Part shown: positions 1-64,000 of the stretch, piece by piece | Layout: each line of letters opens with the position of its first letter | Numbering within the stretch: position 1 is the stretch's first letter | NCBI RefSeq assembly: GCF_013359755.1 | Contig: NZ_JABMCJ010000078.1 | Coordinates: forward strand, 1-64,000 | Origin: Tardiphaga robiniae | GTDB lineage: Bacteria; Pseudomonadota; Alphaproteobacteria; Rhizobiales; Xanthobacteraceae | Reading direction: 5' to 3' | Length of the DNA stretch: 64,000 nucleotides | Made by a program: the position numbers and the translations under genes | The notes under the pieces: generated by a model | What the model was told of the DNA's origin: nothing | Seen by the model: only the letters and a program-made list of their open reading frames with translations | Databases searched by the model: none

Positions 1-148
1 CAGTGGCAGTGCTGGCGCAGATCCGTCCTGCCCGAAGACAGACGTTCCCCCATGAACCGCGTGACGCCGCATCTCCGGCGTCCACCGCATCCCACCCCGC
101 GAACGTGACGATCGCGATCGCCCCTCTCGGTGGGGCAGGACAGAGGGG
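1..148 (-). ncRNA. 5' part of a probable non-coding repeated transcript
   Basis: No convincing protein is encoded here. On the minus strand a promoter-like pair (see 149-176) would start a transcript near base 145 running out of the window. Its first bases can fold: 121-127 pairs with 142-148 (7 bp, 14-nt loop). From memory the minus-strand text (with GATCGCGATCGTCACG) resembles a long repeated, apparently untranslated sequence common in Bradyrhizobium and Rhodopseudomonas genomes, often mis-annotated as small proteins. That resemblance is recollection, not a search. It could instead be the untranslated leader of a gene beyond the window. Confidence 0.4.
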
Positions 149-176
149 AATATAAGCCTGATAGGGATGCTGTCAA
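149..176 (-). promoter_or_regulatory. Sigma70-like promoter reading leftward
   Basis: On the minus strand a perfect TTGACA (complement of 171-176) is followed after 16 bases by TATATT (complement of 149-154). This is the best consensus-like promoter I noticed in the window. It points away from the MFS gene and towards the probable non-coding element at 1-148. Confidence 0.5.
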
Positions 177-223
177 TGAGAGATAGGAAAAAATGTTTGG
201 GTGCTGTCTTGCCGCCCCACACT

Positions 224-352
224 GTCATTCCGGGGCGCGGGCGCACCTTTGCGCACGCGAACCCAGAATCCCAGCATGTTCAGCGCAAAACAGTCCGAGA
301 TTCCGGGTTCGTGCTCTGCCGGCTTCGCCGGCGACGCACGCCCCGGAATGAC
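224..352. repeat. Palindromic intergenic repeat, family A, copy 1
   Basis: The ends are inverted copies: GTCATTCCGGGGCG at the left and CGCCCCGGAATGAC at the right, with inner arms around AACCCAGAATCCC and GATTCCGGGTT. A second copy lies at 13470-13594. It follows the stop of the MFS gene at 374 and could help end that transcript. Short ORFs across it are chance. Confidence 0.75.
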
Positions 353-373
353 GAGTGAGGTCGCCTCGTCCTC

Positions 374-1960
374 TCACCCCCGCGGCTTCGGCGTGAACGG
401 TCCCTTCGGCGCGTTGCCGATCAACGACACGACGATCAGCGCTGCCATCGCGAACCAGAAGGTGAGCCAGAAGCCGTCGATATAGGCCAGGGTATTGGCC
501 TCGCGCTGCACGAGACTTGCCAGCGTGCCGATGCCGCGCGCTTGTGCGAGACCCTCACCATGGCTGGCGAAACGCCCGGTGAGTTTGGCAAGAATGCCGA
601 CGACATCGGCATCGCCGCTGGCGACATGCTGGCCGAGCAGATTCGAATGGATCTGCTCGCGCACGCGCAGCCAGGTGCCCATCAGCGCGATGCCGATCTC
701 GGCACCGCCGAGTCGGAAGACCTGGATATAGGCCGCAAAGGCGGTGGCGCGCGACGGATCGGAATTCGACAGCGCGATGATCACGATGGGCAGCAGCGTG
801 AAGCTCTGCCCAAGCGACTGCAACATCACCATCGGGATGAAATCGCCAAGCGCCCATTCATGGGTGAGCTGCGTGCCCAGGAGGGCGGCGGCGGCGAATG
901 CCGCAAGGCCAATGATCAGCGTCAGCTTCACGTCGTAGTAGCGAATGAGCCAGATCGACAGCGGCACCAGCACGATCATCGGCACGACGGCATAGAGCAG
1001 AAACAACATGCCGGACTGCTCCGGCCGCAACAGCGCGATGTTGGTGAGAAAATTCGGCGCCAACGATGAATTGGACAGGCTGGTCATGGTGTAGAGAATG
1101 ATCGTCAGCAGCGCGAGACCGATATTGCGCGACAGCAGCACCTCGGCATGCGCCCATGGCCGTTTGACCACCGACTCATTGATGAAGAAGCCGACGGTCA
1201 GGACCGTGCCGCCGCCAAGCAGCGCCACCACCGTACCCGAACCCAGCCAGTCCAGCCGGTTGCCCTGATCGAGCCCCGCATAGATCATCGCCATGCCGGT
1301 GCCGAGCAAGAGCATGCCGCCCCAATCCGCCTCGCACAGCACGAAGCGGTTGATCGGCTCGCGCGGTGTGCCGAGCCAGACGAACAGCGCCAGCAGCGGC
1401 GCGATGATGACATCCTGCCAGAACATCCATTGCCAGCCGATGTGGCTGACATAGAAGCCGACCAGTGCAGTGCCGGAATTGAGCGAGAAGCCGACGCGAA
1501 TGGAATAGATCGCAATGGCCGGTAGCCACCACTTCATCGGCAGATTGCGAAAGATGATCAGCAGCGTTGCCGGCACGAAGGTGCCAAGCAGCATGCCGTG
1601 CACGATGTTCAGCACCAGCAGCAGATTGTAGTCGCGCACCAGCGGGATCACCAGCGAGATCGCCGCATAGACCAGGGCAGGAATGCCGAGCACGCGGCGC
1701 AGCCCGAACACGGTGGCCATCCAGGCCACCGCCGGCGCGATGAAGATCTGCGACGCGGTGCCGGCGGTGGAGAGCCACGCGCCTTCGTCGAAACTCAGCC
1801 CCAGCGCCCCGCGCAGATCGGCGAGACCGATGGAGAAGATTCGCGTATCGAAATTGGCCAGGAACGCGCCGAGCAGCACTGCCCCGACCGCAAAGATCGG
1901 ATGGTGCGAAACGCCCCCGGTCGAGACCGGGCCGCTTTCGATGACCTTACTTTCCGCCAT
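374..1960 (-). CDS. DHA2-family MFS multidrug transporter (EmrB/QacA type)
   Basis: A 528-residue protein with about 14 predicted membrane segments, the size and layout of DHA2 (14-TM) drug:proton antiporters. It starts at ATG 1960 and overlaps the end of the upstream HlyD-family gene by 14 bases, so the two are probably cotranscribed and translationally coupled. Together they would form an inner-membrane pump plus periplasmic adaptor of the EmrAB kind; an outer-membrane channel is not seen nearby. Substrate is unknown; the MarR gene upstream suggests induction by an aromatic or toxic compound handled by the adjacent catabolic genes. Family is clear, substrate is not. Confidence 0.9.
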   Translation of the reverse strand: MAESKVIESGPVSTGGVSHHPIFAVGAVLLGAFLANFDTRIFSIGLADLRGALGLSFDEGAWLSTAGTASQIFIAPAVAWMATVFGLRRVLGIPALVYAAISLVIPLVRDYNLLLVLNIVHGMLLGTFVPATLLIIFRNLPMKWWLPAIAIYSIRVGFSLNSGTALVGFYVSHIGWQWMFWQDVIIAPLLALFVWLGTPREPINRFVLCEADWGGMLLLGTGMAMIYAGLDQGNRLDWLGSGTVVALLGGGTVLTVGFFINESVVKRPWAHAEVLLSRNIGLALLTIILYTMTSLSNSSLAPNFLTNIALLRPEQSGMLFLLYAVVPMIVLVPLSIWLIRYYDVKLTLIIGLAAFAAAALLGTQLTHEWALGDFIPMVMLQSLGQSFTLLPIVIIALSNSDPSRATAFAAYIQVFRLGGAEIGIALMGTWLRVREQIHSNLLGQHVASGDADVVGILAKLTGRFASHGEGLAQARGIGTLASLVQREANTLAYIDGFWLTFWFAMAALIVVSLIGNAPKGPFTPKPRG

Positions 1961-3128
1961 TGCCGGCCGCCGGCGCGTCGGTGTTGATGCTGGCGGTTAC
2001 CGACATGCCCGGCAGCAACCGGTCGAGCAGCGGCTGCCCCTTGTCGAGCGTGATGCGGACCGGCACGCGCTGCACGACCTTGGTGAAATTGCCGGTGGCG
2101 TTATCCGGCGGCAGCAAGGCGAATTGCGATCCCGATGCCGGCGAGACGCGCTCGACACGGCCACGCAGGGTCTCCGCCGAGAACGTATCGACGACGATGT
2201 CGACGGGCTGGCCGGGCTTCACGCGGGTAAGCTGCGTTTCCTTGAAATTGGCGATCACATAGACGTCGGGCAGCGGCACGATGCTGATCAGGCTGGAGCC
2301 GATATTGACGTAGTCGCCCGGCTGCACCTGACGCTCGCTGACCACGCCATCGAATGGCGCGACGATCTTCGTATAACCGAGGCGTAGTCTGGCGGCATCG
2401 AGGGTCGCCTTGGCGCCGAGCAGATCGGCGGCGCGCTGCTTGCGCGTGCCGGCGAGCACTTCGAGCTGATGTTTCTGGGCGGCGATCACCGCGCCACTCG
2501 CCTTTACATCGGCCTGTGCCTTGGCATAGGCGGCGGTCGCCTGCTCGAAGCGCTGCCGCGTGCCGGCTTCGGTCTGCGTCAGCGAAGCCTGACGTTCCCG
2601 CTCCTGTTGCGCCTGCACTTCCATCGCCTGCGCCGACACGCGCTGCGCCTCGGCCTGCGCGATGGTGGCGTATTGCAGCTCGACCTGGTTGGCGAGATTG
2701 TCCAGCGCCGCCTGCGCACCGGCGACGCCGGCTTCGGCTTGCGCTACCTGCGCCTCGTAATCCGCGGGATCGATCTGGATCAGCAGATCGCCGGCTTTGA
2801 CGTGCTGGAAGTCGTTCACCGGCACGGCTTTCACGGCACCGGCCACGCGGCTCGACAGCCGCGTTGTCTGCGCGCGGATATAGGCATCGTTGGTGGTTTG
2901 CACCGCGCGGTTGCCCATCCAGATGTCCCAGCGGGTGGTGGCCAGAACGATGAAGACAACCGCGGCAGCAACGGCCAGCAGCGGAATCGCAAGACGACGC
3001 CACGCCTGCTGTGCTGGCGTCAACGCCGCAGGCTGTGCGGGCGGTTGCGCAGCCGGTTGTGCCGGTGTCGGCGCAACAGGTTGTGACGGCGCCGGTTGCG
3101 GCGTTGGGGATGCATCAAGCTGGGACAT
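1947..3128 (-). CDS. HlyD/EmrA-type periplasmic adaptor of an efflux pump
   Basis: A 393-residue membrane fusion protein. Residues 1-45 are a proline/alanine-rich cytoplasmic tail, 46-65 a single membrane anchor, followed by the lipoyl-like half, a long alpha-hairpin rich in Ala/Gln/Glu (about 130-250), the second lipoyl half and a beta-barrel domain (DVYVIANFKETQL is typical of EmrA proteins). It overlaps the MFS gene downstream and lies 127 bases below the MarR gene on the same strand. The proline-rich tail is longer than in E. coli EmrA. It should link the MFS pump to an outer-membrane factor. Confidence 0.9.
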   Translation of the reverse strand: MSQLDASPTPQPAPSQPVAPTPAQPAAQPPAQPAALTPAQQAWRRLAIPLLAVAAAVVFIVLATTRWDIWMGNRAVQTTNDAYIRAQTTRLSSRVAGAVKAVPVNDFQHVKAGDLLIQIDPADYEAQVAQAEAGVAGAQAALDNLANQVELQYATIAQAEAQRVSAQAMEVQAQQERERQASLTQTEAGTRQRFEQATAAYAKAQADVKASGAVIAAQKHQLEVLAGTRKQRAADLLGAKATLDAARLRLGYTKIVAPFDGVVSERQVQPGDYVNIGSSLISIVPLPDVYVIANFKETQLTRVKPGQPVDIVVDTFSAETLRGRVERVSPASGSQFALLPPDNATGNFTKVVQRVPVRITLDKGQPLLDRLLPGMSVTASINTDAPAAGNGGK

Positions 3129-3151
3129 GTCTTCCTCGCAGCGACCTGAGT

Positions 3152-3169
3152 GACATTATGTCTCATGTC
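3152..3169. promoter_or_regulatory. Short inverted repeat upstream of the efflux genes
   Basis: GACAT at 3152-3156 and ATGTC at 3165-3169 form 5-bp arms around 8 bases, in the 127-base gap between the MarR gene and the adaptor start. It could be an operator for the pump genes but the arms are short and chance is possible. It is unlike the shared MarR-cluster motif. Confidence 0.25.
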
Positions 3170-3255
3170 GTCGCACCCGATTCAATCGCCCGATATCGGC
3201 AATCCATACCGGTGCCGCAGCATTCGGGTTCGATTCGTACCAAAGACCGCAGATT

Positions 3256-4005
3256 TTATATCTTTTTGCGGCGTGCCGGTTTGTCGCCGCCATCAGATGG
3301 CGCCGGAGTATCCGGACCGCGCGGCTGCAGATAGCGTTGCAGCGCAATGGCGCGCTCGCTGGATTCGACGAGTCGCTCGACGCTCCCTAGCAATTGATGA
3401 AATTCGTCCGCGTTGAGACAATCGAACTGTACGTCATTGACCTGACGCTGCGTGGGATTGAGGCTTGCCAGCAGCGCATCGCCGGCCTGCGTCACCATGA
3501 GACGCAGGCGCCTGCGATCGGCGGGATCGACGAGCTTGTCGAGCAATCCCATCTGCTGCAGCTTGTTGGACACCGTGGTGACGAAAGCGCCGCTGAGATG
3601 CAGATGCGCCGCGAGTTCGCGCACGCTGACATCGCCTTCAGCGGCCAGATATTTGACCGAGATCAGCACAGTGTATTCGATCCCGGCCAGGCGGATCGCG
3701 GCGGCATGCCCCTCACGCACGGTCTCGTGACGCGCGAGGAACGCCAGCAATGTGTGCACGAGTTGCCGGAATGCATGATCGGAACCATCGACCAGCAGCG
3801 CCTTGCGCGACGTGGTCAGCGCCGGAGCCGGAAGTTTGGCCTTGAGCGCGGTTTTGGCTCCCGTCTTCACCGCGGGCTTTTCGGATTTACGCAGTGCCGT
3901 CGTCTTGGAGAGCGGCGTAACCTTGGAACGAGACATACCGCTTCCCAGTGAACGATCCGCGACAGGATTGGCTGGCGCCCCCTGCTTCGTCAAGCGATTC
4001 TGCAT
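3256..4005 (-). CDS. MarR-family transcriptional regulator, copy 1
   Basis: A 249-residue protein with a basic, Lys/Thr-rich N-terminal tail of about 70 residues and a MarR winged-helix domain at about 80-225. The recognition region reads HLHLSGAFVTTVSNKLQQMG and the wing holds DRRRLRLMVT. It is a close paralogue of the regulator at 7847-8518: the two share LLVDGSD, EGHAA, LAGIEYT, HLHLSGAFVTTV and RAIALQRYL. It is divergent from the DUF1185 gene, with a shared operator-like motif in the 74-base gap, and lies above the EmrAB-type genes. It probably represses one or both directions until a pathway ligand binds. Confidence 0.9.
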   Translation of the reverse strand: MQNRLTKQGAPANPVADRSLGSGMSRSKVTPLSKTTALRKSEKPAVKTGAKTALKAKLPAPALTTSRKALLVDGSDHAFRQLVHTLLAFLARHETVREGHAAAIRLAGIEYTVLISVKYLAAEGDVSVRELAAHLHLSGAFVTTVSNKLQQMGLLDKLVDPADRRRLRLMVTQAGDALLASLNPTQRQVNDVQFDCLNADEFHQLLGSVERLVESSERAIALQRYLQPRGPDTPAPSDGGDKPARRKKI

Positions 4006-4007
4006 AC

Positions 4008-4025
4008 CTTCTTAACGAAGCTATT
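4008..4025. promoter_or_regulatory. Putative MarR operator, site 1
   Basis: CTTCTTAACGAAGCTATT lies in the 74-base divergent gap between the first MarR gene and the DUF1185 gene. CTTC and GAAG form a dyad around five bases. The last ten bases (CGAAGCTATT) recur exactly at 7721-7730, and 14 of 18 bases match 8773-8790. Presence in three regulatory gaps of one cluster with two MarR paralogues makes it a good operator candidate. Confidence 0.55.
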
Positions 4026-4079
4026 GATCAAATGCATTTACTGGGTCAGGATCGGCGTCAAATCTGACGGGAGAACATC

Positions 4080-4661
4080 ATGAAACTCGATATCAGGCGC
4101 CTGCTCTGCTTCACCGACCACAAGGAGGTCGAGGCCGGCCACCGGCACGACCAACCGCTGCGCCGCGTCACCGCCGTGGCCATCGTCGCCAATCCCTATG
4201 CCGGACGCTATGTCGAGGACCTCTCCGAGGCAATTGCCGCCAGCGTCGAAGTCGGCGCCGTGCTGGCGAAGCTCGCCGTCGAGGCGATGGGATCGTACAA
4301 GGTGGAAAGCTACGGCAAGGGCGGCGTCGTTGGCCTCGGCGGCGAACTCGAACATGCCAATGCGATGCTGACCACGACTTTCGCCACGCCGCTGCGCGAG
4401 GCCGTCGGCGGCGCCGAAGCGTGGATCCCCTCTTTCACCAAGCTCGCTGCCCCCGGCTGCCTGATCGACGTTCCCCTGGCGCACAAGGACGCGCTCTATG
4501 TCCGCTCGCATTACGACGGCGTCTCGGTGACGCTGCCACCCGATGCGCCTGCCACTGATGAAGTTGCGCTGATCGTCTGCCTCGCCAATCGCGGGCGGCT
4601 CAATGCACGGGTCGGCGGGTTGAATGCGAGGGATATCGGCGGCAAGGACGGCTTGCGCTAG
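4080..4661 (+). CDS. DUF1185 (amino acid synthesis family) protein
   Basis: A 193-residue protein of the PF06684 family, recognised by the N-terminal MKLDIRRLLCFTD and the AIVANPYAG and KGGVVGLGGELEHANAM segments. The family is reported to have a chorismate-mutase-like fold and no proven reaction. The start has a strong GGGAG site a few bases upstream. It is followed 49 bases later by the enamidase-like gene and the two are surely one transcript. Context (flavin monooxygenase, cyclic-enamide hydrolase) suggests an isomerase, tautomerase or ligand-handling step in ring cleavage rather than amino acid synthesis; that is inference. Confidence 0.85.
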   Translation: MKLDIRRLLCFTDHKEVEAGHRHDQPLRRVTAVAIVANPYAGRYVEDLSEAIAASVEVGAVLAKLAVEAMGSYKVESYGKGGVVGLGGELEHANAMLTTTFATPLREAVGGAEAWIPSFTKLAAPGCLIDVPLAHKDALYVRSHYDGVSVTLPPDAPATDEVALIVCLANRGRLNARVGGLNARDIGGKDGLR

Positions 4662-4710
4662 GCTGCGGCTTTGTGCGGCCTTGGACGGCCTTGAAATTGC
4701 GGAGACGGGT

Positions 4711-5910
4711 ATGAAAACGGCCATCGTCAATATCGGCACCATCGTCACCGGTGATCTCAAGGCGCCGTTCACCGACGGCGACGGCATCCTGATGCAGGAC
4801 GGCCGCATCAGCGCGATCGGCACGCTGTCATCGGACCAGGTGTCATCGGCCGATGTGGTGATCGACGCCGCCGGCACCACGGCGATCCCCGGCCTGATCG
4901 ACAGCCACGTGCATATCACCTTCGGCGATTACACGCCGCGGCAGCGCGTGGTCGGTTATCTCGAAAGCTACGTGCATGGCGGCACGACGACGTCGATCAC
5001 GGCATCGGAAGTGCACGTCCCCGGACGCCCCAAGGATCCCGCCGGCGTGAAGGCACTGGCGCTGGCCGCCCGCGCCTGTTTCCTCGACTATCGCCCCGGC
5101 GGCATGCGCGTCCATGCCGGCTCGATCATCCTCGAGCCGGGACTGACAGAGGCCGATCTGGAAGAACTGGTGAAGGCCGGCTTGTGGCTTGCCAAGGCCG
5201 GCTTCGGCGCATTCGAGACACCATTCGACTATGCGCCCTTGATGCTCGCCGCACGCAAGCTCGGCATGGTCACCACCATGCATACCGGCGGCTCATCGAT
5301 CCCCGGCTCGTCCGGCATCTGGGCCGAACATGTGCTGAAATCGAATCCGAGCGTGTCGTTTCACGTCAATGGCGGACCGGTGGCGATGCCGGAAGCCGGC
5401 TTTGCGCGGCTGGTGAATGAAAGCGACATCGCGCTGCAGCTCTGCACCGCCGGCAATCTGCGCACCGCGCTGCTGACGGCGAAGCTGCTCGACGACGCCA
5501 AACAGCCGGAGCGGCTGCTGATCGCGACGGATACGCCGACCGGCAGCGGGATCATGCCGCTCGGCATGTTCTACACCATCAGCCATCTCGCCAGCCTAGG
5601 CCACATGCCGCCCGAACAGGCAATCGCGGCGGCGACGGGGAACAACGCAACGGTCTATCGGCTCAACAACGGATTTCTGAAGCCCGGCAAGGATGCCGAC
5701 GTGGTGCTGATCGACGCCTGTGCCGGCGGCTCGCAGGACAATGCGCTGTCGGCGCTTGTGAATGGCGACGTGCCGGCGGTGAGCGCCGTGATCACCGACG
5801 GCGTGCCGCGCTTTGTCGGCCGCAGCCGCAACACGCCAGCGGGTATGCGTAATGTGCGCGTGGCGGAAACGAGATTGCCGCGGGATTTCTCGGGCGCGGC
5901 GGCGCATTGA
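4711..5910 (+). CDS. Enamidase-like metal-dependent amidohydrolase
   Basis: A 399-residue amidohydrolase-superfamily enzyme. Metal ligands are visible: HVH at 66-68, His191 in MHTGG, His218 in FHVNGG and Asp274 in ATDTPTGSG. From memory the whole chain follows enamidase of Eubacterium barkeri (nicotinate fermentation), including GDYTPRQ, PGRPKD, GGSSIPGSS and SRNTP. Enamidase hydrolyses a cyclic enamide (tetrahydro-6-oxonicotinate) with release of ammonia. Here Lys162 sits where I recall the bridging Glu of enamidase, so a carboxylated lysine may bridge the metals. The ATG at 4711 has GGAG upstream. Likely reaction: hydrolysis of a cyclic enamide or lactam; the substrate is not known. Confidence 0.8.
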   Translation: MKTAIVNIGTIVTGDLKAPFTDGDGILMQDGRISAIGTLSSDQVSSADVVIDAAGTTAIPGLIDSHVHITFGDYTPRQRVVGYLESYVHGGTTTSITASEVHVPGRPKDPAGVKALALAARACFLDYRPGGMRVHAGSIILEPGLTEADLEELVKAGLWLAKAGFGAFETPFDYAPLMLAARKLGMVTTMHTGGSSIPGSSGIWAEHVLKSNPSVSFHVNGGPVAMPEAGFARLVNESDIALQLCTAGNLRTALLTAKLLDDAKQPERLLIATDTPTGSGIMPLGMFYTISHLASLGHMPPEQAIAAATGNNATVYRLNNGFLKPGKDADVVLIDACAGGSQDNALSALVNGDVPAVSAVITDGVPRFVGRSRNTPAGMRNVRVAETRLPRDFSGAAAH

Positions 5911-5945
5911 TCGGGATTGCAGAGAAGCAGCGGCACGCACGGTAG

Positions 5946-6132
5946 GCTCCCTCTCCCCGCATCTTGCACGGGGAGAGGGGTGGCGTGAGGGGCGAGGCAC
6001 AAGACCCGCCGCATTTGATCCCTCACACATCGGCACGAACTGCACATACCGCGCTTGCGTTGAACTCCGAGAATGGCCCCTCACCCGCCGCGAAGACGCG
6101 GCGACCTCTCCCCGCGCAGTGCGGGGAGAGGT
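5946..6132. repeat. Palindromic intergenic repeat, family C, copy 1
   Basis: The left end reads CTCCCTCTCCCCGC then CGGGGAGAGGGG, and the right end CCTCTCCCCGCGC then GCGGGGAGAGG, so each end is itself a hairpin. Copy 2 is at 16969-17160. It separates the convergent enamidase-like and HpaB-like genes and may serve both as terminator. Confidence 0.75.
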
Positions 6133-6150
6133 TAAGCAAACCGCGACGCC

Positions 6151-7659
6151 TTATTTCGCCCCACCGAACTCCGGCAGATCATACTTCGCCGTCATCTTCT
6201 CCGCCATGCCCGCCGCGCGCTCCCAGTCATAGGTGCGGTAGCTATGGCCGCGGGTGACAAACTGGGCGCCGGCATAGAACATCTCATATTGCAGATGGCG
6301 CGAGGCGAATTCGGAGCCGACCGCATCCCAGGTCAGCTTCAACAGCTTGACGCGGTCCTGGCCCGACATCGCCGGCGAGATCTGCGTCAGTCCGATAATG
6401 TCCGCGATTTCCGGATTGCTGAAATCATCCACCGAGGACGGCAGCATCAAGAGCGCACCACCGGCAAGTTCGCGGATGGCGCTGATGATCTGCGGATACA
6501 TCTCCTGCGACTGCACCTGCGCTGCATAGAGCAGATGCTTGTTGGGCAGATAGTAATCGCCGCGCATCGCGCCGCCGGCTTCCATGCCGAGCACCATGCC
6601 CTCGATCAGCGCCGCCTGCGAGGCGAGCTTGCCGAGCACATCCACCACGGGCGGGAAATTGATCGTGCCGATGGTCTTGGCGATGCCGCGCGCGAGGCCG
6701 ACCAGGAAGCGCAGCTTTACCGACAGGCGGATCTGCGCCTGATAGTTCTGATACACATGCGCCGGTGTGTCGTGGAGCTGGGCGCGGCACATGTCGGTGT
6801 TGCGGAGCAGGAACACGCGCTCCCACGGCACTTTCACGTCGTCGAAGAACACCAGCGCGTCGTTCTCGTCATAGCGATAGGCCAGCGGATTGTCATATTC
6901 GTTTGGCGCATGGGCCTCGAAGCTCTTGCGCGACAGCATCTTGAGGCCCCTGGTCCCCATCGGCAGCGCGCAGGAGAAGGCCAGATGCTCCTCGCCCGGC
7001 CGCAGCGGCTGGCCGGAGCCGACGAAGATCTCGTTGGCCATGATGGCTGACGTGGCGAACAGTTTGGCGCCGCGGATGGTGATGCCCGACGCATCCTCGT
7101 CGACGATGCGCGCCACCATGTCCTGCGCATTCTTGCCCTGATCGCCGAACGCCTTGGAGCGATCGCCCTGCACGTTGTTGATCACATAGGTCAGAAACAG
7201 GTCGCTCTTGCGGGCGTAGTCGTACCAGTCGCGGAACGCCTGCGCGCGTTTCGGATCGTAGTTATCGAACACCTCGATGCCCATCATCATGCCGGACATG
7301 GACGAGGCCACGTGATCGGGCGAGCGGCCGAGGAAGCCGCCGGACAGTTCGGCCCATTCCACCAGCGCCTTACGACGCTCGACCAGTTCCGCGTAGCTGG
7401 TCGGCAATTGCCAGGCGCGATTGACGCGGCGGCCACCACCGACATCGAAGGTCATGCGTTCGATATTGGCGGGGTCGGCCTGATAGTCATACAGCGCGCC
7501 AGCCGAGGCGACCGCATGGCGATAGGCCGGATGGGTCGAGACGTCATCGACCTTCTTGCCGTCGAGATAGACCGCACGACCGTCGCGCACAGCGGCGACA
7601 TGCTGGGCGCCAGTCTTGACGCCGGCAACTGCCGCCCCGGATCCAAATGCCTTGTTCAT
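6151..7659 (-). CDS. HpaB-family flavin-dependent monooxygenase (4-hydroxyphenylacetate 3-hydroxylase type)
   Basis: A 502-residue protein of the HpaB/PvcC family, which uses reduced FAD delivered by a separate reductase to hydroxylate phenols or pyrroles. Family marks are YDYQADPANIERMTF near the N-terminus, the RSPDH segment, a central acyl-CoA-dehydrogenase-like fold and the VKVPWERVFLL segment. The cysteine/histidine set of 4-hydroxybutyryl-CoA dehydratases is not evident, which favours an oxygenase. ATG 7659 has GGAG at the right distance; a GTG one codon upstream is less likely. It is divergent from the second MarR gene. No flavin reductase is seen in the window. Substrate is inferred only from context. 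Confidence 0.85.
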   Translation of the reverse strand: MNKAFGSGAAVAGVKTGAQHVAAVRDGRAVYLDGKKVDDVSTHPAYRHAVASAGALYDYQADPANIERMTFDVGGGRRVNRAWQLPTSYAELVERRKALVEWAELSGGFLGRSPDHVASSMSGMMMGIEVFDNYDPKRAQAFRDWYDYARKSDLFLTYVINNVQGDRSKAFGDQGKNAQDMVARIVDEDASGITIRGAKLFATSAIMANEIFVGSGQPLRPGEEHLAFSCALPMGTRGLKMLSRKSFEAHAPNEYDNPLAYRYDENDALVFFDDVKVPWERVFLLRNTDMCRAQLHDTPAHVYQNYQAQIRLSVKLRFLVGLARGIAKTIGTINFPPVVDVLGKLASQAALIEGMVLGMEAGGAMRGDYYLPNKHLLYAAQVQSQEMYPQIISAIRELAGGALLMLPSSVDDFSNPEIADIIGLTQISPAMSGQDRVKLLKLTWDAVGSEFASRHLQYEMFYAGAQFVTRGHSYRTYDWERAAGMAEKMTAKYDLPEFGGAK

Positions 7660-7707
7660 CACTTTTCTCCGTCACCTGCTGCCGGCCGCGTGCCGGTCAT
7701 CACTATT

Positions 7708-7730
7708 AATAGCTATCATCCGAAGCTATT
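7708..7730. promoter_or_regulatory. Putative MarR operator, site 2 (perfect inverted repeat)
   Basis: AATAGCT at 7708-7714 and AGCTATT at 7724-7730 form a perfect 7-bp inverted repeat with a 9-base spacer. It lies in the divergent gap between the monooxygenase and the second MarR gene. The right half with its flank, CGAAGCTATT, is identical to part of site 1 at 4016-4025. Confidence 0.6.
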
Positions 7731-7846
7731 TTGAAACCGTTGTCAAGCGGACCTGTGGCATTCGGGGTCGTGCGTCATTTGTCGTGATTGCAATTGCGCT
7801 GCGAAGCCGCCAAGCTCTGGCAAGTTTTGATACATGGGATCATCAC

Positions 7847-8518
7847 GTGGCCAAATCCGCAGCGCGCTCCACTTCGATCGGCAAATCAGTTGGCAAGGAG
7901 ATCAGCAAGAAGCCTGCCACAGGCCGGCCGGCGTCCCGCGCTGCATTGACGGTCTCCCGTCCGGAGCTGCTGGTGGACGGTTCGGACGCCCAGTTCCGCC
8001 GCCTCGTCCACAGCCTGTTCGGCTTTCTGGTCCGCCACCAGACCTTGCGCGAAGGCCACGCCGCCGTCATCGGCCTCGCCGGCATCGAATACACGACCCT
8101 GATTTCGATCCGGCATCTGTCGGCGCAAGGCGACGTCCATGTGCGCGCCGTCGCCGATCACCTGCATCTGAGCGGCGCCTTCGTCACCACCGTGACCAAC
8201 AAGCTCGAAACCAAAGGGCTGATCACCAAGACCTCGCACACCGGCGACCGCCGCCGCATCAGCCTCGTGGTGACACCGCATGGCGCCGAATTGCTGGAGC
8301 GGCTCGCGCCGACTCAGGCCCAGGTGAACGACGTGCAGTTCGGTTGCCTCGGCACCCGGGAATTCCACCAGTTGCTGCACATGGTGCAGCGGCTCGTCGA
8401 TTCCAGCGACCGCGCCATTGCGTTACAGCGTTATCTGGCCGACACCAATGTGAAGCAGCTCTCGCCCGAGGCCCAATCGATCGCCGTCGCCAAGCGCGGC
8501 AAGCCGCGCAAGAGCTGA
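7847..8518 (+). CDS. MarR-family transcriptional regulator, copy 2
   Basis: A 223-residue paralogue of the regulator at 3256-4005, with a basic tail followed by a MarR domain (LAGIEYTTLISIRHL, HLHLSGAFVTTVTNKLE, DRRRISLVVT). The reading frame stays open far upstream, to 7616 inside the monooxygenase gene, but the only sensible start before the basic tail is GTG 7847, preceded by a weak GGGA; a longer protein would overlap the operator and the divergent gene. The ends of the two paralogues differ while the ligand and DNA-binding core is well kept, suggesting related DNA sites and perhaps different effectors. Confidence 0.85.
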   Translation: MAKSAARSTSIGKSVGKEISKKPATGRPASRAALTVSRPELLVDGSDAQFRRLVHSLFGFLVRHQTLREGHAAVIGLAGIEYTTLISIRHLSAQGDVHVRAVADHLHLSGAFVTTVTNKLETKGLITKTSHTGDRRRISLVVTPHGAELLERLAPTQAQVNDVQFGCLGTREFHQLLHMVQRLVDSSDRAIALQRYLADTNVKQLSPEAQSIAVAKRGKPRKS

Positions 8519-8621
8519 ATCTGGCCTGCAATCCGACCCGCGTCAGGACCGGCGGTTGCACCCGGCCAAGGCGCCGGGGATAGCCACTGCCCGCGCCGCC
8601 ATTGCTGCGACAAAACGGCAC

Positions 8622-8640
8622 CGGGGGAGCGCAGCCCCCG
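8622..8640 (+). terminator. Hairpin after the second MarR gene
   Basis: CGGGGG at 8622-8627 pairs with CCCCCG at 8635-8640 around a 7-base loop, 104 bases after the stop codon. There is no T run, so it would be a weak or Rho-assisted terminator. Confidence 0.35.
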
Positions 8641-8772
8641 CCCGCCCAAGGGCGACGCGGGAATCAGCCGCGACGCGCCCGCAACACCAAACACCCGTGA
8701 AACAGGCAATTGCGCGCATTCCCGCCAGCTTCGAATTGCTGCATTTCCGGGCCGCACTGCCGCATAAATTAG

Positions 8773-8790
8773 CTTCTTAAGAGAACTATT
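8773..8790. promoter_or_regulatory. Putative MarR operator, site 3
   Basis: CTTCTTAAGAGAACTATT shares 14 of 18 positions with site 1 at 4008-4025 and contains the 8-base palindrome TCTTAAGA. It lies about 180 bases before the importer binding-protein gene, which would place the transporter under the same regulators as the catabolic genes. Confidence 0.5.
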
Positions 8791-8966
8791 TTATAAAGAT
8801 ACTCAGAATGACGATTGTCAAAGCCTGAAATTTATTGGACGATCCAACCAACGCTGTCATTCCGCTGTCACAGCTGGCGATGGCACATGGCGTGCATAGA
8901 AATCTTTATCTGGATTATGCTGCGGATCACTGCAGCAAAAGCATCAGCAGAAGAGGACGATCGTCG

Positions 8967-10193
8967 ATGTCACGGATCAAATCGAATTTGCCGCGCGTAT
9001 TGGGCACAGTTGCCGCCGTCACGCTCTCCGCCATGGTTGGCGGTCAGGCATGGGCGCAGGAAATCGCCATCGGCGCGGTGGTGCCGAGCTCCGGTCCATT
9101 CGCCGAGTGGGGCCGCAGCAACACCGTGACGCTGAAGATGCTGGAACAGCAGACCAACGATGCCGGCGGCATCAATGGCGCGAAGCTGAAGATCACCATT
9201 CTCGACGACGCCGCCAAGCCGGCGCAGGCCGCAAGCTCGCTGCGCAAACTGGCCGGCGACGAGAAGGTTCTTGCCGTGGCCGGCCCGCTGACCTCAAGCG
9301 CCGCCGAAGTGACCTTCCCCGTCGCCAATGAAATGAAGGTGGTCTCCACCTCGCAAGCCTCCTCGAAGCCGGGCGTGGCGAAGCTCAATCGTCCGTGGGC
9401 TTTCCGCAACACCATCGACGAAGGCGTGCTCGCCAAGACCACCGTGCCTTTCTACAAGAAGGCCTTCAACATCAAGACAGTCGCCGTGATCTTCGACGCC
9501 AAGGACGCCACGGCTTCCACCGTCGGCAAGGTGATCATGCCGGCCGTGCTGAAGGCCAATGACATCACCGTCGCCAACGAGAACGATCTGCTGTCGTTCA
9601 ACACCGGCGACCTCGACGTCTCCGCACAGGTCACCAAGCTGAAGGCCCTGAATCCCGACGGCGTCGTTGTCAGCGCCGATTACAGCCAGGCCATCACCGT
9701 GCTGCGCGAAATGAAGCGCCAGGGTCTGATCAAGCCGGTCGTCGGCGCCACCCAGTTGATCTCTTCGGCGATTCTCAAGGCTGCGCCGGAAATCCCGGTG
9801 ATCGCGCCCGCAACCTTCTACGCCACCATGACAGGCCCGGCACCCGAGAAATTCACGGCCACCCTGACGCCGCTGCTCCGCAAGGAATCGGGCCTGCCAA
9901 AGGACATCGAGCCCTCGATGTATGACGCCAACATCTACGAGATCGTCTCGATGTATATCGACGCGATCAAGAAGACTGGCGTCACCGGCAAGCCGGCCGA
10001 TCTTGAAGCCGACCGCACCAAGATCCGCGATCACCTTGCCAAGCTCGAAGGCTTCGCCGGTCTCGGCGGCCCGATCGGCTTCAATGACGACGGCGACGCG
10101 ATCAAGGCCTTCTACGTGCTGCAGGGCCAGAACGGCGCCTGGGACACCAAGGTCAAGGGCTGCAGCTCGGCGCCCGGCCACCCGGCCTGCTGA
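8967..10193 (+). CDS. Periplasmic binding protein of a branched-chain-amino-acid-type ABC importer
   Basis: A 408-residue type I periplasmic binding protein (LivJ-like, Peripla_BP_6). Residues 1-30 are a signal peptide ending in a QAWAQ cleavage region. The mature start, EIAIGAVVPSSGPFAEWG, is typical of the family. ATG 8967 with AGAGGA upstream is preferred over an in-frame ATG at 8835. Two cysteines lie at the very C-terminus (CSSAPGHPAC). It leads an operon with LivHMGF. Family members bind amino acids, amides, or aromatic acids; given the neighbours, the ligand may be the N-heterocyclic or aromatic substrate of the catabolic genes. Confidence 0.9.
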   Translation: MSRIKSNLPRVLGTVAAVTLSAMVGGQAWAQEIAIGAVVPSSGPFAEWGRSNTVTLKMLEQQTNDAGGINGAKLKITILDDAAKPAQAASSLRKLAGDEKVLAVAGPLTSSAAEVTFPVANEMKVVSTSQASSKPGVAKLNRPWAFRNTIDEGVLAKTTVPFYKKAFNIKTVAVIFDAKDATASTVGKVIMPAVLKANDITVANENDLLSFNTGDLDVSAQVTKLKALNPDGVVVSADYSQAITVLREMKRQGLIKPVVGATQLISSAILKAAPEIPVIAPATFYATMTGPAPEKFTATLTPLLRKESGLPKDIEPSMYDANIYEIVSMYIDAIKKTGVTGKPADLEADRTKIRDHLAKLEGFAGLGGPIGFNDDGDAIKAFYVLQGQNGAWDTKVKGCSSAPGHPAC

Positions 10194-10214
10194 TCTCTCA
10201 CATGATCCACGCCG

Positions 10215-10243
10215 CTGCGGCCGGGAAGTCCTCCCGGCCGCAG
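10215..10243 (+). promoter_or_regulatory. Strong hairpin between binding-protein and permease genes
   Basis: CTGCGGCCGGGA (10215-10226) and TCCCGGCCGCAG (10232-10243) form a perfect 12-bp stem with a 5-base loop and no T run. In this position such hairpins usually protect the 3' end of the binding-protein message or partly end transcription, giving more binding protein than membrane parts. Confidence 0.6.
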
Positions 10244-10282
10244 TCATGATGACGACCACCTGATTTAACGATTGCGATTCCC

Positions 10283-11161
10283 ATGCTGATACAGCAACTC
10301 GTCAACGGCCTGACGCTCGGAGCGGTCTATACGCTGCTGGCGCTGTCGTTCTCGCTCGTGATGGGCATTCTCGGCATTCTCAATCTCGCGATTGCCGAAC
10401 TCTTCATGATCGGCGGCTATCTCGGCTTCACGCTGATCACCGCAGGCTTCCCGCTTCCGGTCGCCGTGCTGGGCGGCATGCTCGGCGCAGCCGTGATCGC
10501 CATCGCCATCGAGAAGATCGGCTACCAGCCGCTGCGCGACGCGCCCCTGGTGACGCCGATGCTGTCGACGCTGGGTTTCTCGATCATCCTGCAGAACGTC
10601 GCCACCAACATCTGGGGCTCGGATCCTGCCCAGCTCCCCGACGAGTATTTCGGCAAGCAATATGCGTTCGGCCCGGTCAATATCGGCGAGATGCAGCTCA
10701 TCGTGCTCGTCGCCACCGTCGTGCTGGTCGCGCTGGTTGCCTATATCGTGCAGAAGACTCCGATGGGCCGCGCGCTGCGCGCCGTCGCCGAGAACCGCGA
10801 AGTCGCAAGAATCCTGGGCGTCTCCGCTGACCGCCTGACCATGCTGGCCTTCATCCTGTCGGGCTCGCTCGCCGGCGTCGCCGGCGTGTTGATCGCGCTG
10901 CATTACGGCACCATCACGCCCTATCTCGGCGTCGAGATCGGCCTCAAAGCCATCGCCGTGATGGTGATCGGCGGCACGCGCCAGATCTGGGGCGCGCTGG
11001 TCGCGGGTCCACTGATCGGCATCGCCGAAGTGCTGACCGTCGCTTACGGCGGCTCGCAGGTGCGCGACTTCGTCGTTTACGGCTTCATGATTTTGATTTT
11101 GTTGCTGCGTCCGCAGGGCCTGCTCGGCGGCGCGCGATCCGATCAGGGGCAGCGCGTCTGA
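10283..11161 (+). CDS. livH: LIV-type ABC importer permease LivH
   Basis: A 292-residue inner-membrane permease of the LivH family with about eight membrane segments. The opening MLIQQLVNGLTLGAVYTLLA and the later AGVAGVLIALHYG segment are characteristic. The stop overlaps the start of the next permease (TGATG at 11159-11163), so the two are translationally coupled. It should pair with LivM to form the channel for the solute delivered by the binding protein at 8967. Confidence 0.93.
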   Translation: MLIQQLVNGLTLGAVYTLLALSFSLVMGILGILNLAIAELFMIGGYLGFTLITAGFPLPVAVLGGMLGAAVIAIAIEKIGYQPLRDAPLVTPMLSTLGFSIILQNVATNIWGSDPAQLPDEYFGKQYAFGPVNIGEMQLIVLVATVVLVALVAYIVQKTPMGRALRAVAENREVARILGVSADRLTMLAFILSGSLAGVAGVLIALHYGTITPYLGVEIGLKAIAVMVIGGTRQIWGALVAGPLIGIAEVLTVAYGGSQVRDFVVYGFMILILLLRPQGLLGGARSDQGQRV

Positions 11162-11997
11162 TGTCGACCTATTACGCAAGCCTGCTCGCCGAGTCCGGCA
11201 TCCTTCTGCTGGGCGCACTCAGCGTCTATATCATCCTCGCCACCGGCCAACTCTCGCTCGGCAATGGCGCCTTCATGGGAATCGGCGCTTACCTGTCGTC
11301 CTACCTCACCGTCGCGCTGAACGTACCGCTGACGCTTGCACTTGTGATCTCGGCCATCGCCGCCGGCATCATCGGCGCCATCGTCGCCTTCCCCGCGCTG
11401 CGCCTCAAAGGCATCTATCTCGCCATGGCCACCGTCGGCTTCGGCGAAATGGTGCGCAGCTTCTTCCTCAATTTCGACGCCATGGGCGGCTCCGGCGGCT
11501 ATCGCGGCATGCAGCACATCTCGGTCGGCTATGTCTGGCTGTGGGCCGGCGGCATCCTGATCGCCGTGATGCTGCTGGAGCGCTCGCGCGTCTGGCTGGA
11601 AATGCAGGCGGTGCATGACGACGAGACCGCCGCGGGCCTGATCGGCCTCAACACCACCGTGACCAAGATCGGCGCCTTCGGTGTCGGCGCCGCCGTCGCC
11701 GCCATCTCCGGCGGATTGTTCGCGCATCACAATGTCTATATCGAGCCGGCCAATTTCGGCTTCGATCGCTCGATCGAATTCGTGCTGGCCGTGATCCTCG
11801 GCGGCTCCACCGTCGGACCGGGCTCGCTGGTCGGCTCTCTCCTTTTGGTGTTCCTCCCCGAATTCCTGCGTCCGATCGCCGACTGGCGCCTCGCCGCCTT
11901 CGGCACGCTGCTGATCGTCGTGCTGCTGGTACGGCGTCAGGGCATTCTCGATCGTTCGCTGATCCGAACGCTCACCTTCCGGAGGGCTGCGGCATGA
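11161..11997 (+). CDS. livM: LIV-type ABC importer permease LivM
   Basis: A 278-residue permease of the LivM family, short for the family (often 310-400 residues) because the N-terminal extension is absent. The IYLAMATVGFGEMVR segment and the GGSTVGPGSLVG loop are typical. It overlaps livH by one base and livG by four (ATGA at 11994-11997). Partner of LivH in the membrane. Confidence 0.93.
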   Translation: MSTYYASLLAESGILLLGALSVYIILATGQLSLGNGAFMGIGAYLSSYLTVALNVPLTLALVISAIAAGIIGAIVAFPALRLKGIYLAMATVGFGEMVRSFFLNFDAMGGSGGYRGMQHISVGYVWLWAGGILIAVMLLERSRVWLEMQAVHDDETAAGLIGLNTTVTKIGAFGVGAAVAAISGGLFAHHNVYIEPANFGFDRSIEFVLAVILGGSTVGPGSLVGSLLLVFLPEFLRPIADWRLAAFGTLLIVVLLVRRQGILDRSLIRTLTFRRAAA

Positions 11998-12746
11998 GCA
12001 ATGCGCTGCTTCAACTCACCGGCGTCACCAAGACGTTCGGCGGCATCCATGCGCTGTCCGGCATGGTCTGCGAAGTGCCGGAAGGCAAGATCGTCGGCGT
12101 GATCGGCCCGAACGGCGCCGGCAAGACGACGCTGTTCAACACGATCACCGGCGCCTATCGCGCCGATGCCGGCGAAGTGAAACTCAAGGGCGTCGATGTC
12201 ACGCAGTGGCCGTCCTATCGCATCGTGCGCGAGGGCATTGCGCGCACGTTCCAGAACATCCGTCTGTTCGGCAGCATGACGGTCTGGGAACATCTGCTGG
12301 TGGCGCAGCCGCATAGCGAAAGCGCGTGGCGGCGTCTGCTGCCGATCGCCTGGGCCAATCCGGCGGCGCAGGAACGCGCCGAGGAAGTGATGGCGTTCTT
12401 CGGCCTCACCGAACTGCGCGACCGCCCAGCGAAATCCCTGCCCTACGGCATCCAGCGCAAGGTGGAGATGGCGCGCGCCGTCACCGCCAGGCCGAAGCTG
12501 CTGCTGCTGGATGAACCCGTCGCCGGCATGAACCACGACGAGGCCGAGGAAATCCGCGCGCTGATGATCCGCTTGCGCGACACCGGCCTCACCATTCTCC
12601 TGATCGAACACGACATGAATTTCGTGATGCGGCTCTGCGACTATCTCTATGTGCTCGATTTCGGCGTGCTGATCGCCGAAGGCAGACCGGAAGAAGTGCG
12701 CGCCAATCCCGTCGTCCTCGACGCCTATCTCGGAAAGGACTCGTGA
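11994..12746 (+). CDS. livG: LIV-type ABC importer ATPase LivG
   Basis: A 250-residue ATP-binding subunit. The Walker A motif GPNGAGKTT is at 38-46, the switch region reads IEHDMNFVM, and the Walker B region is LLLLDEPVAGMN. The signature loop is divergent: KSLPYGIQRKVEMARA stands where LSGGQ usually lies, as often seen in LivG proteins. Coupled to livM by a 4-base overlap and to livF by TGATG. Confidence 0.93.
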   Translation: MSNALLQLTGVTKTFGGIHALSGMVCEVPEGKIVGVIGPNGAGKTTLFNTITGAYRADAGEVKLKGVDVTQWPSYRIVREGIARTFQNIRLFGSMTVWEHLLVAQPHSESAWRRLLPIAWANPAAQERAEEVMAFFGLTELRDRPAKSLPYGIQRKVEMARAVTARPKLLLLDEPVAGMNHDEAEEIRALMIRLRDTGLTILLIEHDMNFVMRLCDYLYVLDFGVLIAEGRPEEVRANPVVLDAYLGKDS

Positions 12747-13453
12747 TGCTCACCATCCGGGGCTTGCAGGTCCGCTACGGCGCCATCACCGCCGTGCGCG
12801 GCGTCGATCTCGACATCAAGCAGGGTGAGATCGTGGCTTTGCTCGGCGCAAACGGCGCCGGCAAGAGCACCATCGCGCGCGCCATCGCCGGGCTTCTCCC
12901 GTTCCAGGGCGATATCACCTATCAGGGCGAGAAACTCGCGCAGAATGCGGCCGAAAAGAATCTCCGCCGCGGCATCGCGCTGGTGCCGGAAGGCCGCGGC
13001 ATTCTCGCGCGCATGACGGTCTATGAAAATCTGCTGATGGGCATCTACACCCGCCCGGACAAGGCCGAGGCGATGGCCGATGTCGGCCGGATGCTCGAGC
13101 GCTTCCCGATCCTCGGCAAGCGCCGCGACGGTCTCGCTAGTCTGTTGTCGGGCGGCGAACAGCAGATGCTGGCGATCGGGCGTGCACTGCTGTCGAAGCC
13201 GAAGCTGCTGCTGCTCGACGAGCCCTCGCTCGGCCTCGCGCCTCTGATGACCGCGAGCCTGTTCAGCATGATCGCGCAATTCCGCGATGAAGGCCTGACG
13301 GTGTTGCTGGTGGAGCAGAAGGCACGCCAGACGCTGAAGATCGTGGACCGGGCCTATCTGCTTGAGACCGGCCGCGTGGTGACATCAGGTTCGGCGGAAG
13401 CGCTGATCAACGATCCGACATTGTCGGAAGCGTTTCTGGGTGGGGCGCACTGA
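12746..13453 (+). CDS. livF: LIV-type ABC importer ATPase LivF
   Basis: A 235-residue ATP-binding subunit. Walker A GANGAGKST is at 34-42, the signature is LSGGEQQML, Walker B is LLLLDEPSLGLAP, and RGIALVPEGRGIL is typical of LivF. ATG 12746 is preferred because AGGA lies at the right distance; a GTG one codon earlier is possible. It closes the importer operon. Confidence 0.92.
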   Translation: MLTIRGLQVRYGAITAVRGVDLDIKQGEIVALLGANGAGKSTIARAIAGLLPFQGDITYQGEKLAQNAAEKNLRRGIALVPEGRGILARMTVYENLLMGIYTRPDKAEAMADVGRMLERFPILGKRRDGLASLLSGGEQQMLAIGRALLSKPKLLLLDEPSLGLAPLMTASLFSMIAQFRDEGLTVLLVEQKARQTLKIVDRAYLLETGRVVTSGSAEALINDPTLSEAFLGGAH

Positions 13454-13469
13454 GCTGATCCCCACACTC

Positions 13470-13594
13470 GTCATTCCGGGGCGCGTGCGGCGACAGCCGC
13501 GCGCGAACCCGGAATCTTGAGATAGCTGAAACGCTGGAGAGCCAAGCCACTCCGGGATTCCGGGTTCGCGAACTTCGTTCGCGCCCCGGAATGA
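13470..13594. repeat. Palindromic intergenic repeat, family A, copy 2
   Basis: The left end GTCATTCCGGGGCGCG and right end CGCCCCGGAATGAC are inverted copies matching those at 224-352. Inner arms hold GAACCCGGAATC and GATTCCGGGTTCGCG. It separates the convergent livF and PLP-enzyme genes and could fold into a terminator for both. Confidence 0.75.
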
Positions 13595-13607
13595 CGAGCG
13601 TGGGGCG

Positions 13608-14723
13608 CTACGCCCCATACCGCGCCAGCACCGGCCAGGTCTCCACGCCATTATTATGCCCGACCACCTGATAGCTCGCATGCAAATTCACCGTGGGATC
13701 GCAATGCGTCGTCAGCAGCAACACGCGACTGCCGAGCTTCGGCGCCTCGGCCCCCGCCGGCATCGTGATCATGCCGTGCTCATCACCGCCGAAGCGATAG
13801 GTTGAACCTTCCGGGGCGCCGATCATCAGCGACGGCACCGGCCCATTGAAGGCCATCGCCTTGACGCCGGCATCCACGGTGAATTCGCCGGCACGATTCA
13901 CCGAGGTGACCGTGGCGAGAATGAACAGACTTGGATCGTAAGGCAGCGCGCCACCCTCGTGCTCCAACTTGCCGTAGTCAGAATCCATGAACACGTAGGA
14001 ACCGACCTGCAGCTCCGTATAGGTGCCCGTGACATCATAGGCGCAGGCGCCCGTGCCACTGCCGGTGACGATCTCCGCCTTGATGCCGGCTTCCGTCAGT
14101 ACATGCAGATGCTCGTCGAGCATCGCGCGCACGCGCGCAGCACCTGCCCTGCGCTCCTGCGAGTCGATCATGTGCTGCACATGACCGGCGAAACCCTGGA
14201 TGCCACTGAAATTCATGCCCGGCGTGGCTTCGATCAGTTGCGCGAGCGCGAGCGTCGATGCGGTATCGACCACACCGGTACGGCGCTGACCGACATCGAT
14301 ATCGATCAGCACCTGCAGCTGACGGCTGCCGGCATCGAGCAATTCATGCAGCACGTGAATCTGGTCGGCGTGATCGACGACGATGCTGATATCGGATTGG
14401 TCGGCGACAGCGGCCAGACGCGCGAGCTTCGGTCGGTCGGCGACAGGTGTCGTCAGCAGCAGCCCTGTGATGCCAGCCTGCGCAAAGGCCTCGATCTCGG
14501 CGACCGTCGCGCAGGAAATGCCGACAGCGCCAGCCTCGATCTGCATCTGCGCGATACGCGTCGATTTGTGAGTCTTGGCATGTGGGCGAAGCGCAACGCC
14601 GTTCGCTTTGGCGAACTCGGCCATGGCCGTGATGTTGCGCTGAAGAGCAGACGCATCCAGCACCAGCGCAGGCGTCTGGATATCCGCAAAAGCTGGCAGA
14701 TTGGGATCGAGCATCTTTGGCAT
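13608..14723 (-). CDS. DSD1/D-threonine-aldolase-like PLP enzyme
   Basis: A 371-residue fold-type III (alanine-racemase-like) PLP enzyme. The PLP lysine is Lys50 in RPHAKTHKS. The C-terminal THCDPTVNLH carries the His and Cys that bind the metal in D-serine dehydratase, D-threonine aldolase and 3-hydroxy-D-aspartate aldolase. The start is ATG 14723, overlapping the hydantoinase stop as TGATG; a GTG one codon earlier is possible. Following a hydantoinase and a D-carbamoylase, it may break down a beta-hydroxy D-amino acid freed by that pathway, giving glycine plus aldehyde, or pyruvate plus ammonia. Exact substrate unknown. Confidence 0.85.
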   Translation of the reverse strand: MPKMLDPNLPAFADIQTPALVLDASALQRNITAMAEFAKANGVALRPHAKTHKSTRIAQMQIEAGAVGISCATVAEIEAFAQAGITGLLLTTPVADRPKLARLAAVADQSDISIVVDHADQIHVLHELLDAGSRQLQVLIDIDVGQRRTGVVDTASTLALAQLIEATPGMNFSGIQGFAGHVQHMIDSQERRAGAARVRAMLDEHLHVLTEAGIKAEIVTGSGTGACAYDVTGTYTELQVGSYVFMDSDYGKLEHEGGALPYDPSLFILATVTSVNRAGEFTVDAGVKAMAFNGPVPSLMIGAPEGSTYRFGGDEHGMITMPAGAEAPKLGSRVLLLTTHCDPTVNLHASYQVVGHNNGVETWPVLARYGA

Positions 14724-16189
14724 CACAGCAGCTTTGCGCCAAAGTTCTTCGCCAGGTCCATTTCCGCAGCGAGCTTGCCTGACGGCGTCGCGGCCCTGCC
14801 GCCCTCGCGCAGCATCAGGCGTCCCTCGCCCGGCTTGCTGGTGAACGTATCGCCATCGACCAGCACGCGGCCGCGCAACAACACCTTCTCGGGCCAGCCG
14901 ATGACGGTGCGGCCGGAGAACGGCGAGAAGCCGGTGAGATCGTGCATCATCTCGTCCGTCAGCGTCACCTTGCGCGCGGGATCCCAGATCGCGATGTCGG
15001 CATCGTTGCCGATGGCGATCGAGCCCTTCTTCGGCAGATTGTAGATCTGCGCCGGTGCGGTCGATGTCAGCTCGACGAATTTCGAGAGACCAAGACGCCC
15101 CTTCGACACCATCGCGTCGAACAGCAGTGGCAGGCGCACTTCGAGGCCCGGCAGACCGTTGGCGACCTGCTTGAATGTCGGGTTCGGCCCGGCGCGCAGC
15201 TTGCCAGTCTCGTCATAGCGATAGGGCGCGTGATCCGACGAGATCAGTTGCAGATCGCCGAGCGACAATGCCTGCCACAGCGCTTCCTGATCGTCCGTGG
15301 TGCGCGCCGGCGGGCTGCACATCCACTTCGCGCCTTCAGTGCCCGGCTTGTCGAGATCCTCCGCGGTGAGGAACAGATATTGCGGGCAGGTCTCGGCGAA
15401 AATCTTGACGCCGCGGCCGCGCGCTTCGCGGATCACCGCGGCGCCTTCGCGCGTCGAGACGTGGAAGATCATCACCGGCTGGTCGAGCAATTCGCTGAAC
15501 GCGATCAGCCGCGTGAAGGCTTCGGACTCCGAGACGCGCGCATGGCTGACGGCGTGATATTTCGGCGCGGTGTAGCCCTTGTCGATCAGGCGCTTCACCA
15601 TCCAGGCGATGACGCCGTGGTTCTCCGCGTGAACGCAGACCAGCGCTTTGGCTTCGCGCGCTGCGGCGAGAATATCCAGCAACTTCTCGTCATCGACCTT
15701 GAGCCGGTCATAGGTCATGAAGATCTTGATCGAGGAATGGCCTTCCCTGACCAGCGCCGGAATATCCTCGGCGATGACCTTGTCGGTGACGTCGGAGACG
15801 ATGATGTGGAAGGCGTAGTCGATCATTGCGCCCTTCTTCGCCAGCGCCGTGTAATCGGTGACGACCTCGCGCACATCCATGCCGACATGCTGGGCGGCGA
15901 AAGAAATCACGCTGGTGGTGCCGCCAAAGGCCGCGGACCGCGTCGCGCTCTCGAAGGTGTCGGCATTCATGATGCCGGCGGCGGAGAGTTGTTCGATATG
16001 GGCATGGGCATCGACGCCGCCTGGCAATACCAGCTTGCCTGTTGCATCGATCTCCGTCTTGCCGGCTGCAAGCCCGCTGCCCAGTGCCACGACGGTCTCG
16101 CCGGTAATACCGACATCGGCGGCAAATACATCGCTCGATGTGGCGACGGTGCCACCGCGGATTACGAGGTCGTAGACGGGATCGGACAA
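14723..16189 (-). CDS. Dihydropyrimidinase/D-hydantoinase family hydrolase
   Basis: A 488-residue amidohydrolase of the dihydropyrimidinase/hydantoinase type. Metal ligands are all present: His62 and His64 in DAHAH, carboxylatable Lys155 in SSIKIFMTYD, His187, His243 and Asp319 in SSDHAPY. It hydrolyses cyclic ureides to N-carbamoyl amino acids in the cytoplasm. The start appears to be TTG 16189, with GGAG eight bases upstream. It is divergent from the hydantoin racemase across 99 bases and coupled to the PLP gene downstream. Neighbouring racemase and D-specific carbamoylase point to hydantoin rather than pyrimidine substrates. Confidence 0.9.
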   Translation of the reverse strand: MSDPVYDLVIRGGTVATSSDVFAADVGITGETVVALGSGLAAGKTEIDATGKLVLPGGVDAHAHIEQLSAAGIMNADTFESATRSAAFGGTTSVISFAAQHVGMDVREVVTDYTALAKKGAMIDYAFHIIVSDVTDKVIAEDIPALVREGHSSIKIFMTYDRLKVDDEKLLDILAAAREAKALVCVHAENHGVIAWMVKRLIDKGYTAPKYHAVSHARVSESEAFTRLIAFSELLDQPVMIFHVSTREGAAVIREARGRGVKIFAETCPQYLFLTAEDLDKPGTEGAKWMCSPPARTTDDQEALWQALSLGDLQLISSDHAPYRYDETGKLRAGPNPTFKQVANGLPGLEVRLPLLFDAMVSKGRLGLSKFVELTSTAPAQIYNLPKKGSIAIGNDADIAIWDPARKVTLTDEMMHDLTGFSPFSGRTVIGWPEKVLLRGRVLVDGDTFTSKPGEGRLMLREGGRAATPSGKLAAEMDLAKNFGAKLL

Positions 16190-16288
16190 GGGCAGAACTC
16201 CAGGGATGAGATCAGATATGCGAACATTTTACAGGCTTTGACGGTCGGCACTTTCCGGTAATACTGCTGTCCTGACAAGGAGCCGAAT

Positions 16289-16948
16289 ATGCAGCCCCGC
16301 AAGAAGATTCTGGTGGTCAATCCGAACAGCAACCCGCAGGTGACGCGCAACCTCGCGGAGGCGTTGCAACCGGTGATGTTCGAGGCCGGGCCCGAGATCG
16401 AATGCGTCACGCTGGCGGAAGGACCATTGGGCGTGCAGACGCAGGCCGATCTCGAAAGCGTCACCATACCGCTGAGCCGGCTGGTGGCCGCCGACAATTC
16501 GGCCGATGCCTTCGTCATCGCCTGCTATTCCGATCCCGGCCTGCACGTTTGCCGCGAGGCGACGCAGCGTCCGGTATTCGGGATCGCCGAATCCGGCGTG
16601 CTGACGGCACTGTCGCGCGGCGACCGCTTCGGCGTCATCGCGGTGGCGCAGGGCTCGATCGGCCGGCACATGCGTTATCTGCGCCAGATGTGCCTGATGG
16701 ATCGCTTCGCCGGCGAACGTCCGCTCAACATGAGTGTGGCGGAAGCGGCTTCAGGCGACGACACGCTGGCGCGCATGATCAAGGTCGGCCGCCAGTTGAA
16801 GGACGAGGACGGCGCCAACGCCGTGGTGATGGGCTGCGCCGGCATGTCGCGTCATCGCAGCGCGCTCGAGGATGCGCTCGGCATTCCGGTGATCGATCCG
16901 ACCCAGGCTGCGGTGAGCATGGCCATCGGCACGGTGATGTTTCAGTAA
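16289..16948 (+). CDS. Hydantoin racemase (Asp/Glu racemase family)
   Basis: A 219-residue protein of the Asp/Glu/hydantoin racemase family. It opens with VVNPNSNPQVT, typical of hydantoin racemases. The two catalytic cysteines are Cys79 in ACYSDPG and Cys183 in MGCAGMS. An AAGGAG site precedes ATG 16289. It would interconvert L- and D-5-substituted hydantoins so that the D-specific carbamoylase can use all the substrate. It stands alone on the plus strand between minus-strand partners. An allantoin racemase role is an alternative. Confidence 0.85.
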   Translation: MQPRKKILVVNPNSNPQVTRNLAEALQPVMFEAGPEIECVTLAEGPLGVQTQADLESVTIPLSRLVAADNSADAFVIACYSDPGLHVCREATQRPVFGIAESGVLTALSRGDRFGVIAVAQGSIGRHMRYLRQMCLMDRFAGERPLNMSVAEAASGDDTLARMIKVGRQLKDEDGANAVVMGCAGMSRHRSALEDALGIPVIDPTQAAVSMAIGTVMFQ

Positions 16949-16968
16949 GTTTGAGCTCCGGCAGTGAG

Positions 16969-17160
16969 CTCCCTCTCCCCGCTCTTGCGCGGGGAGAGGG
17001 GTGGGGTGAGGGGCGTGGCACGAACCTCGGCCGAAACTCGGCAGCAATGCACTGCTCAGTGAGCGACACGAGAATCCGACATTAACGCGACTGCGGTGAA
17101 CCGCCCCTCACCCGCCGCGAAGACGCGGCGACCTCTCCCCGCGCAAAGCGGGGAGAGGTT
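16969..17160. repeat. Palindromic intergenic repeat, family C, copy 2
   Basis: It matches the repeat at 5946-6132: CTCCCTCTCCCCGC and GCGGGGAGAGGGG at the left, CCTCTCCCCGCGC and GCGGGGAGAGG at the right, with a shared inner CACCCGCCGCGAAGACGCGG. It separates the convergent racemase and carbamoylase genes. Confidence 0.75.
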
Positions 17161-17195
17161 AGGTCAGTGCTTCTCGTCGATTTAAGAGCGTCGCC

Positions 17196-18125
17196 TTACT
17201 CCGGCGGCAGAACCACGCCCGTCTGGCTGGTGATCCGGCCATAGTGCTCGATGCGGCGGTGACGCTTGAAGTCGAAGATCGTGTCCTTGCCGAACTTCGT
17301 GTCATCGAGATCGACGGTGCAGACCAGCAGCTCATCGCCTTCGGTCTTGGCTTCGGCGAGAATGACGCCGTTGGGATCGACGATCAGTGAGCCGCCGATC
17401 AGGGGATGACCGTCTTCATCTCCGGCCTTGGCGACGGCGACCACGAAGGTCGAGTTCTGATAGGCGCCGGCCTGCACCGACAGGCGGTTGTGGAACAGGC
17501 GCTGCTCCGGGCCCTCGACCGACTTCTGCGAATTCACCGACGGCGTGTTGTAGCCGAGCACGATCATCTCGACGCCCTGCAAGCCCATCACGCGATAGGA
17601 TTCCGGCCAGCGGCGGTCGTTACACACCATCATGCCGAAGATGCCGCCCAGCGCGCGGAAGACGGGAAAGCCGAGGTCGCCCGGTTCGAAATAACGCTTT
17701 TCCAGATGCTGGAAGGCACGCTCGGTATCGAATTCGACATGGCCGGGCAGATGCACCTTGCGATATTTGCCGACGATCTTGCCGGTCTTGTCGGTGAGGA
17801 TCTGGGTGTTGAAGTGATGGCCGTCGGGGGTCAGTTCGGCATAGCCGATCGAGAGTGCGATACCGGCCTTGGCGGCGGCGTCGAATAGCGGCTGGGTCGC
17901 GGCGTTCGGCATCTCCGACTCGAACCAGGTGTCGACCTCCTTCTGGTCGGTCATGTACCAGCGCGGGAAAAATGTCGTCAGCGCCAGTTCCGGATAGACG
18001 ACGAGATCAGCGCCCTTCACCCTGGCGTCGTCCAGCAGCGCCAGCATGCGCTTGACCACGGCCTCGCGGCTTTCGGCTTTCTGAATTGGGCCCAGTTGGG
18101 CAGCGGCGACGGTAAGCTTACGCAT
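17196..18125 (-). CDS. N-carbamoyl-D-amino-acid hydrolase (nitrilase superfamily)
   Basis: A 309-residue carbon-nitrogen hydrolase. The catalytic triad is Glu46 (VYPELALTTFFPRW), Lys123 (KYRKVHLPGH) and Cys168 (CNDRRWPE). From memory these segments, and HLEKRYFEPGDLGFPV, are almost those of the Agrobacterium D-carbamoylase, so I favour that enzyme over beta-ureidopropionase or N-carbamoylputrescine amidase. ATG 18125 is the start; a longer open frame upstream to 19001 runs over the DUF4142 gene and is not protein-like. It completes the hydantoin route: racemase, hydantoinase, carbamoylase, yielding D-amino acid, CO2 and ammonia. Confidence 0.88.
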   Translation of the reverse strand: MRKLTVAAAQLGPIQKAESREAVVKRMLALLDDARVKGADLVVYPELALTTFFPRWYMTDQKEVDTWFESEMPNAATQPLFDAAAKAGIALSIGYAELTPDGHHFNTQILTDKTGKIVGKYRKVHLPGHVEFDTERAFQHLEKRYFEPGDLGFPVFRALGGIFGMMVCNDRRWPESYRVMGLQGVEMIVLGYNTPSVNSQKSVEGPEQRLFHNRLSVQAGAYQNSTFVVAVAKAGDEDGHPLIGGSLIVDPNGVILAEAKTEGDELLVCTVDLDDTKFGKDTIFDFKRHRRIEHYGRITSQTGVVLPPE

Positions 18126-18335
18126 AAAATTATCCGGGTTCGGGTTGCGTGCGGTTTGTACCAGAACCGAAAGCAATGATCGAGCCAACACGAGGCCCTT
18201 CCGGCCCGCTGGGACCGGGCGGCCCAGACAGGCCTGATCCGGGCCTTCGCCCCCTGCCTCATTTGGTCCGGAACACAACACGATTGATCCGGTTGTGCTG
18301 ACACCTGATGCCCTCGTCCAAACATTGGAAAAATC

Positions 18336-18878
18336 ATGAAACGCCGCACCCTTATTGCCGCGAGCCTGTTGCTCGTGTCCTCCGCCCTCGCCCCAGCCGT
18401 TTACGCGCAGTCCGTCGGCGAAAAGACGGGAGTCAATTCCGTTCTCGGTGTCAGCCCGAGCACCCCTGATTTCGTCAAGCAGGTCGCGATCAGCGACATG
18501 TTCGAGATCCAGTCCAACACGCTGGCGGAAAGCAAGGGAAATGCCGCCGAGAAATCCTTTGCAGCTATGATGGTGAAAGATCACACCAAGACCAGCACCG
18601 AGCTGAAGGCGATGGTCAGCAGCGGCAAGGTTAAGGCCGAACTTCCGCCAGCGCTCGACAGCGCGCATCAGAGTAAGCTCGACAAGTTGAAGGAACAAAG
18701 CGGAGCTGACTTCAGCAAGAACTTCAATTCGGTCCAGGTCGACGCCCACAAGGACGCGGTTGACTTGTTCGAGCGCTACGCCAAAAGCGGCGACAATGCC
18801 GAATTGAAGGAATGGGCCGGAAAGACGCTGCCGGCGCTGAAGCATCACCTCGAAATGGCGCAGAACCTCAGCAAGTAG
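18336..18878 (+). CDS. DUF4142 exported helical protein
   Basis: A 180-residue protein with a signal peptide (residues 1-24, ending AVYAQ) and a DUF4142 domain: four-helix, ferritin-like, rich in Lys/Glu, with the AISDMFEIQSNTLA and KHHLEMAQ segments common to the family. No enzymatic function is established. It lies 80 bases before the catalase with a terminator-like hairpin between; DUF4142 genes are often found with stress genes, so a role in envelope or oxidative stress is plausible. Confidence 0.85.
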   Translation: MKRRTLIAASLLLVSSALAPAVYAQSVGEKTGVNSVLGVSPSTPDFVKQVAISDMFEIQSNTLAESKGNAAEKSFAAMMVKDHTKTSTELKAMVSSGKVKAELPPALDSAHQSKLDKLKEQSGADFSKNFNSVQVDAHKDAVDLFERYAKSGDNAELKEWAGKTLPALKHHLEMAQNLSK

Positions 18879-18904
18879 CGCCTGCCCAACGCCGAACTCC
18901 CTGA

Positions 18905-18928
18905 GGCCCGCGAACGCAATCGCGGGCC
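18905..18928 (+). terminator. Hairpin after the DUF4142 gene
   Basis: GGCCCGCGA (18905-18913) and TCGCGGGCC (18920-18928) form a perfect 9-bp stem with a 6-base loop, followed by CTTCTCCC. It lies 26 bases after the stop and 30 before the catalase start, so it may end or attenuate transcription into the catalase. Confidence 0.6.
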
Positions 18929-18958
18929 CTTCTCCCGGTAACTTCTGCGAGACATCCC

Positions 18959-21076
18959 ATGGCCAAATCATCGATGCCCAAAAGCGGCACCACCAATGCA
19001 ACGATTCACGATCAGACGCTCATTCGCGGTGAAGGCGGCGAACTCCATCAGATAGCCGGACCAGAGGACGCGTTGCTGACGACCGCCCAGGGCGGCCCGG
19101 TTTTCGACGATCAAAACTCGCTCAAGGCCGGATCGCGCGGACCGACATTGCTCGAGGACTTTCACTTTCGTGAAAAGATCTTCCATTTCGATCACGAGCG
19201 GATTCCCGAGCGCGTGGTGCATGCACGCGGTTACGCGGCGCACGGCTTCTTCGAAAATTACGGTTCACTGGCCAAGCATACCCGCGCAGATCTGTTTCAG
19301 CGCGCAGGCGAGCGAACCCCCGCCTTCGTTCGATTCTCGACGGTCGCGGGCAGCAAGGGCTCGTTCGACCTCGCACGCGACGTGCGCGGCTTTGCCGTCA
19401 AAATCTATACCCAAGAGGGCAACTGGGACCTGGTCGGCAACAACATCCCGGTGTTCTTCATCCAGGATGCAATCAAGTTTCCCGATCTGGTCCATGCCGT
19501 GAAGGAAGAGCCCGACAGCGCCTTCCCTCAGGCGCAGTCGGCGCATGACAACTTCTGGGATTTCATTTCGCTGACGCCCGAAAGCATGCACATGGTCATG
19601 TGGCAGATGTCGGACCGAACGATTCCCCGCTCTTTCCGCTTTATGGAGGGGTTCGGCGTCCATACGTTCCGCTTCGTAAACGCCAAGGACGAATCGACCT
19701 TCGTCAAATTCCACTGGAAGCCGAAGCTCGGTCTGCAATCGGTGCTGTGGAACGAGGCCGTCAAGATCAACGGCGCCGATCCGGATTTTCATCGCCGCGA
19801 CTTGTGGAGCGCTATCCAGTCCGGCGACTATCCCGAATGGGAGCTGCGGGTGCAGCTGTTCAACAACGAGTTTGCTGACAAATTCGATTTCGACGTGCTC
19901 GACCCCACCAAGATCATCCCCGAAGAACTCGTGCCCCCGATCGCTATCGGCCGTCTGGTGCTGGACCGCATGCCGGACAATTTCTTTGCTGAGACCGAGC
20001 AGGTTGCGTTCATGACGCAGAATGTTCCGCCCGGCATCGACTTCACCAATGACCCGCTGCTGCAAGGCCGCAACTTCTCCTATCTGGACACCCAACTGAA
20101 GCGGCTCGGCAGTCCGAACTTCACCCATATCCCGATCAATGCTCCGAAATGTCCGTTCGGACATTTCCAGCAGGACGGGCACATGGCCATGCGCAACCCG
20201 GTCGGTCGCGTCAACTACCAGCCAAATTCGTTCGGCGTAGGCCCGCGCGAGTCAACCGCCAAAGGCTTCAAGACATTTGCTGACATAGGGCAAGGCGCGA
20301 AGCGTCGGCTGCGCGCGGAGAGCTTTGCGGATCACTACAGCCAGGCACGGCAGTTCTTCATCAGCCAAACCAGGGGCGAGCAACACCATATTGCCGCTGC
20401 GCTGACTTTCGAATTGAGCAAAGTGAAGACACCGGTGATCCGCGAGCGCATGGTCGCGCATCTCCTGAACATCGATGAAGGACTGGCCAACAGGGTCGGC
20501 ACCATGCTGGGTCTTCCGACGATGCCGAAGCCTGCTGACGCGGCGATGCCCACGCGGCAGGATCTGACGGAGTCGCCAGCGCTCAGCATTGTCGCAAATG
20601 GCCCGCAGCGTTTCGAGGGCCGCAAGCTCGGCATCCTCGTCACCGACGGGGTCGATGCCAAGCTGCTTGCCGCCCTGCAAGGCGCGGTGACGGAGGCCGG
20701 CGCAACATACGAGATCATTGCGCCAAAGGTGAACGGCGTTGAAGCCAGCGATGGCAGCCTGGTCGCCGCCGACCAGATGATCGATGGTGGCCCGTCCGTT
20801 CTCTATGACGCAGTGGCCTTGCTCCCGGCGGAAGCCGGAATCGACGACCTCTTGCAGGAATCAACCGCCCGCGACTTCGTCACCGACGCCTTTGCCCACT
20901 GCAAGTTTATCGGACATTCCGAGGCCGCCGAGCGGTTGTTCGCCAAGGTGGGAATCGCGGACGACCTCGATGAAGGCGTCGTTGCGCTGGGCAGCGCCGA
21001 CGACGTGCCGGGCTTCATGGACAAGCTGGCCAAGCTGCGGCTCTGGAGCCGCGAACCGAGCGTCAAGATGCGCTGA
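18959..21076 (+). CDS. katE: Large-subunit monofunctional catalase, HPII type
   Basis: A 705-residue clade 2 catalase that turns hydrogen peroxide into water and oxygen. The distal His88 lies in ERVVHARG, the active-site Asn in [10 protein letters not shown], and the proximal haem Tyr in RNFSYLDTQ (about residue 374). The region after about 555 is the extra DJ-1/flavodoxin-like C-terminal domain ([17 protein letters not shown]) that marks the HPII type. The length fits the family (690-750). It is a single gene with its own terminator-like hairpin downstream; expression is likely tied to general stress or stationary phase, as is usual for this type. Confidence 0.95.
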
Positions 21077-21087
21077 AGCATGCGGTT

Positions 21088-21106
21088 GCCCGCCCTGTGT
21101 GCGGGC
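21088..21106 (+). terminator. Terminator-like hairpin after katE
   Basis: GCCCGC (21088-21093) pairs with GCGGGC (21101-21106) around a 7-base loop, 11 bases after the stop codon, followed shortly by ATAACTTTTG. Confidence 0.6.
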
Positions 21107-21139
21107 CGGCATAACTTTTGAGCAAAGCTTTCAGGTCGA

Positions 21140-21174
21140 AGCAATGGCGCGGCATTTTATGCTGCGCCATTGCT
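21140..21174. repeat. Long perfect hairpin between katE and the peptide importer
   Basis: AGCAATGGCGC (21140-21150) pairs perfectly with GCGCCATTGCT (21164-21174). Inside, GCAT and ATGC pair around TTT, so the 35-base element is almost one continuous stem. It lies in a gap without genes and is stronger than needed for a terminator; it might be a structured RNA, a second terminator or a protein site. Confidence 0.6.
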
Positions 21175-21302
21175 ATGTCTTGCAAGAATTCTCTGAGCCG
21201 CCGCAGCATTAGGGAATGACTTGGCCGCCGGTTATGCCCTAGGTTGCGCGGGCTATGCGCTGGTTCCATCTGCGCAGGCACGACGCAGGAGACTTCGACA
21301 CC

Positions 21303-22916
21303 ATGACCCGCCTGGAAATGACCCGCCGCACGGCGCTGCTGACCTCCGCCGCCATCGCTGCCAATGTCGCGAACCCGCTACGCGCCTTCGCGCAGGAAAC
21401 GCCCCGCAAGGGCGGCGTGTTCAACGTCCATTACGGTGCAGAACAGCGTCAGCTCAACCCCAGCATTCAGGCCTCCACCGGCGTTTACATCATCGGCGGC
21501 AAGATCCAGGAAGCACTGGTCGATCTCGACGCCAATGGCCAGCCGGTCGGCGTGCTCGCGGAGAGCTGGGAATCCACGCCGGACGGCAAGACCATCACCT
21601 TCAAGTTGCGCAAGGGCGTGACCTGGCACGACGGCAAGCCGTTCACCTCGGCCGACGTCCAATTCACCGCCATGAACATGTGGAAGAAGATCCTCAATTA
21701 CGGATCAACCCTGCAGCTGTTCCTCACCGCGGTGGAAACGCCGGACGCACAGACCGCGATCTTCAAATATGAGCGGCCGATGCCGCTCGGCCTGCTCCTG
21801 CGCGCACTGCCGGACCTCGGCTATATCTCCGCCAAGCACCTCTATGAGGGCAGCAGCGACATCCGCCAGAACCCGACCAACCTTGCCCCGGTCGGCACCG
21901 GCCCGTTCAAATTCGTCAAATACGAGCGGGGCCAATACATCATCGCCGAGCGCAACGAGAATTACTGGCGCCCGAATGCGCCCTATCTCGACCGCATCGT
22001 CTGGAAGGTCGTCACCGATCGCGCCGCGGCCGCCGCCCAGATGGAAGCCGGCGACATCCAGTACAGCCCGTTCACGGGTCTCACGATTTCCGACACGGCA
22101 CGGCTGAGCAAGGACAAGCGCTTCATCGTCTCCACCAAGGGCAATGAAGGCAACGCGCGCACCAACACCATCGAGTTCAATTTCCGCCGCAAGGAGCTGG
22201 CCGATATCCGCGTTCGCCGCGCCATTGCGCATGCGATCAATGTGCCGTTCTTCATCGAGAATTTCCTCGGCGACTTCGCCAAGCTCGGCACCGGCCCGAT
22301 CCCCTCGGTCTCCACCGACTTCTATCCGGGTCCGGACACGCCGCAATATCCCTACGACAAGAAGAAGGCGGCCGCGCTGCTCGACGAGGCCGGCTTCAAA
22401 CCGGGCGCCGGCGGCACCCGGTTCTCGCTGCGCCTGCTGCCCGCTCCCTGGGGCGAGGACATCTCGCTGTGGGCGACCTTCATCCAGCAGTCGCTGGGCG
22501 AAGTCGGCATTCCCGTCGAGATCGTCCGCAACGATGGCGGCGGCTTCCTGAAGCAGGTCTATGACGATCACGCCTTCGACCTCTCAACCGGCTGGCACCA
22601 GTATCGCAACGATCCCGCCGTCTCGACCACGGTCTGGTATCGCTCCGGCCAGCCGAAGGGCGCGCCCTGGACCAACCAGTGGGACTGGAAGAATGACGCG
22701 ATCGACAAGGTGATCGACGACGCGGCCACCGAGATCGATCCGGTCAAGCGCAAGGCGCTCTATGCGACCTTCGTCAAGGAAGCCAACACCGAACTGCCGG
22801 TGTGGATGCCGATCGAACAGATCTTCGTCACGGTGATTACCGCGAAGGCGCGTAACCATTCCAACACGCCGCGCTGGGGATCGTCGAGCTGGCACGATCT
22901 TTGGCTTTCCGCCTGA
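21303..22916 (+). CDS. Peptide/opine-type ABC importer binding protein (family 5)
   Basis: A 537-residue periplasmic binding protein of the SBP_bac_5 (DppA/OppA-like) family. The N-terminus has a twin-arginine-like signal (MTRRTALLTSAAIAANVA), cleaved near RAFAQ. The domain shows the usual VGVLAESWESTPDGKTITFKLR segment. ATG 21303 is preferred over 21255 because an AGGAG-like site lies upstream and because it places the signal at the start. It begins an operon of two permeases and a double ATPase. Ligands in the family include peptides, opines, nickel and oligosaccharides; neighbouring amino-acid enzymes suggest a modified amino acid or peptide. Confidence 0.9.
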   Translation: MTRLEMTRRTALLTSAAIAANVANPLRAFAQETPRKGGVFNVHYGAEQRQLNPSIQASTGVYIIGGKIQEALVDLDANGQPVGVLAESWESTPDGKTITFKLRKGVTWHDGKPFTSADVQFTAMNMWKKILNYGSTLQLFLTAVETPDAQTAIFKYERPMPLGLLLRALPDLGYISAKHLYEGSSDIRQNPTNLAPVGTGPFKFVKYERGQYIIAERNENYWRPNAPYLDRIVWKVVTDRAAAAAQMEAGDIQYSPFTGLTISDTARLSKDKRFIVSTKGNEGNARTNTIEFNFRRKELADIRVRRAIAHAINVPFFIENFLGDFAKLGTGPIPSVSTDFYPGPDTPQYPYDKKKAAALLDEAGFKPGAGGTRFSLRLLPAPWGEDISLWATFIQQSLGEVGIPVEIVRNDGGGFLKQVYDDHAFDLSTGWHQYRNDPAVSTTVWYRSGQPKGAPWTNQWDWKNDAIDKVIDDAATEIDPVKRKALYATFVKEANTELPVWMPIEQIFVTVITAKARNHSNTPRWGSSSWHDLWLSA

Positions 22917-22940
22917 GCCAAACTTCGCCACAATAGCCAG

Positions 22941-23918
22941 ATGCGCATCCTGAGCCTTGCGGGGCGGCGGCTCGCCGCCTCGATACCCACACTATTCCTG
23001 ATCCTGATCGGCGTGTTCCTGCTGCTGCAATTCGCACCGGGAGACACCGTCGATGCCATGATGGCACAGATGGGCGGCGGCGATGCCGCAACCGCCCGCG
23101 AGCTGCGCAAATTCTACGGGCTTGATCTCTCGATCCCGATGCAGCTCGGCAACTATCTGTGGCGGCTGATCCGGCTCGATCTCGGCTTCTCTTCGATCTA
23201 CGGCAAGCCGGTCGCGACCGTGATCCTCGAGCGGCTCCCGCCGACGATCCTCTTGATGACCGCGTCGCTGTCCTTTGCGTTTTTCTTCGGCCTGCTGCTT
23301 GGTGTCATCGCTGCACGCGGCGTCAACAAGTGGCCGGACACGCTGATCTCCACCCTAGGCCTCGTCTTCTACGCTACGCCGTCGTTCTGGTTCGGTCTGA
23401 TGGCCATCGTGGTGTTCTCGATCTATCTGCAATGGCTGCCGGCCGGTGGCTTCGAGGATATCGGCGCCGTACAGACCGGATTTGGCCGCACCATCGACAT
23501 CGCGCTGCATCTGATCCTGCCGACGCTGACACTGGGCCTGATCTTCCTCGCGATTTATCTGCGCATCATGCGCGCCTCGATGCTGGAAGTGCTCAATCTC
23601 GATTTCGTCCGCACCGCACGCGCCAAGGGCCTCGACGAGACCCGGGTGGTGGTGAAGCATGTGCTACGCAACGCCCTGCTGCCGATGGTGACGCTGATCG
23701 GGCTGCAGGCCGGCACCATGCTCGGCGGTTCGGTCGTGGTGGAGAGCGTATTCTCCTTGCCCGGCCTCGGACGGCTGGCTTACGAGTCCGTCGTGCAGCG
23801 CGATCTCAACACGCTGCTCGGCATCGTCTTCGTCTCGGCGCTGCTGGTGATATTAGTCAATTTCCTCGTCGACCTTCTCTATGCGCGGCTCGATCCGCGC
23901 ATCCAGGCGGAGGCATGA
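22941..23918 (+). CDS. Peptide-type ABC importer permease 1 (DppB-like)
   Basis: A 325-residue permease of the DppB/OppB family with six membrane segments. The N-terminal hydrophobic segment followed by FAPGDTVDAMMAQMGG is typical, and the EAA loop reads FVRTARAKGLDETRVVVKH. It lies 24 bases after the binding-protein gene and one base before the next permease, whose first ATG is at 23920. Confidence 0.92.
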   Translation: MRILSLAGRRLAASIPTLFLILIGVFLLLQFAPGDTVDAMMAQMGGGDAATARELRKFYGLDLSIPMQLGNYLWRLIRLDLGFSSIYGKPVATVILERLPPTILLMTASLSFAFFFGLLLGVIAARGVNKWPDTLISTLGLVFYATPSFWFGLMAIVVFSIYLQWLPAGGFEDIGAVQTGFGRTIDIALHLILPTLTLGLIFLAIYLRIMRASMLEVLNLDFVRTARAKGLDETRVVVKHVLRNALLPMVTLIGLQAGTMLGGSVVVESVFSLPGLGRLAYESVVQRDLNTLLGIVFVSALLVILVNFLVDLLYARLDPRIQAEA

Positions 23919-23919
23919 G

Positions 23920-24753
23920 ATGATGGACGCGGTCAAACGCTATTTCCGCAGCCCGGCCGCCGTCGTCGGCCTGCTGCTCCTGCTGGTGGTCATCGTGATG
24001 GCCATCACCGCGAGCTGGATCTATCCGCGCGATCCGCTGGCGCTGGCCGGCCGGCCGCTGATCTGGCCGTTCTCCAATCCACGCTTCCTATTGGGCACCG
24101 ACAATTCCGGCCGCGATATCGCCGCGCAGATTTTCTACGGCGCGCGCATCTCGCTGCTGATCGGAGGCGTGGCGACTGTCATCGCCGTGGTCATCGGCGT
24201 GCTGATCGGCGCCTTTGCCGGTTATTATGGCGGCTGGGTCGATACGGTCTTGATGCGCATCACCGAAGCATTCCAGACCCTGCCGAACTTCGTGCTGCTG
24301 CTGGTGCTGGTCGCCGTGTTCGGCTCGACCATCACCACCGTCACCGTCGCCGTCGGCATCGTGTCATGGCCGGCACCGGCGCGGCTGACGCGCGCGGAAT
24401 TCATGTCGCTGCGCAGCCGCGAATTCGTGCAGGCCGGGCGCACGCTGGGCATGAAAGACATCCAGCTGATCCTCGGCGAGATCCTGCCTAATGCGCTGCC
24501 GCCCGTGATCGTCTATGCCAGCGTGGTGATGGCGTTGTCGATCCTGCTGGAAAGCGCACTCGCCTTCCTGCGTCTCTCTGATCCCAACGTGGCGTCATGG
24601 GGCAACCTCATTGGTCTCGGCCGCGACGTGCTGCGCGTGCAGTGGTATGTCTCCGCAATCCCCGGCATCGCCATCCTGCTCACGGTGCTCGCCGTATCGC
24701 TGGTCGGCCAGGGCCTCAACGATGCGCTTAATCCGAGACTGAAAAGCCGATGA
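23920..24753 (+). CDS. Peptide-type ABC importer permease 2 (DppC-like)
   Basis: A 277-residue permease of the DppC/OppC family. It has the N-terminal segment, the LLGTDNSGRDI motif of the family and the EAA loop REFVQAGRTLGMKD. Two adjacent ATGs (23920 and 23923) are possible starts. It overlaps the ATPase gene by four bases (ATGA). Confidence 0.92.
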   Translation: MMDAVKRYFRSPAAVVGLLLLLVVIVMAITASWIYPRDPLALAGRPLIWPFSNPRFLLGTDNSGRDIAAQIFYGARISLLIGGVATVIAVVIGVLIGAFAGYYGGWVDTVLMRITEAFQTLPNFVLLLVLVAVFGSTITTVTVAVGIVSWPAPARLTRAEFMSLRSREFVQAGRTLGMKDIQLILGEILPNALPPVIVYASVVMALSILLESALAFLRLSDPNVASWGNLIGLGRDVLRVQWYVSAIPGIAILLTVLAVSLVGQGLNDALNPRLKSR

Positions 24754-26384
24754 GCGCCGTGGACAATCCGATCCTCACCATCGACGGCCTCAGCGTGAAG
24801 CTGCCCAAGGGCGCCGACCGCTCGCATGCGCTGAACGGCGTCTCGATGGCGATTTCCGCCGATGAGATCGTCTGCGTGGTCGGCGAGTCCGGCTCCGGCA
24901 AGTCTGTCATGGCCAACGCCATCATGCGGCTGCTGCCCGGCGAAGTTGCCATCGATGGCGGCCGCGTGCTGTTCGAGGGCAAGGACCTCGCCAGCGCGTC
25001 GAATACCGAGATGCGCAAAGTGCGCGGCGCCGGCATCGCAATGATCTTCCAGGAGCCGATGACGGCGCTCAATCCGCTGCGCACCATCGGCGACCAGATC
25101 GGCGAGATGTTCGAGATCCATACCGAACTCTCCAAGACCGAGATCAAGGCACGCGTGCTGGGGCTGCTGCAGGACGTGCACATTCCCGATCCCGTACAGG
25201 CCGCGCGTGCCTATCCGCACGAACTCTCCGGCGGCCAGCGTCAGCGCGCGATGATCGCCATGGCGCTGGCGCTCGATCCGCGCCTCCTGATCGCGGATGA
25301 GCCGACCACCGCGCTTGACGTCACCACACAGGCGCAGATCCTGAAGCTGATCAAGGAATTGCAGAGCCGCAGGAATACCGCGGTGCTGTTCATCACCCAC
25401 GATTTTGGGGTGGTCGCCGAGATCGCCGACAGGGTCGTGGTGATGCAGCACGGCAATGTGGTCGAACAGGGAGCGGTCAAGGACGTGCTGACGAATCCGC
25501 AGCATCCCTATACGCAGCAGCTGATCGCTGCGGTGCCTCCGCTGACGGCGCCGCCGCCGCGCGCACTGTCCGACGACATCATCCTGACGCTCGACAACGT
25601 CTCGAAGACCTATCGCAATGGCGGCTTTCTCGGACGCGGCGTGCGTGTGACCCATGCGGTGAAGTCCGTCTCCCTGAAACTGCCACGTGGTGCGACGCTG
25701 GGCATTGTCGGCGAGTCAGGTTCGGGCAAATCGACGCTGGCCCGCTGCATCATCAGGCTGATCGATCCCGATGGCGGCGCGATCGTGCTGGAAGGCAAGG
25801 ACTGGGCGAAGCTCACGCGCGACGAGGTGCGCCGCGAGACCAAGCACATCCAGATGGTGTTTCAGGACCCGTTCGCCTCGCTGAACCCGCGCCGCAAGGC
25901 CGGCGACCTCGTGGCGCAGGGTCCGATCGTACACGGTACGCCGCGTGCGCAGGCAGTGGCACAGGCGAAGGAGCTGTTCCGACTGGTCGGCCTCGATCCC
26001 TCGGCCATCGATCGCTTCCCGCACGAATTCTCCGGCGGCCAACGCCAGCGCATCGGCCTCGCACGTGCGCTCGCGCTGAAGCCCGACGTGCTGGTGGCCG
26101 ACGAGGCTGTCTCGGCGCTCGACGTCTCGGTGCAGGCGCAGGTGCTGAAGATGCTGCACGAGTTGCGCGAGCGGCTTGGGCTCTCGATCGTCTTCATCAC
26201 GCACGATCTGCGCGTTGCCGCGCAGATCTGCGATCTCGTCGCGGTCATGAAGGACGGCGAAGTCGTCGAACATGGATTGGCCGGCGAGGTGTTCGGCAAT
26301 CCGCAGCATGCCTATACGCAGGCGCTGCTGGCCTCGATCCCCGGCGGCGATTTCGCGCGCAGCCGGAAGCCGGTGACGGTGTAG
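24750..26384 (+). CDS. Fused double ATPase of the peptide-type ABC importer (DppD-DppF-like)
   Basis: A 544-residue protein with two complete ABC domains in one chain. The first has Walker A GESGSGKSV, signature LSGGQRQRA and Walker B LIADEPTTALD; the second has GESGSGKST, FSGGQRQRI and VLVADEAVSALD. Each is followed by the oligopeptide-transporter C-terminal segment (NPQHPYTQQL and NPQHAYTQAL). Fused ATPases of this type are common in Rhizobiales importers. It ends the importer operon. Confidence 0.93.
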   Translation: MSAVDNPILTIDGLSVKLPKGADRSHALNGVSMAISADEIVCVVGESGSGKSVMANAIMRLLPGEVAIDGGRVLFEGKDLASASNTEMRKVRGAGIAMIFQEPMTALNPLRTIGDQIGEMFEIHTELSKTEIKARVLGLLQDVHIPDPVQAARAYPHELSGGQRQRAMIAMALALDPRLLIADEPTTALDVTTQAQILKLIKELQSRRNTAVLFITHDFGVVAEIADRVVVMQHGNVVEQGAVKDVLTNPQHPYTQQLIAAVPPLTAPPPRALSDDIILTLDNVSKTYRNGGFLGRGVRVTHAVKSVSLKLPRGATLGIVGESGSGKSTLARCIIRLIDPDGGAIVLEGKDWAKLTRDEVRRETKHIQMVFQDPFASLNPRRKAGDLVAQGPIVHGTPRAQAVAQAKELFRLVGLDPSAIDRFPHEFSGGQRQRIGLARALALKPDVLVADEAVSALDVSVQAQVLKMLHELRERLGLSIVFITHDLRVAAQICDLVAVMKDGEVVEHGLAGEVFGNPQHAYTQALLASIPGGDFARSRKPVTV

Positions 26385-26389
26385 CTCCA

Positions 26390-26502
26390 TCCCTCATGGT
26401 GAGGAGCGCGCACTTGCGCGCGTCTCGAACCATGAGATGGCTAGGTTCCGAGCTCGCGCCCATCCTTCGAGACGCCGCTGCGCGGCTCCTCAGAATGAGG
26501 GC
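26390..26502. repeat. Palindromic intergenic repeat, family D
   Basis: CCCTCATGGTGAGGAGC followed by a GCGCGCACTTGCGCGC hairpin on the left, and CCTTCGAGACGCCGCTGCGCGGCTCCTCAGAATGAGGG on the right in two stretches, mirror each other. It lies between the convergent ATPase and FAD-oxidoreductase genes and may end both transcripts. Confidence 0.65.
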
Positions 26503-26519
26503 TGAGTGTGTGGCGTACG

Positions 26520-27824
26520 CTAAGCCATCTCCTTCGCGTCCCTTCGCCGGTACACCAGCAGCATGAACGGCGCGAGCAGGCGCATCAGGCCGTGGGCTGC
26601 GATCGGGACTGGCTCGGAGAATGGCAGCGCCAGTTCGCTCTCCGGCACGCCGCGCACCACCTTCGAGAATTCATCGCCGAGCGCCACCGACAGCGCCACG
26701 CCGCGGCCATTGCAGCCGGTCCAGCCATAGGCATTCGGCCCGAGCTTGTGCATGCGCGGCAGGAAGTCCGTGGTCATGCCGACATAGCCGTTCCAGACAT
26801 AGTCGAACTGGACATCGCCGATCTGTGGCCACAGCCGCTTCAGACGTTCCGCGACCATAACTTTCAGCCGCTCCGTCTTGTCGCCGAGGCCGACCACATT
26901 GCCGCCGGTAACCAGACGATTGCGCGCATCGTAACGCGCGAAATACAGTTCGCCATGCGTATCCGACATCGACTGCCGGCCGGGGATGATGGTCTTGCGT
27001 GCCTCGTCCGACAGCGGCTGCGTCGCCATCTGCCATGACAGCACCGGCATCACTTCGCTGGCGATGCCCGGGGAGAGCTGCTTGGAGAATTCACCGGTAT
27101 AGGCATTGGTGGCGACGATCAGGCTGCGTGCGCGAACCTCGCCGTTCTTCGTCTTGACGATCCAGCGATCACCCTTGCGCTCATAGCTCTCCACCGGCGA
27201 GCGCGCATAGATGCGGCCGCCCTGCTCCAGCACCACACGCGCAAGGCCGCGCGCCAGCGCCAGCGGATTGATATGGCCGCCGGTCTTGTTCCAGAACCCG
27301 CCGAACCACGCATCGGAGCCGAGCAGCCCGCGCATCTGTTCGCGTGACAGCAACTCGACCGGCGCGCCATGTTTCGACCATTGCCGCACGCGGCGCTCGG
27401 CGATCTTGATGCGGCCCGGCGAATGCACCGGCTGGATCCAGCCATTTTGTTCGGCCTCGGCCTGGATCTGATAGCGGCGCGTGAGATCGAACAGGATCGA
27501 GGCGCTGTCGCGGATCAGACCGACGAGGCGCTCGCCGGCGGCGCCATAGCGCTTGATGATGTCTTCCGGATCGGGCCGCGACAGTGTCGGAATTACCTGG
27601 CCGTTGTTGCGCCCCGACGCACCCCAGCCGGGCTCCATCGCCTCGACCACGGCGACATCGACACCGGCTTCTCGCAGATGCAGCGCCGTCGAGAGCCCCG
27701 TGAAGCCGCCGCCGATGACGACCACATCGGCATCAACAGCGCCTTTCAGCTCGGGCAAGTCCGGACCCGGAGGCGTGACGCCGGCCCAGAGCGACTTCGG
27801 CCAGGGCACAGTTGCGGTATCCAT
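26520..27824 (-). CDS. FAD-dependent oxidoreductase (DAO family, gamma-glutamylputrescine-oxidase-like)
   Basis: A 434-residue protein of the glycine/D-amino-acid oxidase family. The FAD-binding dinucleotide motif is VVVIGGGFTGLSTALHL near residues 31-47, and the C-terminal WNGYVGMTTDFLPRMH segment is typical. ATG 27824 has AAAGG at the proper distance and is preferred over an upstream start at 27848. Members oxidise secondary or D-amino acids, sarcosine or gamma-glutamylputrescine. It is divergent from the VOC gene and next to an importer for peptide-like compounds; it may oxidise the imported amine. Substrate is not determined. Confidence 0.85.
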   Translation of the reverse strand: MDTATVPWPKSLWAGVTPPGPDLPELKGAVDADVVVIGGGFTGLSTALHLREAGVDVAVVEAMEPGWGASGRNNGQVIPTLSRPDPEDIIKRYGAAGERLVGLIRDSASILFDLTRRYQIQAEAEQNGWIQPVHSPGRIKIAERRVRQWSKHGAPVELLSREQMRGLLGSDAWFGGFWNKTGGHINPLALARGLARVVLEQGGRIYARSPVESYERKGDRWIVKTKNGEVRARSLIVATNAYTGEFSKQLSPGIASEVMPVLSWQMATQPLSDEARKTIIPGRQSMSDTHGELYFARYDARNRLVTGGNVVGLGDKTERLKVMVAERLKRLWPQIGDVQFDYVWNGYVGMTTDFLPRMHKLGPNAYGWTGCNGRGVALSVALGDEFSKVVRGVPESELALPFSEPVPIAAHGLMRLLAPFMLLVYRRRDAKEMA

Positions 27825-27948
27825 CGTCACGCCTTTCTGCAGCATCAATCATGCATTGCGCCGCGCAAACCGAACATAACCGTTCTCTTGCGGCACCCCT
27901 GCATTCTGCATAGTTTACGGCCCTGATCCATTGCAAGGTAATGAGCAC

Positions 27949-28806
27949 GTGACGCTGAAAAACATCGTTGGAATCGACCACGCCGTGGTCGTCGTCAAGG
28001 ACCTCGACGCTGCTGCTGCGAACTGGAAGAGCCTCGGCTTTACGGTCTCGCCGCGCGGCACCCACAGCGCCAAGATGGGCTCCGGCAATTACACCATGAT
28101 GCTCGGCCCGGATTACGTCGAACTGCTCGGCGTGCTGAACGAGACCGAGCACAATGCGCCGACGCGGGCGTTTCTCGCCAAGCGCGGCGACGGCATCGAG
28201 CGCATCGCCTTCACCACCACCGACGCCGCTGTCGGCGCCGAGGAAATCCGCGCACGCGGCTACACGCCGATCGGCCCGACCGATTTCGAACGTCCGGTGA
28301 CGATGCCGGACGGCAGCCTGAGCGCGGCGAAATTCGCCACCTATCAGTGGCCTTATGAGGAAGCGCCCGGCGGCCTCCGCATCTTCGCCTGCCAGCACAA
28401 GACCCGCGAGACCGTGTGGATTCCCGAGCTGCAGGTGCATGCCAATACGGCGAAGCGCCTGAAGAAGGTGTTCATCGTCACGCCGGAGCCGGAGACAGAC
28501 GCGCAGCATATGGCGAAGCTGATCGACGGATCGACGAAGACCGAAGCCGATGGCGCCGTGACTGTGCCGTCGGGCGGCGACCGCGCCGACTTTGTGTTCG
28601 TCACCAAGGACGTGCTTGCGAAACACTTCCCTGGCACGTCACTGGCGGGCATTCCGGAGCGCGGCGGCATTTCGCTGGTGTTCGGCGTGGCGGATGTGGC
28701 GGCGGCCGAAAAGGCTGTGGGTTCAGCCGGCAGCCGCAGCGATGTCGGCGTCGTCGTGCCGCCGAGCAAGGGCAACGGTGTGTTGCTGGCGTTTGTGAAG
28801 GATTGA
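27949..28806 (+). CDS. VOC-superfamily (glyoxalase-like) protein
   Basis: A 285-residue protein with an N-terminal VOC module (GIDHAVVVVKDLDAAAANW) and a second, more diverged half, as in the Glyoxalase_3 family. The start is probably GTG 27949 with AAGG upstream; a TTG six codons earlier is less likely. VOC proteins are metal-dependent lyases, isomerases or dioxygenases, or non-catalytic binders. It is divergent from the FAD oxidoreductase and likely shares its regulation. Function is unknown. Confidence 0.8.
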   Translation: MTLKNIVGIDHAVVVVKDLDAAAANWKSLGFTVSPRGTHSAKMGSGNYTMMLGPDYVELLGVLNETEHNAPTRAFLAKRGDGIERIAFTTTDAAVGAEEIRARGYTPIGPTDFERPVTMPDGSLSAAKFATYQWPYEEAPGGLRIFACQHKTRETVWIPELQVHANTAKRLKKVFIVTPEPETDAQHMAKLIDGSTKTEADGAVTVPSGGDRADFVFVTKDVLAKHFPGTSLAGIPERGGISLVFGVADVAAAEKAVGSAGSRSDVGVVVPPSKGNGVLLAFVKD

Positions 28807-28828
28807 GAGGGCGCACTGCCCCCTCCTC

Positions 28829-28913
28829 GTCATCCCCGGGCTTGACCCGGGGATCCATCTTTTTGAAGATGACGGGTGCGAAAGATGGATGGCCGGGTCA
28901 AGCCCGGCCATGA
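28829..28913. repeat. Palindromic intergenic repeat, family B
   Basis: GTCATCCCCGGGCTTGACC at the left and GGTCAAGCCCGGCCATGAC at the right are near-perfect inverted copies, with inner GGATCCATC and GATGGATGG arms. It lies between convergent VOC and M20 genes and may act as a bidirectional terminator. Confidence 0.7.
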
Positions 28914-28940
28914 CAGCGTAAAGCACGAGCACCATTGCTC

Positions 28941-28960
28941 ATCGTTACTATAGCAACGAT
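28941..28960. terminator. Inverted repeat at the end of the M20 gene
   Basis: ATCGTT (28941-28946) and AACGAT (28955-28960) form 6-bp arms around 8 bases, touching the stop codon of the M20 gene. There is no T run, so this is a weak terminator candidate only. Confidence 0.25.
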
Positions 28961-30342
28961 TACGTCCGCACCGGCGCCTCACCCAAATCCCAGAACAACC
29001 CCGCCATGATGTTCAGCGCCTGTTCCGTCACCGGAAGAAGAATGTGTTCATCGGGCGCGTGCTGCGAGCAGCCGGGATAGGAATGCGGCACCCACACGGT
29101 GGGCAGGCCGAGAATATCCGTGAACACGTCATTCGGTAGCGAGCCGCCGAAATTCGGCAGCAGCGCCGGCGCGCTACCCGTCGTCTTGCGAACGGATTCG
29201 ACCGCCCAGCCCACCCATGGATTGTCGATATCGGTGCGCGAGGCCGAAAAATATTGCGACTGGCTCACCTTGATGTCGGCAAAACCGTTTGCGGCAAGGT
29301 GTTTCTCGATTGCCGGTACGACATTCTCGATGTCGGTGCCGACGACGAAGCGGAGCTGCAGCACCGCGCTGGCCTTGCCGGGAATGGCATTGGCGGGATT
29401 GTTGATATTGCCGGCATTGATCGCCAGCACTTCCAGCGTATTCCAGGCATAGAGCCGCTCCGCCGGCGATAGTCCGTCCTCACCCCAATTCTCGGAGAGC
29501 GCAGGTTCATCGGCGGTCGGCGCGACGATCACATCCGCCAGAGCCGCACGGACCTGGTTGGAAATGCGCGGCGGCTTCAATGCGTCGAGCAGGATGCGGC
29601 CGTTGCTGTCGACCAGCGTCGCTATCGCCGAAGCGAGGATCGTCGCCGGATTGGCAAGTAGCCCGCCCCAGTTGCCGGAATGATGCGCGCCGTCACGCAG
29701 CTCGATGTCGAGATGGATGCGGCGGCCACCACGGCAGCCGAGAAAGATCGTCGGACGCTCGGCAGAGAGACGCGGGCCATCGGAAGCCAGAAACAGGTCG
29801 GCCTTCAGCGCATCGCGATGGGCTTCGCAGACCTTCGGCAGATCGGGTGAGCCGATCTCCTCGCCCATCTCGATGATGAACTTGGCATTGAAGCCCAGTT
29901 TGCCGCCGCGCGCTTCATGCACGGCGCGGAGGGCCGCGATGTTGATGGCGTGCTGGCCTTTATTGTCGGCGGTGCCGCGGCCATAGACGCGCTCGCCGAC
30001 GGTGGTGCAGCGCCACGGATCGAGCCCGTCGCGCCACTCGCCTTCCATGCCGGGGACCACATCGCCATGGCCATACATCAGCACGGTCGGCAGGTCGTCG
30101 CTCTCATGATAGGTCGCGAGCAGATGTGGCCCGCGCCCCGACGGCGACGGGATGATGTCAGTCGTAAAGCCGAGCGCCGTGAAGGTCGGCGTCAGTTCCT
30201 GCTCAAGATAGGCGCGCAGATCGTCGGCGCGCTTGTCGCTCTGGCTCTCGGTCTTGTAACCCACCATGCGATCGAGCGTGGCGAGGAAATCACCCGACGT
30301 GAACTGCGCGTTGACCCGCGCGATGGCATCGATCCGTGTCAT
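28960..30342 (-). CDS. M20-family metallopeptidase/amidohydrolase
   Basis: A 460-residue zinc hydrolase of the M20 family. Zinc-site motifs are visible: MYGHGDVVPG, then GRGTADNKGQ, the catalytic EMGEEIGS, and HSGNWGG in the dimerisation/lid region. Members cut dipeptides, N-acyl or N-carbamoyl amino acids. It lies one base after the class III PLP enzyme, so it is the third gene of a tight minus-strand operon (kinase, PLP enzyme, hydrolase). It may free the amino acid that the other two process, for example from a dipeptide brought in by the importer at 21.3-26.4 kb; that is inference. Confidence 0.88.
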   Translation of the reverse strand: MTRIDAIARVNAQFTSGDFLATLDRMVGYKTESQSDKRADDLRAYLEQELTPTFTALGFTTDIIPSPSGRGPHLLATYHESDDLPTVLMYGHGDVVPGMEGEWRDGLDPWRCTTVGERVYGRGTADNKGQHAINIAALRAVHEARGGKLGFNAKFIIEMGEEIGSPDLPKVCEAHRDALKADLFLASDGPRLSAERPTIFLGCRGGRRIHLDIELRDGAHHSGNWGGLLANPATILASAIATLVDSNGRILLDALKPPRISNQVRAALADVIVAPTADEPALSENWGEDGLSPAERLYAWNTLEVLAINAGNINNPANAIPGKASAVLQLRFVVGTDIENVVPAIEKHLAANGFADIKVSQSQYFSASRTDIDNPWVGWAVESVRKTTGSAPALLPNFGGSLPNDVFTDILGLPTVWVPHSYPGCSQHAPDEHILLPVTEQALNIMAGLFWDLGEAPVRT

Positions 30343-30343
30343 C

Positions 30344-31687
30344 TCAGAGCGATGCCATCACGGCTTCGGCCTCGGTCAGCAGCCGGTCGGCATTTGCCTC
30401 GGTGAAGACCAGCGGCGGGCGAACCTTCAGCACATTGGCATGAGGGCCCGTCGCCGAGATCAGCACGCGACGTGCGCGCAGACCATTGACCACGGCAGAT
30501 GCAGCGGCGGCATCCGGCTCTTTGGTGCTGCGATCCTTCACGAGTTCGACGCCGACATAGAGGCCGGAGCCACGGACGTCACCGATCTGCTCATATTTCT
30601 TCGCCAGTGCATGGAAGCCGTCACGCAGGATCTTGCCGACACGGAGTGAATTCTCGACCAACTTCTCGTCGCGAATGACATTCAGCACAGCCTGTGCGGC
30701 CGCCATCGCGACGGTGTTGCCGCCGAACGTGTTGAAGTAGCGGTTGTCGCGGCCGAATTTCTCCACGATCTCCGGCAGCATCACGGCGGCAGCAACAGGG
30801 TAGCCATTGCCCATCGGCTTGCCCATGGTGATGATATCAGGCGTGATGCCGTGGCGCTGATAGCCCCAGAGCTTTTCACCGCTGCGGCCGAAGCCGGACT
30901 GAACTTCATCGGCGATGAAGACGCCACCGGCCTTGTGCACGACATCGATCACCGGCTTCAGCACGTCGGTCGGGTGTGAGAAGATGCCATCGGACGAGAA
31001 CATCGAATCCGCAATAAAGGCGGCAACGCCGGCGCCGCGGCGCTGCAGGTCAACGATCTGCTCCGACACTTTCTCGGCCATCCAGGCACCGATCTTCTCC
31101 GGCGCAATACGATAGGAATCCGGCGCAGGGACGCGGCGCACGAAAGTGCCGAGCGGCGAATACGGCCCGAGCGATGGCGAGAAGCCCGCGGTCAGCTCCG
31201 AATTGCCGTGATAGGCCTCCTCGGTGATGATGATGCCCTGATTGCCGGTATGATGCTTGGCCATGCGGACGGCGAGATCGTTGGCTTCCGAGCCGGTGCA
31301 GGTGAACATCGCATGGCGCTTCGGCCCCTCGAACGTGCCGAGCAGGTCTTCGGCGTAATCGAGAATGCCTTTCTGGATGTAGCGCGTGTGGGTGCAGATG
31401 GTCTGTGCCTGCTGGGTGATGGCATCGACCACGCGCGGATGGCAGTGGCCGACTGACACCACGTTATTATAGGCGTCGAGATATTCGTTGCCTTCCGAGT
31501 CATAGAGCAGCACGCCTTTGGCGCGCGCGACCTCGACGGGGTTGCTGTAGAACAGCCGGTAGGCCGGGCCGAGTAACTCAGTGCGGCGCGTGACGAGCTT
31601 GCGGCTCTCTTCGGTGAGGCCGGTTGCCGTGGCGGGGTCGAAGCCGTTGACCATCTTGCCGCGCGGGGCGCTGGTGACTGCGGTCAT
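30344..31687 (-). CDS. Class III PLP enzyme, AGXT2L-like (aminotransferase or phospholyase)
   Basis: A 447-residue class III aminotransferase-fold protein. The PLP lysine is Lys290 in TMGKPMGNGYPVA; Asp260 and Gln263 in IADEVQSGFGR contact the cofactor. From memory it follows the vertebrate AGXT2L1/AGXT2L2 proteins (ethanolamine-phosphate and 5-phosphohydroxylysine phospholyases) better than ordinary transaminases: NNVVSVGHCHP, RYFNTFGGN and RVLISATGPHANVLKVRPP. Those enzymes remove phosphate and ammonia rather than transfer amino groups. The adjacent APH kinase makes a phospholyase role attractive. An omega-amino-acid transaminase remains possible. Confidence 0.85.
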   Translation of the reverse strand: MTAVTSAPRGKMVNGFDPATATGLTEESRKLVTRRTELLGPAYRLFYSNPVEVARAKGVLLYDSEGNEYLDAYNNVVSVGHCHPRVVDAITQQAQTICTHTRYIQKGILDYAEDLLGTFEGPKRHAMFTCTGSEANDLAVRMAKHHTGNQGIIITEEAYHGNSELTAGFSPSLGPYSPLGTFVRRVPAPDSYRIAPEKIGAWMAEKVSEQIVDLQRRGAGVAAFIADSMFSSDGIFSHPTDVLKPVIDVVHKAGGVFIADEVQSGFGRSGEKLWGYQRHGITPDIITMGKPMGNGYPVAAAVMLPEIVEKFGRDNRYFNTFGGNTVAMAAAQAVLNVIRDEKLVENSLRVGKILRDGFHALAKKYEQIGDVRGSGLYVGVELVKDRSTKEPDAAAASAVVNGLRARRVLISATGPHANVLKVRPPLVFTEANADRLLTEAEAVMASL

Positions 31688-31728
31688 GTTATTGTTTCCT
31701 CTGGAAGCAGGGTCGGATGTGGCGGAGA

Positions 31729-32727
31729 TTATCTGGCGAAGTCCATCAACTGATCGGAGATCTCGTCCATCGAGCGAGCGATGAACCAGTCCATCTGCAC
31801 CCAGGTCTGTTCATTGTTGCGCAGGACATAGGCGGCGACGGAAGGCACCCGGTTGGCCATGGCGGTGGACAGCAGCAGGCGCGTCGCCAGACGCGAGAAG
31901 ATCAGATGCGGAATGAGGCTCAGTTCTTCCGCGGTCAGATCGGCTATCGAGAGATAGCCCTTGAGCAGATCGCGGCCATCGGCAAAGACATCGCCCTTCA
32001 TCGCGACGGGCAACTGGTTGAGCATCGCCGTCGACGCATCGATAGCGATCGCGGTCCGGACCGTATCGCCGAAATCGATGATGCCGCTGACAAAACCCGG
32101 CAGCGACGCATCGACGACGACATTGGAGCGCGTGAAATCGTTATGCAGCACCTGCATGCGGCACTGCTTGAGCCGGCCCTCGATCGCCGCGAAGCGCTCA
32201 AGCGCCGCCTCGACCTTGCGGCGCTGGCCGGCATCGGTGATTTCCGCCAGCAGATCGCGCAGCGTCAGCAGGTTCTTGACGTCCCATGCGACAACCCGGG
32301 AATCCGACGGATGGCTGAAATCCGCCAGTGCGAGGCGGAGCCGCGCCAGCAATTTGCCGATCTCGGCCCGACCCGACGCAGTGGACGGCACCTCACTCAA
32401 AGGCTGGCCTTCGAGATAGGACATCATCCGCACCTGCCGGTTCTGACCGGCGCGATCCAGATAATTGAAATGCCGCTCGCCCTTGTCGTTGGGGATGACG
32501 CGCGGCACCGGCAGATCGGGCGCACGCGCCGCGACGTGATCGAGGACCTGCACCTGCAGATCAATCTCGGGAATATCCTCGATGGGGTTCGCAACCTTCA
32601 GGATAAAGCGCGGCCCGCTTGCCGGCGCGATCCGGAAGGTGTCGTCCTTCTCGGTCGCAAAGCGCGTCGGACGGCCTTCGATGCCAAAACGCTCGCGGGC
32701 GAGATCGACGGCCTCATCATCCGTCAT
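31729..32727 (-). CDS. APH-family kinase (hydroxylysine-kinase-like)
   Basis: A 332-residue protein-kinase-like small-molecule phosphotransferase. The catalytic loop reads HNDFTRSNVVVD and the metal-binding loop IIDFGDTVR. The family includes choline, homoserine and hydroxylysine kinases. It lies 41 bases before the AGXT2L-like gene on the same strand, the pairing seen for hydroxylysine kinase and phospholyase. The start is uncertain: ATG 32727 lacks a good ribosome site (TATATA lies just upstream, so the message may be nearly leaderless); ATG 32760 would add 11 residues. Confidence 0.8.
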   Translation of the reverse strand: MTDDEAVDLARERFGIEGRPTRFATEKDDTFRIAPASGPRFILKVANPIEDIPEIDLQVQVLDHVAARAPDLPVPRVIPNDKGERHFNYLDRAGQNRQVRMMSYLEGQPLSEVPSTASGRAEIGKLLARLRLALADFSHPSDSRVVAWDVKNLLTLRDLLAEITDAGQRRKVEAALERFAAIEGRLKQCRMQVLHNDFTRSNVVVDASLPGFVSGIIDFGDTVRTAIAIDASTAMLNQLPVAMKGDVFADGRDLLKGYLSIADLTAEELSLIPHLIFSRLATRLLLSTAMANRVPSVAAYVLRNNEQTWVQMDWFIARSMDEISDQLMDFAR

Positions 32728-33072
32728 GTTTATATACGATGCCGCGAGTCCGCCCTGCATTGCACCCGGACGCGCGGAAGGCTCAAATGTCACCTGAACT
32801 GATCCATCTCGATTCGGAATCCGGCACGTCGCGGCCGGCACGCGCGACCATAGCAACGCTGTTCCCGCTTGTCAGGGTGTCCGCGCGGATGCGGGCATTT
32901 TCGACGAATTAAGCCCGTATTTTCTGCCTTTGCTGCCCATTTGGGCACGGATTTCGCAGAAGCCACGTCGCATACGCGCCGCATCCATCCATGCGACACC
33001 ATCTACGCCTATGGCGCTGGCCGGCCGGCGATGCAGCAGGCAACGACGTAAGCGCCGTTGCGGTGGCCTTGG
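32728..33072. other. Gap without a supported gene
   Basis: These 345 bases separate the start of the APH-kinase gene from the end of the small DUF6719 gene, both on the minus strand. Several short open frames exist but none looks like a protein. The kinase promoter should lie here. I see no repeat or strong hairpin. Confidence 0.5.
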
Positions 33073-33309
33073 CTATTTGCCCTTGACGGCACCAAGCCGC
33101 ACATCGCTGATCGGCACACAGCTCTTCTTGCGACGCTGGTTGTTCGGCGCACCTTGCACCTTCAGCACCTTGCCCGCCGAACACGAACCGTTGTCGACGA
33201 ACACGGTCGCATACGGATCCATCATCAGAGGTTCGAAGGAGAGAAATTTTTGCGCGAAACACGGCTGGGCGACGGCCGTCAGGAACAGTCCAAGTAGAAT
33301 AGTACGCAC
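33073..33309 (-). CDS. Small exported protein, DUF6719-like
   Basis: A 78-residue protein starting at GTG 33309. Residues 1-19 form a signal peptide (RTILLGLFLTAVAQPCFAQ). The mature part contains two cysteines (GSCSAGK and KSCVPIS) likely to form a disulfide, and the KVLKVQGAP segment. I recall such small periplasmic proteins as DUF6719 in Bradyrhizobium; function unknown. It follows the 59-residue membrane protein by five bases and is probably cotranscribed. Confidence 0.65.
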   Translation of the reverse strand: MRTILLGLFLTAVAQPCFAQKFLSFEPLMMDPYATVFVDNGSCSAGKVLKVQGAPNNQRRKKSCVPISDVRLGAVKGK

Positions 33310-33314
33310 GACGA

Positions 33315-33494
33315 TTATCTCACATAGATGACGAGACCGCCGATCATCACCAGGGCCGCGATAGCAAGAACATGGGCGCATGCGATCGAAACCGCCTCGA
33401 CGGCGGAACCGACCTTCTGCCTGAGCTTCGACTCCTTGAATCGGAGCATAGGCATGCGAGACGCCACTTGCGCCTTGAAACGAGAGTCAGTCAA
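33315..33494 (-). CDS. 59-residue single-span membrane protein
   Basis: This short gene reads from TTG 33494 (preceded by GGGGAC at the right distance) to TAA at 33315-33317. The first half is basic (RMPMLRFKESKLRQKVGS) and the last half one membrane span (ACAHVLAIAALVMIGGLVIY) ending in VR. An internal ATG at 33455 would give 46 residues. The stop is five bases before the DUF6719 start, which supports a two-gene operon. No function can be assigned; orientation is likely N-in with basic cytoplasmic tail. Confidence 0.55.
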   Translation of the reverse strand: MTDSRFKAQVASRMPMLRFKESKLRQKVGSAVEAVSIACAHVLAIAALVMIGGLVIYVR

Positions 33495-33616
33495 TGAGCA
33501 GTCCCCAAATGCCGGCGCAAGATGTGTCCCACTCTGCCGACGAGCAAAGACTTGCGGTCAAATGAGGCGACAGTGAGTCAGGGTAACAGCCGACAATGAT
33601 CACCGGGATTCGTCGG

Positions 33617-33952
33617 TCAGTTGGATTCCATGATCCATGCCCTGCCCGCTTGCGCGACGGACGGCGCAACATCGCGGCCGCAGAACTCCGCAGCGCGCTC
33701 GAATTGTTCCTGAATTTCCGATGTTACCACCCCATTTGCGGCATCGAGTTCCCGCAGCGAGATGGTCGATGTGAAGGTTCCGGCAAAACAGCTGCAGAAC
33801 TTTTTGGAATCGCTCGAAGGTTTATTCGGCCGCTTGCGAAAGTGATTCGAACAGCTTGTTTCCAGATTGTTCGCCATCTGATCGATTTCGTTCGCATAGA
33901 TCGGGGACGCGATCACGGCGGCAAGTGCCAGTATAAATGTAGTTTGTCTCAT
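33617..33952 (-). CDS. Small exported cysteine-containing protein, unknown
   Basis: A 111-residue protein starting at ATG 33952. Residues 1-20 are a signal peptide (MRQTTFILALAAVIASPIYA). The mature part has four cysteines (TSCSNHF, FCSCFAG, EFCGRD), so disulfides are likely in the periplasm. I do not recognise the family. It lies upstream of the two small genes at 33.1-33.5 kb on the same strand, 122 bases away. Confidence 0.65.
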   Translation of the reverse strand: MRQTTFILALAAVIASPIYANEIDQMANNLETSCSNHFRKRPNKPSSDSKKFCSCFAGTFTSTISLRELDAANGVVTSEIQEQFERAAEFCGRDVAPSVAQAGRAWIMESN

Positions 33953-34340
33953 AGTGCGATCATAACCTCGGTACTCCAGCAACGCATCGTCACTCTGTCG
34001 TCATCCTCAGGTTCCATGGGAGAAAGCTCGTGCTCACGCGCCTGTGTTCGGTATTCCGACATTCGGGGTTGAATTGTTGCAATTGTGACGGTTGAACAAA
34101 TGAGCCGCATTGGCGATGTTCGCGGATGGGGCGGATGCCGAAAGTGATTGTGATTCTGCGATCTGCGGTCTGAGCGCCGCATTATTCGCTTATTCAATGG
34201 GTTCTCTGCTACGCGACGATCTCGGCATTTCCAGCAGACATGTCAGGTCGATAACGCTACACTGTCCGGGATTGATTGCGCTGTTGCTTGCGCTCGAATT
34301 CCTGAGCACCAACTGGACCACGCCGTTGCAGGATAGCGGC
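33953..34340. other. Gap without a confident gene
   Basis: An open frame on the plus strand runs from 34110 into the small gene at 34341, but its first 77 residues are not clearly protein-like, apart from one hydrophobic stretch (LIALLLALEFLS). The promoter of the minus-strand exported protein must lie at the left end. I see nothing else. Confidence 0.4.
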
Positions 34341-34595
34341 ATGCCCCATAGGGACGCCTTCATGGACAAGATCGCTCCGCATAAAGTCACGAAGGCCGAT
34401 ATCGTCTTCTCCGTCGGCCGCGGCCTCGTGATGGCCGCAGCCATCATCGGCGCCACATATTTCCTTGGAAGCTGGTATCTCGGCGGCAGCGACCTGGAAT
34501 CGATCTACCAGACTGAAAGCTATAACGACGCCTCCACGACGCCGCGAAGCGAACATGCGACTGCGCCCGGCACAACGGAGGAAGCGACGCAGTAA
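34341..34595 (+). CDS. Small membrane protein, unknown
   Basis: An 84-residue protein with one hydrophobic segment (GLVMAAAIIGATYFLGSWYLGG) flanked by a basic N-terminal part (MDKIAPHKVTKAD) and an acidic, Thr/Ser-rich tail. ATG 34341 has AGGA upstream; ATG 34362 with AGGGA is an equally good start giving 77 residues; the frame is open from 34110. I do not recognise it. It converges with the UDP-glucose dehydrogenase gene; the palindrome GCATCTGCGCAGATGC at 34614-34629 lies between. Confidence 0.5.
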   Translation: MPHRDAFMDKIAPHKVTKADIVFSVGRGLVMAAAIIGATYFLGSWYLGGSDLESIYQTESYNDASTTPRSEHATAPGTTEEATQ

Positions 34596-34613
34596 AACAC
34601 TGCGCGCCTCCTC

Positions 34614-34629
34614 GCATCTGCGCAGATGC
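34614..34629. terminator. Perfect 16-base palindrome between convergent genes
   Basis: GCATCTGCGCAGATGC is a perfect palindrome in the 39-base gap between the convergent small membrane protein and UDP-glucose dehydrogenase genes. It has no loop or T run, so terminator function is only suggested by position. Confidence 0.3.
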
Positions 34630-34634
34630 GCTGG

Positions 34635-35954
34635 CTAGTAAGCCACTGCTTGCGGCCGCCCGACGCCGCTATAGAGAAATCCGTTCCGCGTCACTTCATC
34701 CGGCGAATAGATGTTGCGGAGATCGATGATCACCGGACAGGCCATGATCGCCGCCATCTCCTTCAGATCGAGCGCGCGGAACTGCTCCCATTCGGTGACG
34801 ATGACCATGGCGTGACACCCGCGGGCGCATTCATAGGGCCCCTCGCAAAAGGTGACATTCTCGAACACCTTCTTCGCCTGCTCCATGCCCACGGGATCAT
34901 AGACCCGCACCTCGGCGCCCATATCCTGCAGCGCCGTGATCAACGGGATCGACGGCGCGTCGCGCATGTCGTCGGTATTCGGCTTGAAGGTCACACCGAG
35001 AATGGCGATGGACTTGCCGCGCAGATTGCCGCCGAAGGCATGCGCCACCTTGCGTGCCATGGCGCGCTTGCGCTGGTCGTTGACGGCAACCACGGTCTCG
35101 ACGATGCGCAGCGGCGCTTCGTAATCCTGGCCCGTCTTGATCAGTGCCAGCGTGTCCTTCGGAAAACACGAGCCGCCATAGCCCGGTCCGGCGTGCAGGA
35201 ACTTCAGGCCGATCCGGTTGTCGAGGCCGATGCCCCGCGCGACTTCCTGCACATTGGCGCCCACCTTCTCGGCGAGATCGGCGATCTCGTTGATGAAGGC
35301 GACTTTCGTGGCCAGGAATGAATTGGCGGCGTATTTGGTCAGTTCGGCCGTGCGGCGATCCGTATACATGATCGGCGACGAGTTAAGATGCAGCGGCCGG
35401 TAGACTTCGGCCATCACGTCCTTGGCACGCTGGTCGCTGGAACCGATGACGATACGGTCGGGATGTTTGAAGTCTCTAATAGCCGCGCCTTCGCGCAGGA
35501 ACTCCGGATTCGAGACCACGGCGAATTCCGCCTCCGGGTTCTCCTCGCGAATGATGCGCTCGACCTCGTCGCCGGAACCGACCGGCACCGTCGACTTGTT
35601 GACCACCACGGTGAACTTCTTGATGGCCTTCGCGATCTCGCGCGCCGCTGCATAGACATAGGACAGGTCCGCATGACCGTCACCACGCCGCGATGGCGTG
35701 CCGACGGCGATGAACACCACCTCGGCCGCACCGACAGCAGATGTGACATCGGTAACGAATTTGAGACGTCCCTGCTTGGCATTGCTCGCGACCAGCGCAT
35801 CGAGACCAGGCTCATGGATCGGAATCTCACCGTTGTTCAGCGCATCGATCTTTCCCTGATCCGTATCGACGCAGGTGACGTGATGGCCGAAGTCCGAAAA
35901 GCACGCCCCCGACACGAGCCCCACATAGCCAGCGCCAATCATGGCAATTCGCAT
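34635..35954 (-). CDS. ugd: UDP-glucose 6-dehydrogenase
   Basis: A 439-residue cytoplasmic enzyme that oxidises UDP-glucose to UDP-glucuronate with two NAD+. The N-terminal NAD motif is GAGYVGLVSGACFSDFGH and the catalytic cysteine lies in GPGYGGSCFPKDT (about residue 260). Length is normal. It lies at the left edge of the exopolysaccharide locus on the minus strand with the FkbM and priming transferase genes, and supplies glucuronic acid for the polymer. Confidence 0.93.
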   Translation of the reverse strand: MRIAMIGAGYVGLVSGACFSDFGHHVTCVDTDQGKIDALNNGEIPIHEPGLDALVASNAKQGRLKFVTDVTSAVGAAEVVFIAVGTPSRRGDGHADLSYVYAAAREIAKAIKKFTVVVNKSTVPVGSGDEVERIIREENPEAEFAVVSNPEFLREGAAIRDFKHPDRIVIGSSDQRAKDVMAEVYRPLHLNSSPIMYTDRRTAELTKYAANSFLATKVAFINEIADLAEKVGANVQEVARGIGLDNRIGLKFLHAGPGYGGSCFPKDTLALIKTGQDYEAPLRIVETVVAVNDQRKRAMARKVAHAFGGNLRGKSIAILGVTFKPNTDDMRDAPSIPLITALQDMGAEVRVYDPVGMEQAKKVFENVTFCEGPYECARGCHAMVIVTEWEQFRALDLKEMAAIMACPVIIDLRNIYSPDEVTRNGFLYSGVGRPQAVAY

Positions 35955-36025
35955 TGCATGTCCTGTCTTGTAAACAGTCCGCGGTCAGAACGACCCGGAC
36001 ATCCCCCGAGAATTCCGCATGCGCC

Positions 36026-36817
36026 TCAGCTGTTGAGGATCAACTCGCCGTCGAGATGCTGCGGAAAGAAAAAGAAGTTGTTGACGTAAGCTTGCCCGGG
36101 TTTACGGCCACCATTGGGCAACAGCGCATCGGCGTCCTGCATTTCCCCGGCGTTGAAATGATCGATGGAGATCACCTCGTCGTCCTGGAGGAAGAAGCCG
36201 CGATAGGATTTGTCGCGAAAGAAATCGAACACCGAGCGCGTCGCCTCGGCACGGTGGCGATCCTCAGCCTCGACAAGGAAGACCGGCTGGCACCGGTCGA
36301 TCAGGCCGACGGCTCCATGCAAGACGCTCAACTCGTGCCCCTCGACGTCTACCTTCACGAAGGACACGTCCTCGCGCACGACACCATCGAGACGCGCCAA
36401 TGGAACATGCGTGGTGATCAGTTGCTTCACCGACGGTTCGTATTGCTGTTCGAGCGATGCCCGCCCGTAAACAAGGCCATCCTCGCCTTGCGGTGTGTAG
36501 AGCTCGGCATCGCCTTCATGATCCGAGAGAGCCACTTCATGGATGCGCACATTGGACGCGGAGGTACGCCGGAGCAGATCGGCCATCTCACGCGACGGCT
36601 CGAACGCATGGACCTGACCGGACAGTCGCGCCAGTTGCTGGGTATAGAGACCGCAATTGGCGCCGACATCCACCGTGACGGCCCCCTGCGGCACGATCTT
36701 GTCGAGATAAGCCAGTTCACGCTCCGCCGATTTGGGACGCTTCATGAAGCGCCAGCGCAGATACATCGACGGGAAAGCGTCTTTCAGGAGCTGCTTGGTC
36801 CGTTGCGTCGCCGTCAT
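36026..36817 (-). CDS. FkbM-family methyltransferase
   Basis: A 263-residue SAM-dependent methyltransferase of the FkbM family. The SAM motif is VTVDVGANCGLYTQQLA and the FkbM motif FVKVDVEGHELSVLHG. ATG 36817 with GAAGGG upstream is preferred over the open frame start at 36901. Such enzymes in polysaccharide loci usually O-methylate a sugar residue. It lies between ugd and the priming transferase. Confidence 0.87.
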   Translation of the reverse strand: MTATQRTKQLLKDAFPSMYLRWRFMKRPKSAERELAYLDKIVPQGAVTVDVGANCGLYTQQLARLSGQVHAFEPSREMADLLRRTSASNVRIHEVALSDHEGDAELYTPQGEDGLVYGRASLEQQYEPSVKQLITTHVPLARLDGVVREDVSFVKVDVEGHELSVLHGAVGLIDRCQPVFLVEAEDRHRAEATRSVFDFFRDKSYRGFFLQDDEVISIDHFNAGEMQDADALLPNGGRKPGQAYVNNFFFFPQHLDGELILNS

Positions 36818-36943
36818 GGCTGTCACCCTTCGTTCGAGGCTGGTTTCAAGGCAAAACAATTCCGGGCGCCGGACGGAGGTCCGCCAGCGCAATGTCTGCA
36901 ATGTGTGGTGTGATCGATGCCGCCGCTCAATCGGTCGTGGGCA

Positions 36944-37711
36944 TCAGAAGGCATTACCGGAGAGGAATTCGCGTCGGACGGTTTGCACGATGATCGTGAT
37001 GTCCATACGCATCGACCATTTCTCGATATATTCGAGGTCGTAATCGATGCGCGAGATCGCCCGGGGCGCCTCCACGGTGCTGCCGCGACAGCCGCTCACC
37101 TGGGCCAGGCCGGTGATGCCGGGCCGCGCGCTGTGACGCGTAAAATAATACGGCACGAGATCTTCATAGAGCACGTTGGCGGCCAGCATGCCCGGAACAT
37201 GGGGCCGCGGCCCAACCAGAGACATATCGCCCTTGAGCACGTTGATCAGCTGCGGAATTTCGTCGAGGCTGGTCTTGCGCAGCAGCTTGCCAATCCGCGT
37301 CACCCGGGCGTCGCCTTCGACCGTCTGCTGAATGCCGCGCTTGTCGCCGGCATCGGTGCGCATTGAGCGGAACTTGTAGATCTTAAAGAACCGGTTGCGG
37401 TAGCCATAGCGATACTGGGTAAAGAACACCGGTCCCGGCGAGGTCGCCTTGATGATGATTGCGATCGTGATCAGCAGCGGCGCGAGAAACAGCAAGGCCG
37501 AGCCTGCGGCCGCAATGTCGAACAATCGCTTGGCAATCGACTCCGACGGCTCGCACCGGGCAACCTGGTTCGTCCGGCGGCTGCGATAGGCGCTATTCCG
37601 ATAGGACCCGTGGCCGGCAAACTCGACCGGCCGCACTGAAATGAGCTGCCGCTCCTTCCAGAGCGGCGTCACCTTGTTGCGATCAAAACCAACTGAAACT
37701 GTAGAGGCCAT
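36944..37711 (-). CDS. Priming sugar transferase (polyprenyl-phosphate sugar-1-phosphate transferase)
   Basis: A 255-residue monotopic sugar-phosphate transferase (PF02397) of the short ExoY/PssA type. A basic N-terminal tail leads to the membrane hairpin ([20 protein letters not shown]), then [29 protein letters not shown] and [12 protein letters not shown], all family motifs. It moves the first sugar phosphate (often glucose or galactose) from UDP-sugar to undecaprenyl phosphate at the inner membrane. ATG 37711 with AGGGAG is the best start. Confidence 0.92.
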
Positions 37712-38167
37712 GCTCTCGCTCCCTGCTGGAACTTTGGTGCGCGATAATCGAACAGAAACATGCCTATGTGGCAGGCATGCGAATTCAGAACTCTTCCCTT
37801 CGACGAACATTCGCAATTGCGAAACCATCTTCGTCGATCAGAACCTTCATCCCTGAAGATTTCTTAACTGTGCGAACGAATTAGGGCGGCAAAACGGTAT
37901 TGGCGTGTAACATTACGCAGTCGCAATATTGATATAATTGTGCGGCGCGCAAAATTCTTTGTGCACGGAAGCGCTTAGATCATTTTGTGGGTCTATTGCG
38001 CTGCATCACGCTCACAGCAGCCATGCAAAATAATTACACGACGCAGATCGATGAATTGCATCGCGTCGCTGCGAGATCGGGTGCATGATCTCCGCAATTA
38101 ACAAATAGCCACCAAGCAGCAATCGATTCGAGCTTGATTTTTCACTCGATACTAAAGCGCGCCCATT
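37712..38167. promoter_or_regulatory. Divergent regulatory region of the exopolysaccharide locus
   Basis: No gene is supported in these 456 bases, which are more AT-rich than the neighbourhood. They must hold the promoters of the leftward (sugar transferase) and rightward genes. A nested hairpin lies at 38039-38068: CGACGC and GCGTCG outside, GATG and CATC inside around AATTG, with a 5-base bulge. A weak dyad TCGAG/CTCGA is at 38128-38149. The AT-rich character would suit a MucR/Ros or H-NS-like regulator, but I cannot identify a site. Confidence 0.45.
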
Positions 38168-38431
38168 ATGTTGCGCACTGAGACTGCTCACTCCGCCAGA
38201 TATTTCGGCATCGCCATGGTCGCTCGACGAACACCTCAGATGACTACAGGGGACATTTCATTTCCCCCGCGCGCGATCGCCGTGGATAAGGCGGCGATCT
38301 CGAGCCCTGTGGACAGTTCTACCAGCGATGTGCACAACGCATCTGGCCGCAAACTGCGAAATAGACTTCTTCTTATCAATGCGGCCGTCTGGGTCGCTGT
38401 GATCGTCGCCGTTCGCATCATTTTCTTCTGA
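38168..38431 (+). CDS. Small membrane-tail protein, unknown
   Basis: An 87-residue open frame whose C-terminal 28 residues form a basic flank and one membrane span (NRLLLINAAVWVAVIVAVRIIFF), the pattern of a tail-anchored protein. The N-terminal part is low in family signals. Starts at 38168, 38216 or 38240 are all possible and none has a clear ribosome site. It is the first possible gene on the plus strand of the exopolysaccharide locus. I do not recognise it. Confidence 0.45.
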   Translation: MLRTETAHSARYFGIAMVARRTPQMTTGDISFPPRAIAVDKAAISSPVDSSTSDVHNASGRKLRNRLLLINAAVWVAVIVAVRIIFF

Positions 38432-38525
38432 GCTCATCGCTATCCCCAAAGCTTTATGAGTCCCAAGGCGTTGCGCGGCCGATTGAATTTGACCGCGACG
38501 GTTCCCTGATCGTAGCTTGCGCGAA

Positions 38526-39254
38526 ATGCCGCGCTCCCTCTCCAGGTCAGATTCGAACAAGGCGGCACTGCCGCCCGATACGCGTATCTATGCTATCGGC
38601 GACATTCACGGGCGCGCCGACCTGCTGCAGGAGACCATCGCGCGCATCGATGAGGACATCCGACGTCGCCCGATCACCTATGCGGCAGAGGTCTATATCG
38701 GCGATTACATCGATCGTGGCGCGGATTCGAAAGGTGTGATCGATTTGCTGGCAGTCCGCATGGTGCACAACCATGCAATCTGCCTACGCGGCAATCACGA
38801 AGCCATCATGGAAGACTTCCTAGAGGATGCCAGCGTACTTGAGCACTGGCGCCAACTGGGCGGACTTCAGACTCTCGCGTCCTATGGCGTTTCTCCATCG
38901 CGCACGGCAACGGCGCGCGACGTGCAGAAATCCTTTCATGCCGCATTCCCTCCGGCGCATGACGCTTTCTTGCGTTGCCTGCGGAACAATATCAGATGTG
39001 GCGACTTCTTGTTCGTTCACGCGGGCATTCGTCCCAATGTTCCGCTGTCGTCTCAAGATCCGCATGATCTGATGTGGATCAGGGACGAGTTTCTGGATTC
39101 AAAGCGCGATCATGGCGTCTATGTGGTGCACGGACACACGCCGGTTCCCCATGCAGATATTAGAGATAACCGTGTGAATATTGACACAGGTGCGTGGCGC
39201 AGCGGCATCCTCACGTGCATTGCCATCGAAGGCACAGAGATTCTGGTTCTCTAA
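38526..39254 (+). CDS. PPP-type serine/threonine protein phosphatase (metallophosphoesterase)
   Basis: A 242-residue phosphatase of the PPP/calcineurin-like family (PrpA type). Metal-binding motifs are in order: GDIHGR at 25-30, GDYIDRG near 61, RGNHE near 89, HAGIRP and VVHGHTPV. ATG 38526 is preferred to a TTG three codons earlier. It sits just before the polysaccharide export genes. In such loci the BY-kinase is usually opposed by a low-molecular-weight tyrosine phosphatase, which is not seen; this enzyme could take that place, or act on a diadenosine-type nucleotide. Confidence 0.85.
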   Translation: MPRSLSRSDSNKAALPPDTRIYAIGDIHGRADLLQETIARIDEDIRRRPITYAAEVYIGDYIDRGADSKGVIDLLAVRMVHNHAICLRGNHEAIMEDFLEDASVLEHWRQLGGLQTLASYGVSPSRTATARDVQKSFHAAFPPAHDAFLRCLRNNIRCGDFLFVHAGIRPNVPLSSQDPHDLMWIRDEFLDSKRDHGVYVVHGHTPVPHADIRDNRVNIDTGAWRSGILTCIAIEGTEILVL

Positions 39255-39403
39255 GAAGACATTAATACGCAATCTGCGCACTCTCTGAGTACGCCACATT
39301 CTTTCGCCGTTTTTTGCCGGACACTCTCGCGCAATTGTCGTCTGCATCAATTGTCATCGAATTGATGCAGATGATCACATTGATGTTGTGTTGGGGGTCT
39401 ACC

Positions 39404-39985
39404 ATGTTGCGAACGAACCGATGCGCCGGCATTTTGATAGTACCGGTGCTTTCATTTTTCCTTGCTGGCGTCGCTCCGTCGATCGCGCTCGCACAGGACC
39501 AGCGGGTTTCTGCGGCTTCGCCGTCAGGCACCTATCTTCTTGGACCAACTGACAGGATTCGTCTGAAGGTCTATGGCGAAGCTGATATCACCGGTGAATA
39601 TGAGGTCGACAGCAACGGATTTGTATCGATTCCCCTTGCGGGCCACGTGAAGGCCGCTGGACTGACCACACGGCAATTAGAGAAGGGCATCTCCTCCGCG
39701 CTGGCCAAGGGAATCGTGCGAGACCCACGCGTGAATGTGGAAATCGCACTGTATCGCCCCTTCTATATCCTCGGCGAAGTGAAGAAGAGCGGCGAATACC
39801 CTTATCGCATGGGCCTGACCGTGATGGACGCCGTCGCAACTGCCGGTGGATTCACCTATCGCGCCAATGAGAACAAAGTGTATTTGCGGCGATCGGGCTC
39901 AACCGTCGAAGAGATCTATGCGCTCGATTCGCCAGTCCTGGTATTTCCCGGCGACAATGTGCGTGTCCCAGAACGATACTTCTGA
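39404..39985 (+). CDS. Polysaccharide export protein (Wza/ExoF-like)
   Basis: A 193-residue exported protein with a signal peptide (about 1-30) and a Poly_export domain (TYLLGPTDRIRLKVYGEADITG) followed by a SLBB domain (YILGEVKKSGEYPYRMGLTV). It is a short outer-membrane polysaccharide export family protein without the extra SLBB and C-terminal helix of E. coli Wza. No lipobox cysteine is evident at the cleavage site. ATG 39404 with GGGGG upstream is the chosen start. It should form the periplasmic or outer-membrane part of the export channel with the BY-kinase at 41700. Confidence 0.88.
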   Translation: MLRTNRCAGILIVPVLSFFLAGVAPSIALAQDQRVSAASPSGTYLLGPTDRIRLKVYGEADITGEYEVDSNGFVSIPLAGHVKAAGLTTRQLEKGISSALAKGIVRDPRVNVEIALYRPFYILGEVKKSGEYPYRMGLTVMDAVATAGGFTYRANENKVYLRRSGSTVEEIYALDSPVLVFPGDNVRVPERYF

Positions 39986-40271
39986 ACTCATCATTTTTGA
40001 TTTTGTCTGATGTGTAGTGACCGATGCGCGCCTTCATGTCGCGCGTCGCCATAGTCTCGACTTTTTGCGATGCGTATTCTTGTGCAGTGCGACGAACTTT
40101 ACTTCGCACTTCACATTGTGGGCAGCAAAGAGAAGGGCGTTTCATCAGACGAGTGTTGAGTGCGCTAGTGGGGGCGCGACATTCATCACGGGCTTGCTGA
40201 GTTTGTAAGCGCCAGGATGAATTTCTAAGCGGCAATCAAGTCTCGACGACAATTCGATAGCGGAGGAATGC
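39986..40271. other. Gap between export protein and barrel genes
   Basis: No gene is supported. An inverted repeat AGTGCGA (40086-40092) and TCGCACT (40104-40110) with an 11-base loop lies within and could be an operator or attenuator. The downstream end carries the GGAGG site of the short leader peptide at 40272. Confidence 0.45.
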
Positions 40272-40295
40272 ATGTCCTTCGCAAGGGATGAGTGA
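40272..40295 (+). CDS. Possible 7-residue leader peptide
   Basis: ATG 40272 is preceded by a perfect GGAGG (40262-40266) and encodes MSFARDE, ending TGA at 40293-40295. The stop overlaps the start of the outer-membrane barrel gene as TGATG. The barrel start itself has only AAGGG inside this mini-gene. The arrangement suggests translational coupling. It may also be a chance frame. Confidence 0.4.
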   Translation: MSFARDE

Positions 40296-41719
40296 TGAAA
40301 TGTACGTTTGTATCAGCAGGATCGGATGCGATCGGCGAAGGACCGGAGGGGCTGCGGCCGATTCCCGTCACGCGCCGCGCTCTCCGTATCGCGCCATGGC
40401 CGGTCACGGCGATTCTGCTTGGTATTGCATCACCCGCCAATGCTCAGGCGATCCCGGCAACCAGCGACGAGCTCGCGCCGCCCTGGAATGCGCAACGGAT
40501 TTTCGAACCGTCCGCGCTGCCCGATCTGGTCGACCGGGATAACCGCGAAGCAGTAGCGCCAGAGGACATGCCAGTAAAAAAGCGACAGCAACCTGGCTAT
40601 GAACCCGTCGGCATCCGCCAGGGATCCTGGATGTTCAACCCGTCGCTGATGACGGGCGCACTCTATGACAGCAATGTGTTTGCCTCGAACACCCAGAAGC
40701 GCGGCGACGTCGCGGCGGTGATCGAACCCAGCCTGCGTGCTCACACGCTGTGGGAACGACACGGCATCGACATCAAGCTCAATTCACGAACCACGGCCTA
40801 TAACGAAAATTCAAGCCTCGACCAGACCGATGTGAGCCTGAAGGGCGCCGGCTGGATCGATATCGCCAACGATATGGTCGTGCTGGGCAGTTTCCAGATC
40901 GCGCATCTCAATGAGGGTGTGGGTTCGCTGAGCTCGCCTTCCAATGCCGTGACACCGACGCCTTATAATCTGATGTCCGGCGACCTGACCGTCCGCAAGG
41001 AATTCAACCGGCTGGCGACATCGATCGGTGCACGCGTCGACTCCTACGATTACGGTACGGCGCGCGCGCAGGATGGCAGTCTGATCGACCAGAGCAGCCG
41101 CGACGGCCAGATCTATGCACTTCACGGCCGCGTCGATTATGCGTTCTCGCCTGTGCTCGGCTGGTTCGGCGGCGTCGAAGGCAACCAGCGCAACATCCGC
41201 GGCGTGCCCGGCCAGACGCTGGACTCCACCGGCTATCGCGCTTTGTCCGGCTTGACCGTCGGTTTCGGCAATCTGCTCCGCGGCGAATTCGGCGGCGGCT
41301 ATGTCGAGCAGCGCTTCGACAATCCTCTGATTGGCACCGTCGACGGGCCATCCTATCGCGCCAAGCTCACATGGAGCCCGACGCGATTGATGGACATCCA
41401 CGTCAAGGCCGAACAACTGGTCACGCAGACATCCGATACCAGCTCGACCGGCGTGTTGGCCAATGCCGTGCAGGTCGGCGTCGACTACGAACTGCGTCGC
41501 AACGTCATCCTGTCGCTGGCGGGCGCCTATGAGATCGATCGCTTCTTCGGCCAGGCCCGCAAGGACCGCGTGACCACGACCAATGCCAGCGTGAAGTATT
41601 TGATGAACCGCTTCAGCGCGATCTCGGCCTATCACCGCTACACATCGCGCGACAGCGATATACCCACCTTCAGTTACGACAAACACCAGGTAGGGCTCAA
41701 TGTTACAGCGCAATTTTGA
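40295..41719 (+). CDS. Outer-membrane beta-barrel protein of the exopolysaccharide locus (BBP2-like)
   Basis: A 474-residue protein. After a signal region (cleavage near SPANAQ, about residue 50) and a linker of about 60 residues comes a barrel of alternating strands of the kind in putative beta-barrel porin family PF10082 (FNPSLMTGALYDSNVFASN is the typical beginning), closing with an aromatic C-terminal residue (VTAQF). It overlaps the BY-kinase gene by 20 bases. In related loci such barrels stand beside the Wza-like protein and may be the actual outer-membrane exit. Confidence 0.82.
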   Translation: MKCTFVSAGSDAIGEGPEGLRPIPVTRRALRIAPWPVTAILLGIASPANAQAIPATSDELAPPWNAQRIFEPSALPDLVDRDNREAVAPEDMPVKKRQQPGYEPVGIRQGSWMFNPSLMTGALYDSNVFASNTQKRGDVAAVIEPSLRAHTLWERHGIDIKLNSRTTAYNENSSLDQTDVSLKGAGWIDIANDMVVLGSFQIAHLNEGVGSLSSPSNAVTPTPYNLMSGDLTVRKEFNRLATSIGARVDSYDYGTARAQDGSLIDQSSRDGQIYALHGRVDYAFSPVLGWFGGVEGNQRNIRGVPGQTLDSTGYRALSGLTVGFGNLLRGEFGGGYVEQRFDNPLIGTVDGPSYRAKLTWSPTRLMDIHVKAEQLVTQTSDTSSTGVLANAVQVGVDYELRRNVILSLAGAYEIDRFFGQARKDRVTTTNASVKYLMNRFSAISAYHRYTSRDSDIPTFSYDKHQVGLNVTAQF

Positions 41720-44012
41720 TCAGCCTTATCCGGCGGCACCGGAACCGGTTCCGACCGCCGTTGCCGGTTGGCAGGCGCCGACCGTCGATCTCCGGGAAAT
41801 GGCGCGCATCCTGCGCCGGCGCTGGCGCGCGGTCGTGCTGCCCGCCGCCGTGCTCGGTGGTATCGCCCTCGCTTATGTGGCGACGGCGACCACACTCTAT
41901 ACTGCGAACTCCACCGTACTGGTCGATCCCCGGCGCGCCAATGTGGTCGAAACCAATCAATCGGTGCTGACCAATTTCGGCACGGACGATGCGACCATCG
42001 AAAGCCAGACGCTGCTGATCCAGTCGCTGACCATTCTGCAGCGTGTGGTCGACAAGCTGAAGCTGACGCAGGATCTCGAGTTCATGCCAAAGCCCGGCCT
42101 ACTCGATCCGATCCGCAATCTGTTCCGCAGCAGCAGCCCAGTCGATGGCGTGAGCCCCGAAGACGCCGCGCGTGCATACTCTATATATCTGCTCCAGCGC
42201 CGCATGAAGGTGACACGACAAGGCACGACATTCCTGGTCGATATCGCCGTCAGCTCGGAATCGCCGCAGAAAGCCGCGACCATCGCCAATGCGGTGGCTG
42301 ACGCCTATTTCGAGGAACAGGTCCGCGCCAAATTCGACGCGACGCGCATCGCAGCCAAATGGCTCGGCGGCCAGATCGATGCGCTGAAGAACCGCGTCGT
42401 CACCTCCGAACAGGCCGTCGCGGACTATCGTTCCGCCAATAACCTCGCGGTCTCGCAGGGCGTGACGGTCAACGACCAGCAGATCACCGATCTCAACAGC
42501 AAGCTGATTGCTGCCCGGGTGCAGACCGCCGAGGCGCGTGCCAAGTTCGATCAGGTGCAACAATTGGCGAAAACCGGCGGCGATGCCGGCGGGCTCAATG
42601 CCGCCGTCTCCTCGGAGATGGTGACCAAGCTGCGCGCGCAATATGCCGATATCGCCAAGAACGAAGCCGACCTGACCAGCAAATATGGTCCGCGGCATCC
42701 GCAGGTCGCCAATGTGCGGGCGCAGCTCAAGGACACGCAGCGGCTGATCAACGAGGAAATCGGGCGCATCGTGCAGGGCACGGCGCATGATTATGACGTT
42801 GCGAAATCGCGCGAGGCGTCGCTGCAGGACAGTTTCGACAAGCTGCAGGGCGTGTCCAGCACGTCCGGTCAGGCCGTGGTCCGGCTGCATGAGCTGCAGC
42901 GCGAGGCCGAGGCCAACCGCACGCTCTATGAGTCATATCTGGCGCGCTCGAAGGAGACGACGGCGCAGGAAAGCCTGGAGATGCCGGACTCCCGCATCGT
43001 CAGCTTTGCCAGCATCCCGCTCAAGCCCTCCGCGCCGAAGACCATGCTTATTCTAGGCTTTGCCATCCTGCTCGGCCTCGGCGGCGGCACGGTGCTGGCA
43101 TTCCTGACCGACTATCTCGACGGGCGGATCAAGACACTGGAACAGGCCGAAGAGATATCGGGCGTTCCCGCGCTGGCCGCTCTACCCTCGATCAGCAGTC
43201 GCGAACTCGCCGGGCGTGCCAAACGCGGCCGCACCGAACTCGGCAATTACGATCCGCGCACCATGCGGCTGCTGCCGGCTGCATTGCAGCCACCACTGAT
43301 GCGCTATGCCATCGAGGAGCCCGGCACATTCTTCGCCGAAGCGATTCGCGCGGTGCGTCTGGCGATTCAGCGTGCGCGCAAGATCGACACGGTCAAGGTC
43401 GTGCTGGTGACATCGGGCCTCGAAAGTGAAGGCAAGACAACCTTCGCCGGCAATCTCGCACTGTCCTTCGCCACGCTGGGCATCAAGACACTGCTGATCG
43501 ACGGCGATCTGCGCAATCCCGGTCTGACCCGCGCCGTCAGCCCCAATGCCGATGCCGGCCTGCTGCAGGTGGCGACCGGCGAAGTGTCGCTGGAGCGCGC
43601 CATCCTGCTCGATCGCAGTACCGGCCTCTCGATCCTGCCCTCGCCTGCCATCAAGGACGTCGATGCCATCACCGAGCTGATGTTCTCGGAGCAGATCGTC
43701 GAAATCCTCGACCGCCTGAAGTCGCATTATGAACTGATCATTATCGACTCGCCGCCATTGATCCCGTTGGTCGACGGCCGCGCACTGGCCGAACTCGCCG
43801 ACCGAATTTTGCTGGCCATGGCCTGGAATCAGACACCGCGCGAGGTCGTCGCCCACACGATGGAGCTGCTGGCGCCGGTGCATGATCGCATTCTCGGCAC
43901 CGTGCTGACCCAGGTCGATCTCAGCAAGATCCGCTTCTATGACTACTACCGCAGCTCGGCCTATCTGAAACCCTATGGCGTCGCCGCCGCCAGTGCGGGA
44001 GCTGCGCGTTGA
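41700..44012 (+). CDS. Polysaccharide co-polymerase and BY-kinase (Wzc/ExoP-like)
   Basis: A 770-residue protein. A Wzz domain starts with membrane segment 1 (about 40-60), followed by a long periplasmic coiled-coil region, the GNVR-like part and membrane segment 2 (about 445-465). The cytoplasmic kinase has Walker A SGLESEGKTT (about 568-577), Walker A' LLIDGDLRNPGL and Walker B LIIIDSPP. The C-terminus carries the tyrosine cluster YDYYRSSAYLKPYG expected for autophosphorylation. It controls chain length and export with the Wza-like and Wzy-like proteins. Overlaps the barrel gene by 20 bases and the next gene by four. Confidence 0.93.
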   Translation: MLQRNFDQPYPAAPEPVPTAVAGWQAPTVDLREMARILRRRWRAVVLPAAVLGGIALAYVATATTLYTANSTVLVDPRRANVVETNQSVLTNFGTDDATIESQTLLIQSLTILQRVVDKLKLTQDLEFMPKPGLLDPIRNLFRSSSPVDGVSPEDAARAYSIYLLQRRMKVTRQGTTFLVDIAVSSESPQKAATIANAVADAYFEEQVRAKFDATRIAAKWLGGQIDALKNRVVTSEQAVADYRSANNLAVSQGVTVNDQQITDLNSKLIAARVQTAEARAKFDQVQQLAKTGGDAGGLNAAVSSEMVTKLRAQYADIAKNEADLTSKYGPRHPQVANVRAQLKDTQRLINEEIGRIVQGTAHDYDVAKSREASLQDSFDKLQGVSSTSGQAVVRLHELQREAEANRTLYESYLARSKETTAQESLEMPDSRIVSFASIPLKPSAPKTMLILGFAILLGLGGGTVLAFLTDYLDGRIKTLEQAEEISGVPALAALPSISSRELAGRAKRGRTELGNYDPRTMRLLPAALQPPLMRYAIEEPGTFFAEAIRAVRLAIQRARKIDTVKVVLVTSGLESEGKTTFAGNLALSFATLGIKTLLIDGDLRNPGLTRAVSPNADAGLLQVATGEVSLERAILLDRSTGLSILPSPAIKDVDAITELMFSEQIVEILDRLKSHYELIIIDSPPLIPLVDGRALAELADRILLAMAWNQTPREVVAHTMELLAPVHDRILGTVLTQVDLSKIRFYDYYRSSAYLKPYGVAAASAGAAR

Positions 44013-45430
44013 CATTGGCCCGGACCGCGCCGCTCAGGCTGCATCGCAACGGCGCCCTCGCCGCGGCGGGCTCGCGTGCACGCGTTCCGCAACGACGGCA
44101 GATCGTTAACACCGCCCAACTCATTAATTTGATGATCGTCAGTGTGCTGCTGGGCGCCATCGTCGCGATTTTCACACTGTCCGGCGGCGTTCTGACTAAT
44201 CTCAAGATTCACTATCTGACACCCGGCGGCAATTTTCTTGAGAAATTGCATCCCGGCACCTATGCGACATTCATCGCGACGCTTTTGCTGCTGATGCGCG
44301 ACGGTGACCCGATCGGTGAGATCAACCGTGCCTTCACGGACGCCAAGCTTTTGCTGGTGCACCTGTTCTGCTGGTTCGTCCTGCTGATCCAGATGTTCGT
44401 GCTGGAACGCCCGTTCACGGTCATCATCGACACGTTCCTGCTGCCGGTGCTGCTGTGCCTGCTGATCTGGCGGCTGACGCCGGCGCAGCGGCGGCCGCTG
44501 GTCTGGGCCATCCATGCGACACTGCTGCTCAACATCCTGATTGGCTATTACGAATATTTTTCCGGCCATCGCATCATTCCGCTGACACTCGGCAGCGTGC
44601 TGGTGGTCGGTGAATGGCGCTCGGCTGCGCTGCTCGGCCATCCGCTGACAGCCTCGGGCATCGTCGGCGCCTATATCATGGCGCTGGTGCTGCGACCGGC
44701 CATCTGCCCCCCGATCATGATCCGCGTGCCACTGATCGCCTTCAGTCTGGGCTCACTGATGGCCTTCGGCGGCCGTACCGCGCTGATGACGGTATTGTTC
44801 GTGCTGGCTTGCCTCGGTCTGCTTGAGACGATCCGGCTGATCCGCGGCAAGCGCGTGCCGCTGCTGTTCGCTGTCGGCGCAATCTGCTTTCTTTTTGCGG
44901 CGGCAGGCGTCGTGTTTGCTGCGCTCTATCTCGGTATCTTCGACAAGATGCTGCTGCGCTTCTCGTCGGACAAAGGCAGCGCCCTGGCGCGCTTTGCGAC
45001 CTTCGACATGCTCAATCATTTTCAGTGGAGCGAACTGATTCTCGGGCCCAATCCGGTTCGCGTGAACGCGCTGCAGTCGCAGCTCGGTTTGAATTATGGC
45101 ATCGAGAACTTCTGGGTGTCCTGCATCGTGCAATTTGGCCTGATCCACACCATCCTGATCACGCTGGGCCTGACCTGCTTCTTCATCGAACTGCTGCGCC
45201 GGTCGGACCGCGCAGCCTTCGCCATCTTGCTGCTGATCCTGATGATTGCGGCAAGTTCGGTGAGCTTCTCGTCGAAGAACATCCAGCTGGCGCAACTCGT
45301 TCTGCTCATCGCGCTGCTGTTGCCGCGCGAACGCGCGCCGGCCGTGGCGCCACCCCGCCATGTCCATCAGCGACCGCCGATGGCGGCTCCGCATGTCCGC
45401 GCCGTCCCCCGGGATCAGGAGTTTGCATGA
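44009..45430 (+). CDS. Polymerase-like membrane protein (Wzy/VpsF-like)
   Basis: A 473-residue multi-span membrane protein with about 10-12 segments and the Wzy/O-antigen-ligase type loop before the last segments. The start is TTG 44009, overlapping the kinase stop. From its place and topology it should polymerise the lipid-linked repeat units in the periplasmic leaflet; it looks most like the VpsF group. The C-terminal 40 residues are Pro/Arg-rich and cytoplasmic. Overlaps the next gene by four bases. Confidence 0.75.
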   Translation: MTLARTAPLRLHRNGALAAAGSRARVPQRRQIVNTAQLINLMIVSVLLGAIVAIFTLSGGVLTNLKIHYLTPGGNFLEKLHPGTYATFIATLLLLMRDGDPIGEINRAFTDAKLLLVHLFCWFVLLIQMFVLERPFTVIIDTFLLPVLLCLLIWRLTPAQRRPLVWAIHATLLLNILIGYYEYFSGHRIIPLTLGSVLVVGEWRSAALLGHPLTASGIVGAYIMALVLRPAICPPIMIRVPLIAFSLGSLMAFGGRTALMTVLFVLACLGLLETIRLIRGKRVPLLFAVGAICFLFAAAGVVFAALYLGIFDKMLLRFSSDKGSALARFATFDMLNHFQWSELILGPNPVRVNALQSQLGLNYGIENFWVSCIVQFGLIHTILITLGLTCFFIELLRRSDRAAFAILLLILMIAASSVSFSSKNIQLAQLVLLIALLLPRERAPAVAPPRHVHQRPPMAAPHVRAVPRDQEFA

Positions 45431-46509
45431 CTATCTATGTCGATCACACCCATCTCGGACGCCATGTGACCGGGCTCGAACGGATCACACTGGAGCTGTT
45501 TTCGCAGCAGGCGCTGGCGCCGCTCGATGTCGTGCCCATCACCTCGCGCGGCACCGGCCAGATGGTGGCGACGCAGACTTTCGGTCTGCCGATGCGCCTG
45601 GCGTCTCCCTCGTCGTTCCTGCTGTGCCCCGGCTTCCCGCCAAGCCCGCTGCTGCGGATGTTTTCATCACGTGTGCTGCCCTATATGCACGACGACTTCC
45701 TGCTGACGCGACAGGCCGATCTCAATACCCGCGCGCGACTCTATATGGCGACACCCTTCAAGATCGCGCTCAAGAATTATCCGCGCTTCCTGACCAATTC
45801 GCGCGACACCCAGCGCAAGCTCGCCGAGCATTGTCGCCCGGACGCTAAGATTACGCTGTATCGCCCGCCGGTGCGCAACGTGTTCAAGCTGGAATCCGCC
45901 GAGCGCGCCGAGCGCGAGCCCGAGACGTCGCCGTTGCGCGTCGTGGCGCTCGGCACCGTGGAGCCACGCAAGAACTTCATCGCCGCGGCCAATATCGTAC
46001 GTGAATTGCGCCAGCACGGTTTTCCCGGCGCCACCCTCGACATCGTCGGCCGCAAGGGCTGGGGCGATGACTGGAAGACGCTGGAGCGCATGTCGTGCGT
46101 GACCTTGCATGGCTACCAGTCTTCCGAGAACGTGGCGCGCATTCTCAATGAGGCCGATATTTTCCTGTGCACTTCGCATGATGAAGGTCTCGGCTTGCCA
46201 CTGCTCGAAGCCCAATATGCCGGCCTGCCGATCGTGGCGCCGAATGCGCCCGTCTTCCATGAAGTACTGGGTACATCCGGCATCTTCATCGATCCGTCGG
46301 ACCACGGCACCGCAGCGTCGCAGATCGGCGGGGCTATCGCGGCTTCTCAGTGGCGCAGGCAGTATGTTGCGGCAGCGACCGAGAACCTCGCGCGCTGGAA
46401 CGCGCTGGCAGCGAGCGACCACGACATCGTCATCGACCTGATCGCCGAACTCGCCGGCGGGCAGCTGGGCGGCCGTCGTTCGGCGACGAAACCCAACGTC
46501 GCGCATTAG
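45427..46509 (+). CDS. Glycosyltransferase, GT4/GT1-like
   Basis: A 360-residue GT-B glycosyltransferase. The nucleotide-sugar site reads VALGTVEPRKNFIAA and the C-terminal E-x7-E type motif is HDEGLGLPLLEAQYAGLPIV. ATG 45427 overlaps the stop of the polymerase gene (ATGA). An open frame upstream of this start belongs to a different frame of the polymerase gene and is not real. One of four glycosyltransferases building the repeat unit. Confidence 0.88.
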   Translation: MTIYVDHTHLGRHVTGLERITLELFSQQALAPLDVVPITSRGTGQMVATQTFGLPMRLASPSSFLLCPGFPPSPLLRMFSSRVLPYMHDDFLLTRQADLNTRARLYMATPFKIALKNYPRFLTNSRDTQRKLAEHCRPDAKITLYRPPVRNVFKLESAERAEREPETSPLRVVALGTVEPRKNFIAAANIVRELRQHGFPGATLDIVGRKGWGDDWKTLERMSCVTLHGYQSSENVARILNEADIFLCTSHDEGLGLPLLEAQYAGLPIVAPNAPVFHEVLGTSGIFIDPSDHGTAASQIGGAIAASQWRRQYVAAATENLARWNALAASDHDIVIDLIAELAGGQLGGRRSATKPNVAH

Positions 46510-46576
46510 GACCGTGACGCCGGCGTCCATGCCGGATCGGGGCCACGCCTGGTCCATTCAACAGGGGACATGCTTC

Positions 46577-47683
46577 TTGCAGGATATCGACACCAGCACA
46601 CGACATCTGGACGGGCTGCGCATCGTTGCGGCCAGCGCCGTCGTGATCCTGCATTATTCCGATTACATCAAGGAGCTGCCAATTGGTCGCTTCATGGTGG
46701 ACCACACCTGGCACTTCAATCTGTTCGTCGACCTATTCTTCGTCATCTCCGGCTTCGTCATTGCCAGCCAGTATCTGGCGAAAGTCGGCTCACCCGCCGC
46801 GGTCGGCCGCTTCCTGTGGCGGCGCCTCGCGCGGATCTATCCCCTGCATCTGGCGACGCTGGCTTTCTATATCCTGATCGCACTGGCGCTTCATGCGGGC
46901 ATCGCCAAGACCGACAACCCGGCGCGCTATCCGTTCTCAGACCTGCCGGCGCAGTTCCTGCTGCTGCACGCCATCGATGGCGACCGGCTGACCTTCAATT
47001 TTCCGAGCTGGTCGCTGTCGGCCGAGTTCTTCTGCTACGTGCTGTTTCCGCTGATGGTGCTAATGATCGCGCGGAGCAGGACGGTGATCGTGGCCCTCGT
47101 CGTGCTGCCGCTGCTGGCCAACAGCATCTATGCCGTTGCCATGGGCACCGAGCCCTGGCCGGACTGGATCAACAAGGGCGGCGCCTTCCGCGCTTTGCCG
47201 GCTTTCAATCTCGGCATCGCCTGCTGGCTGTTTCGCGACCGGATTGCGCGGCTTCCGGCGATGCCGGGCCTGCTGACCGTGGCCCTCGTCCTGTTCCTGA
47301 TCTTCGGCGCGCAGCTTCCGATCATGGCAGCGCTCGCAATCATCTATCTCATCGCGGTGCTCGCCATCCATCACGACCTCTCCGGCCAGACCACCCTGTT
47401 CTCGCGCCTTGGCTTCGAGCGCTGGTCGTCGCTGACCTATTCCTCTTACATGCTGCATATTCCAGTCGCGACCGTCGTCCTCACGCTGGCGGCACGCTTC
47501 CTTGCCCCCGTCATTCCCGGCGGCAAGCTCGCCCTGGTGCCGCTGGCCATCGCCGTTCTTGCCGCCGCCAGCATTCTGTCCCTGCGCTATTTCGAGACGC
47601 CCATGCGGCGCGCTCTCAATGAGGCTTATGATCGCCATTTCAGCACGCGAATTGCCGCGGCGACGGTGCCAAGGCAGACGTGA
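46577..47683 (+). CDS. Membrane acyltransferase 1 (acyltransferase 3 family)
   Basis: A 368-residue integral membrane O-acyltransferase with about ten spans. It opens with RHLDGLRIVAASAVVILHYSD, carrying the family Arg/His motif, then FFVISGFVIA. TTG 46577 with GGGGA at good spacing is my preferred start; GTG 46514 is in frame but its ribosome site is too close. It should acetylate, succinylate or otherwise acylate sugars of the exopolysaccharide. Confidence 0.87.
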   Translation: MQDIDTSTRHLDGLRIVAASAVVILHYSDYIKELPIGRFMVDHTWHFNLFVDLFFVISGFVIASQYLAKVGSPAAVGRFLWRRLARIYPLHLATLAFYILIALALHAGIAKTDNPARYPFSDLPAQFLLLHAIDGDRLTFNFPSWSLSAEFFCYVLFPLMVLMIARSRTVIVALVVLPLLANSIYAVAMGTEPWPDWINKGGAFRALPAFNLGIACWLFRDRIARLPAMPGLLTVALVLFLIFGAQLPIMAALAIIYLIAVLAIHHDLSGQTTLFSRLGFERWSSLTYSSYMLHIPVATVVLTLAARFLAPVIPGGKLALVPLAIAVLAAASILSLRYFETPMRRALNEAYDRHFSTRIAAATVPRQT

Positions 47684-47687
47684 ACTG

Positions 47688-48740
47688 ATGGTCAATGCAA
47701 CGCAGACAATGTCCGGGACGGCGCGGCCGCTGGCTCAAACGAGGACGGCCAGCCGGGACGTGGCCATCGACAGCATGCGCGGCCTCGCCATGCTGATGGT
47801 GATCGGCATCCATTCGCTGCAGCAACCGCTCGATGCATCGTGGAAGACCATGCTCGATGCGGCACTGCGTCCCTGTGTGCCGATCTTCCTGTTCGCATCC
47901 GGCTATCTGACCGCTCTGTCGGGCCGCGTTCCACTCGGCAAGCGCGTCATGGCCGCATTGATCCCCTACGCCATCGCTTTCGCTGCGGCCTATCTCTACA
48001 TGGCGCTACAGAATCCGGCGATGGATCACCGCCCGACGACAACGGCTGCCCGCTTCGTGCTCGCTTACGTGTTCGTGTATTATTATGTCTTCGTCTATCT
48101 CGGCTGCACGCTGATGCTCTGGCTGACCCTATGGTTTGCCCATCGTGTGCCGACCCAAGCCAATGAGCGACTGCGCGTCGTCCTGATGCTCGCCCTCGTC
48201 TTCGGCCTGATCGTCGGCAGCTACATCGATCCCCTGCTGATCCAGCGCGGATTGTCCGAAGGGCTGGTCGAGGAAGTCCGCATGCGCGACATCCCATTCT
48301 GGTTCAGTTTTGTGGCACTGGGGATGCTGGTCGCTGGGTCGACGGCGCGGCCAGCCCTTCCGCGGATGCGCCTGACGCTGACCGCTGCGGCACTGGTGGC
48401 CTATGTCATCTATGCAGCGGTCCGGCTGCTGAAGATCGGCGACGCCGCCGATTATGATTCGATGGCGTTCTTCGGCTATGCCGGGGCGCTCTGCGTTCTG
48501 CTATTCGCCCTCGGTGCCCGCACGCCGGTCCTGGCCACGCTCGGGTCCGGCAGCTACTTCATCTATCTCTGGCATATTTTCATTGTCATGGCCTTGCGCG
48601 ATCATGGCGGACTGCGCCAGTTCGGCCCGGTTGCGGGAACATTTCTAATGTATGCCATCACCGTCGCCTTGAGCCTTGTCGCACTGCTCGCCGTGCAACG
48701 ATGGGCACCGCCGCGCGCAGCCCGCTGGCTCGGAGCCTGA
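47688..48740 (+). CDS. Membrane acyltransferase 2 (acyltransferase 3 family)
   Basis: A 350-residue multi-span acyltransferase-family protein, only distantly like its neighbour at 46577. The beginning reads IDSMRGLAMLMVIGIHSLQ, the diverged family motif, and the end has FIYLWHIFIVMAL. ATG 47688 is four bases past the previous stop. Two acyltransferases imply two different substitutions on the polymer. Confidence 0.85.
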   Translation: MVNATQTMSGTARPLAQTRTASRDVAIDSMRGLAMLMVIGIHSLQQPLDASWKTMLDAALRPCVPIFLFASGYLTALSGRVPLGKRVMAALIPYAIAFAAAYLYMALQNPAMDHRPTTTAARFVLAYVFVYYYVFVYLGCTLMLWLTLWFAHRVPTQANERLRVVLMLALVFGLIVGSYIDPLLIQRGLSEGLVEEVRMRDIPFWFSFVALGMLVAGSTARPALPRMRLTLTAAALVAYVIYAAVRLLKIGDAADYDSMAFFGYAGALCVLLFALGARTPVLATLGSGSYFIYLWHIFIVMALRDHGGLRQFGPVAGTFLMYAITVALSLVALLAVQRWAPPRAARWLGA

Positions 48741-48742
48741 CC

Positions 48743-50182
48743 ATGCTGCTGAAGCGCACGATCCTTTATCTTCCGGCCCAAATCGTCGGGCCGATGTTCC
48801 AGCTGATCGCGATGATCGTGTGGACCCATGTGGTCAACGAGCATACGCTGGGTGTGATCACGCTGATCACCGCAACGCATGAACTGCTACAGATCGCGTT
48901 CCTCGCGTGGTGGTCGCAATATGCGCTGCGCTTCTTCGGCCGCTATCAGGACGGCGAACAGGCCGAACGATTCTATCGCACCGAGAATGTCGTCATTCTC
49001 ATTTCGCTGGTGCTGCAGAGCGCGGCCGTGATCGGTGTGCTCTATACGGTCATCGCGACTGACACCAACCCTGCGCTGCTCGGAGCGACCGTCGCTTACG
49101 TCATCAGCCGCTCGCTCAATCTCTATATCGCCGAACGCGCCCGGGTCCGGCACCAGATCGGCGTCTACTCGATCCAGCAGATCGTCGGACCATCGATCGG
49201 CTTCATTCTCGGCCTGGTACTCATCAAGCTGATTGGTCCGTCGCCAGAATGGCCACTGCTGGGCTATGCCGCCGCGCAGCTCATTGCCGCTTTGGTCGTC
49301 CTGCCCCACATTGGCTACAGCCGCCGTTTATGGCCGATCGATCGCGAGATCATTCGCCATGCGGTGAGCTACGGCATTCCGCTGATTATCGGTGGTGCGC
49401 TGGGCTGGGTCGGCCTCAATGCCTCGCGCTTCATCGTCAATGACATGCTCGGCGTCGCCGCCGCCGGCCTTTTTGCCGTTGGTTATGGTCTGGGCCAGCG
49501 CGCCGCGGCAGTGGCCGCGATGCTGGTGACGGCCGCGGCGTTCCCGCTGGCGGTCAAGAGCATGGAGCAAGGCGGCAGCAAGGCTGCGATGCGCCAGCTT
49601 GCGGACAACAGTGCACTGCTCATCGGCATTCTGGCGCCAAGCATTGCGGGCATCTTCCTGCTACGGGCCGAGATCGTGCACCTGCTGATCGCCACGCCGT
49701 TTCAACAGGTGACGCTGGCAATTCTGCCTCTCTCGGCCCTGGCCGGTTCGATCCGCAACATCCGTGCCCATTTCGGCGATCAGGTGTTTCTCCTGCACAG
49801 CAAGACACAGCTGATGATCGTGGTCTCCAGCATCGACGCGCTGGTGACGATCGCGGCGAGCTTCATCTGTATCCACTATTGGGGACTCGTTGGCGCAGCC
49901 GGCGCAACAGTGCTGTCCGCCATTGCCGCAGCACTGGTCAGTTTCATCATCGGTTTTTCGAAATTCGGCCTGACGCTGCCCTGGGCGCATCTCGCCCGCA
50001 TCATCCTCGCAACCGGGGCCATGGCGGCACTGCTCATGCAACTGCCGGAAGCGCCGAACCATGTCTTGCTGGCAGCACATGTCGCCGCGGGCGCGGCGAT
50101 CTATGTGTTGGTGCTCGCTATCCTTTACGGACCGACGTTGCTTCGGATGCTGCGCCGTCAGCCGCAACTCTCCGAGCTCTGA
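48743..50182 (+). CDS. Wzx-type flippase/oligosaccharide exporter
   Basis: A 479-residue membrane protein with about 12-14 segments of the MOP/polysaccharide biosynthesis exporter type. ATG 48743 lies two bases past the previous stop and is preferred to an in-frame ATG at 48701. It should flip the lipid-linked repeat unit to the periplasmic face for the polymerase at 44009. Confidence 0.85.
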   Translation: MLLKRTILYLPAQIVGPMFQLIAMIVWTHVVNEHTLGVITLITATHELLQIAFLAWWSQYALRFFGRYQDGEQAERFYRTENVVILISLVLQSAAVIGVLYTVIATDTNPALLGATVAYVISRSLNLYIAERARVRHQIGVYSIQQIVGPSIGFILGLVLIKLIGPSPEWPLLGYAAAQLIAALVVLPHIGYSRRLWPIDREIIRHAVSYGIPLIIGGALGWVGLNASRFIVNDMLGVAAAGLFAVGYGLGQRAAAVAAMLVTAAAFPLAVKSMEQGGSKAAMRQLADNSALLIGILAPSIAGIFLLRAEIVHLLIATPFQQVTLAILPLSALAGSIRNIRAHFGDQVFLLHSKTQLMIVVSSIDALVTIAASFICIHYWGLVGAAGATVLSAIAAALVSFIIGFSKFGLTLPWAHLARIILATGAMAALLMQLPEAPNHVLLAAHVAAGAAIYVLVLAILYGPTLLRMLRRQPQLSEL

Positions 50183-50195
50183 TGTCGCAAAATCG

Positions 50196-51293
50196 TCACG
50201 ACCGTTTGGCGGTCTCCAGTGCACGGGCCATTGCGTACCACAGCGGCTTTTTCTGCATGTTCTCATCGAACGGCAGCGGCCGTGGCAGTCGTTCTGCGAG
50301 AGGATTCTTCTTTCTCGCAGCGTCCGTATAGAATGAATAGTGATCGGACAGCTGCCACGCGATCACGGCCTTGACCGCCGGGACCTGCAGCACCGTTTCG
50401 AGGAATTTCCCGCCGGTCTCCGCGATCATCTTGTCGCGGGTGGCCACGTCGTCCGGGAACGTGTCGTCACGGACATCGAATTCGGTGATGTAGATGTCGA
50501 CCTTGCGTTCGGCGAGCGCCTGGACGAATTCCAGAAACCGCTGGGGATCATGCGGATAGCGCGGCTGCAAGTGGCCCTGCAGGCCGACCACATCGAGCCG
50601 GACGCCGGCATGCTGCAACTCGTCGACCAGACGCAACAGTCCGGTGCGCACCGCGAGACCGACATCGTCATCGCGTTCCGCCTGTGCCTCATTGAGCACA
50701 AACTTGGTTTTCTTATCCACCGCACCGGCGCGCGCGAAGGCACGCTTGATATAATCGGTTCCAAACGCATCGTACCACGGTCCGAGACGATAGCCGCCAG
50801 GGGCCTTATGCCCGGGCCAGAACGGCTCGTTGACGATGTCCCATGACTGCAACTGGCCCGCATAACGACCGACCACCTCATCAATATAACTATCGAAGAA
50901 GGCCTGCCGTTCGGGATTGCTCATCGACTTGATCCATTGCGGCACCCATTCGTTCCAGATCAGACAATGACCGCGCATGGGAATGCGATTGCTCGCACAA
51001 AATTGGTGCAATCGATCGGCGCTCTCGAATCGCTTCGGACCCGCCATCGGCGCAAGCGTGCCCATTTTCAGAGCGATATCCGTCGTTATAATTTTCGTCT
51101 GTGTTGTGTAAAGCTCACGATATCCGACATCCTTGTCGATCACCGGCCCTGCAGCCGCGCCAAACATCAAACCATTTTTTGCCGCAATTGTACCAAGGCT
51201 CTGCGTTTGCGTCGCGCTGACTGCATGTCGTTGCATAGCAAGCGTCGCTCCGGCGATGACTGCGAACGACTTTCTCCTTGAACATTCGAACAT
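50196..51293 (-). CDS. GH10 endoglycanase (endo-1,4-beta-xylanase family), exported
   Basis: A 365-residue glycoside hydrolase family 10 protein. Acid/base Glu156 is in WDIVNEPFW and nucleophile Glu271 in VDIYITEFDV; RGHCLIWNEWVPQW is also diagnostic. The N-terminus has a twin-arginine-like signal (SRRKSFAVIAG). ATG 51293 with GGAG is preferred to 51395. It is the only minus-strand gene inside the plus-strand part of the locus and converges with the flippase. In this setting it likely trims or releases the cell's own beta-1,4-linked exopolysaccharide rather than plant xylan; that is inference. Confidence 0.88.
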   Translation of the reverse strand: MFECSRRKSFAVIAGATLAMQRHAVSATQTQSLGTIAAKNGLMFGAAAGPVIDKDVGYRELYTTQTKIITTDIALKMGTLAPMAGPKRFESADRLHQFCASNRIPMRGHCLIWNEWVPQWIKSMSNPERQAFFDSYIDEVVGRYAGQLQSWDIVNEPFWPGHKAPGGYRLGPWYDAFGTDYIKRAFARAGAVDKKTKFVLNEAQAERDDDVGLAVRTGLLRLVDELQHAGVRLDVVGLQGHLQPRYPHDPQRFLEFVQALAERKVDIYITEFDVRDDTFPDDVATRDKMIAETGGKFLETVLQVPAVKAVIAWQLSDHYSFYTDAARKKNPLAERLPRPLPFDENMQKKPLWYAMARALETAKRS

Positions 51294-51500
51294 ATCCACT
51301 CTCCATCGATTCAAAATCGTGACTGCTATCTTTTCGATGTTGCGCGACAGCATCGCCATCGTTGCGTCGCAATAGTTCGTTTTGATGTCCATCACGTCGA
51401 GGGGATGATTTTCGACTCACTTTTCTTCGCTGCATCGATAGCAAGCAAGTGTGCACTTCGTTCAAGCGTAACTCGGCCACATCGTCATCAGGGGAACGAC

Positions 51501-52295
51501 ATGTTGCAGACGCAGGCGCCACACGCCCGAAATCTCACCGTTGATGGTGTCACCGTCAATATTTCATCACTCAATGAAGCCGTTTCGTCGATCGTCGATG
51601 CCGTCGAACATGGCGAGAACTTCAGTGTATGTACGCTCAACCTCGATCATGTCGTCCAACTGCAACAAAAGCCTGATTTTCGCGCCGCCTATCGTCGCGC
51701 ACGCTTTGTAACCGCTGATGGTTTTCCGATTGTGGTCCTGAGCCATCTTTTGGGCACACCAATTACGCGAACAACCGGCGCAGATCTCGTGGCTCCCTTG
51801 TGCGAAGCTGCCGGCAAGAGAGGCCTTCCGATCTTTCTGTTCGGCTCGGATACGCCGACGCTCGAAAAGACCGCGACCGAATTGCGCAGGAGATATGAGG
51901 GCTTGCAGATCGCTGGCACTTTCGCGCCTGGTCGTGGCTTCGATGCTTACTCGACCGAAGCCGATGCAGCAATTGCACAGATCCGTGCATCCGGTGCAAA
52001 GTTGTGCTTCCTCGCACTCGGCGCACCGCGACAGGAATTGTTCGCCTCGCGTTGTATTGATGAGCTCGACGGCACTGCCTGCCTGTGCATCGGCGCGGCG
52101 CTCGATTTTATCGCGGGCACACAGGTTCGCGCACCGATGTTCACCCAGCGCGCCGGCCTCGAATGGGCCTGGCGCATGTTGAAAGATCCACGCCGCCTTG
52201 CGCCTCGTTACGCTCGCTGCGCGGCCGCCGTGCCACGTTTGATCGCCGGCACGCTTCCACAAATCCTGAATGCCCGCATGAGGAAAGCCGTATGA
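51501..52295 (+). CDS. WecG/TagA/CpsF-family glycosyltransferase (GumM-like)
   Basis: A 264-residue GT26 glycosyltransferase. Family motifs are TLNLDHVVQL, VTADGFPIV, FLFGSDTPTLEK and CFLALGAPRQELF. GGGGA precedes ATG 51501. In xanthan synthesis the relative GumM adds a late sugar; a similar step is likely here. The C-terminus, with GLEWAWRMLKDPRRLAPRY, is standard. It overlaps the next glycosyltransferase by four bases. Confidence 0.9.
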   Translation: MLQTQAPHARNLTVDGVTVNISSLNEAVSSIVDAVEHGENFSVCTLNLDHVVQLQQKPDFRAAYRRARFVTADGFPIVVLSHLLGTPITRTTGADLVAPLCEAAGKRGLPIFLFGSDTPTLEKTATELRRRYEGLQIAGTFAPGRGFDAYSTEADAAIAQIRASGAKLCFLALGAPRQELFASRCIDELDGTACLCIGAALDFIAGTQVRAPMFTQRAGLEWAWRMLKDPRRLAPRYARCAAAVPRLIAGTLPQILNARMRKAV

Positions 52296-53572
52296 CCTCG
52301 ACTCTGACTCTGGGGCTTCGTGCCCGAAATGCTGCCCCGGCCAAGCGCCGCTATCAGATCTGCCTCATCCACCCGTTCGATCCGCGCGGCCAGAAGGTTG
52401 GCGGGCTGGAGACCTATATCCGCGACTTCATCACGTTCCATCCCACAGACACGGACATCCTGTTCGTTGGCGTGGATTCGATCGGCGACCTCAAGCTCGG
52501 CGAAGTGCGACGCCTGACCTTCCGCGGACGCGACTTCGACTTCCTCCCCATTCTGCACTATTCCGACCAGCAGGCCCGCGAGGCCGCGCGCACCATCCGC
52601 TCGTCGCTGACCGGGCAGTTCTTCATGGCACTGCTCCGCCACTTCGGCCCAGTGTCGCGGCTGATCCGCGAGCGCGACTGCACCATCGATCTCCGCCGTG
52701 TCGAATTCTCCTGGCTGCCGACGCTACTGCGCCGTCCATTCATCCAGATGCTGCATGGCGAGGGCGCGCCGAAGTTGCAGATGGACTCGCTGCTGCGCAA
52801 ATATTCGTTCGTGCACAATGCAGGCGAGCGTTTCGCGGTCACGACCAGCGCAAAATTTCTGTGCGTGAATCCGTTCATCACCGAACGGCTGCAAAAGACA
52901 TATCCCGGCCAGAGCGGCAAGATCGACACGCTCTGGACCTGGGTGAATACCGACATCTTCAAACCACAGCCGTTTCCCGCGATCACCGAACCGTTCCGAA
53001 TCATCTTCGCGGGGCGCCTTGATGAGTTCAAGGATCCGCCGTTGATGTTCAGCACCATCGCCCGCCTGCGCGAGCGGCTGCATGGTCATCTCGAATTCCA
53101 TTATATCGGGACCAGCGATCCGCATCGCTTTGTCGAATTCGCCGCGATCGAAGACATCACCATCCGGCACGGCTTCAAGGACGCTGTCGGTATGGCCACA
53201 ACACTGGCCAATGCCCATGCAGGCATCCTGACGTCGGAATTCGAGGGCATGCCGCGCTGCGTGCTCGAGATGCTTGCGGTCGGCCGCCCGGTCGTCGCCG
53301 TGCACCTGCCGCAACTGGAGTCAGTAATTCATGATGGCGAGAGCGGCTATCTCATTTCCCGCAGCTCATCCCGCGACGAGATGATCGAGAACTTGGCCCA
53401 ACGTTTCCTCGATACCCGCGATGCGATCGGCACCGGCGAGATCAACCCGGCGCAGGTTGCCAGCGCGATCGATAACTTCACACCAGCAACACAGCTGGCG
53501 CGCGTCTTTACCTATCATCAGGATATCCAGAATGCGCGCAACATGATGATGACGCCCTCCGCGGCACACTGA
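52292..53572 (+). CDS. Glycosyltransferase family 4 protein, A
   Basis: A 426-residue GT-B enzyme. The N-terminal acceptor domain has GGLETYIRDF, the donor domain IIFAGRLDEFKDPPL and the E-x7-E motif SEFEGMPRCVLEMLAVGRPVV. ATG 52292 overlaps the WecG-like stop (ATGA); the longer open frame upstream is a shadow of that gene. Confidence 0.9.
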   Translation: MTSTLTLGLRARNAAPAKRRYQICLIHPFDPRGQKVGGLETYIRDFITFHPTDTDILFVGVDSIGDLKLGEVRRLTFRGRDFDFLPILHYSDQQAREAARTIRSSLTGQFFMALLRHFGPVSRLIRERDCTIDLRRVEFSWLPTLLRRPFIQMLHGEGAPKLQMDSLLRKYSFVHNAGERFAVTTSAKFLCVNPFITERLQKTYPGQSGKIDTLWTWVNTDIFKPQPFPAITEPFRIIFAGRLDEFKDPPLMFSTIARLRERLHGHLEFHYIGTSDPHRFVEFAAIEDITIRHGFKDAVGMATTLANAHAGILTSEFEGMPRCVLEMLAVGRPVVAVHLPQLESVIHDGESGYLISRSSSRDEMIENLAQRFLDTRDAIGTGEINPAQVASAIDNFTPATQLARVFTYHQDIQNARNMMMTPSAAH

Positions 53573-53580
53573 GGTTATTT

Positions 53581-54771
53581 GTGAATATCCTGTTGCTATC
53601 GAGCGAATATGCTCCCGCACGCGGCGGGATAGGCACCTACGCCCACGAGATCGCATTGGCCGCAACGCAGCTCGGCGCGCGGGTGACGCTGGTCGCTCCC
53701 GATTACGCACAGGATATGTCAGCCGACGATCGCGCCATGCCCTTCGCAATCCACCGTTTCAGCGGCGGATTGCATTCGGCACGCGATTTGCCCGCCAAGA
53801 TCATGCTGGCGCGCAGCCGCATCGGTACGGCTCCGTTCGATGTGGTGCATGCCGCTGACTGGCCCTTCTTCATTCCGGTCGCACTCGCGCGCGGCCGCAC
53901 GCCGGCGCGGATGCTGATGACGGTGCACGGTACAGAGATCAATGAGACGCAGACGCCACTGAAGCGACTGGCGATCCGCTTCAGTGGCGTGTTCGGGCCA
54001 CGCACCGAGGTCGCGGCCAATAGCAACTTCACACGCGAGCTGTTTCGCAAGAGATTCACGATCGACGAACGGCGCATCCATGCCATTCGCCTTGGCGTCT
54101 CCGATTTCTGGTCCGGACGGCGCAGCGATCGCGCTGCCACGCGCGCGATCTATGACATTGCGCCGGACCGGATCGTCATGGTCACCGTGGCGCGGCTGAC
54201 GCGGCGCAAGGGACATCATCTCACGCTCGCCGCTCTGGCGCAGCTTCCTGACGAACTACGTCAGCGCGTCACTTGGCTGGTCATCGGTCCGCAGGGAGAG
54301 GCGGATTATGTCGATGAGCTTCGCGGCATGATCGCCGCGTCGGACTGCGACGTCAGGCTGCTCGGCGCGCTATCGAATGAGGAAATTCGCGACATCTACG
54401 GTGCGGCGGACTTTTTTTGTCTGACCGGTGTGCCGGATTCGTCCGGCCGCGTCGAAGGCTTCGGTCTCGTCTATCTTGAGGCCGGTGCCACGGGCCTGCC
54501 GAGCGTCGCAAGCAATATCGGAGGTGTGCCCGATGCGGTGCTCGCCGGCCAGTCTGGCCTTCTGGTCGCCCCCCGCGTCGACATGATCGCCCATGTGATC
54601 CGGCAATTGGCCGAGGACGATGAGCTGCGGGCGCGCCTCGGCGCTGGTGCCGCCGCACATGCGCGTGATCTGTCGTGGGAACGCTGCGCCGCAGAAACCT
54701 ATGGTTTGAAGCGGCCATCACCGTCGGAGGATGCCTTGCAGACCGGATCGGAGCTGAGGGCATCGGCATGA
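53581..54771 (+). CDS. Glycosyltransferase family 4 protein, B
   Basis: A 396-residue GT-B enzyme with ARGGIGTYAHEIALAA in the first domain, VTVARLTRRKGHHL in the donor domain and RVEGFGLVYLEAGATGLPSV at the C-terminal motif. It starts with GTG 53581, nine bases after the previous stop, with GAGGT upstream. It overlaps the next small gene by four bases. Confidence 0.9.
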   Translation: MNILLLSSEYAPARGGIGTYAHEIALAATQLGARVTLVAPDYAQDMSADDRAMPFAIHRFSGGLHSARDLPAKIMLARSRIGTAPFDVVHAADWPFFIPVALARGRTPARMLMTVHGTEINETQTPLKRLAIRFSGVFGPRTEVAANSNFTRELFRKRFTIDERRIHAIRLGVSDFWSGRRSDRAATRAIYDIAPDRIVMVTVARLTRRKGHHLTLAALAQLPDELRQRVTWLVIGPQGEADYVDELRGMIAASDCDVRLLGALSNEEIRDIYGAADFFCLTGVPDSSGRVEGFGLVYLEAGATGLPSVASNIGGVPDAVLAGQSGLLVAPRVDMIAHVIRQLAEDDELRARLGAGAAAHARDLSWERCAAETYGLKRPSPSEDALQTGSELRASA

Positions 54772-55175
54772 AACAGCTCGCTGCCATCGTCACATTGCTC
54801 GTGCTCACCGCAAGCACCGCGCATGCCGACAATTGCAACAAGAGCCGGGAGTATCTGCTCGGCGGCCTTGCGGGCGATCTCACCATGCCGCCACAGGCCT
54901 ATGAAGGCCTGTTCAAGGTCTGCACCGCGACGGCGACGATGCCGAACGTCAAAGATGCCTACATCCTGAAGGATGGGGCCATCGCGGTGATTCCGAAACA
55001 GGACACGGTGGCCGCCACCGCGGCGACGCTGTCGCGATTCTGCGACGCCAACCCCAGAGCCACGCTACGCTTCATCTCCGCCAAGGAGCTCGTGCTAACG
55101 AAATCGACATCGGGCATTGTGCAGATGTCGTCAGGCTCCGCAACATCGTGTAAGAAGATCAAGGGTCTCACCTGA
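54768..55175 (+). CDS. Small exported protein at the end of the exopolysaccharide operon, unknown
   Basis: A 135-residue protein with a signal peptide (1-20, ending STAHA). The mature part has four cysteines (DNCNKS, KVCTAT, RFCDAN, TSCKK). ATG 54768 overlaps the stop of the glycosyltransferase (ATGA), so it is coupled to the locus. I do not recognise the family. A periplasmic helper of assembly is one guess from context. Confidence 0.7.
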   Translation: MKQLAAIVTLLVLTASTAHADNCNKSREYLLGGLAGDLTMPPQAYEGLFKVCTATATMPNVKDAYILKDGAIAVIPKQDTVAATAATLSRFCDANPRATLRFISAKELVLTKSTSGIVQMSSGSATSCKKIKGLT

Positions 55176-55194
55176 GCCAGAGGGAAATGCCGCC

Positions 55195-55590
55195 ATGCTG
55201 AAGCGCATCTTTCGCTCCTCGTCCGAGACATTCCGGACACGTTCGCCGGAACGTGATCGCATCACCGATGAACGGCTTGTTCTCGCCATTGCGGCGACCA
55301 TCGACTCCGGCCTGCGCAGTGCAGAATACGAACATGACGGCCTGAAGCGTCGGCTGGAAGACGTCATCTCCATCGCCGCAATTGTCGGCGGTAACGAGAT
55401 CGAGGACGTCAACAGCCAGTCGGACCCACGGGCGGAACTCCTGCAGAAATCGGACGACGAGATCCGCATCGGCGAAGCACGGCTGCGGACACTCGAGACC
55501 AATATCGAGCATTTCAGATCGCTGAAGCGGGACCTGAGACGGCGTTTCCCGGGCATCAATCTCGATGCCGCCGAGCCGGCGCCGAAATAG
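55195..55590 (+). CDS. Charged coiled-coil-like protein, unknown
   Basis: A 131-residue cytoplasmic protein rich in Arg and Glu, with helical heptad-like stretches (RLEDVISIAAIVGG, RIGEARLRTLETNIEHFRSL). AGAGGGAAA precedes ATG 55195, 19 bases after the previous stop. No membrane segment or signal. I do not recognise it; its place suggests it is the last gene of the exopolysaccharide operon. Confidence 0.65.
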   Translation: MLKRIFRSSSETFRTRSPERDRITDERLVLAIAATIDSGLRSAEYEHDGLKRRLEDVISIAAIVGGNEIEDVNSQSDPRAELLQKSDDEIRIGEARLRTLETNIEHFRSLKRDLRRRFPGINLDAAEPAPK

Positions 55591-55841
55591 CGGTTTTCCA
55601 CCGATCAAGACCAGCCGATCAAGATTCGACCGATCAGCACGCCATGCGCGGGTCAGTGATGCCACGACACGCTTCAGGGTGATCGATGCCTCGTAGCCGA
55701 GTTCGATGCGATCGGGCATACTGATCGTGTAAATGCTATCCCTCACCTCATCGCCGGCCACCACCCGTACCGTGATCGGCCCCGCCTGCCTCAATCCCGC
55801 CCCAGGGCTTCGCCCAAGGGGCGACCGGAGTATCTGCTTCC

Positions 55842-57002
55842 ATGACTGATCGCGCCGACGCCATTGCCGCCAGGATCGAGACCTTCATCCGCGCCGAAGT
55901 CATCCCCTATGAGAAAGATTCGCGGACAGGTGCTCACGGCCCGAGCGACGAACTGGTGCAGGAACTGCGCGACAAGGCCCGCAAAGCCGGCGTTTTGACC
56001 CCGCACATTCTTGCGGATGGATCGCACCTCACGCAGCGCGAGACGGCGAAAGCCCTGATCAAATCGGGCCTTTCGCCTCTGGGGCCGCTGGCTTGCAACA
56101 CGATGGCACCCGACGAGGGCAATATGTATCTCCTTGGCAAGGTCGGCACTGCCGAGCAGAAGACGCGCTTTCTGGAGCCGCTGGTGTCGGGGAAAGCGCG
56201 TTCGGCATTCTTCATGACCGAACCGGCAGATGAAGGCGGCGCAGGCTCCGATCCGTCGATGATGCAAACCACCTGCAGGCTCGATGGCAATCACTGGGTG
56301 ATCAACGGACGGAAGAAGTTCATCACCGGCGCGGAAGGCGCCAAGGTCGGGATCGTCATGGCGAAGTCCGAGGATGGCGCCTGCATGTTTCTCGTCGACC
56401 TGCCCGATCCTGCGATCCGCACCCTGCGTGTGCTGGATACGATCGACAATTCGATGCCCGGCGGCCATGCGGAGATCGAGATCAATAACCTGCGTGTGCC
56501 TGCAGACCAGATGCTTGGCGCGTCAGGCGACGGTTTCAAATACGCGCAAATCCGCCTTAGCCCCGCGCGCCTGTCGCATTGCATGCGTTGGCTGGGTCTT
56601 GCAATCCGCGCCAACGAGATCGCGACCGACTATGCCTGTCGTCGCCATGCATTCGGAAAGGCCCTGATCGATCATGAAGGCGTCGGCTTCATGCTGGCGG
56701 AGAACCTGATCGATATCAAACAGTCGGAACTAATGATCGACTGGTGCGCGGACGTGCTCGACACCGGCTCGCTCGGAACGGCCGAAAGCTCGATGGCCAA
56801 GGTCGCCGTGTCGGAAGCGCTGATGCGGATCGCCGACCGTTGCGTGCAGGTGATGGGCGGCACCGGCGTTTCCGGCGAAACCATCGTCGAACAGGCCTTC
56901 CGCGAGATCCGCGCCTTCCGCATCTATGACGGCCCGACCGAAGTCCACAAATGGTCGCTCGCCAAGAAGATCAAGCGCGACTGGAAGACGGAACAGCAAT
57001 GA
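55842..57002 (+). CDS. Acyl-CoA dehydrogenase family protein (ACAD10/11-like)
   Basis: A 386-residue flavoprotein. The FAD-binding segments FFMTEPADEGGAGSDPS and WVINGRKKFITGA are present, and VMGGTGVSGETIVEQ is in the C-terminal domain. The catalytic-base region reads IYDGPTEVHKWSLAK, with Asp where short- and medium-chain dehydrogenases have Glu, as in ACAD10/ACAD11. It starts at ATG 55842 after a 251-base gap and seems transcribed alone. It could oxidise a medium or branched acyl-CoA; substrate unknown. Confidence 0.88.
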   Translation: MTDRADAIAARIETFIRAEVIPYEKDSRTGAHGPSDELVQELRDKARKAGVLTPHILADGSHLTQRETAKALIKSGLSPLGPLACNTMAPDEGNMYLLGKVGTAEQKTRFLEPLVSGKARSAFFMTEPADEGGAGSDPSMMQTTCRLDGNHWVINGRKKFITGAEGAKVGIVMAKSEDGACMFLVDLPDPAIRTLRVLDTIDNSMPGGHAEIEINNLRVPADQMLGASGDGFKYAQIRLSPARLSHCMRWLGLAIRANEIATDYACRRHAFGKALIDHEGVGFMLAENLIDIKQSELMIDWCADVLDTGSLGTAESSMAKVAVSEALMRIADRCVQVMGGTGVSGETIVEQAFREIRAFRIYDGPTEVHKWSLAKKIKRDWKTEQQ

Positions 57003-57365
57003 CGCGCACGGCGAAAGCCGTCGCTGTTTGATCGAGCGCTGCGACCATTCAGGGATGGCGTCAGGAGGTCGATGGCCATCCTGAGGCGGCGCGCGGGCGC
57101 CGAAATTGCCAGACGCCTCGCTTGAGACAGCCCCCCATCAGCAACCCTGCCCTGAAACTGCTGACCGACAGGTCAATGACGTTCTCTCGTACAAGCCATT
57201 CCGAGAAAAACTCTCCTGCGTTCACCGCGGTACCAGCAGGCTTCTTCCGAACATGACGCCATCGCATCTGCGCGCTGGACGCATTGCCTGATTTCCTGAA
57301 GTGTAGTTGCAACTTCTCCAAAGCGCACACTTATGCCGCATCAGCAGGCACCGAAGAGACATATC
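57003..57365. other. Gap upstream of the organosulfur locus
   Basis: No gene is supported in these 363 bases; a minus-strand open frame at 57061-57330 has no protein character. A small hairpin ACGGC-GAAA-GCCGT at 57008-57021 follows the acyl-CoA dehydrogenase stop and may end its transcript. The promoter of the sulfur genes should lie in the right half. No regulator site is identified. Confidence 0.45.
57008..57021 (+). terminator. GAAA-tetraloop hairpin after the acyl-CoA dehydrogenase
   Basis: ACGGC (57008-57012) and GCCGT (57017-57021) close a GAAA loop six bases after the stop, followed by CGCTGTTTG. A short but plausible terminator. Confidence 0.4.
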
Positions 57366-58373
57366 ATGAAGACAGCAAGATTTCTGCACGTCGGCGCGCT
57401 CGCATTGGGCTTTGTCGCGGCGACTATGCAAGGCGTTCGCGCCGAGACGGCCCAACTCCGTATCGCGCAGCAATTCGGGATCGCCTATCTCCCGCTCATC
57501 GTCGCGAGCGAACGAGGCTTGATCGAGGAAGAAGCCAAGGCGCTTGGCATCACGCCGCCGAAGATCGAATGGCTGCGGCTCTCGGGCGCCGCATCGATGA
57601 ATGAAGCGCTGATCTCCGGCAGGCTGGATTTCGCGACCGCCGGCATCACGCCGATGATCCTGACCTGGGACAAGACGCGGACCACCGCCAAGATCATCGG
57701 TGTCGCCGCGCTGGGATCGATGGCCAATATCCTCACCACCAACAATCCGAACGTCAAGACACTGGCCGACTTCACCGAGAAGGACCGCATCGCGCTGCCG
57801 TCGGTCAAGGTCGGCTTCCAGCCCATCGTGCTGCAGATGGCGGCCGACAAGGCGTTCGGCAAATACGACAAGCTCGACGAACTCACCGTCAGCATGCCGC
57901 ATCCGGACGCAACGGCGCAGATCTTGTCGGGTCGCTCCGAGATCACGGCACACTTCACCTCACCGCCGTTCTCGCAACAGCAACTCGCCAGCGGTAAGGT
58001 GCATCAGGTATTGAACAGCTACGACGTGCTCGGCGGCCCGCACACTTTCAACGTGGTCTATGCCACCACCAAATTCGTCAATGACAATCCGAAGACGATC
58101 CAGGCCTTCGTGCGCGGCCTCGACCGCGCCAATGACTGGATCAAGGCCAATCCGAAGGAAGCCACTGCGCTTTACATCAAGGCGGAAAACTCGAAGCTTG
58201 CGCCGGATTTCGTCGAGAGCATCATCCGCGACAAGAACATCAACTTCACCACGATTCCCGAAGGTGCGCAGAAATTCGCCGACTTCGAAGCCAAGGTCGG
58301 CCTTATCAAGCAGGCACCGGCGTCGTGGCGGGATCTGTTCTGGTCCGGCCTGGGCGAAAAGCCGGGAAGCTGA
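57366..58373 (+). CDS. Binding protein 1 of a sulfonate/taurine-type ABC importer
   Basis: A 335-residue NMT1/SsuA-like periplasmic binding protein. Signal peptide about 1-26 (ending GVRAE), then the typical LRIAQQFGIAYLPLIVASERGLIEEEA. The signal anchors ATG 57366, which has GAAGAGA upstream. It is followed two bases later by the ATPase gene, so it belongs to the same operon. The family imports sulfonates, taurine, nitrate or thiamine precursors; SsuD downstream favours organosulfur compounds. Confidence 0.87.
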   Translation: MKTARFLHVGALALGFVAATMQGVRAETAQLRIAQQFGIAYLPLIVASERGLIEEEAKALGITPPKIEWLRLSGAASMNEALISGRLDFATAGITPMILTWDKTRTTAKIIGVAALGSMANILTTNNPNVKTLADFTEKDRIALPSVKVGFQPIVLQMAADKAFGKYDKLDELTVSMPHPDATAQILSGRSEITAHFTSPPFSQQQLASGKVHQVLNSYDVLGGPHTFNVVYATTKFVNDNPKTIQAFVRGLDRANDWIKANPKEATALYIKAENSKLAPDFVESIIRDKNINFTTIPEGAQKFADFEAKVGLIKQAPASWRDLFWSGLGEKPGS

Positions 58374-58374
58374 C

Positions 58375-59190
58375 GTGAACGTCGCGCCGCGATCGGCTGA
58401 CTTCATCGGTGACGCCGTAACGGCGCCGCTGCTGGCACTGGATCATGTCAGTATCAGCTATCCCACCCGCGACGGCATCCTCACGGCTGTCGAGGATGTC
58501 AGCTTCACACTCTCGGCCAGCGAGCGGCTGGTGCTGCTCGGCCCGTCCGGCTGCGGCAAATCCACGCTGCTGCGTACTGTCGGCGGTTTTTTGAAGCCCA
58601 GCACCGGCGAGATCCGGCTACACGGGCGGCGCATCGATGCGCCTGGCCCCGATCGTATGACGGTGTTTCAGGAGTTCGACCAGTTGCTGCCGTGGCGCAC
58701 GGTGCTGGGCAATGTCCGTTACGCGCTGGAGCGCGGCAAGTCGCTGCCGCGCCGGCAGGCGGAGGATGTCGCGCGTCATTGGCTCAGCCGCGTCGGGCTG
58801 AAGAATTTCGTCGATGCCTATCCGCATACGCTGTCCGGCGGCATGAAGCAGCGCGTCGCCATCGCCCGTGCCTTCGCGCTCGAGCCGGCGCTGCTGCTGA
58901 TGGACGAACCGTTCGCTGCACTGGATGCGCTGACGCGTCGACAGATGCAGGACGAACTGCTTAAGCTGTGCGAGGAGACCGGGAGCACGGCGCTATTCGT
59001 CACCCATGGCATCGACGAGGCGATCCGCGTCGGCACCCGCATCCTCGCACTGACGCCGCATCCCGGCCGGCTGGCCGCGACATTCGACGTGCCGCCCGAC
59101 ACCCGCATCCGCGGCACCGCGCGCTTCGCCGAGCTGGAACGACAGATCCAGCAGAGCGTTTTCGCCGATCCGGAAACCGAACATGTCTGA
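58375..59190 (+). CDS. ATPase of a sulfonate-type ABC importer (SsuB/TauB-like)
   Basis: A 271-residue ABC ATPase starting at GTG 58375. Walker A is GPSGCGKST (about 60-68), the Q-loop VFQEFDQLLPWRT is typical of the nitrate/taurine group, the signature is LSGGMKQRV and Walker B LLLMDEPFAALD. It overlaps the permease gene by eight bases. The open frame upstream of the start overlaps the binding-protein gene and is not real. Confidence 0.92.
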   Translation: MNVAPRSADFIGDAVTAPLLALDHVSISYPTRDGILTAVEDVSFTLSASERLVLLGPSGCGKSTLLRTVGGFLKPSTGEIRLHGRRIDAPGPDRMTVFQEFDQLLPWRTVLGNVRYALERGKSLPRRQAEDVARHWLSRVGLKNFVDAYPHTLSGGMKQRVAIARAFALEPALLLMDEPFAALDALTRRQMQDELLKLCEETGSTALFVTHGIDEAIRVGTRILALTPHPGRLAATFDVPPDTRIRGTARFAELERQIQQSVFADPETEHV

Positions 59191-60007
59191 TATCGCTGCG
59201 CCGAAACTGGTGCGCGCGCCCGCTTTACGGCGCGTGTTCGATGGTACGCCGTGGCGCCGTGCCGTGATCCTCGCGGGCTTCGCGCTGATCTGGGAGCTCT
59301 ATGCACGCTGGCTGGACAATGCGCTGCTGCTGCCGACCATGGGCGCGACTTTGTCGGCGCTGTGGGCGGCTATCGTCTCCGGTGAACTGCCGGACCGCAC
59401 CCTGACGTCGCTGCGTGTCCTGATCACCGGCTATGCGCTGGGCATCGCCGTCGCCGCGGCGCTCACCACCCTCGCCGCGCTGTCACGCTGGGGCAACGAA
59501 GCGCTCGGGCTGCTGACATCCATGTTCAATCCGCTTCCCGCCATCGCGCTGCTGCCCGTTGCATTGCTGTGGTTCGGCATCGGCACGCCGAGCCTGATCT
59601 TCGTCATCGTCCATTCGGTGCTGTGGCCGGTGGCGCTGGCCTGCTATGGCGGCTTCCTCGCCGTGCCGCCGACGCTGCGGATGGCTGGCCGCAATCTCGG
59701 CCTGTCCGGCGGCCGGTTCGTGGTGGAGATCCTGGTGCCTGCGGCGTTCCCGCAGATCCTGTCGGGCCTGCGGATCGGCTGGGCCTTCGCGTGGCGGACC
59801 TTGATCGCTGCCGAACTCGTGTTCGGCGTCAGCGCCCGTTCCGGCGGCCTCGGCTGGTTCATCTACACCAGCCGTGCGCAGCTGGAAACGGCCAGCGTGT
59901 TCGCGGGACTGCTGACGGTGATCCTGATCGGCCTTGTGGTCGAAGGGGTTATCTTTCGCACATTGACGCGGATCACGGTGCAGCGCTGGGGCCAGGAGCA
60001 GGCTTGA
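59183..60007 (+). CDS. Permease of a sulfonate-type ABC importer (SsuC/TauC-like)
   Basis: A 274-residue permease with six membrane segments; the MFNPLPAIALLPVALLWFGIG and RNLGLSGGRFVVEILVPAAFP segments are typical of the SsuC/TauC group. It overlaps the ATPase gene by eight bases. It would serve one or both binding proteins of the locus. Confidence 0.92.
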   Translation: MSDIAAPKLVRAPALRRVFDGTPWRRAVILAGFALIWELYARWLDNALLLPTMGATLSALWAAIVSGELPDRTLTSLRVLITGYALGIAVAAALTTLAALSRWGNEALGLLTSMFNPLPAIALLPVALLWFGIGTPSLIFVIVHSVLWPVALACYGGFLAVPPTLRMAGRNLGLSGGRFVVEILVPAAFPQILSGLRIGWAFAWRTLIAAELVFGVSARSGGLGWFIYTSRAQLETASVFAGLLTVILIGLVVEGVIFRTLTRITVQRWGQEQA

Positions 60008-60181
60008 GCGAGCAATCTGCGGCGGCAATGCCAGGGGCACAACGTTCTCCGGATGGCGGCATTGTGCAGAGCGATCAACCCATGATCGTCCTGGTTTTTG
60101 GAATTCCCCAGATCGCCTGCTTGGGACTCTAATGCGTCATCAGTGATGGCGCCTTTCACGCCCCAATGCAGGACAACGACA

Positions 60182-61153
60182 ATGCATGCCAGACGAATAA
60201 TCTTGAAAGCCGCCATCGCCATAGGTCTCGGCGTGGCGGTCGTCTCCGCTCCCATGCTGATCGGTTCCGGATCAGCACAAGCGCAGGAGAAGACCGTCCG
60301 GATTGGCTTCCAGAAATACGGCAAGCTGGTTCTGCTGAAGAGCAAGGGGAGTTTGGAGCCACGCCTGAAGGCACTTGGCTGGAACATCAAATGGACGGAG
60401 TTTTCGGCGGGCCCCGCGCTGCTGGAAGCCATCAATGTCGGCGCGCTCGATTTCGGCAACACCGGCGAGGCACCGCCGATCTTCGCGCAGGCCGCCGGCG
60501 CACCGATCCGCTATGTCGCCTATGAGCCGCCAGCGCCCAAGGGCGAAGCGATCCTGGTGCCGAAAGGCAGTCCGATCAAATCGGTCGCCGAGCTGAAGGG
60601 CAAGAAGGTCGCGCTCAACAAGGGCTCCAACGTTCACTATCTCCTCGTCAAGGCGCTGGAGAAAGCCAATGTCAAATATTCCGACATCACCCCGGTGTTC
60701 CTGGCGCCGGCTGACGCGCGCGCGGCGTTCGAGCGCGGTGCCGTGGATGCCTGGGTGATCTGGGACCCGTTCCAGGCGGCCGCTGAAGCCGCGATCGAGG
60801 CGACGGTTCTCGCCGACGGCACCGATACAGTTTCGAACTACCAGTTCTATCTGTCATCGCAGAAATTCCTGGAATCGGATCCCAAGGTGGTCGATGCGAT
60901 TCTCGAAGGCCTGCGGGAGGTCGACGACTGGGCCAAGACGGACATCAAGGCCGTGGCCGAACAGTTGAGCCCCTCGGTCGGCCTGCCGGTTGCTGTACTG
61001 GAGGTCGCGCTCAAGCGGCAGGCCTACGGGATCAAGCCGATTGATCGCAAGGTCATCACCGAGCAGCAGCAACTGGCCGATACGTTTCTCGCGCTCGGAC
61101 TGATCCCGAAAGCCATTGCCGTAGCCGACGCCGCCGGGACACCCGCACCATGA
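60182..61153 (+). CDS. Binding protein 2, aliphatic sulfonate type (SsuA-like)
   Basis: A 323-residue binding protein. Signal peptide about 1-34, ending GSAQAQ, then [22 protein letters not shown] and [33 protein letters not shown], the classic SsuA segment. ATG 60182 has AGGAC upstream. It overlaps ssuD by four bases and lies 174 bases after the permease gene. Binds aliphatic sulfonates, by family. Confidence 0.9.
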
Positions 61154-62310
61154 CCGCAGTCGACGACGCTCTCAAGATCCTCTGGTTCCTGCCGACCAGC
61201 GGCGACGGCCACTATCTCGGAACCACGGCCGGTGCGCGCGAGGTCGACTTCGACTATCTGCGGCAGATTGCGCGTGCTGCGGACAAGCTTGGCTATTACG
61301 GGGCCCTGCTCCCGACCGGGCGCAATTGCGAAGACTCCTGGGTCATCGCATCGGCCATCGCGCCGTGGACGGAGCGATTGCGCTATCTCGTCGCCGTGCG
61401 ACCCGGACTGCAGTCGCCCACAGTAGCAGCGCGCATGACTGCCACGCTGGATCGCCTGACCAACGGACGATTGCTCATCAACATCGTGACGGGCGGCGAT
61501 GCCGTCGAGAACAAGGGCGATGGCGTCTTCCTCGATCACGACGAACGCTATGAGGTCACCCGTGAGTTTCTGAATGTTTACGCGCGGGAGCTCGCCGGCG
61601 AAGCCGTCACTGTCGCGGGCAAGCACATCACGGTCGAAGACGGCCGCATCCTCTATCCACCGATCCAGACGCCCCATCCTCCATTCTATTTTGGCGGCTC
61701 GTCGGATGCCGGCATCGATGTCGCCGTCGATACCGTCGACAAATACCTGACCTGGGGCGAGCCGCCGGCGCAGGTGGCGGAGAAGATTGCACGCGTGCGC
61801 GGGATCGCCGAGCAGCGCGGCCGCAAGATCACGTTCGGCATTCGGCTGCATGTCATCGTCCGCCATACCAACGAGGCGGCATGGAAGGCCGCCGACGAAC
61901 TGATCGAACACCTCACCGACGACACGATCGCATCCGCGCAGCAAATTCTCGGGCGAATGGATTCCGTCGGCCAGCAGCGCATGTCGCAATTGCACGGCGG
62001 CCGGCGCGACCGGCTCGAGGTCAGCCCGAATCTGTGGGCCGGCGTTGGCCTGGTGCGCGGCGGCGCCGGCACGGCGCTGGTCGGCGATCCCGCCACCGTC
62101 GCCGCACGCATCCGCGAATATCAGGACCTGGGCATCGATACGTTCATCCTGTCCGGCTATCCGCATCTCGAAGAGGCCTATCGGTTTGCCGAACTGGTAT
62201 TCCCGCTGCTGTCGCTGCAACAAACCAGCAATGTCCGGCAGTTCCGCGCCAATACCGGCCCGTTCGGAGAGCCACTCGCAGATCACCGCCGGGCGACCGC
62301 AAAAGTTTGA
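61150..62310 (+). CDS. ssuD: FMNH2-dependent alkanesulfonate monooxygenase
   Basis: A 386-residue LLM-class flavin monooxygenase that breaks alkanesulfonates to aldehyde and sulfite in the cytoplasm, using reduced FMN. SsuD marks include [18 protein letters not shown], the [12 protein letters not shown] segment (with the conserved Cys of SsuD), [13 protein letters not shown] and LINIVTGGD. It overlaps the SsuA-like gene by four bases (ATGA). The flavin reductase SsuE is not in the window. Confidence 0.93.
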
Positions 62311-62369
62311 TGCGCCGCCAGCCTTGATCCCAGCGGCGCAATGACGCCGCGGCATCTGGAGGACACCAC

Positions 62370-63761
62370 ATGACCAAGCAGATTCGCCTCAACGCGTTCG
62401 CCATGAACTGCGTGGCGCACCAGTCGCCCGGCCTGTGGACGCATCCCGACGATCGCTCCAGCGACTATAATCGTCTGCCCTACTGGCTCGATCTGGCCAA
62501 AACTCTGGAACGCGGTCGTTTCGACGGCCTCTTCCTTGCAGATGTGCTCGGCATCTACGACGTGTTCGGCGGCAATCCGGACGCGGCATTGCGCAATGCC
62601 GCGCAGGTGCCGGTCAACGACCCGCTGCTGCTGGTGTCGGCGATGGCTGCCGTCACCGATAATCTCGGATTCGGCGTGACCTGTACGCTGTCCTACGAGC
62701 CGCCCTATCCATTCGCCCGCCGGATGTCGACCCTCGATCACCTCACCGATGGCCGCATCGGCTGGAACATCGTTACCGGCTATCTCGACAGCGCCGCCAA
62801 GGGCATGGGCAAGGCCAGCCAGAATGCCCATGACGACCGATACAACGTCGCCGAAGAATATATGGAGGTCGTCTACAAGCTGTGGGAAGGCAGCTGGGAA
62901 GACGACGCCGTGCAGCGCGACAAGGCGCGCGGCATCTTCACCGAGCCGTCGCGTGTTCACCGCGTCCAGCATTGTGGCGAGAACTACACACTCGACGCCA
63001 TCCATCTCTCCGAGCCGTCACCGCAGCGAACGCCGGTGCTCTATCAGGCCGGAACGTCGCTGCGCGGAAAACTGTTCGCCGCGCAACACGCCGAATGCGT
63101 GTTCATGTCCGGTCCATCCGCAAAGGTGATCGCGCCGCGCGTCGCTGCGATCCGCGCGCTTACGGCAGAGACCGGGCGCGATCCGTCGGAAATCCTGATG
63201 TTCAGCATGATGACGGTGATCCTCGGCCGCACCGAGGAGGAAGCCGCCGCGAAACATGCGGAGTATCGTCGCTACATCAACCATGAGGGCGCCCTGACGC
63301 TGATGTCCGGCTGGACCGGCGTCGATTTCTCGACCTATGACCTCGACCAGAAGGTGGAGCACGTCCACAACGAGGCCGGCCGCACGGCGATGGACAATAT
63401 CACCCGCGCCGATCCCGATCGCACCTGGACGGTGCGCGAGGTGGCCGAGCATGTCGGCATCGGCGGCATCGGGCCAATCGTGGTCGGAACGCCCGAACAG
63501 GTAGCTGACGCCATCGAGGACTGGGTCGCGCAGACCGACGTCGATGGTTTGAACCTCGCCTTCGCGATCTCGCCCGGAAGCTTCGAGGACATCGTCGATC
63601 TGCTGGTTCCGGAACTGACCCGGCGCGGTATCTACAAGAGTGCCTATGCGCCCGGCACGCTTCGCGAAAAACTGTTCGGTGCCGGTCGCGCACGGCTGCA
63701 GTCGCCGCATCCAGCCTCCTCGTTCCGCCCCGTGCTGCCATCCGCTATCGCCGCGGAGTAA
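62370..63761 (+). CDS. Flavin monooxygenase, NtaA/DmoA-like
   Basis: A 463-residue LLM-class monooxygenase of the NtaA/SnaA/DszA group. From memory it follows dimethyl-sulfide monooxygenase DmoA closely: LNAFAMNCVAHQSPGLW, LFLADVLGIYDVFGGNPD, YMEVVYKLWEGSWEDDAV and ALTLMSGWTGVDFSTYDLD. GGAGG precedes ATG 62370. Next to ssuD it most likely desulfurises a thioether, sulfone or similar compound with FMNH2 from a separate reductase. Exact substrate unknown. Confidence 0.87.
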   Translation: MTKQIRLNAFAMNCVAHQSPGLWTHPDDRSSDYNRLPYWLDLAKTLERGRFDGLFLADVLGIYDVFGGNPDAALRNAAQVPVNDPLLLVSAMAAVTDNLGFGVTCTLSYEPPYPFARRMSTLDHLTDGRIGWNIVTGYLDSAAKGMGKASQNAHDDRYNVAEEYMEVVYKLWEGSWEDDAVQRDKARGIFTEPSRVHRVQHCGENYTLDAIHLSEPSPQRTPVLYQAGTSLRGKLFAAQHAECVFMSGPSAKVIAPRVAAIRALTAETGRDPSEILMFSMMTVILGRTEEEAAAKHAEYRRYINHEGALTLMSGWTGVDFSTYDLDQKVEHVHNEAGRTAMDNITRADPDRTWTVREVAEHVGIGGIGPIVVGTPEQVADAIEDWVAQTDVDGLNLAFAISPGSFEDIVDLLVPELTRRGIYKSAYAPGTLREKLFGAGRARLQSPHPASSFRPVLPSAIAAE

Positions 63762-63818
63762 CGACTCGAAGTCGGCCTACCGCTCGGGCTGGCACCAAAG
63801 CAGCAGAGGGATCGACGC

Positions 63819-64000
63819 ATGCGAGGCGCTCTGATCATCCCGGGCCTTCACGGCTCGCCGGACGGCCACTGGCAGAGCCTGTTGCAGAGCCATACGCCGT
63901 TTGCGCGCCGCGTCGAGCAGGACGACTGGGACGCGCCTGTGCTCGATCGCTGGGTGGAGCGACTTCTGTCGAGCGCAGATGCCAATCCCGGCGCGATCGC
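63819..64000 (+). CDS. RBBP9/YdeN-type serine hydrolase, truncated by window end
   Basis: The first 60 residues are visible from ATG 63819, with AGAGGG seven bases upstream. MRGALIIPGLHGSPDGHWQS is the typical start of the RBBP9/YdeN alpha/beta-hydrolase family (PF06821). The gene continues past base 64000, so the catalytic Ser is not seen. It appears to be the next gene of the sulfur locus. Confidence 0.75.
   Translation, partial: MRGALIIPGLHGSPDGHWQSLLQSHTPFARRVEQDDWDAPVLDRWVERLLSSADANPGAI

Follow-up and report, generated by a model that had tools for sequence, protein, structure and literature searches.

The DNA analysed here (the window) is a stretch of 64,000 nucleotides from Tardiphaga robiniae. 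Near its start a DUF1185 gene and the gene of an enamidase-like hydrolase form a single operon, neighboured by an HpaB oxygenase gene, two MarR genes, an EmrAB-like exporter and a Liv importer. Pfam recovered all genes that an earlier note had named between 3256 and 10193, i.e. those for DUF1185, the amidohydrolase, the HpaB oxygenase, both MarR regulators and the importer protein. The EmrAB-like exporter (374-3128), whose NCBIfam matches lie under the curated cut-offs, comprises a DHA2/EmrB-like MFS protein (374..1960, minus strand; Pfam MFS_1; efflux_EmrB below cut-off), encoded downstream of MarR1 and HlyD, and an HlyD/EmrA-like adaptor (1947..3128, minus strand; Pfam HlyD; TIGR00998 with E 3e-76, below cut-off). 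MarR1 (3256..4005, minus strand; Pfam MarR/MarR_2) has an uncertain start codon. On the plus strand follow the DUF1185 gene (4080..4661; PF06684, AA_synth, E 4.9e-63) and a Lys-type enamidase-family amidohydrolase, a putative lactam hydrolase (4711..5910; Pfam Amidohydro_1), the start of which is proposed, its open reading frame opening at 4624. HpaB1, a two-component flavin monooxygenase of the HpaB family (6151..7662, minus strand), matches PF11794 (HpaB_N, E 1.2e-81) and PF03241 (HpaB, E 3.9e-54). MarR2 (7786..8518, plus strand; Pfam MarR) has an uncertain start; its reading frame opens at 7616, but a start there would overrun an operator. The importer operon begins with a Liv-type solute-binding protein (8835..10193, plus strand; Peripla_BP_6, E 3.5e-47; start uncertain) and continues with livH, livM, livG and livF (10283..13453, plus strand), which were assigned not by Pfam but as reading frames clustering with Liv genes of relatives.

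The operator-like sites that had been noticed in this region do share one palindrome, TAGCTTC-N5-GAAGCTA, found in all three promoter gaps. Between MarR1 and DUF1185 it reads TACCTTC-N5-GAAGCTA (4005..4023, 13 of 14 bases), and further copies lie between HpaB1 and MarR2 (7710..7728, 12 of 14 bases) and ahead of the importer operon (8770..8788, 11 of 14 bases). The last is the weakest: when its gap was shuffled 2000 times, the score was reached in 20 cases. Allowing up to 3 mismatches, the window contains four matches, the fourth at 44935, compared to 1.03 expected, and none of 100 shuffles reaches four; these shuffle statistics are flattered, because the consensus was drawn from the same sites. 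Genome-wide the palindrome is uninformative at 3 mismatches (122 sites vs 379 for a reversed control), and with at most 2 mismatches there are only 7 sites, 3 of them within the regulon. The better argument is conservation in relatives: the operator is kept in Tardiphaga and Bradyrhizobium and stands also before UbiD. On another contig of the same genome (L168) it precedes genes for an HpaC-type reductase, a third MarR, a second HpaB (HpaB2) and a cupin.

Co-occurrence was counted in two samples. The first comprises the best 80 of 309 DUF1185 loci (L003-L082), and counts on it are biased because the loci were picked by similarity to the window DUF1185; the second, 240 alphaproteobacterial genomes, is free of that choice. 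The hydrolase lies within 3 kb in 61 of the best 80 loci and is absent from 18, of which the eight actinobacterial ones carry, as judged by eye, an amine oxidase or an FAD monooxygenase instead. In the alphaproteobacterial genomes DUF1185 was found within 10 kb of 16 of the 22 hydrolase genes. The outcome that the earlier note would have counted as refutation, the three families never occurring together, did not materialise: an HpaB above 300 bits is present in 27 of the best 80 loci, each of which (27/27) also has the hydrolase. In the alphaproteobacterial sample HpaB (E 1e-60 or better) stands beside 2 of 6 window-type hydrolase genes (at least 53% identity), the full trio being a minority. 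What stays constant is the pair, while the oxygen-adding partner changes between HpaB, FAD monooxygenases (that of L049 being nearest to PnpA and HspB), molybdenum hydroxylases and a Rieske dioxygenase (Thermomicrobium and L147). The pair also accompanies 6-hydroxynicotinate reductase, UPF0280 and a molybdenum hydroxylase in reductive nicotinate loci, where DUF1185 occurs in tandem copies, and DUF1185 pairs with HyuA/HyuB as well (L060, L069).

The window DUF1185 protein scores 212 bits against a Pfam cut-off of 27 and matches the PDB entries 2QTP (E 2.8e-49) and 3BYQ (E 2.4e-26); its structure model (pLDDT 88) has a TM score of 0.89 to 3BYQ. A fold search at E <0.001 returned only two DUF1185 structures and no enzyme outside the family, so that the fold does not settle the reaction. 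The charged residues K80, E89, H92 and R142 are invariant across 16 aligned sequences. In the structure paper the amino-acid role of PF06684 was argued from neighbouring branched-chain amino-acid transporters and a chorismate-mutase-like fold (PMC2954203). Since a transporter of the Liv kind also lies beside the catabolic cluster described here, members such as these are probably ill described by the amino-acid name of the family. A role of DUF1185 outside amino-acid synthesis, which the earlier note expected to follow from its route, was already in print in 2021: that paper treats HcdD of the 7-hydroxycoumarin pathway as DUF1185 and calls TgnF of the trigonelline pathway its homologue (PMC7913881). 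It describes a coumarin pathway without ring nitrogen in which the authors could demonstrate no effect of HcdD, and states second hand that TgnF stimulates another enzyme (PMC7913881). Mentions of DUF1185 in the open-licence literature comprise the structure paper, the 7-hydroxycoumarin paper and one on another family (two mentions); PF06684 is named in two of the three.

A possible, if doubtful, explanation is that DUF1185 is non-catalytic and serves enamidase-family and other C-N hydrolases as a chaperone, metal-site or regulatory subunit. The tight gene pairing, the tandem copies in nicotinate loci and the association with HyuA/HyuB would suit such a subunit, as would the highly conserved hexamer-interface residues reported in the structure paper (PMC2954203) and the second-hand account of TgnF. 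However, 6 of the 22 hydrolase genes in the 240 alphaproteobacterial genomes have no DUF1185 within 10 kb, and the four invariant residues would fit a binding site equally well. Enamidase was reportedly crystallised alone (2VUN), which also counts against such a subunit.

The amidohydrolase proved to belong to the enamidase family, as its description as enamidase-like had implied, and is a full-length relative of 2VUN (residues 2-383 of 399, E 1.5e-101, 42.8% identity); we found no close relative that is characterised. It retains all of H67, H69, H193, H220 and D276, which we take to be the metal ligands of enamidase, Glu164 presumably being the bridging residue. Position 164 is Lys in the window protein and throughout the 64 window-type proteins (one of which is a duplicate, L036 and L148 being a single locus), but Glu in 10 of 10 proteins from nicotinate loci; across the whole tree there are 71 Lys, 17 Glu and 1 Phe. 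The window-type hydrolases form a clade of their own (FastTree support 0.995). In 28 of these 64 the ligand His67 is replaced by Gln, and an HpaB is present in the locus of 4 of the 28 Gln67 hydrolases compared to 24 of the 36 with His67.

That the enzyme is a ring-cleaving dioxygenase rather than a hydrolase, supplied by HpaB with a vicinal diol, appears improbable. The model for this is KpiC of the 4-hydroxypyridine pathway of Arthrobacter IN13 (KpiA, KpiC, KpiB), which has an amidohydrolase fold, opens 3,4-dihydroxypyridine with O2 to a product whose mass exceeds that of the substrate by 32 Da, and has enamidase (28%) as its sole experimentally confirmed near relative (PMC7356986). Both systems would use a flavin monooxygenase followed by a ring opener of the amidohydrolase fold; KpiC, however, adds O2, KpiA is listed under FAD_binding_3 and not under HpaB, and DUF1185 is missing among the gene-table entries listed. 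Loss of one metal site and incorporation of O2 would mark an enzyme of the KpiC type. The change of His67 to Gln in the 28 relatives and the lower meta-pathway genes in L066 and L147 (acetaldehyde dehydrogenase and hydroxy-oxovalerate aldolase, not predicted if pyrrole is the substrate) would agree with a dioxygenase. Against it stand the complete set of ligands with Lys in the bridging place, the 43% identity of the window protein to a hydrolytic enamidase and the position of its relatives, which is the one held by an amidase in sister clusters. The latter, of the order HpaC-HpaB-cupin-amidase-DUF2848, were found at five loci (L179, L180, L191, L193, L194), contain the same HpaB subfamily and, in the annotated L179, L180 and L191, MarR and Liv genes, but have an amidase where the window has DUF1185 and the hydrolase. 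In three further loci (L034, L054, L057) cupin and DUF2848 are accompanied by DUF1185 and the hydrolase, with no amidase within 9 kb, the hydrolase taking the place of the amidase.

HpaB1 differs from the E. coli phenol hydroxylase in the residues Arg113/Tyr117/His155 (E. coli numbering), which we take to be the phenol-binding trio: instead of R/Y/H, the window HpaB, 35 of 35 subfamily members examined and 6 of 6 plasmid members have R/H/Y. No flavin reductase is encoded beside HpaB1 in the window. The genome contains eight flavin-reductase matches; the HpaC of L168 sits behind the shared operator and is a candidate source of the missing reductase. An amidase, HyuA/HyuB or enamidase-family gene is found no more than 8 kb from 8 of 10 close relatives of HpaB1 and from 3 of 13 distant ones, in a comparison that favours the close group, as the queries came from its loci. 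There are 13 places with at least 54% identity, 10 of which make up the close group, three fragments having been omitted; the distant group combines 11 of the remaining 24 places with two HpaBs from the genome of the window itself. Within 8 kb of the close HpaBs of L168 and L209 no C-N hydrolase was found, nor do the fragments L213 and L214 contain one.

We consider it similarly unlikely that the cluster degrades a phenol, with HpaB making a catechol or hydroxyquinol and the other genes serving a nitrogen-bearing side chain or being passengers. For this speak 13 of the 15 PDB matches of HpaB1, which are named as phenol-acting enzymes, and HpaC, UbiD and EmrAB-type export, all usual in phenolic pathways. 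The altered trio argues against it, as do the C-N hydrolases near the close HpaBs and the presence in the genome of a separate HpaB (L170, 28% identical) adjoining an intradiol dioxygenase and a putative maleylacetate reductase of the iron-type alcohol dehydrogenase kind. Moreover, Pfam identified no known ring-cleaving dioxygenase among the nine window proteins submitted to it, a set to which LivH, LivM, LivG and LivF do not belong. The operator-preceded UbiD of Bradyrhizobium is closest to 6H6V and AnInD (7P9Q) in the PDB. Besides Bradyrhizobium and L208, UbiD occurs at full or near-full length in seven further listed stretches and partially in more; these are only 27-31% identical to the Bradyrhizobium protein and hence do not compel any one decarboxylase reading. 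No UbiD match was obtained in the genome of the window.

We therefore read the region as a MarR-controlled catabolic regulon in which an N-heteroaromatic, probably carboxylated substrate is oxygenated and its ring then opened hydrolytically, and put the probability of this at about 60%. It is the best reading because of the gene linkage, the Lys-type clade, the altered HpaB residues and the HpaB neighbours. The ring-opening route proposed in the earlier note is partly supported: the co-occurrence of the three families and the enamidase-family hydrolase held, and a role of DUF1185 outside amino-acid synthesis is not new. With gene content, shared operator, conserved linkage and active-site differences as observed, we infer the following chemistry. 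The Liv transporter would import the compound, and HpaB1, with reduced flavin from the HpaC encoded on the other contig, would hydroxylate a ring position adjacent to nitrogen. The product could tautomerise to a cyclic enamide or lactam, onto which the Lys-type hydrolase, with its complete two-metal site, would add water, opening the ring; loss of ammonia would then give an oxo acid. DUF1185, as the frequent partner of the hydrolase, would most likely handle the tautomer or enamine required or formed by that enzyme. Pyrrole or pyridine carboxylates are alike candidates; pyrrole-2-carboxylate, which is plausible, would yield 2-oxoglutarate, and a pyridine a C5 semialdehyde or oxo acid. Tentatively, DUF1185 and the Lys-type hydrolase might even be a portable hydrolytic module, used with HpaB, PnpA/HspB-like, Rieske or molybdenum enzymes, in which DUF1185 acts as a dearomatising tautomerase or enamine-handling enzyme enabling hydrolysis, both in this cluster and in reductive nicotinate degradation. 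The substrates 2,3,6-trihydroxypyridine, imidazole-acetate and homarine were considered and set aside, as nothing in the data favours them.

Oxygenation followed by hydrolysis, if true, would explain the use of N-heteroaromatic carbon without a ring-cleaving dioxygenase. DUF1185 gains a testable context, enamidase-family hydrolases whose metal site is changed are delimited as a clade, and the regulon supplies a set of enzymes, the unlinked reductase included, for assembly in an assay. Among the papers listed from the open-licence literature, we found no description of a DUF1185-hydrolase-HpaB cluster; likewise it gave no mention of DUF2848 and no match for 6-hydroxynicotinate reductase together with enamidase. 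The cupin of the L168 operon resembles many small cupins, e.g. TM1459, acetylacetone dioxygenase and KdgF, and is not decisive.

Single steps of the proposed route have counterparts in known systems. Pyrrole-2-carboxylate monooxygenase of Rhodococcus and Arthrobacter is an HpaB-like oxygenase acting on a pyrrole acid, in a pathway ending in 2-oxoglutarate; its likeness to the window HpaB is one of description. The trigonelline cluster tgn of Acinetobacter baylyi has, by a second-hand account, a DUF1185-type protein (TgnF) in an N-heteroaromatic pathway. Unlike in the route proposed here, an oxygenase cleaves the ring directly, and we know of no enamidase-family enzyme in tgn. In the reductive nicotinate pathway (EC 3.5.2.18, Eubacterium barkeri, 2VUN) an enamidase-family hydrolase acts on a cyclic enamide, 6-oxo-1,4,5,6-tetrahydronicotinate being the substrate of enamidase, and annotated clusters of Alphaproteobacteria and Comamonadaceae carry DUF1185 twice together with 6-hydroxynicotinate reductase. 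The window differs in its proposed activation by an oxygenase, in the bridging Lys instead of Glu, in the separate clade of its hydrolase and in having no 6-hydroxynicotinate reductase in its first 20 kb. All eight members of the reductase cluster come from L135-L149, and the enzyme is annotated in L186-L188.

The gene cluster described from the sequence alone in the earlier note was borne out and extended. Genes for an MFS exporter and an HlyD adaptor, and then MarR1 (3256..4005), lie on the minus strand, and DUF1185 (4080..4661) and an amidohydrolase (4711..5910) run divergently from MarR1 on the plus strand. They are followed by HpaB on the minus strand (6151..7662) and, divergent from it, by MarR2 (7786..8518) and a five-gene Liv importer (8835..13453) on the plus strand. 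The three closest loci (two Tardiphaga, one Bradyrhizobium) show 98-99% identity in DUF1185. According to our general reading, to which we assign a probability of about 0.6, an N-heteroaromatic ring is oxygenated and then opened by hydrolysis.

The best evidence that the hydrolase cleaves an amide produced by HpaB is the comparison with sister clusters. The order HpaC-HpaB-cupin-amidase-DUF2848 was found in Caballeronia, Cupriavidus, Paracoccus, Roseateles and Thioclava, with extra genes intervening in some; the surrounding 9 kb in Burkholderia (L181) yielded no amidase. Three loci (L034, L054, L057) retain cupin and DUF2848 and carry DUF1185 and the hydrolase with no amidase within 9 kb.

Linkage of DUF1185 to the hydrolase was evident in two samples. 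Among the best 80 of 309 DUF1185 loci, selected by DUF1185 similarity, the hydrolase was present in 62 and at most 3 kb away in 61; all 27 loci with an HpaB above 300 bits also contained it. The second sample, 240 alphaproteobacterial genomes not selected by DUF1185 similarity (hydrolase threshold E up to 1e-40), held 22 hydrolase genes in 19 genomes and DUF1185 in 50 (49 above the Pfam cut-off). DUF1185 lay within 10 kb of 16 of the 22 hydrolase genes and within 4 kb of 14, the estimated chance being about 0.7% per gene at an assumed genome size. For the six hydrolase genes of at least 53% identity, DUF1185 was adjacent in four and HpaB beside two. The enamidase-family gene is absent from 18 of the 80 loci; there DUF1185 has HyuA/HyuB as neighbours in two loci (L060, L069) and an M20 hydrolase in one (L015); L020 resembles the latter by cluster membership only. 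No such C-N hydrolase was recognised in the eight actinobacterial loci among the 18 (Streptomyces, Nonomuraea; L073-L077, L079-L081). Read by eye, the neighbours in these eight are amine oxidase, aldehyde dehydrogenase, benzoylformate-decarboxylase-like, VOC or FAD monooxygenase genes.

The window hydrolase is related to enamidase 2VUN over its full length (E 1.5e-101, 42.8% identity), and His69, His193, His220 and Asp276 are invariant in the alignment. Position 164 is Glu in 2VUN and all 10 nicotinate-locus proteins and Lys in the window hydrolase, as in 64/64 window-type proteins (one place being counted twice). The Lys sequences (n=71) form one clade with a support of 0.995 (FastTree, midpoint-rooted, named plasmid relatives included in the tree). 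Since the bridging ligand of amidohydrolases is usually Lys, the site is likely to be a hydrolytic two-metal site. We withheld the name enamidase on account of differences in this defining residue and in the genetic setting. The window protein retains His67, a metal ligand position replaced by Gln in 28 of the 64 (L041, L049, L058, L059, L061, L062, L068, L070, L071, L078, L082, L147 and others); only four of these 28 have HpaB in their locus, and their reaction is possibly changed.

DUF1185 and an enamidase-family gene occur together in two settings. In one, a molybdenum hydroxylase, UPF0280 and an annotated 6-hydroxynicotinate reductase accompany the enamidase-family gene, and DUF1185 is present as two genes in tandem (L186, L187, L188 and several of L135-L149); loci with this reductase and tandem DUF1185 represent the reductive nicotinate route. 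Its sequence and Liv neighbours make the crystallised SPO0826 a probable member of this group. In the other setting activation falls to an oxygenase or hydroxylase whose type differs between loci, HpaB being one. The others are FAD monooxygenases (Burkholderiales, Agrobacterium vitis, Mariluticola; for that of L049 the nearest PDB entries are 6AIN PnpA and 7DA9 HspB), molybdenum hydroxylases (Mesorhizobium, marine Rhodospirillales) and Rieske dioxygenases (Thermomicrobium, Rhodococcus). No DUF1185 is annotated in the Rhodococcus stretch.

E. coli HpaB binds its phenol through Arg113, Tyr117 and His155. Instead of this Arg/Tyr/His trio, the window HpaB subfamily has Arg/His/Tyr at these positions (35/35 members examined and 6/6 plasmid relatives, a count leaving out the HpaBs of L207-L225). 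The other two HpaBs of the window's genome differ, and one of them (L170), adjoining intradiol dioxygenase and iron-type alcohol dehydrogenase genes, sits in a phenol setting. An amidase, HyuA/HyuB or enamidase-family gene lies within 8 kb of 8/10 close HpaBs (at least 54%) compared to 3/13 distant ones, a contrast somewhat flattered because three close fragments were excluded from the 10 (L213 and L214 among them show no such gene in view), only 11 of the 24 places with distant HpaBs are represented, and the queries were taken from close-group loci or their plasmid relatives. The close HpaBs without such a gene are those of L168 and L209.

The 19-bp palindrome TAGCTTC-N5-GAAGCTA is located in the MarR1/DUF1185 gap (4005), in the HpaB/MarR2 gap (7710) and before the importer (8770). 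At up to 3 mismatches the window contains 4 matches vs 1.03 expected, a number reached in 0/100 shuffles, figures flattered by a consensus drawn from the same sites; a genome-wide scan at 3 mismatches was not specific. Elsewhere in this genome, L168 encodes a flavin reductase, a second HpaB (58% identity to the window HpaB), a cupin and a third MarR; the gap separating MarR from the flavin reductase holds the palindrome TAGCTTTGTTATAAAGCTA. In Bradyrhizobium L008, L010, L011 and L012 the reductase, this second HpaB and the cupin adjoin DUF1185, hydrolase and the first HpaB, and each locus has five palindromes, two sites (L011, L012) being scored inside a gene because the gene caller starts it early. 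The common palindrome is a regulatory link, short of proof, between the pathway and the flavin reductase that is missing beside the window HpaB. In each Bradyrhizobium locus one of the five sites precedes a UbiD decarboxylase gene by 20 to 122 bp (L008 6033, L010 5405, L011 5421, L012 5406); UbiD had no match in the window's own genome.

Pyrrole carboxylates and pyridine carboxylates are the candidate substrates. The former are favoured by the Bradyrhizobium UbiD, with its nearest PDB matches 6H6V (4.4e-91), a 2,5-furandicarboxylate decarboxylase, and AnInD (6.6e-61). HyuA/HyuB, of the hydantoinase/oxoprolinase family, would fit dehydro-pyroglutamate and were counted for pyrrole; such pairs adjoin DUF1185 or HpaB genes in L060, L069, L207, L210 and L212. 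Pyridine carboxylates are favoured by the relatives' molybdenum hydroxylases, the HspB-like enzyme and a 2,6-dihydroxypseudooxynicotine-hydrolase-like hydrolase in L082 (1.3e-28), to which the L078 hydrolase shows 77% identity. Aldolase and acetaldehyde dehydrogenase in L066 and L147 suggest a dienoate of C5 or C6. Substrates may well differ between cluster members.

The window DUF1185 matches both solved members, 2QTP and 3BYQ, and a structure search with its model gave only DUF1185 structures at E <0.001. PMC2954203 proposes an amino-acid role from amino-acid-transporter neighbours and the fold; PMC7913881 cites HcdD and TgnF as catabolic DUF1185 relatives and reports that no effect was found for HcdD. 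DUF1185 may act as a tautomerase, an enamine-handling enzyme or a helper protein. A second DUF1185 of the same genome (L171, 8849-9430) adjoins a fumarylacetoacetate-hydrolase-family gene near a Bug-type binding protein and apparently belongs to a different pathway. Adjoining the importer, the region 13608-19001 contains a D-threonine-aldolase-like gene, a hydantoin-racemase-family gene, a carbon-nitrogen hydrolase and an Amidohydro_1 protein that reads as hydantoinase; it reads as a second cyclic-amide catabolic block.
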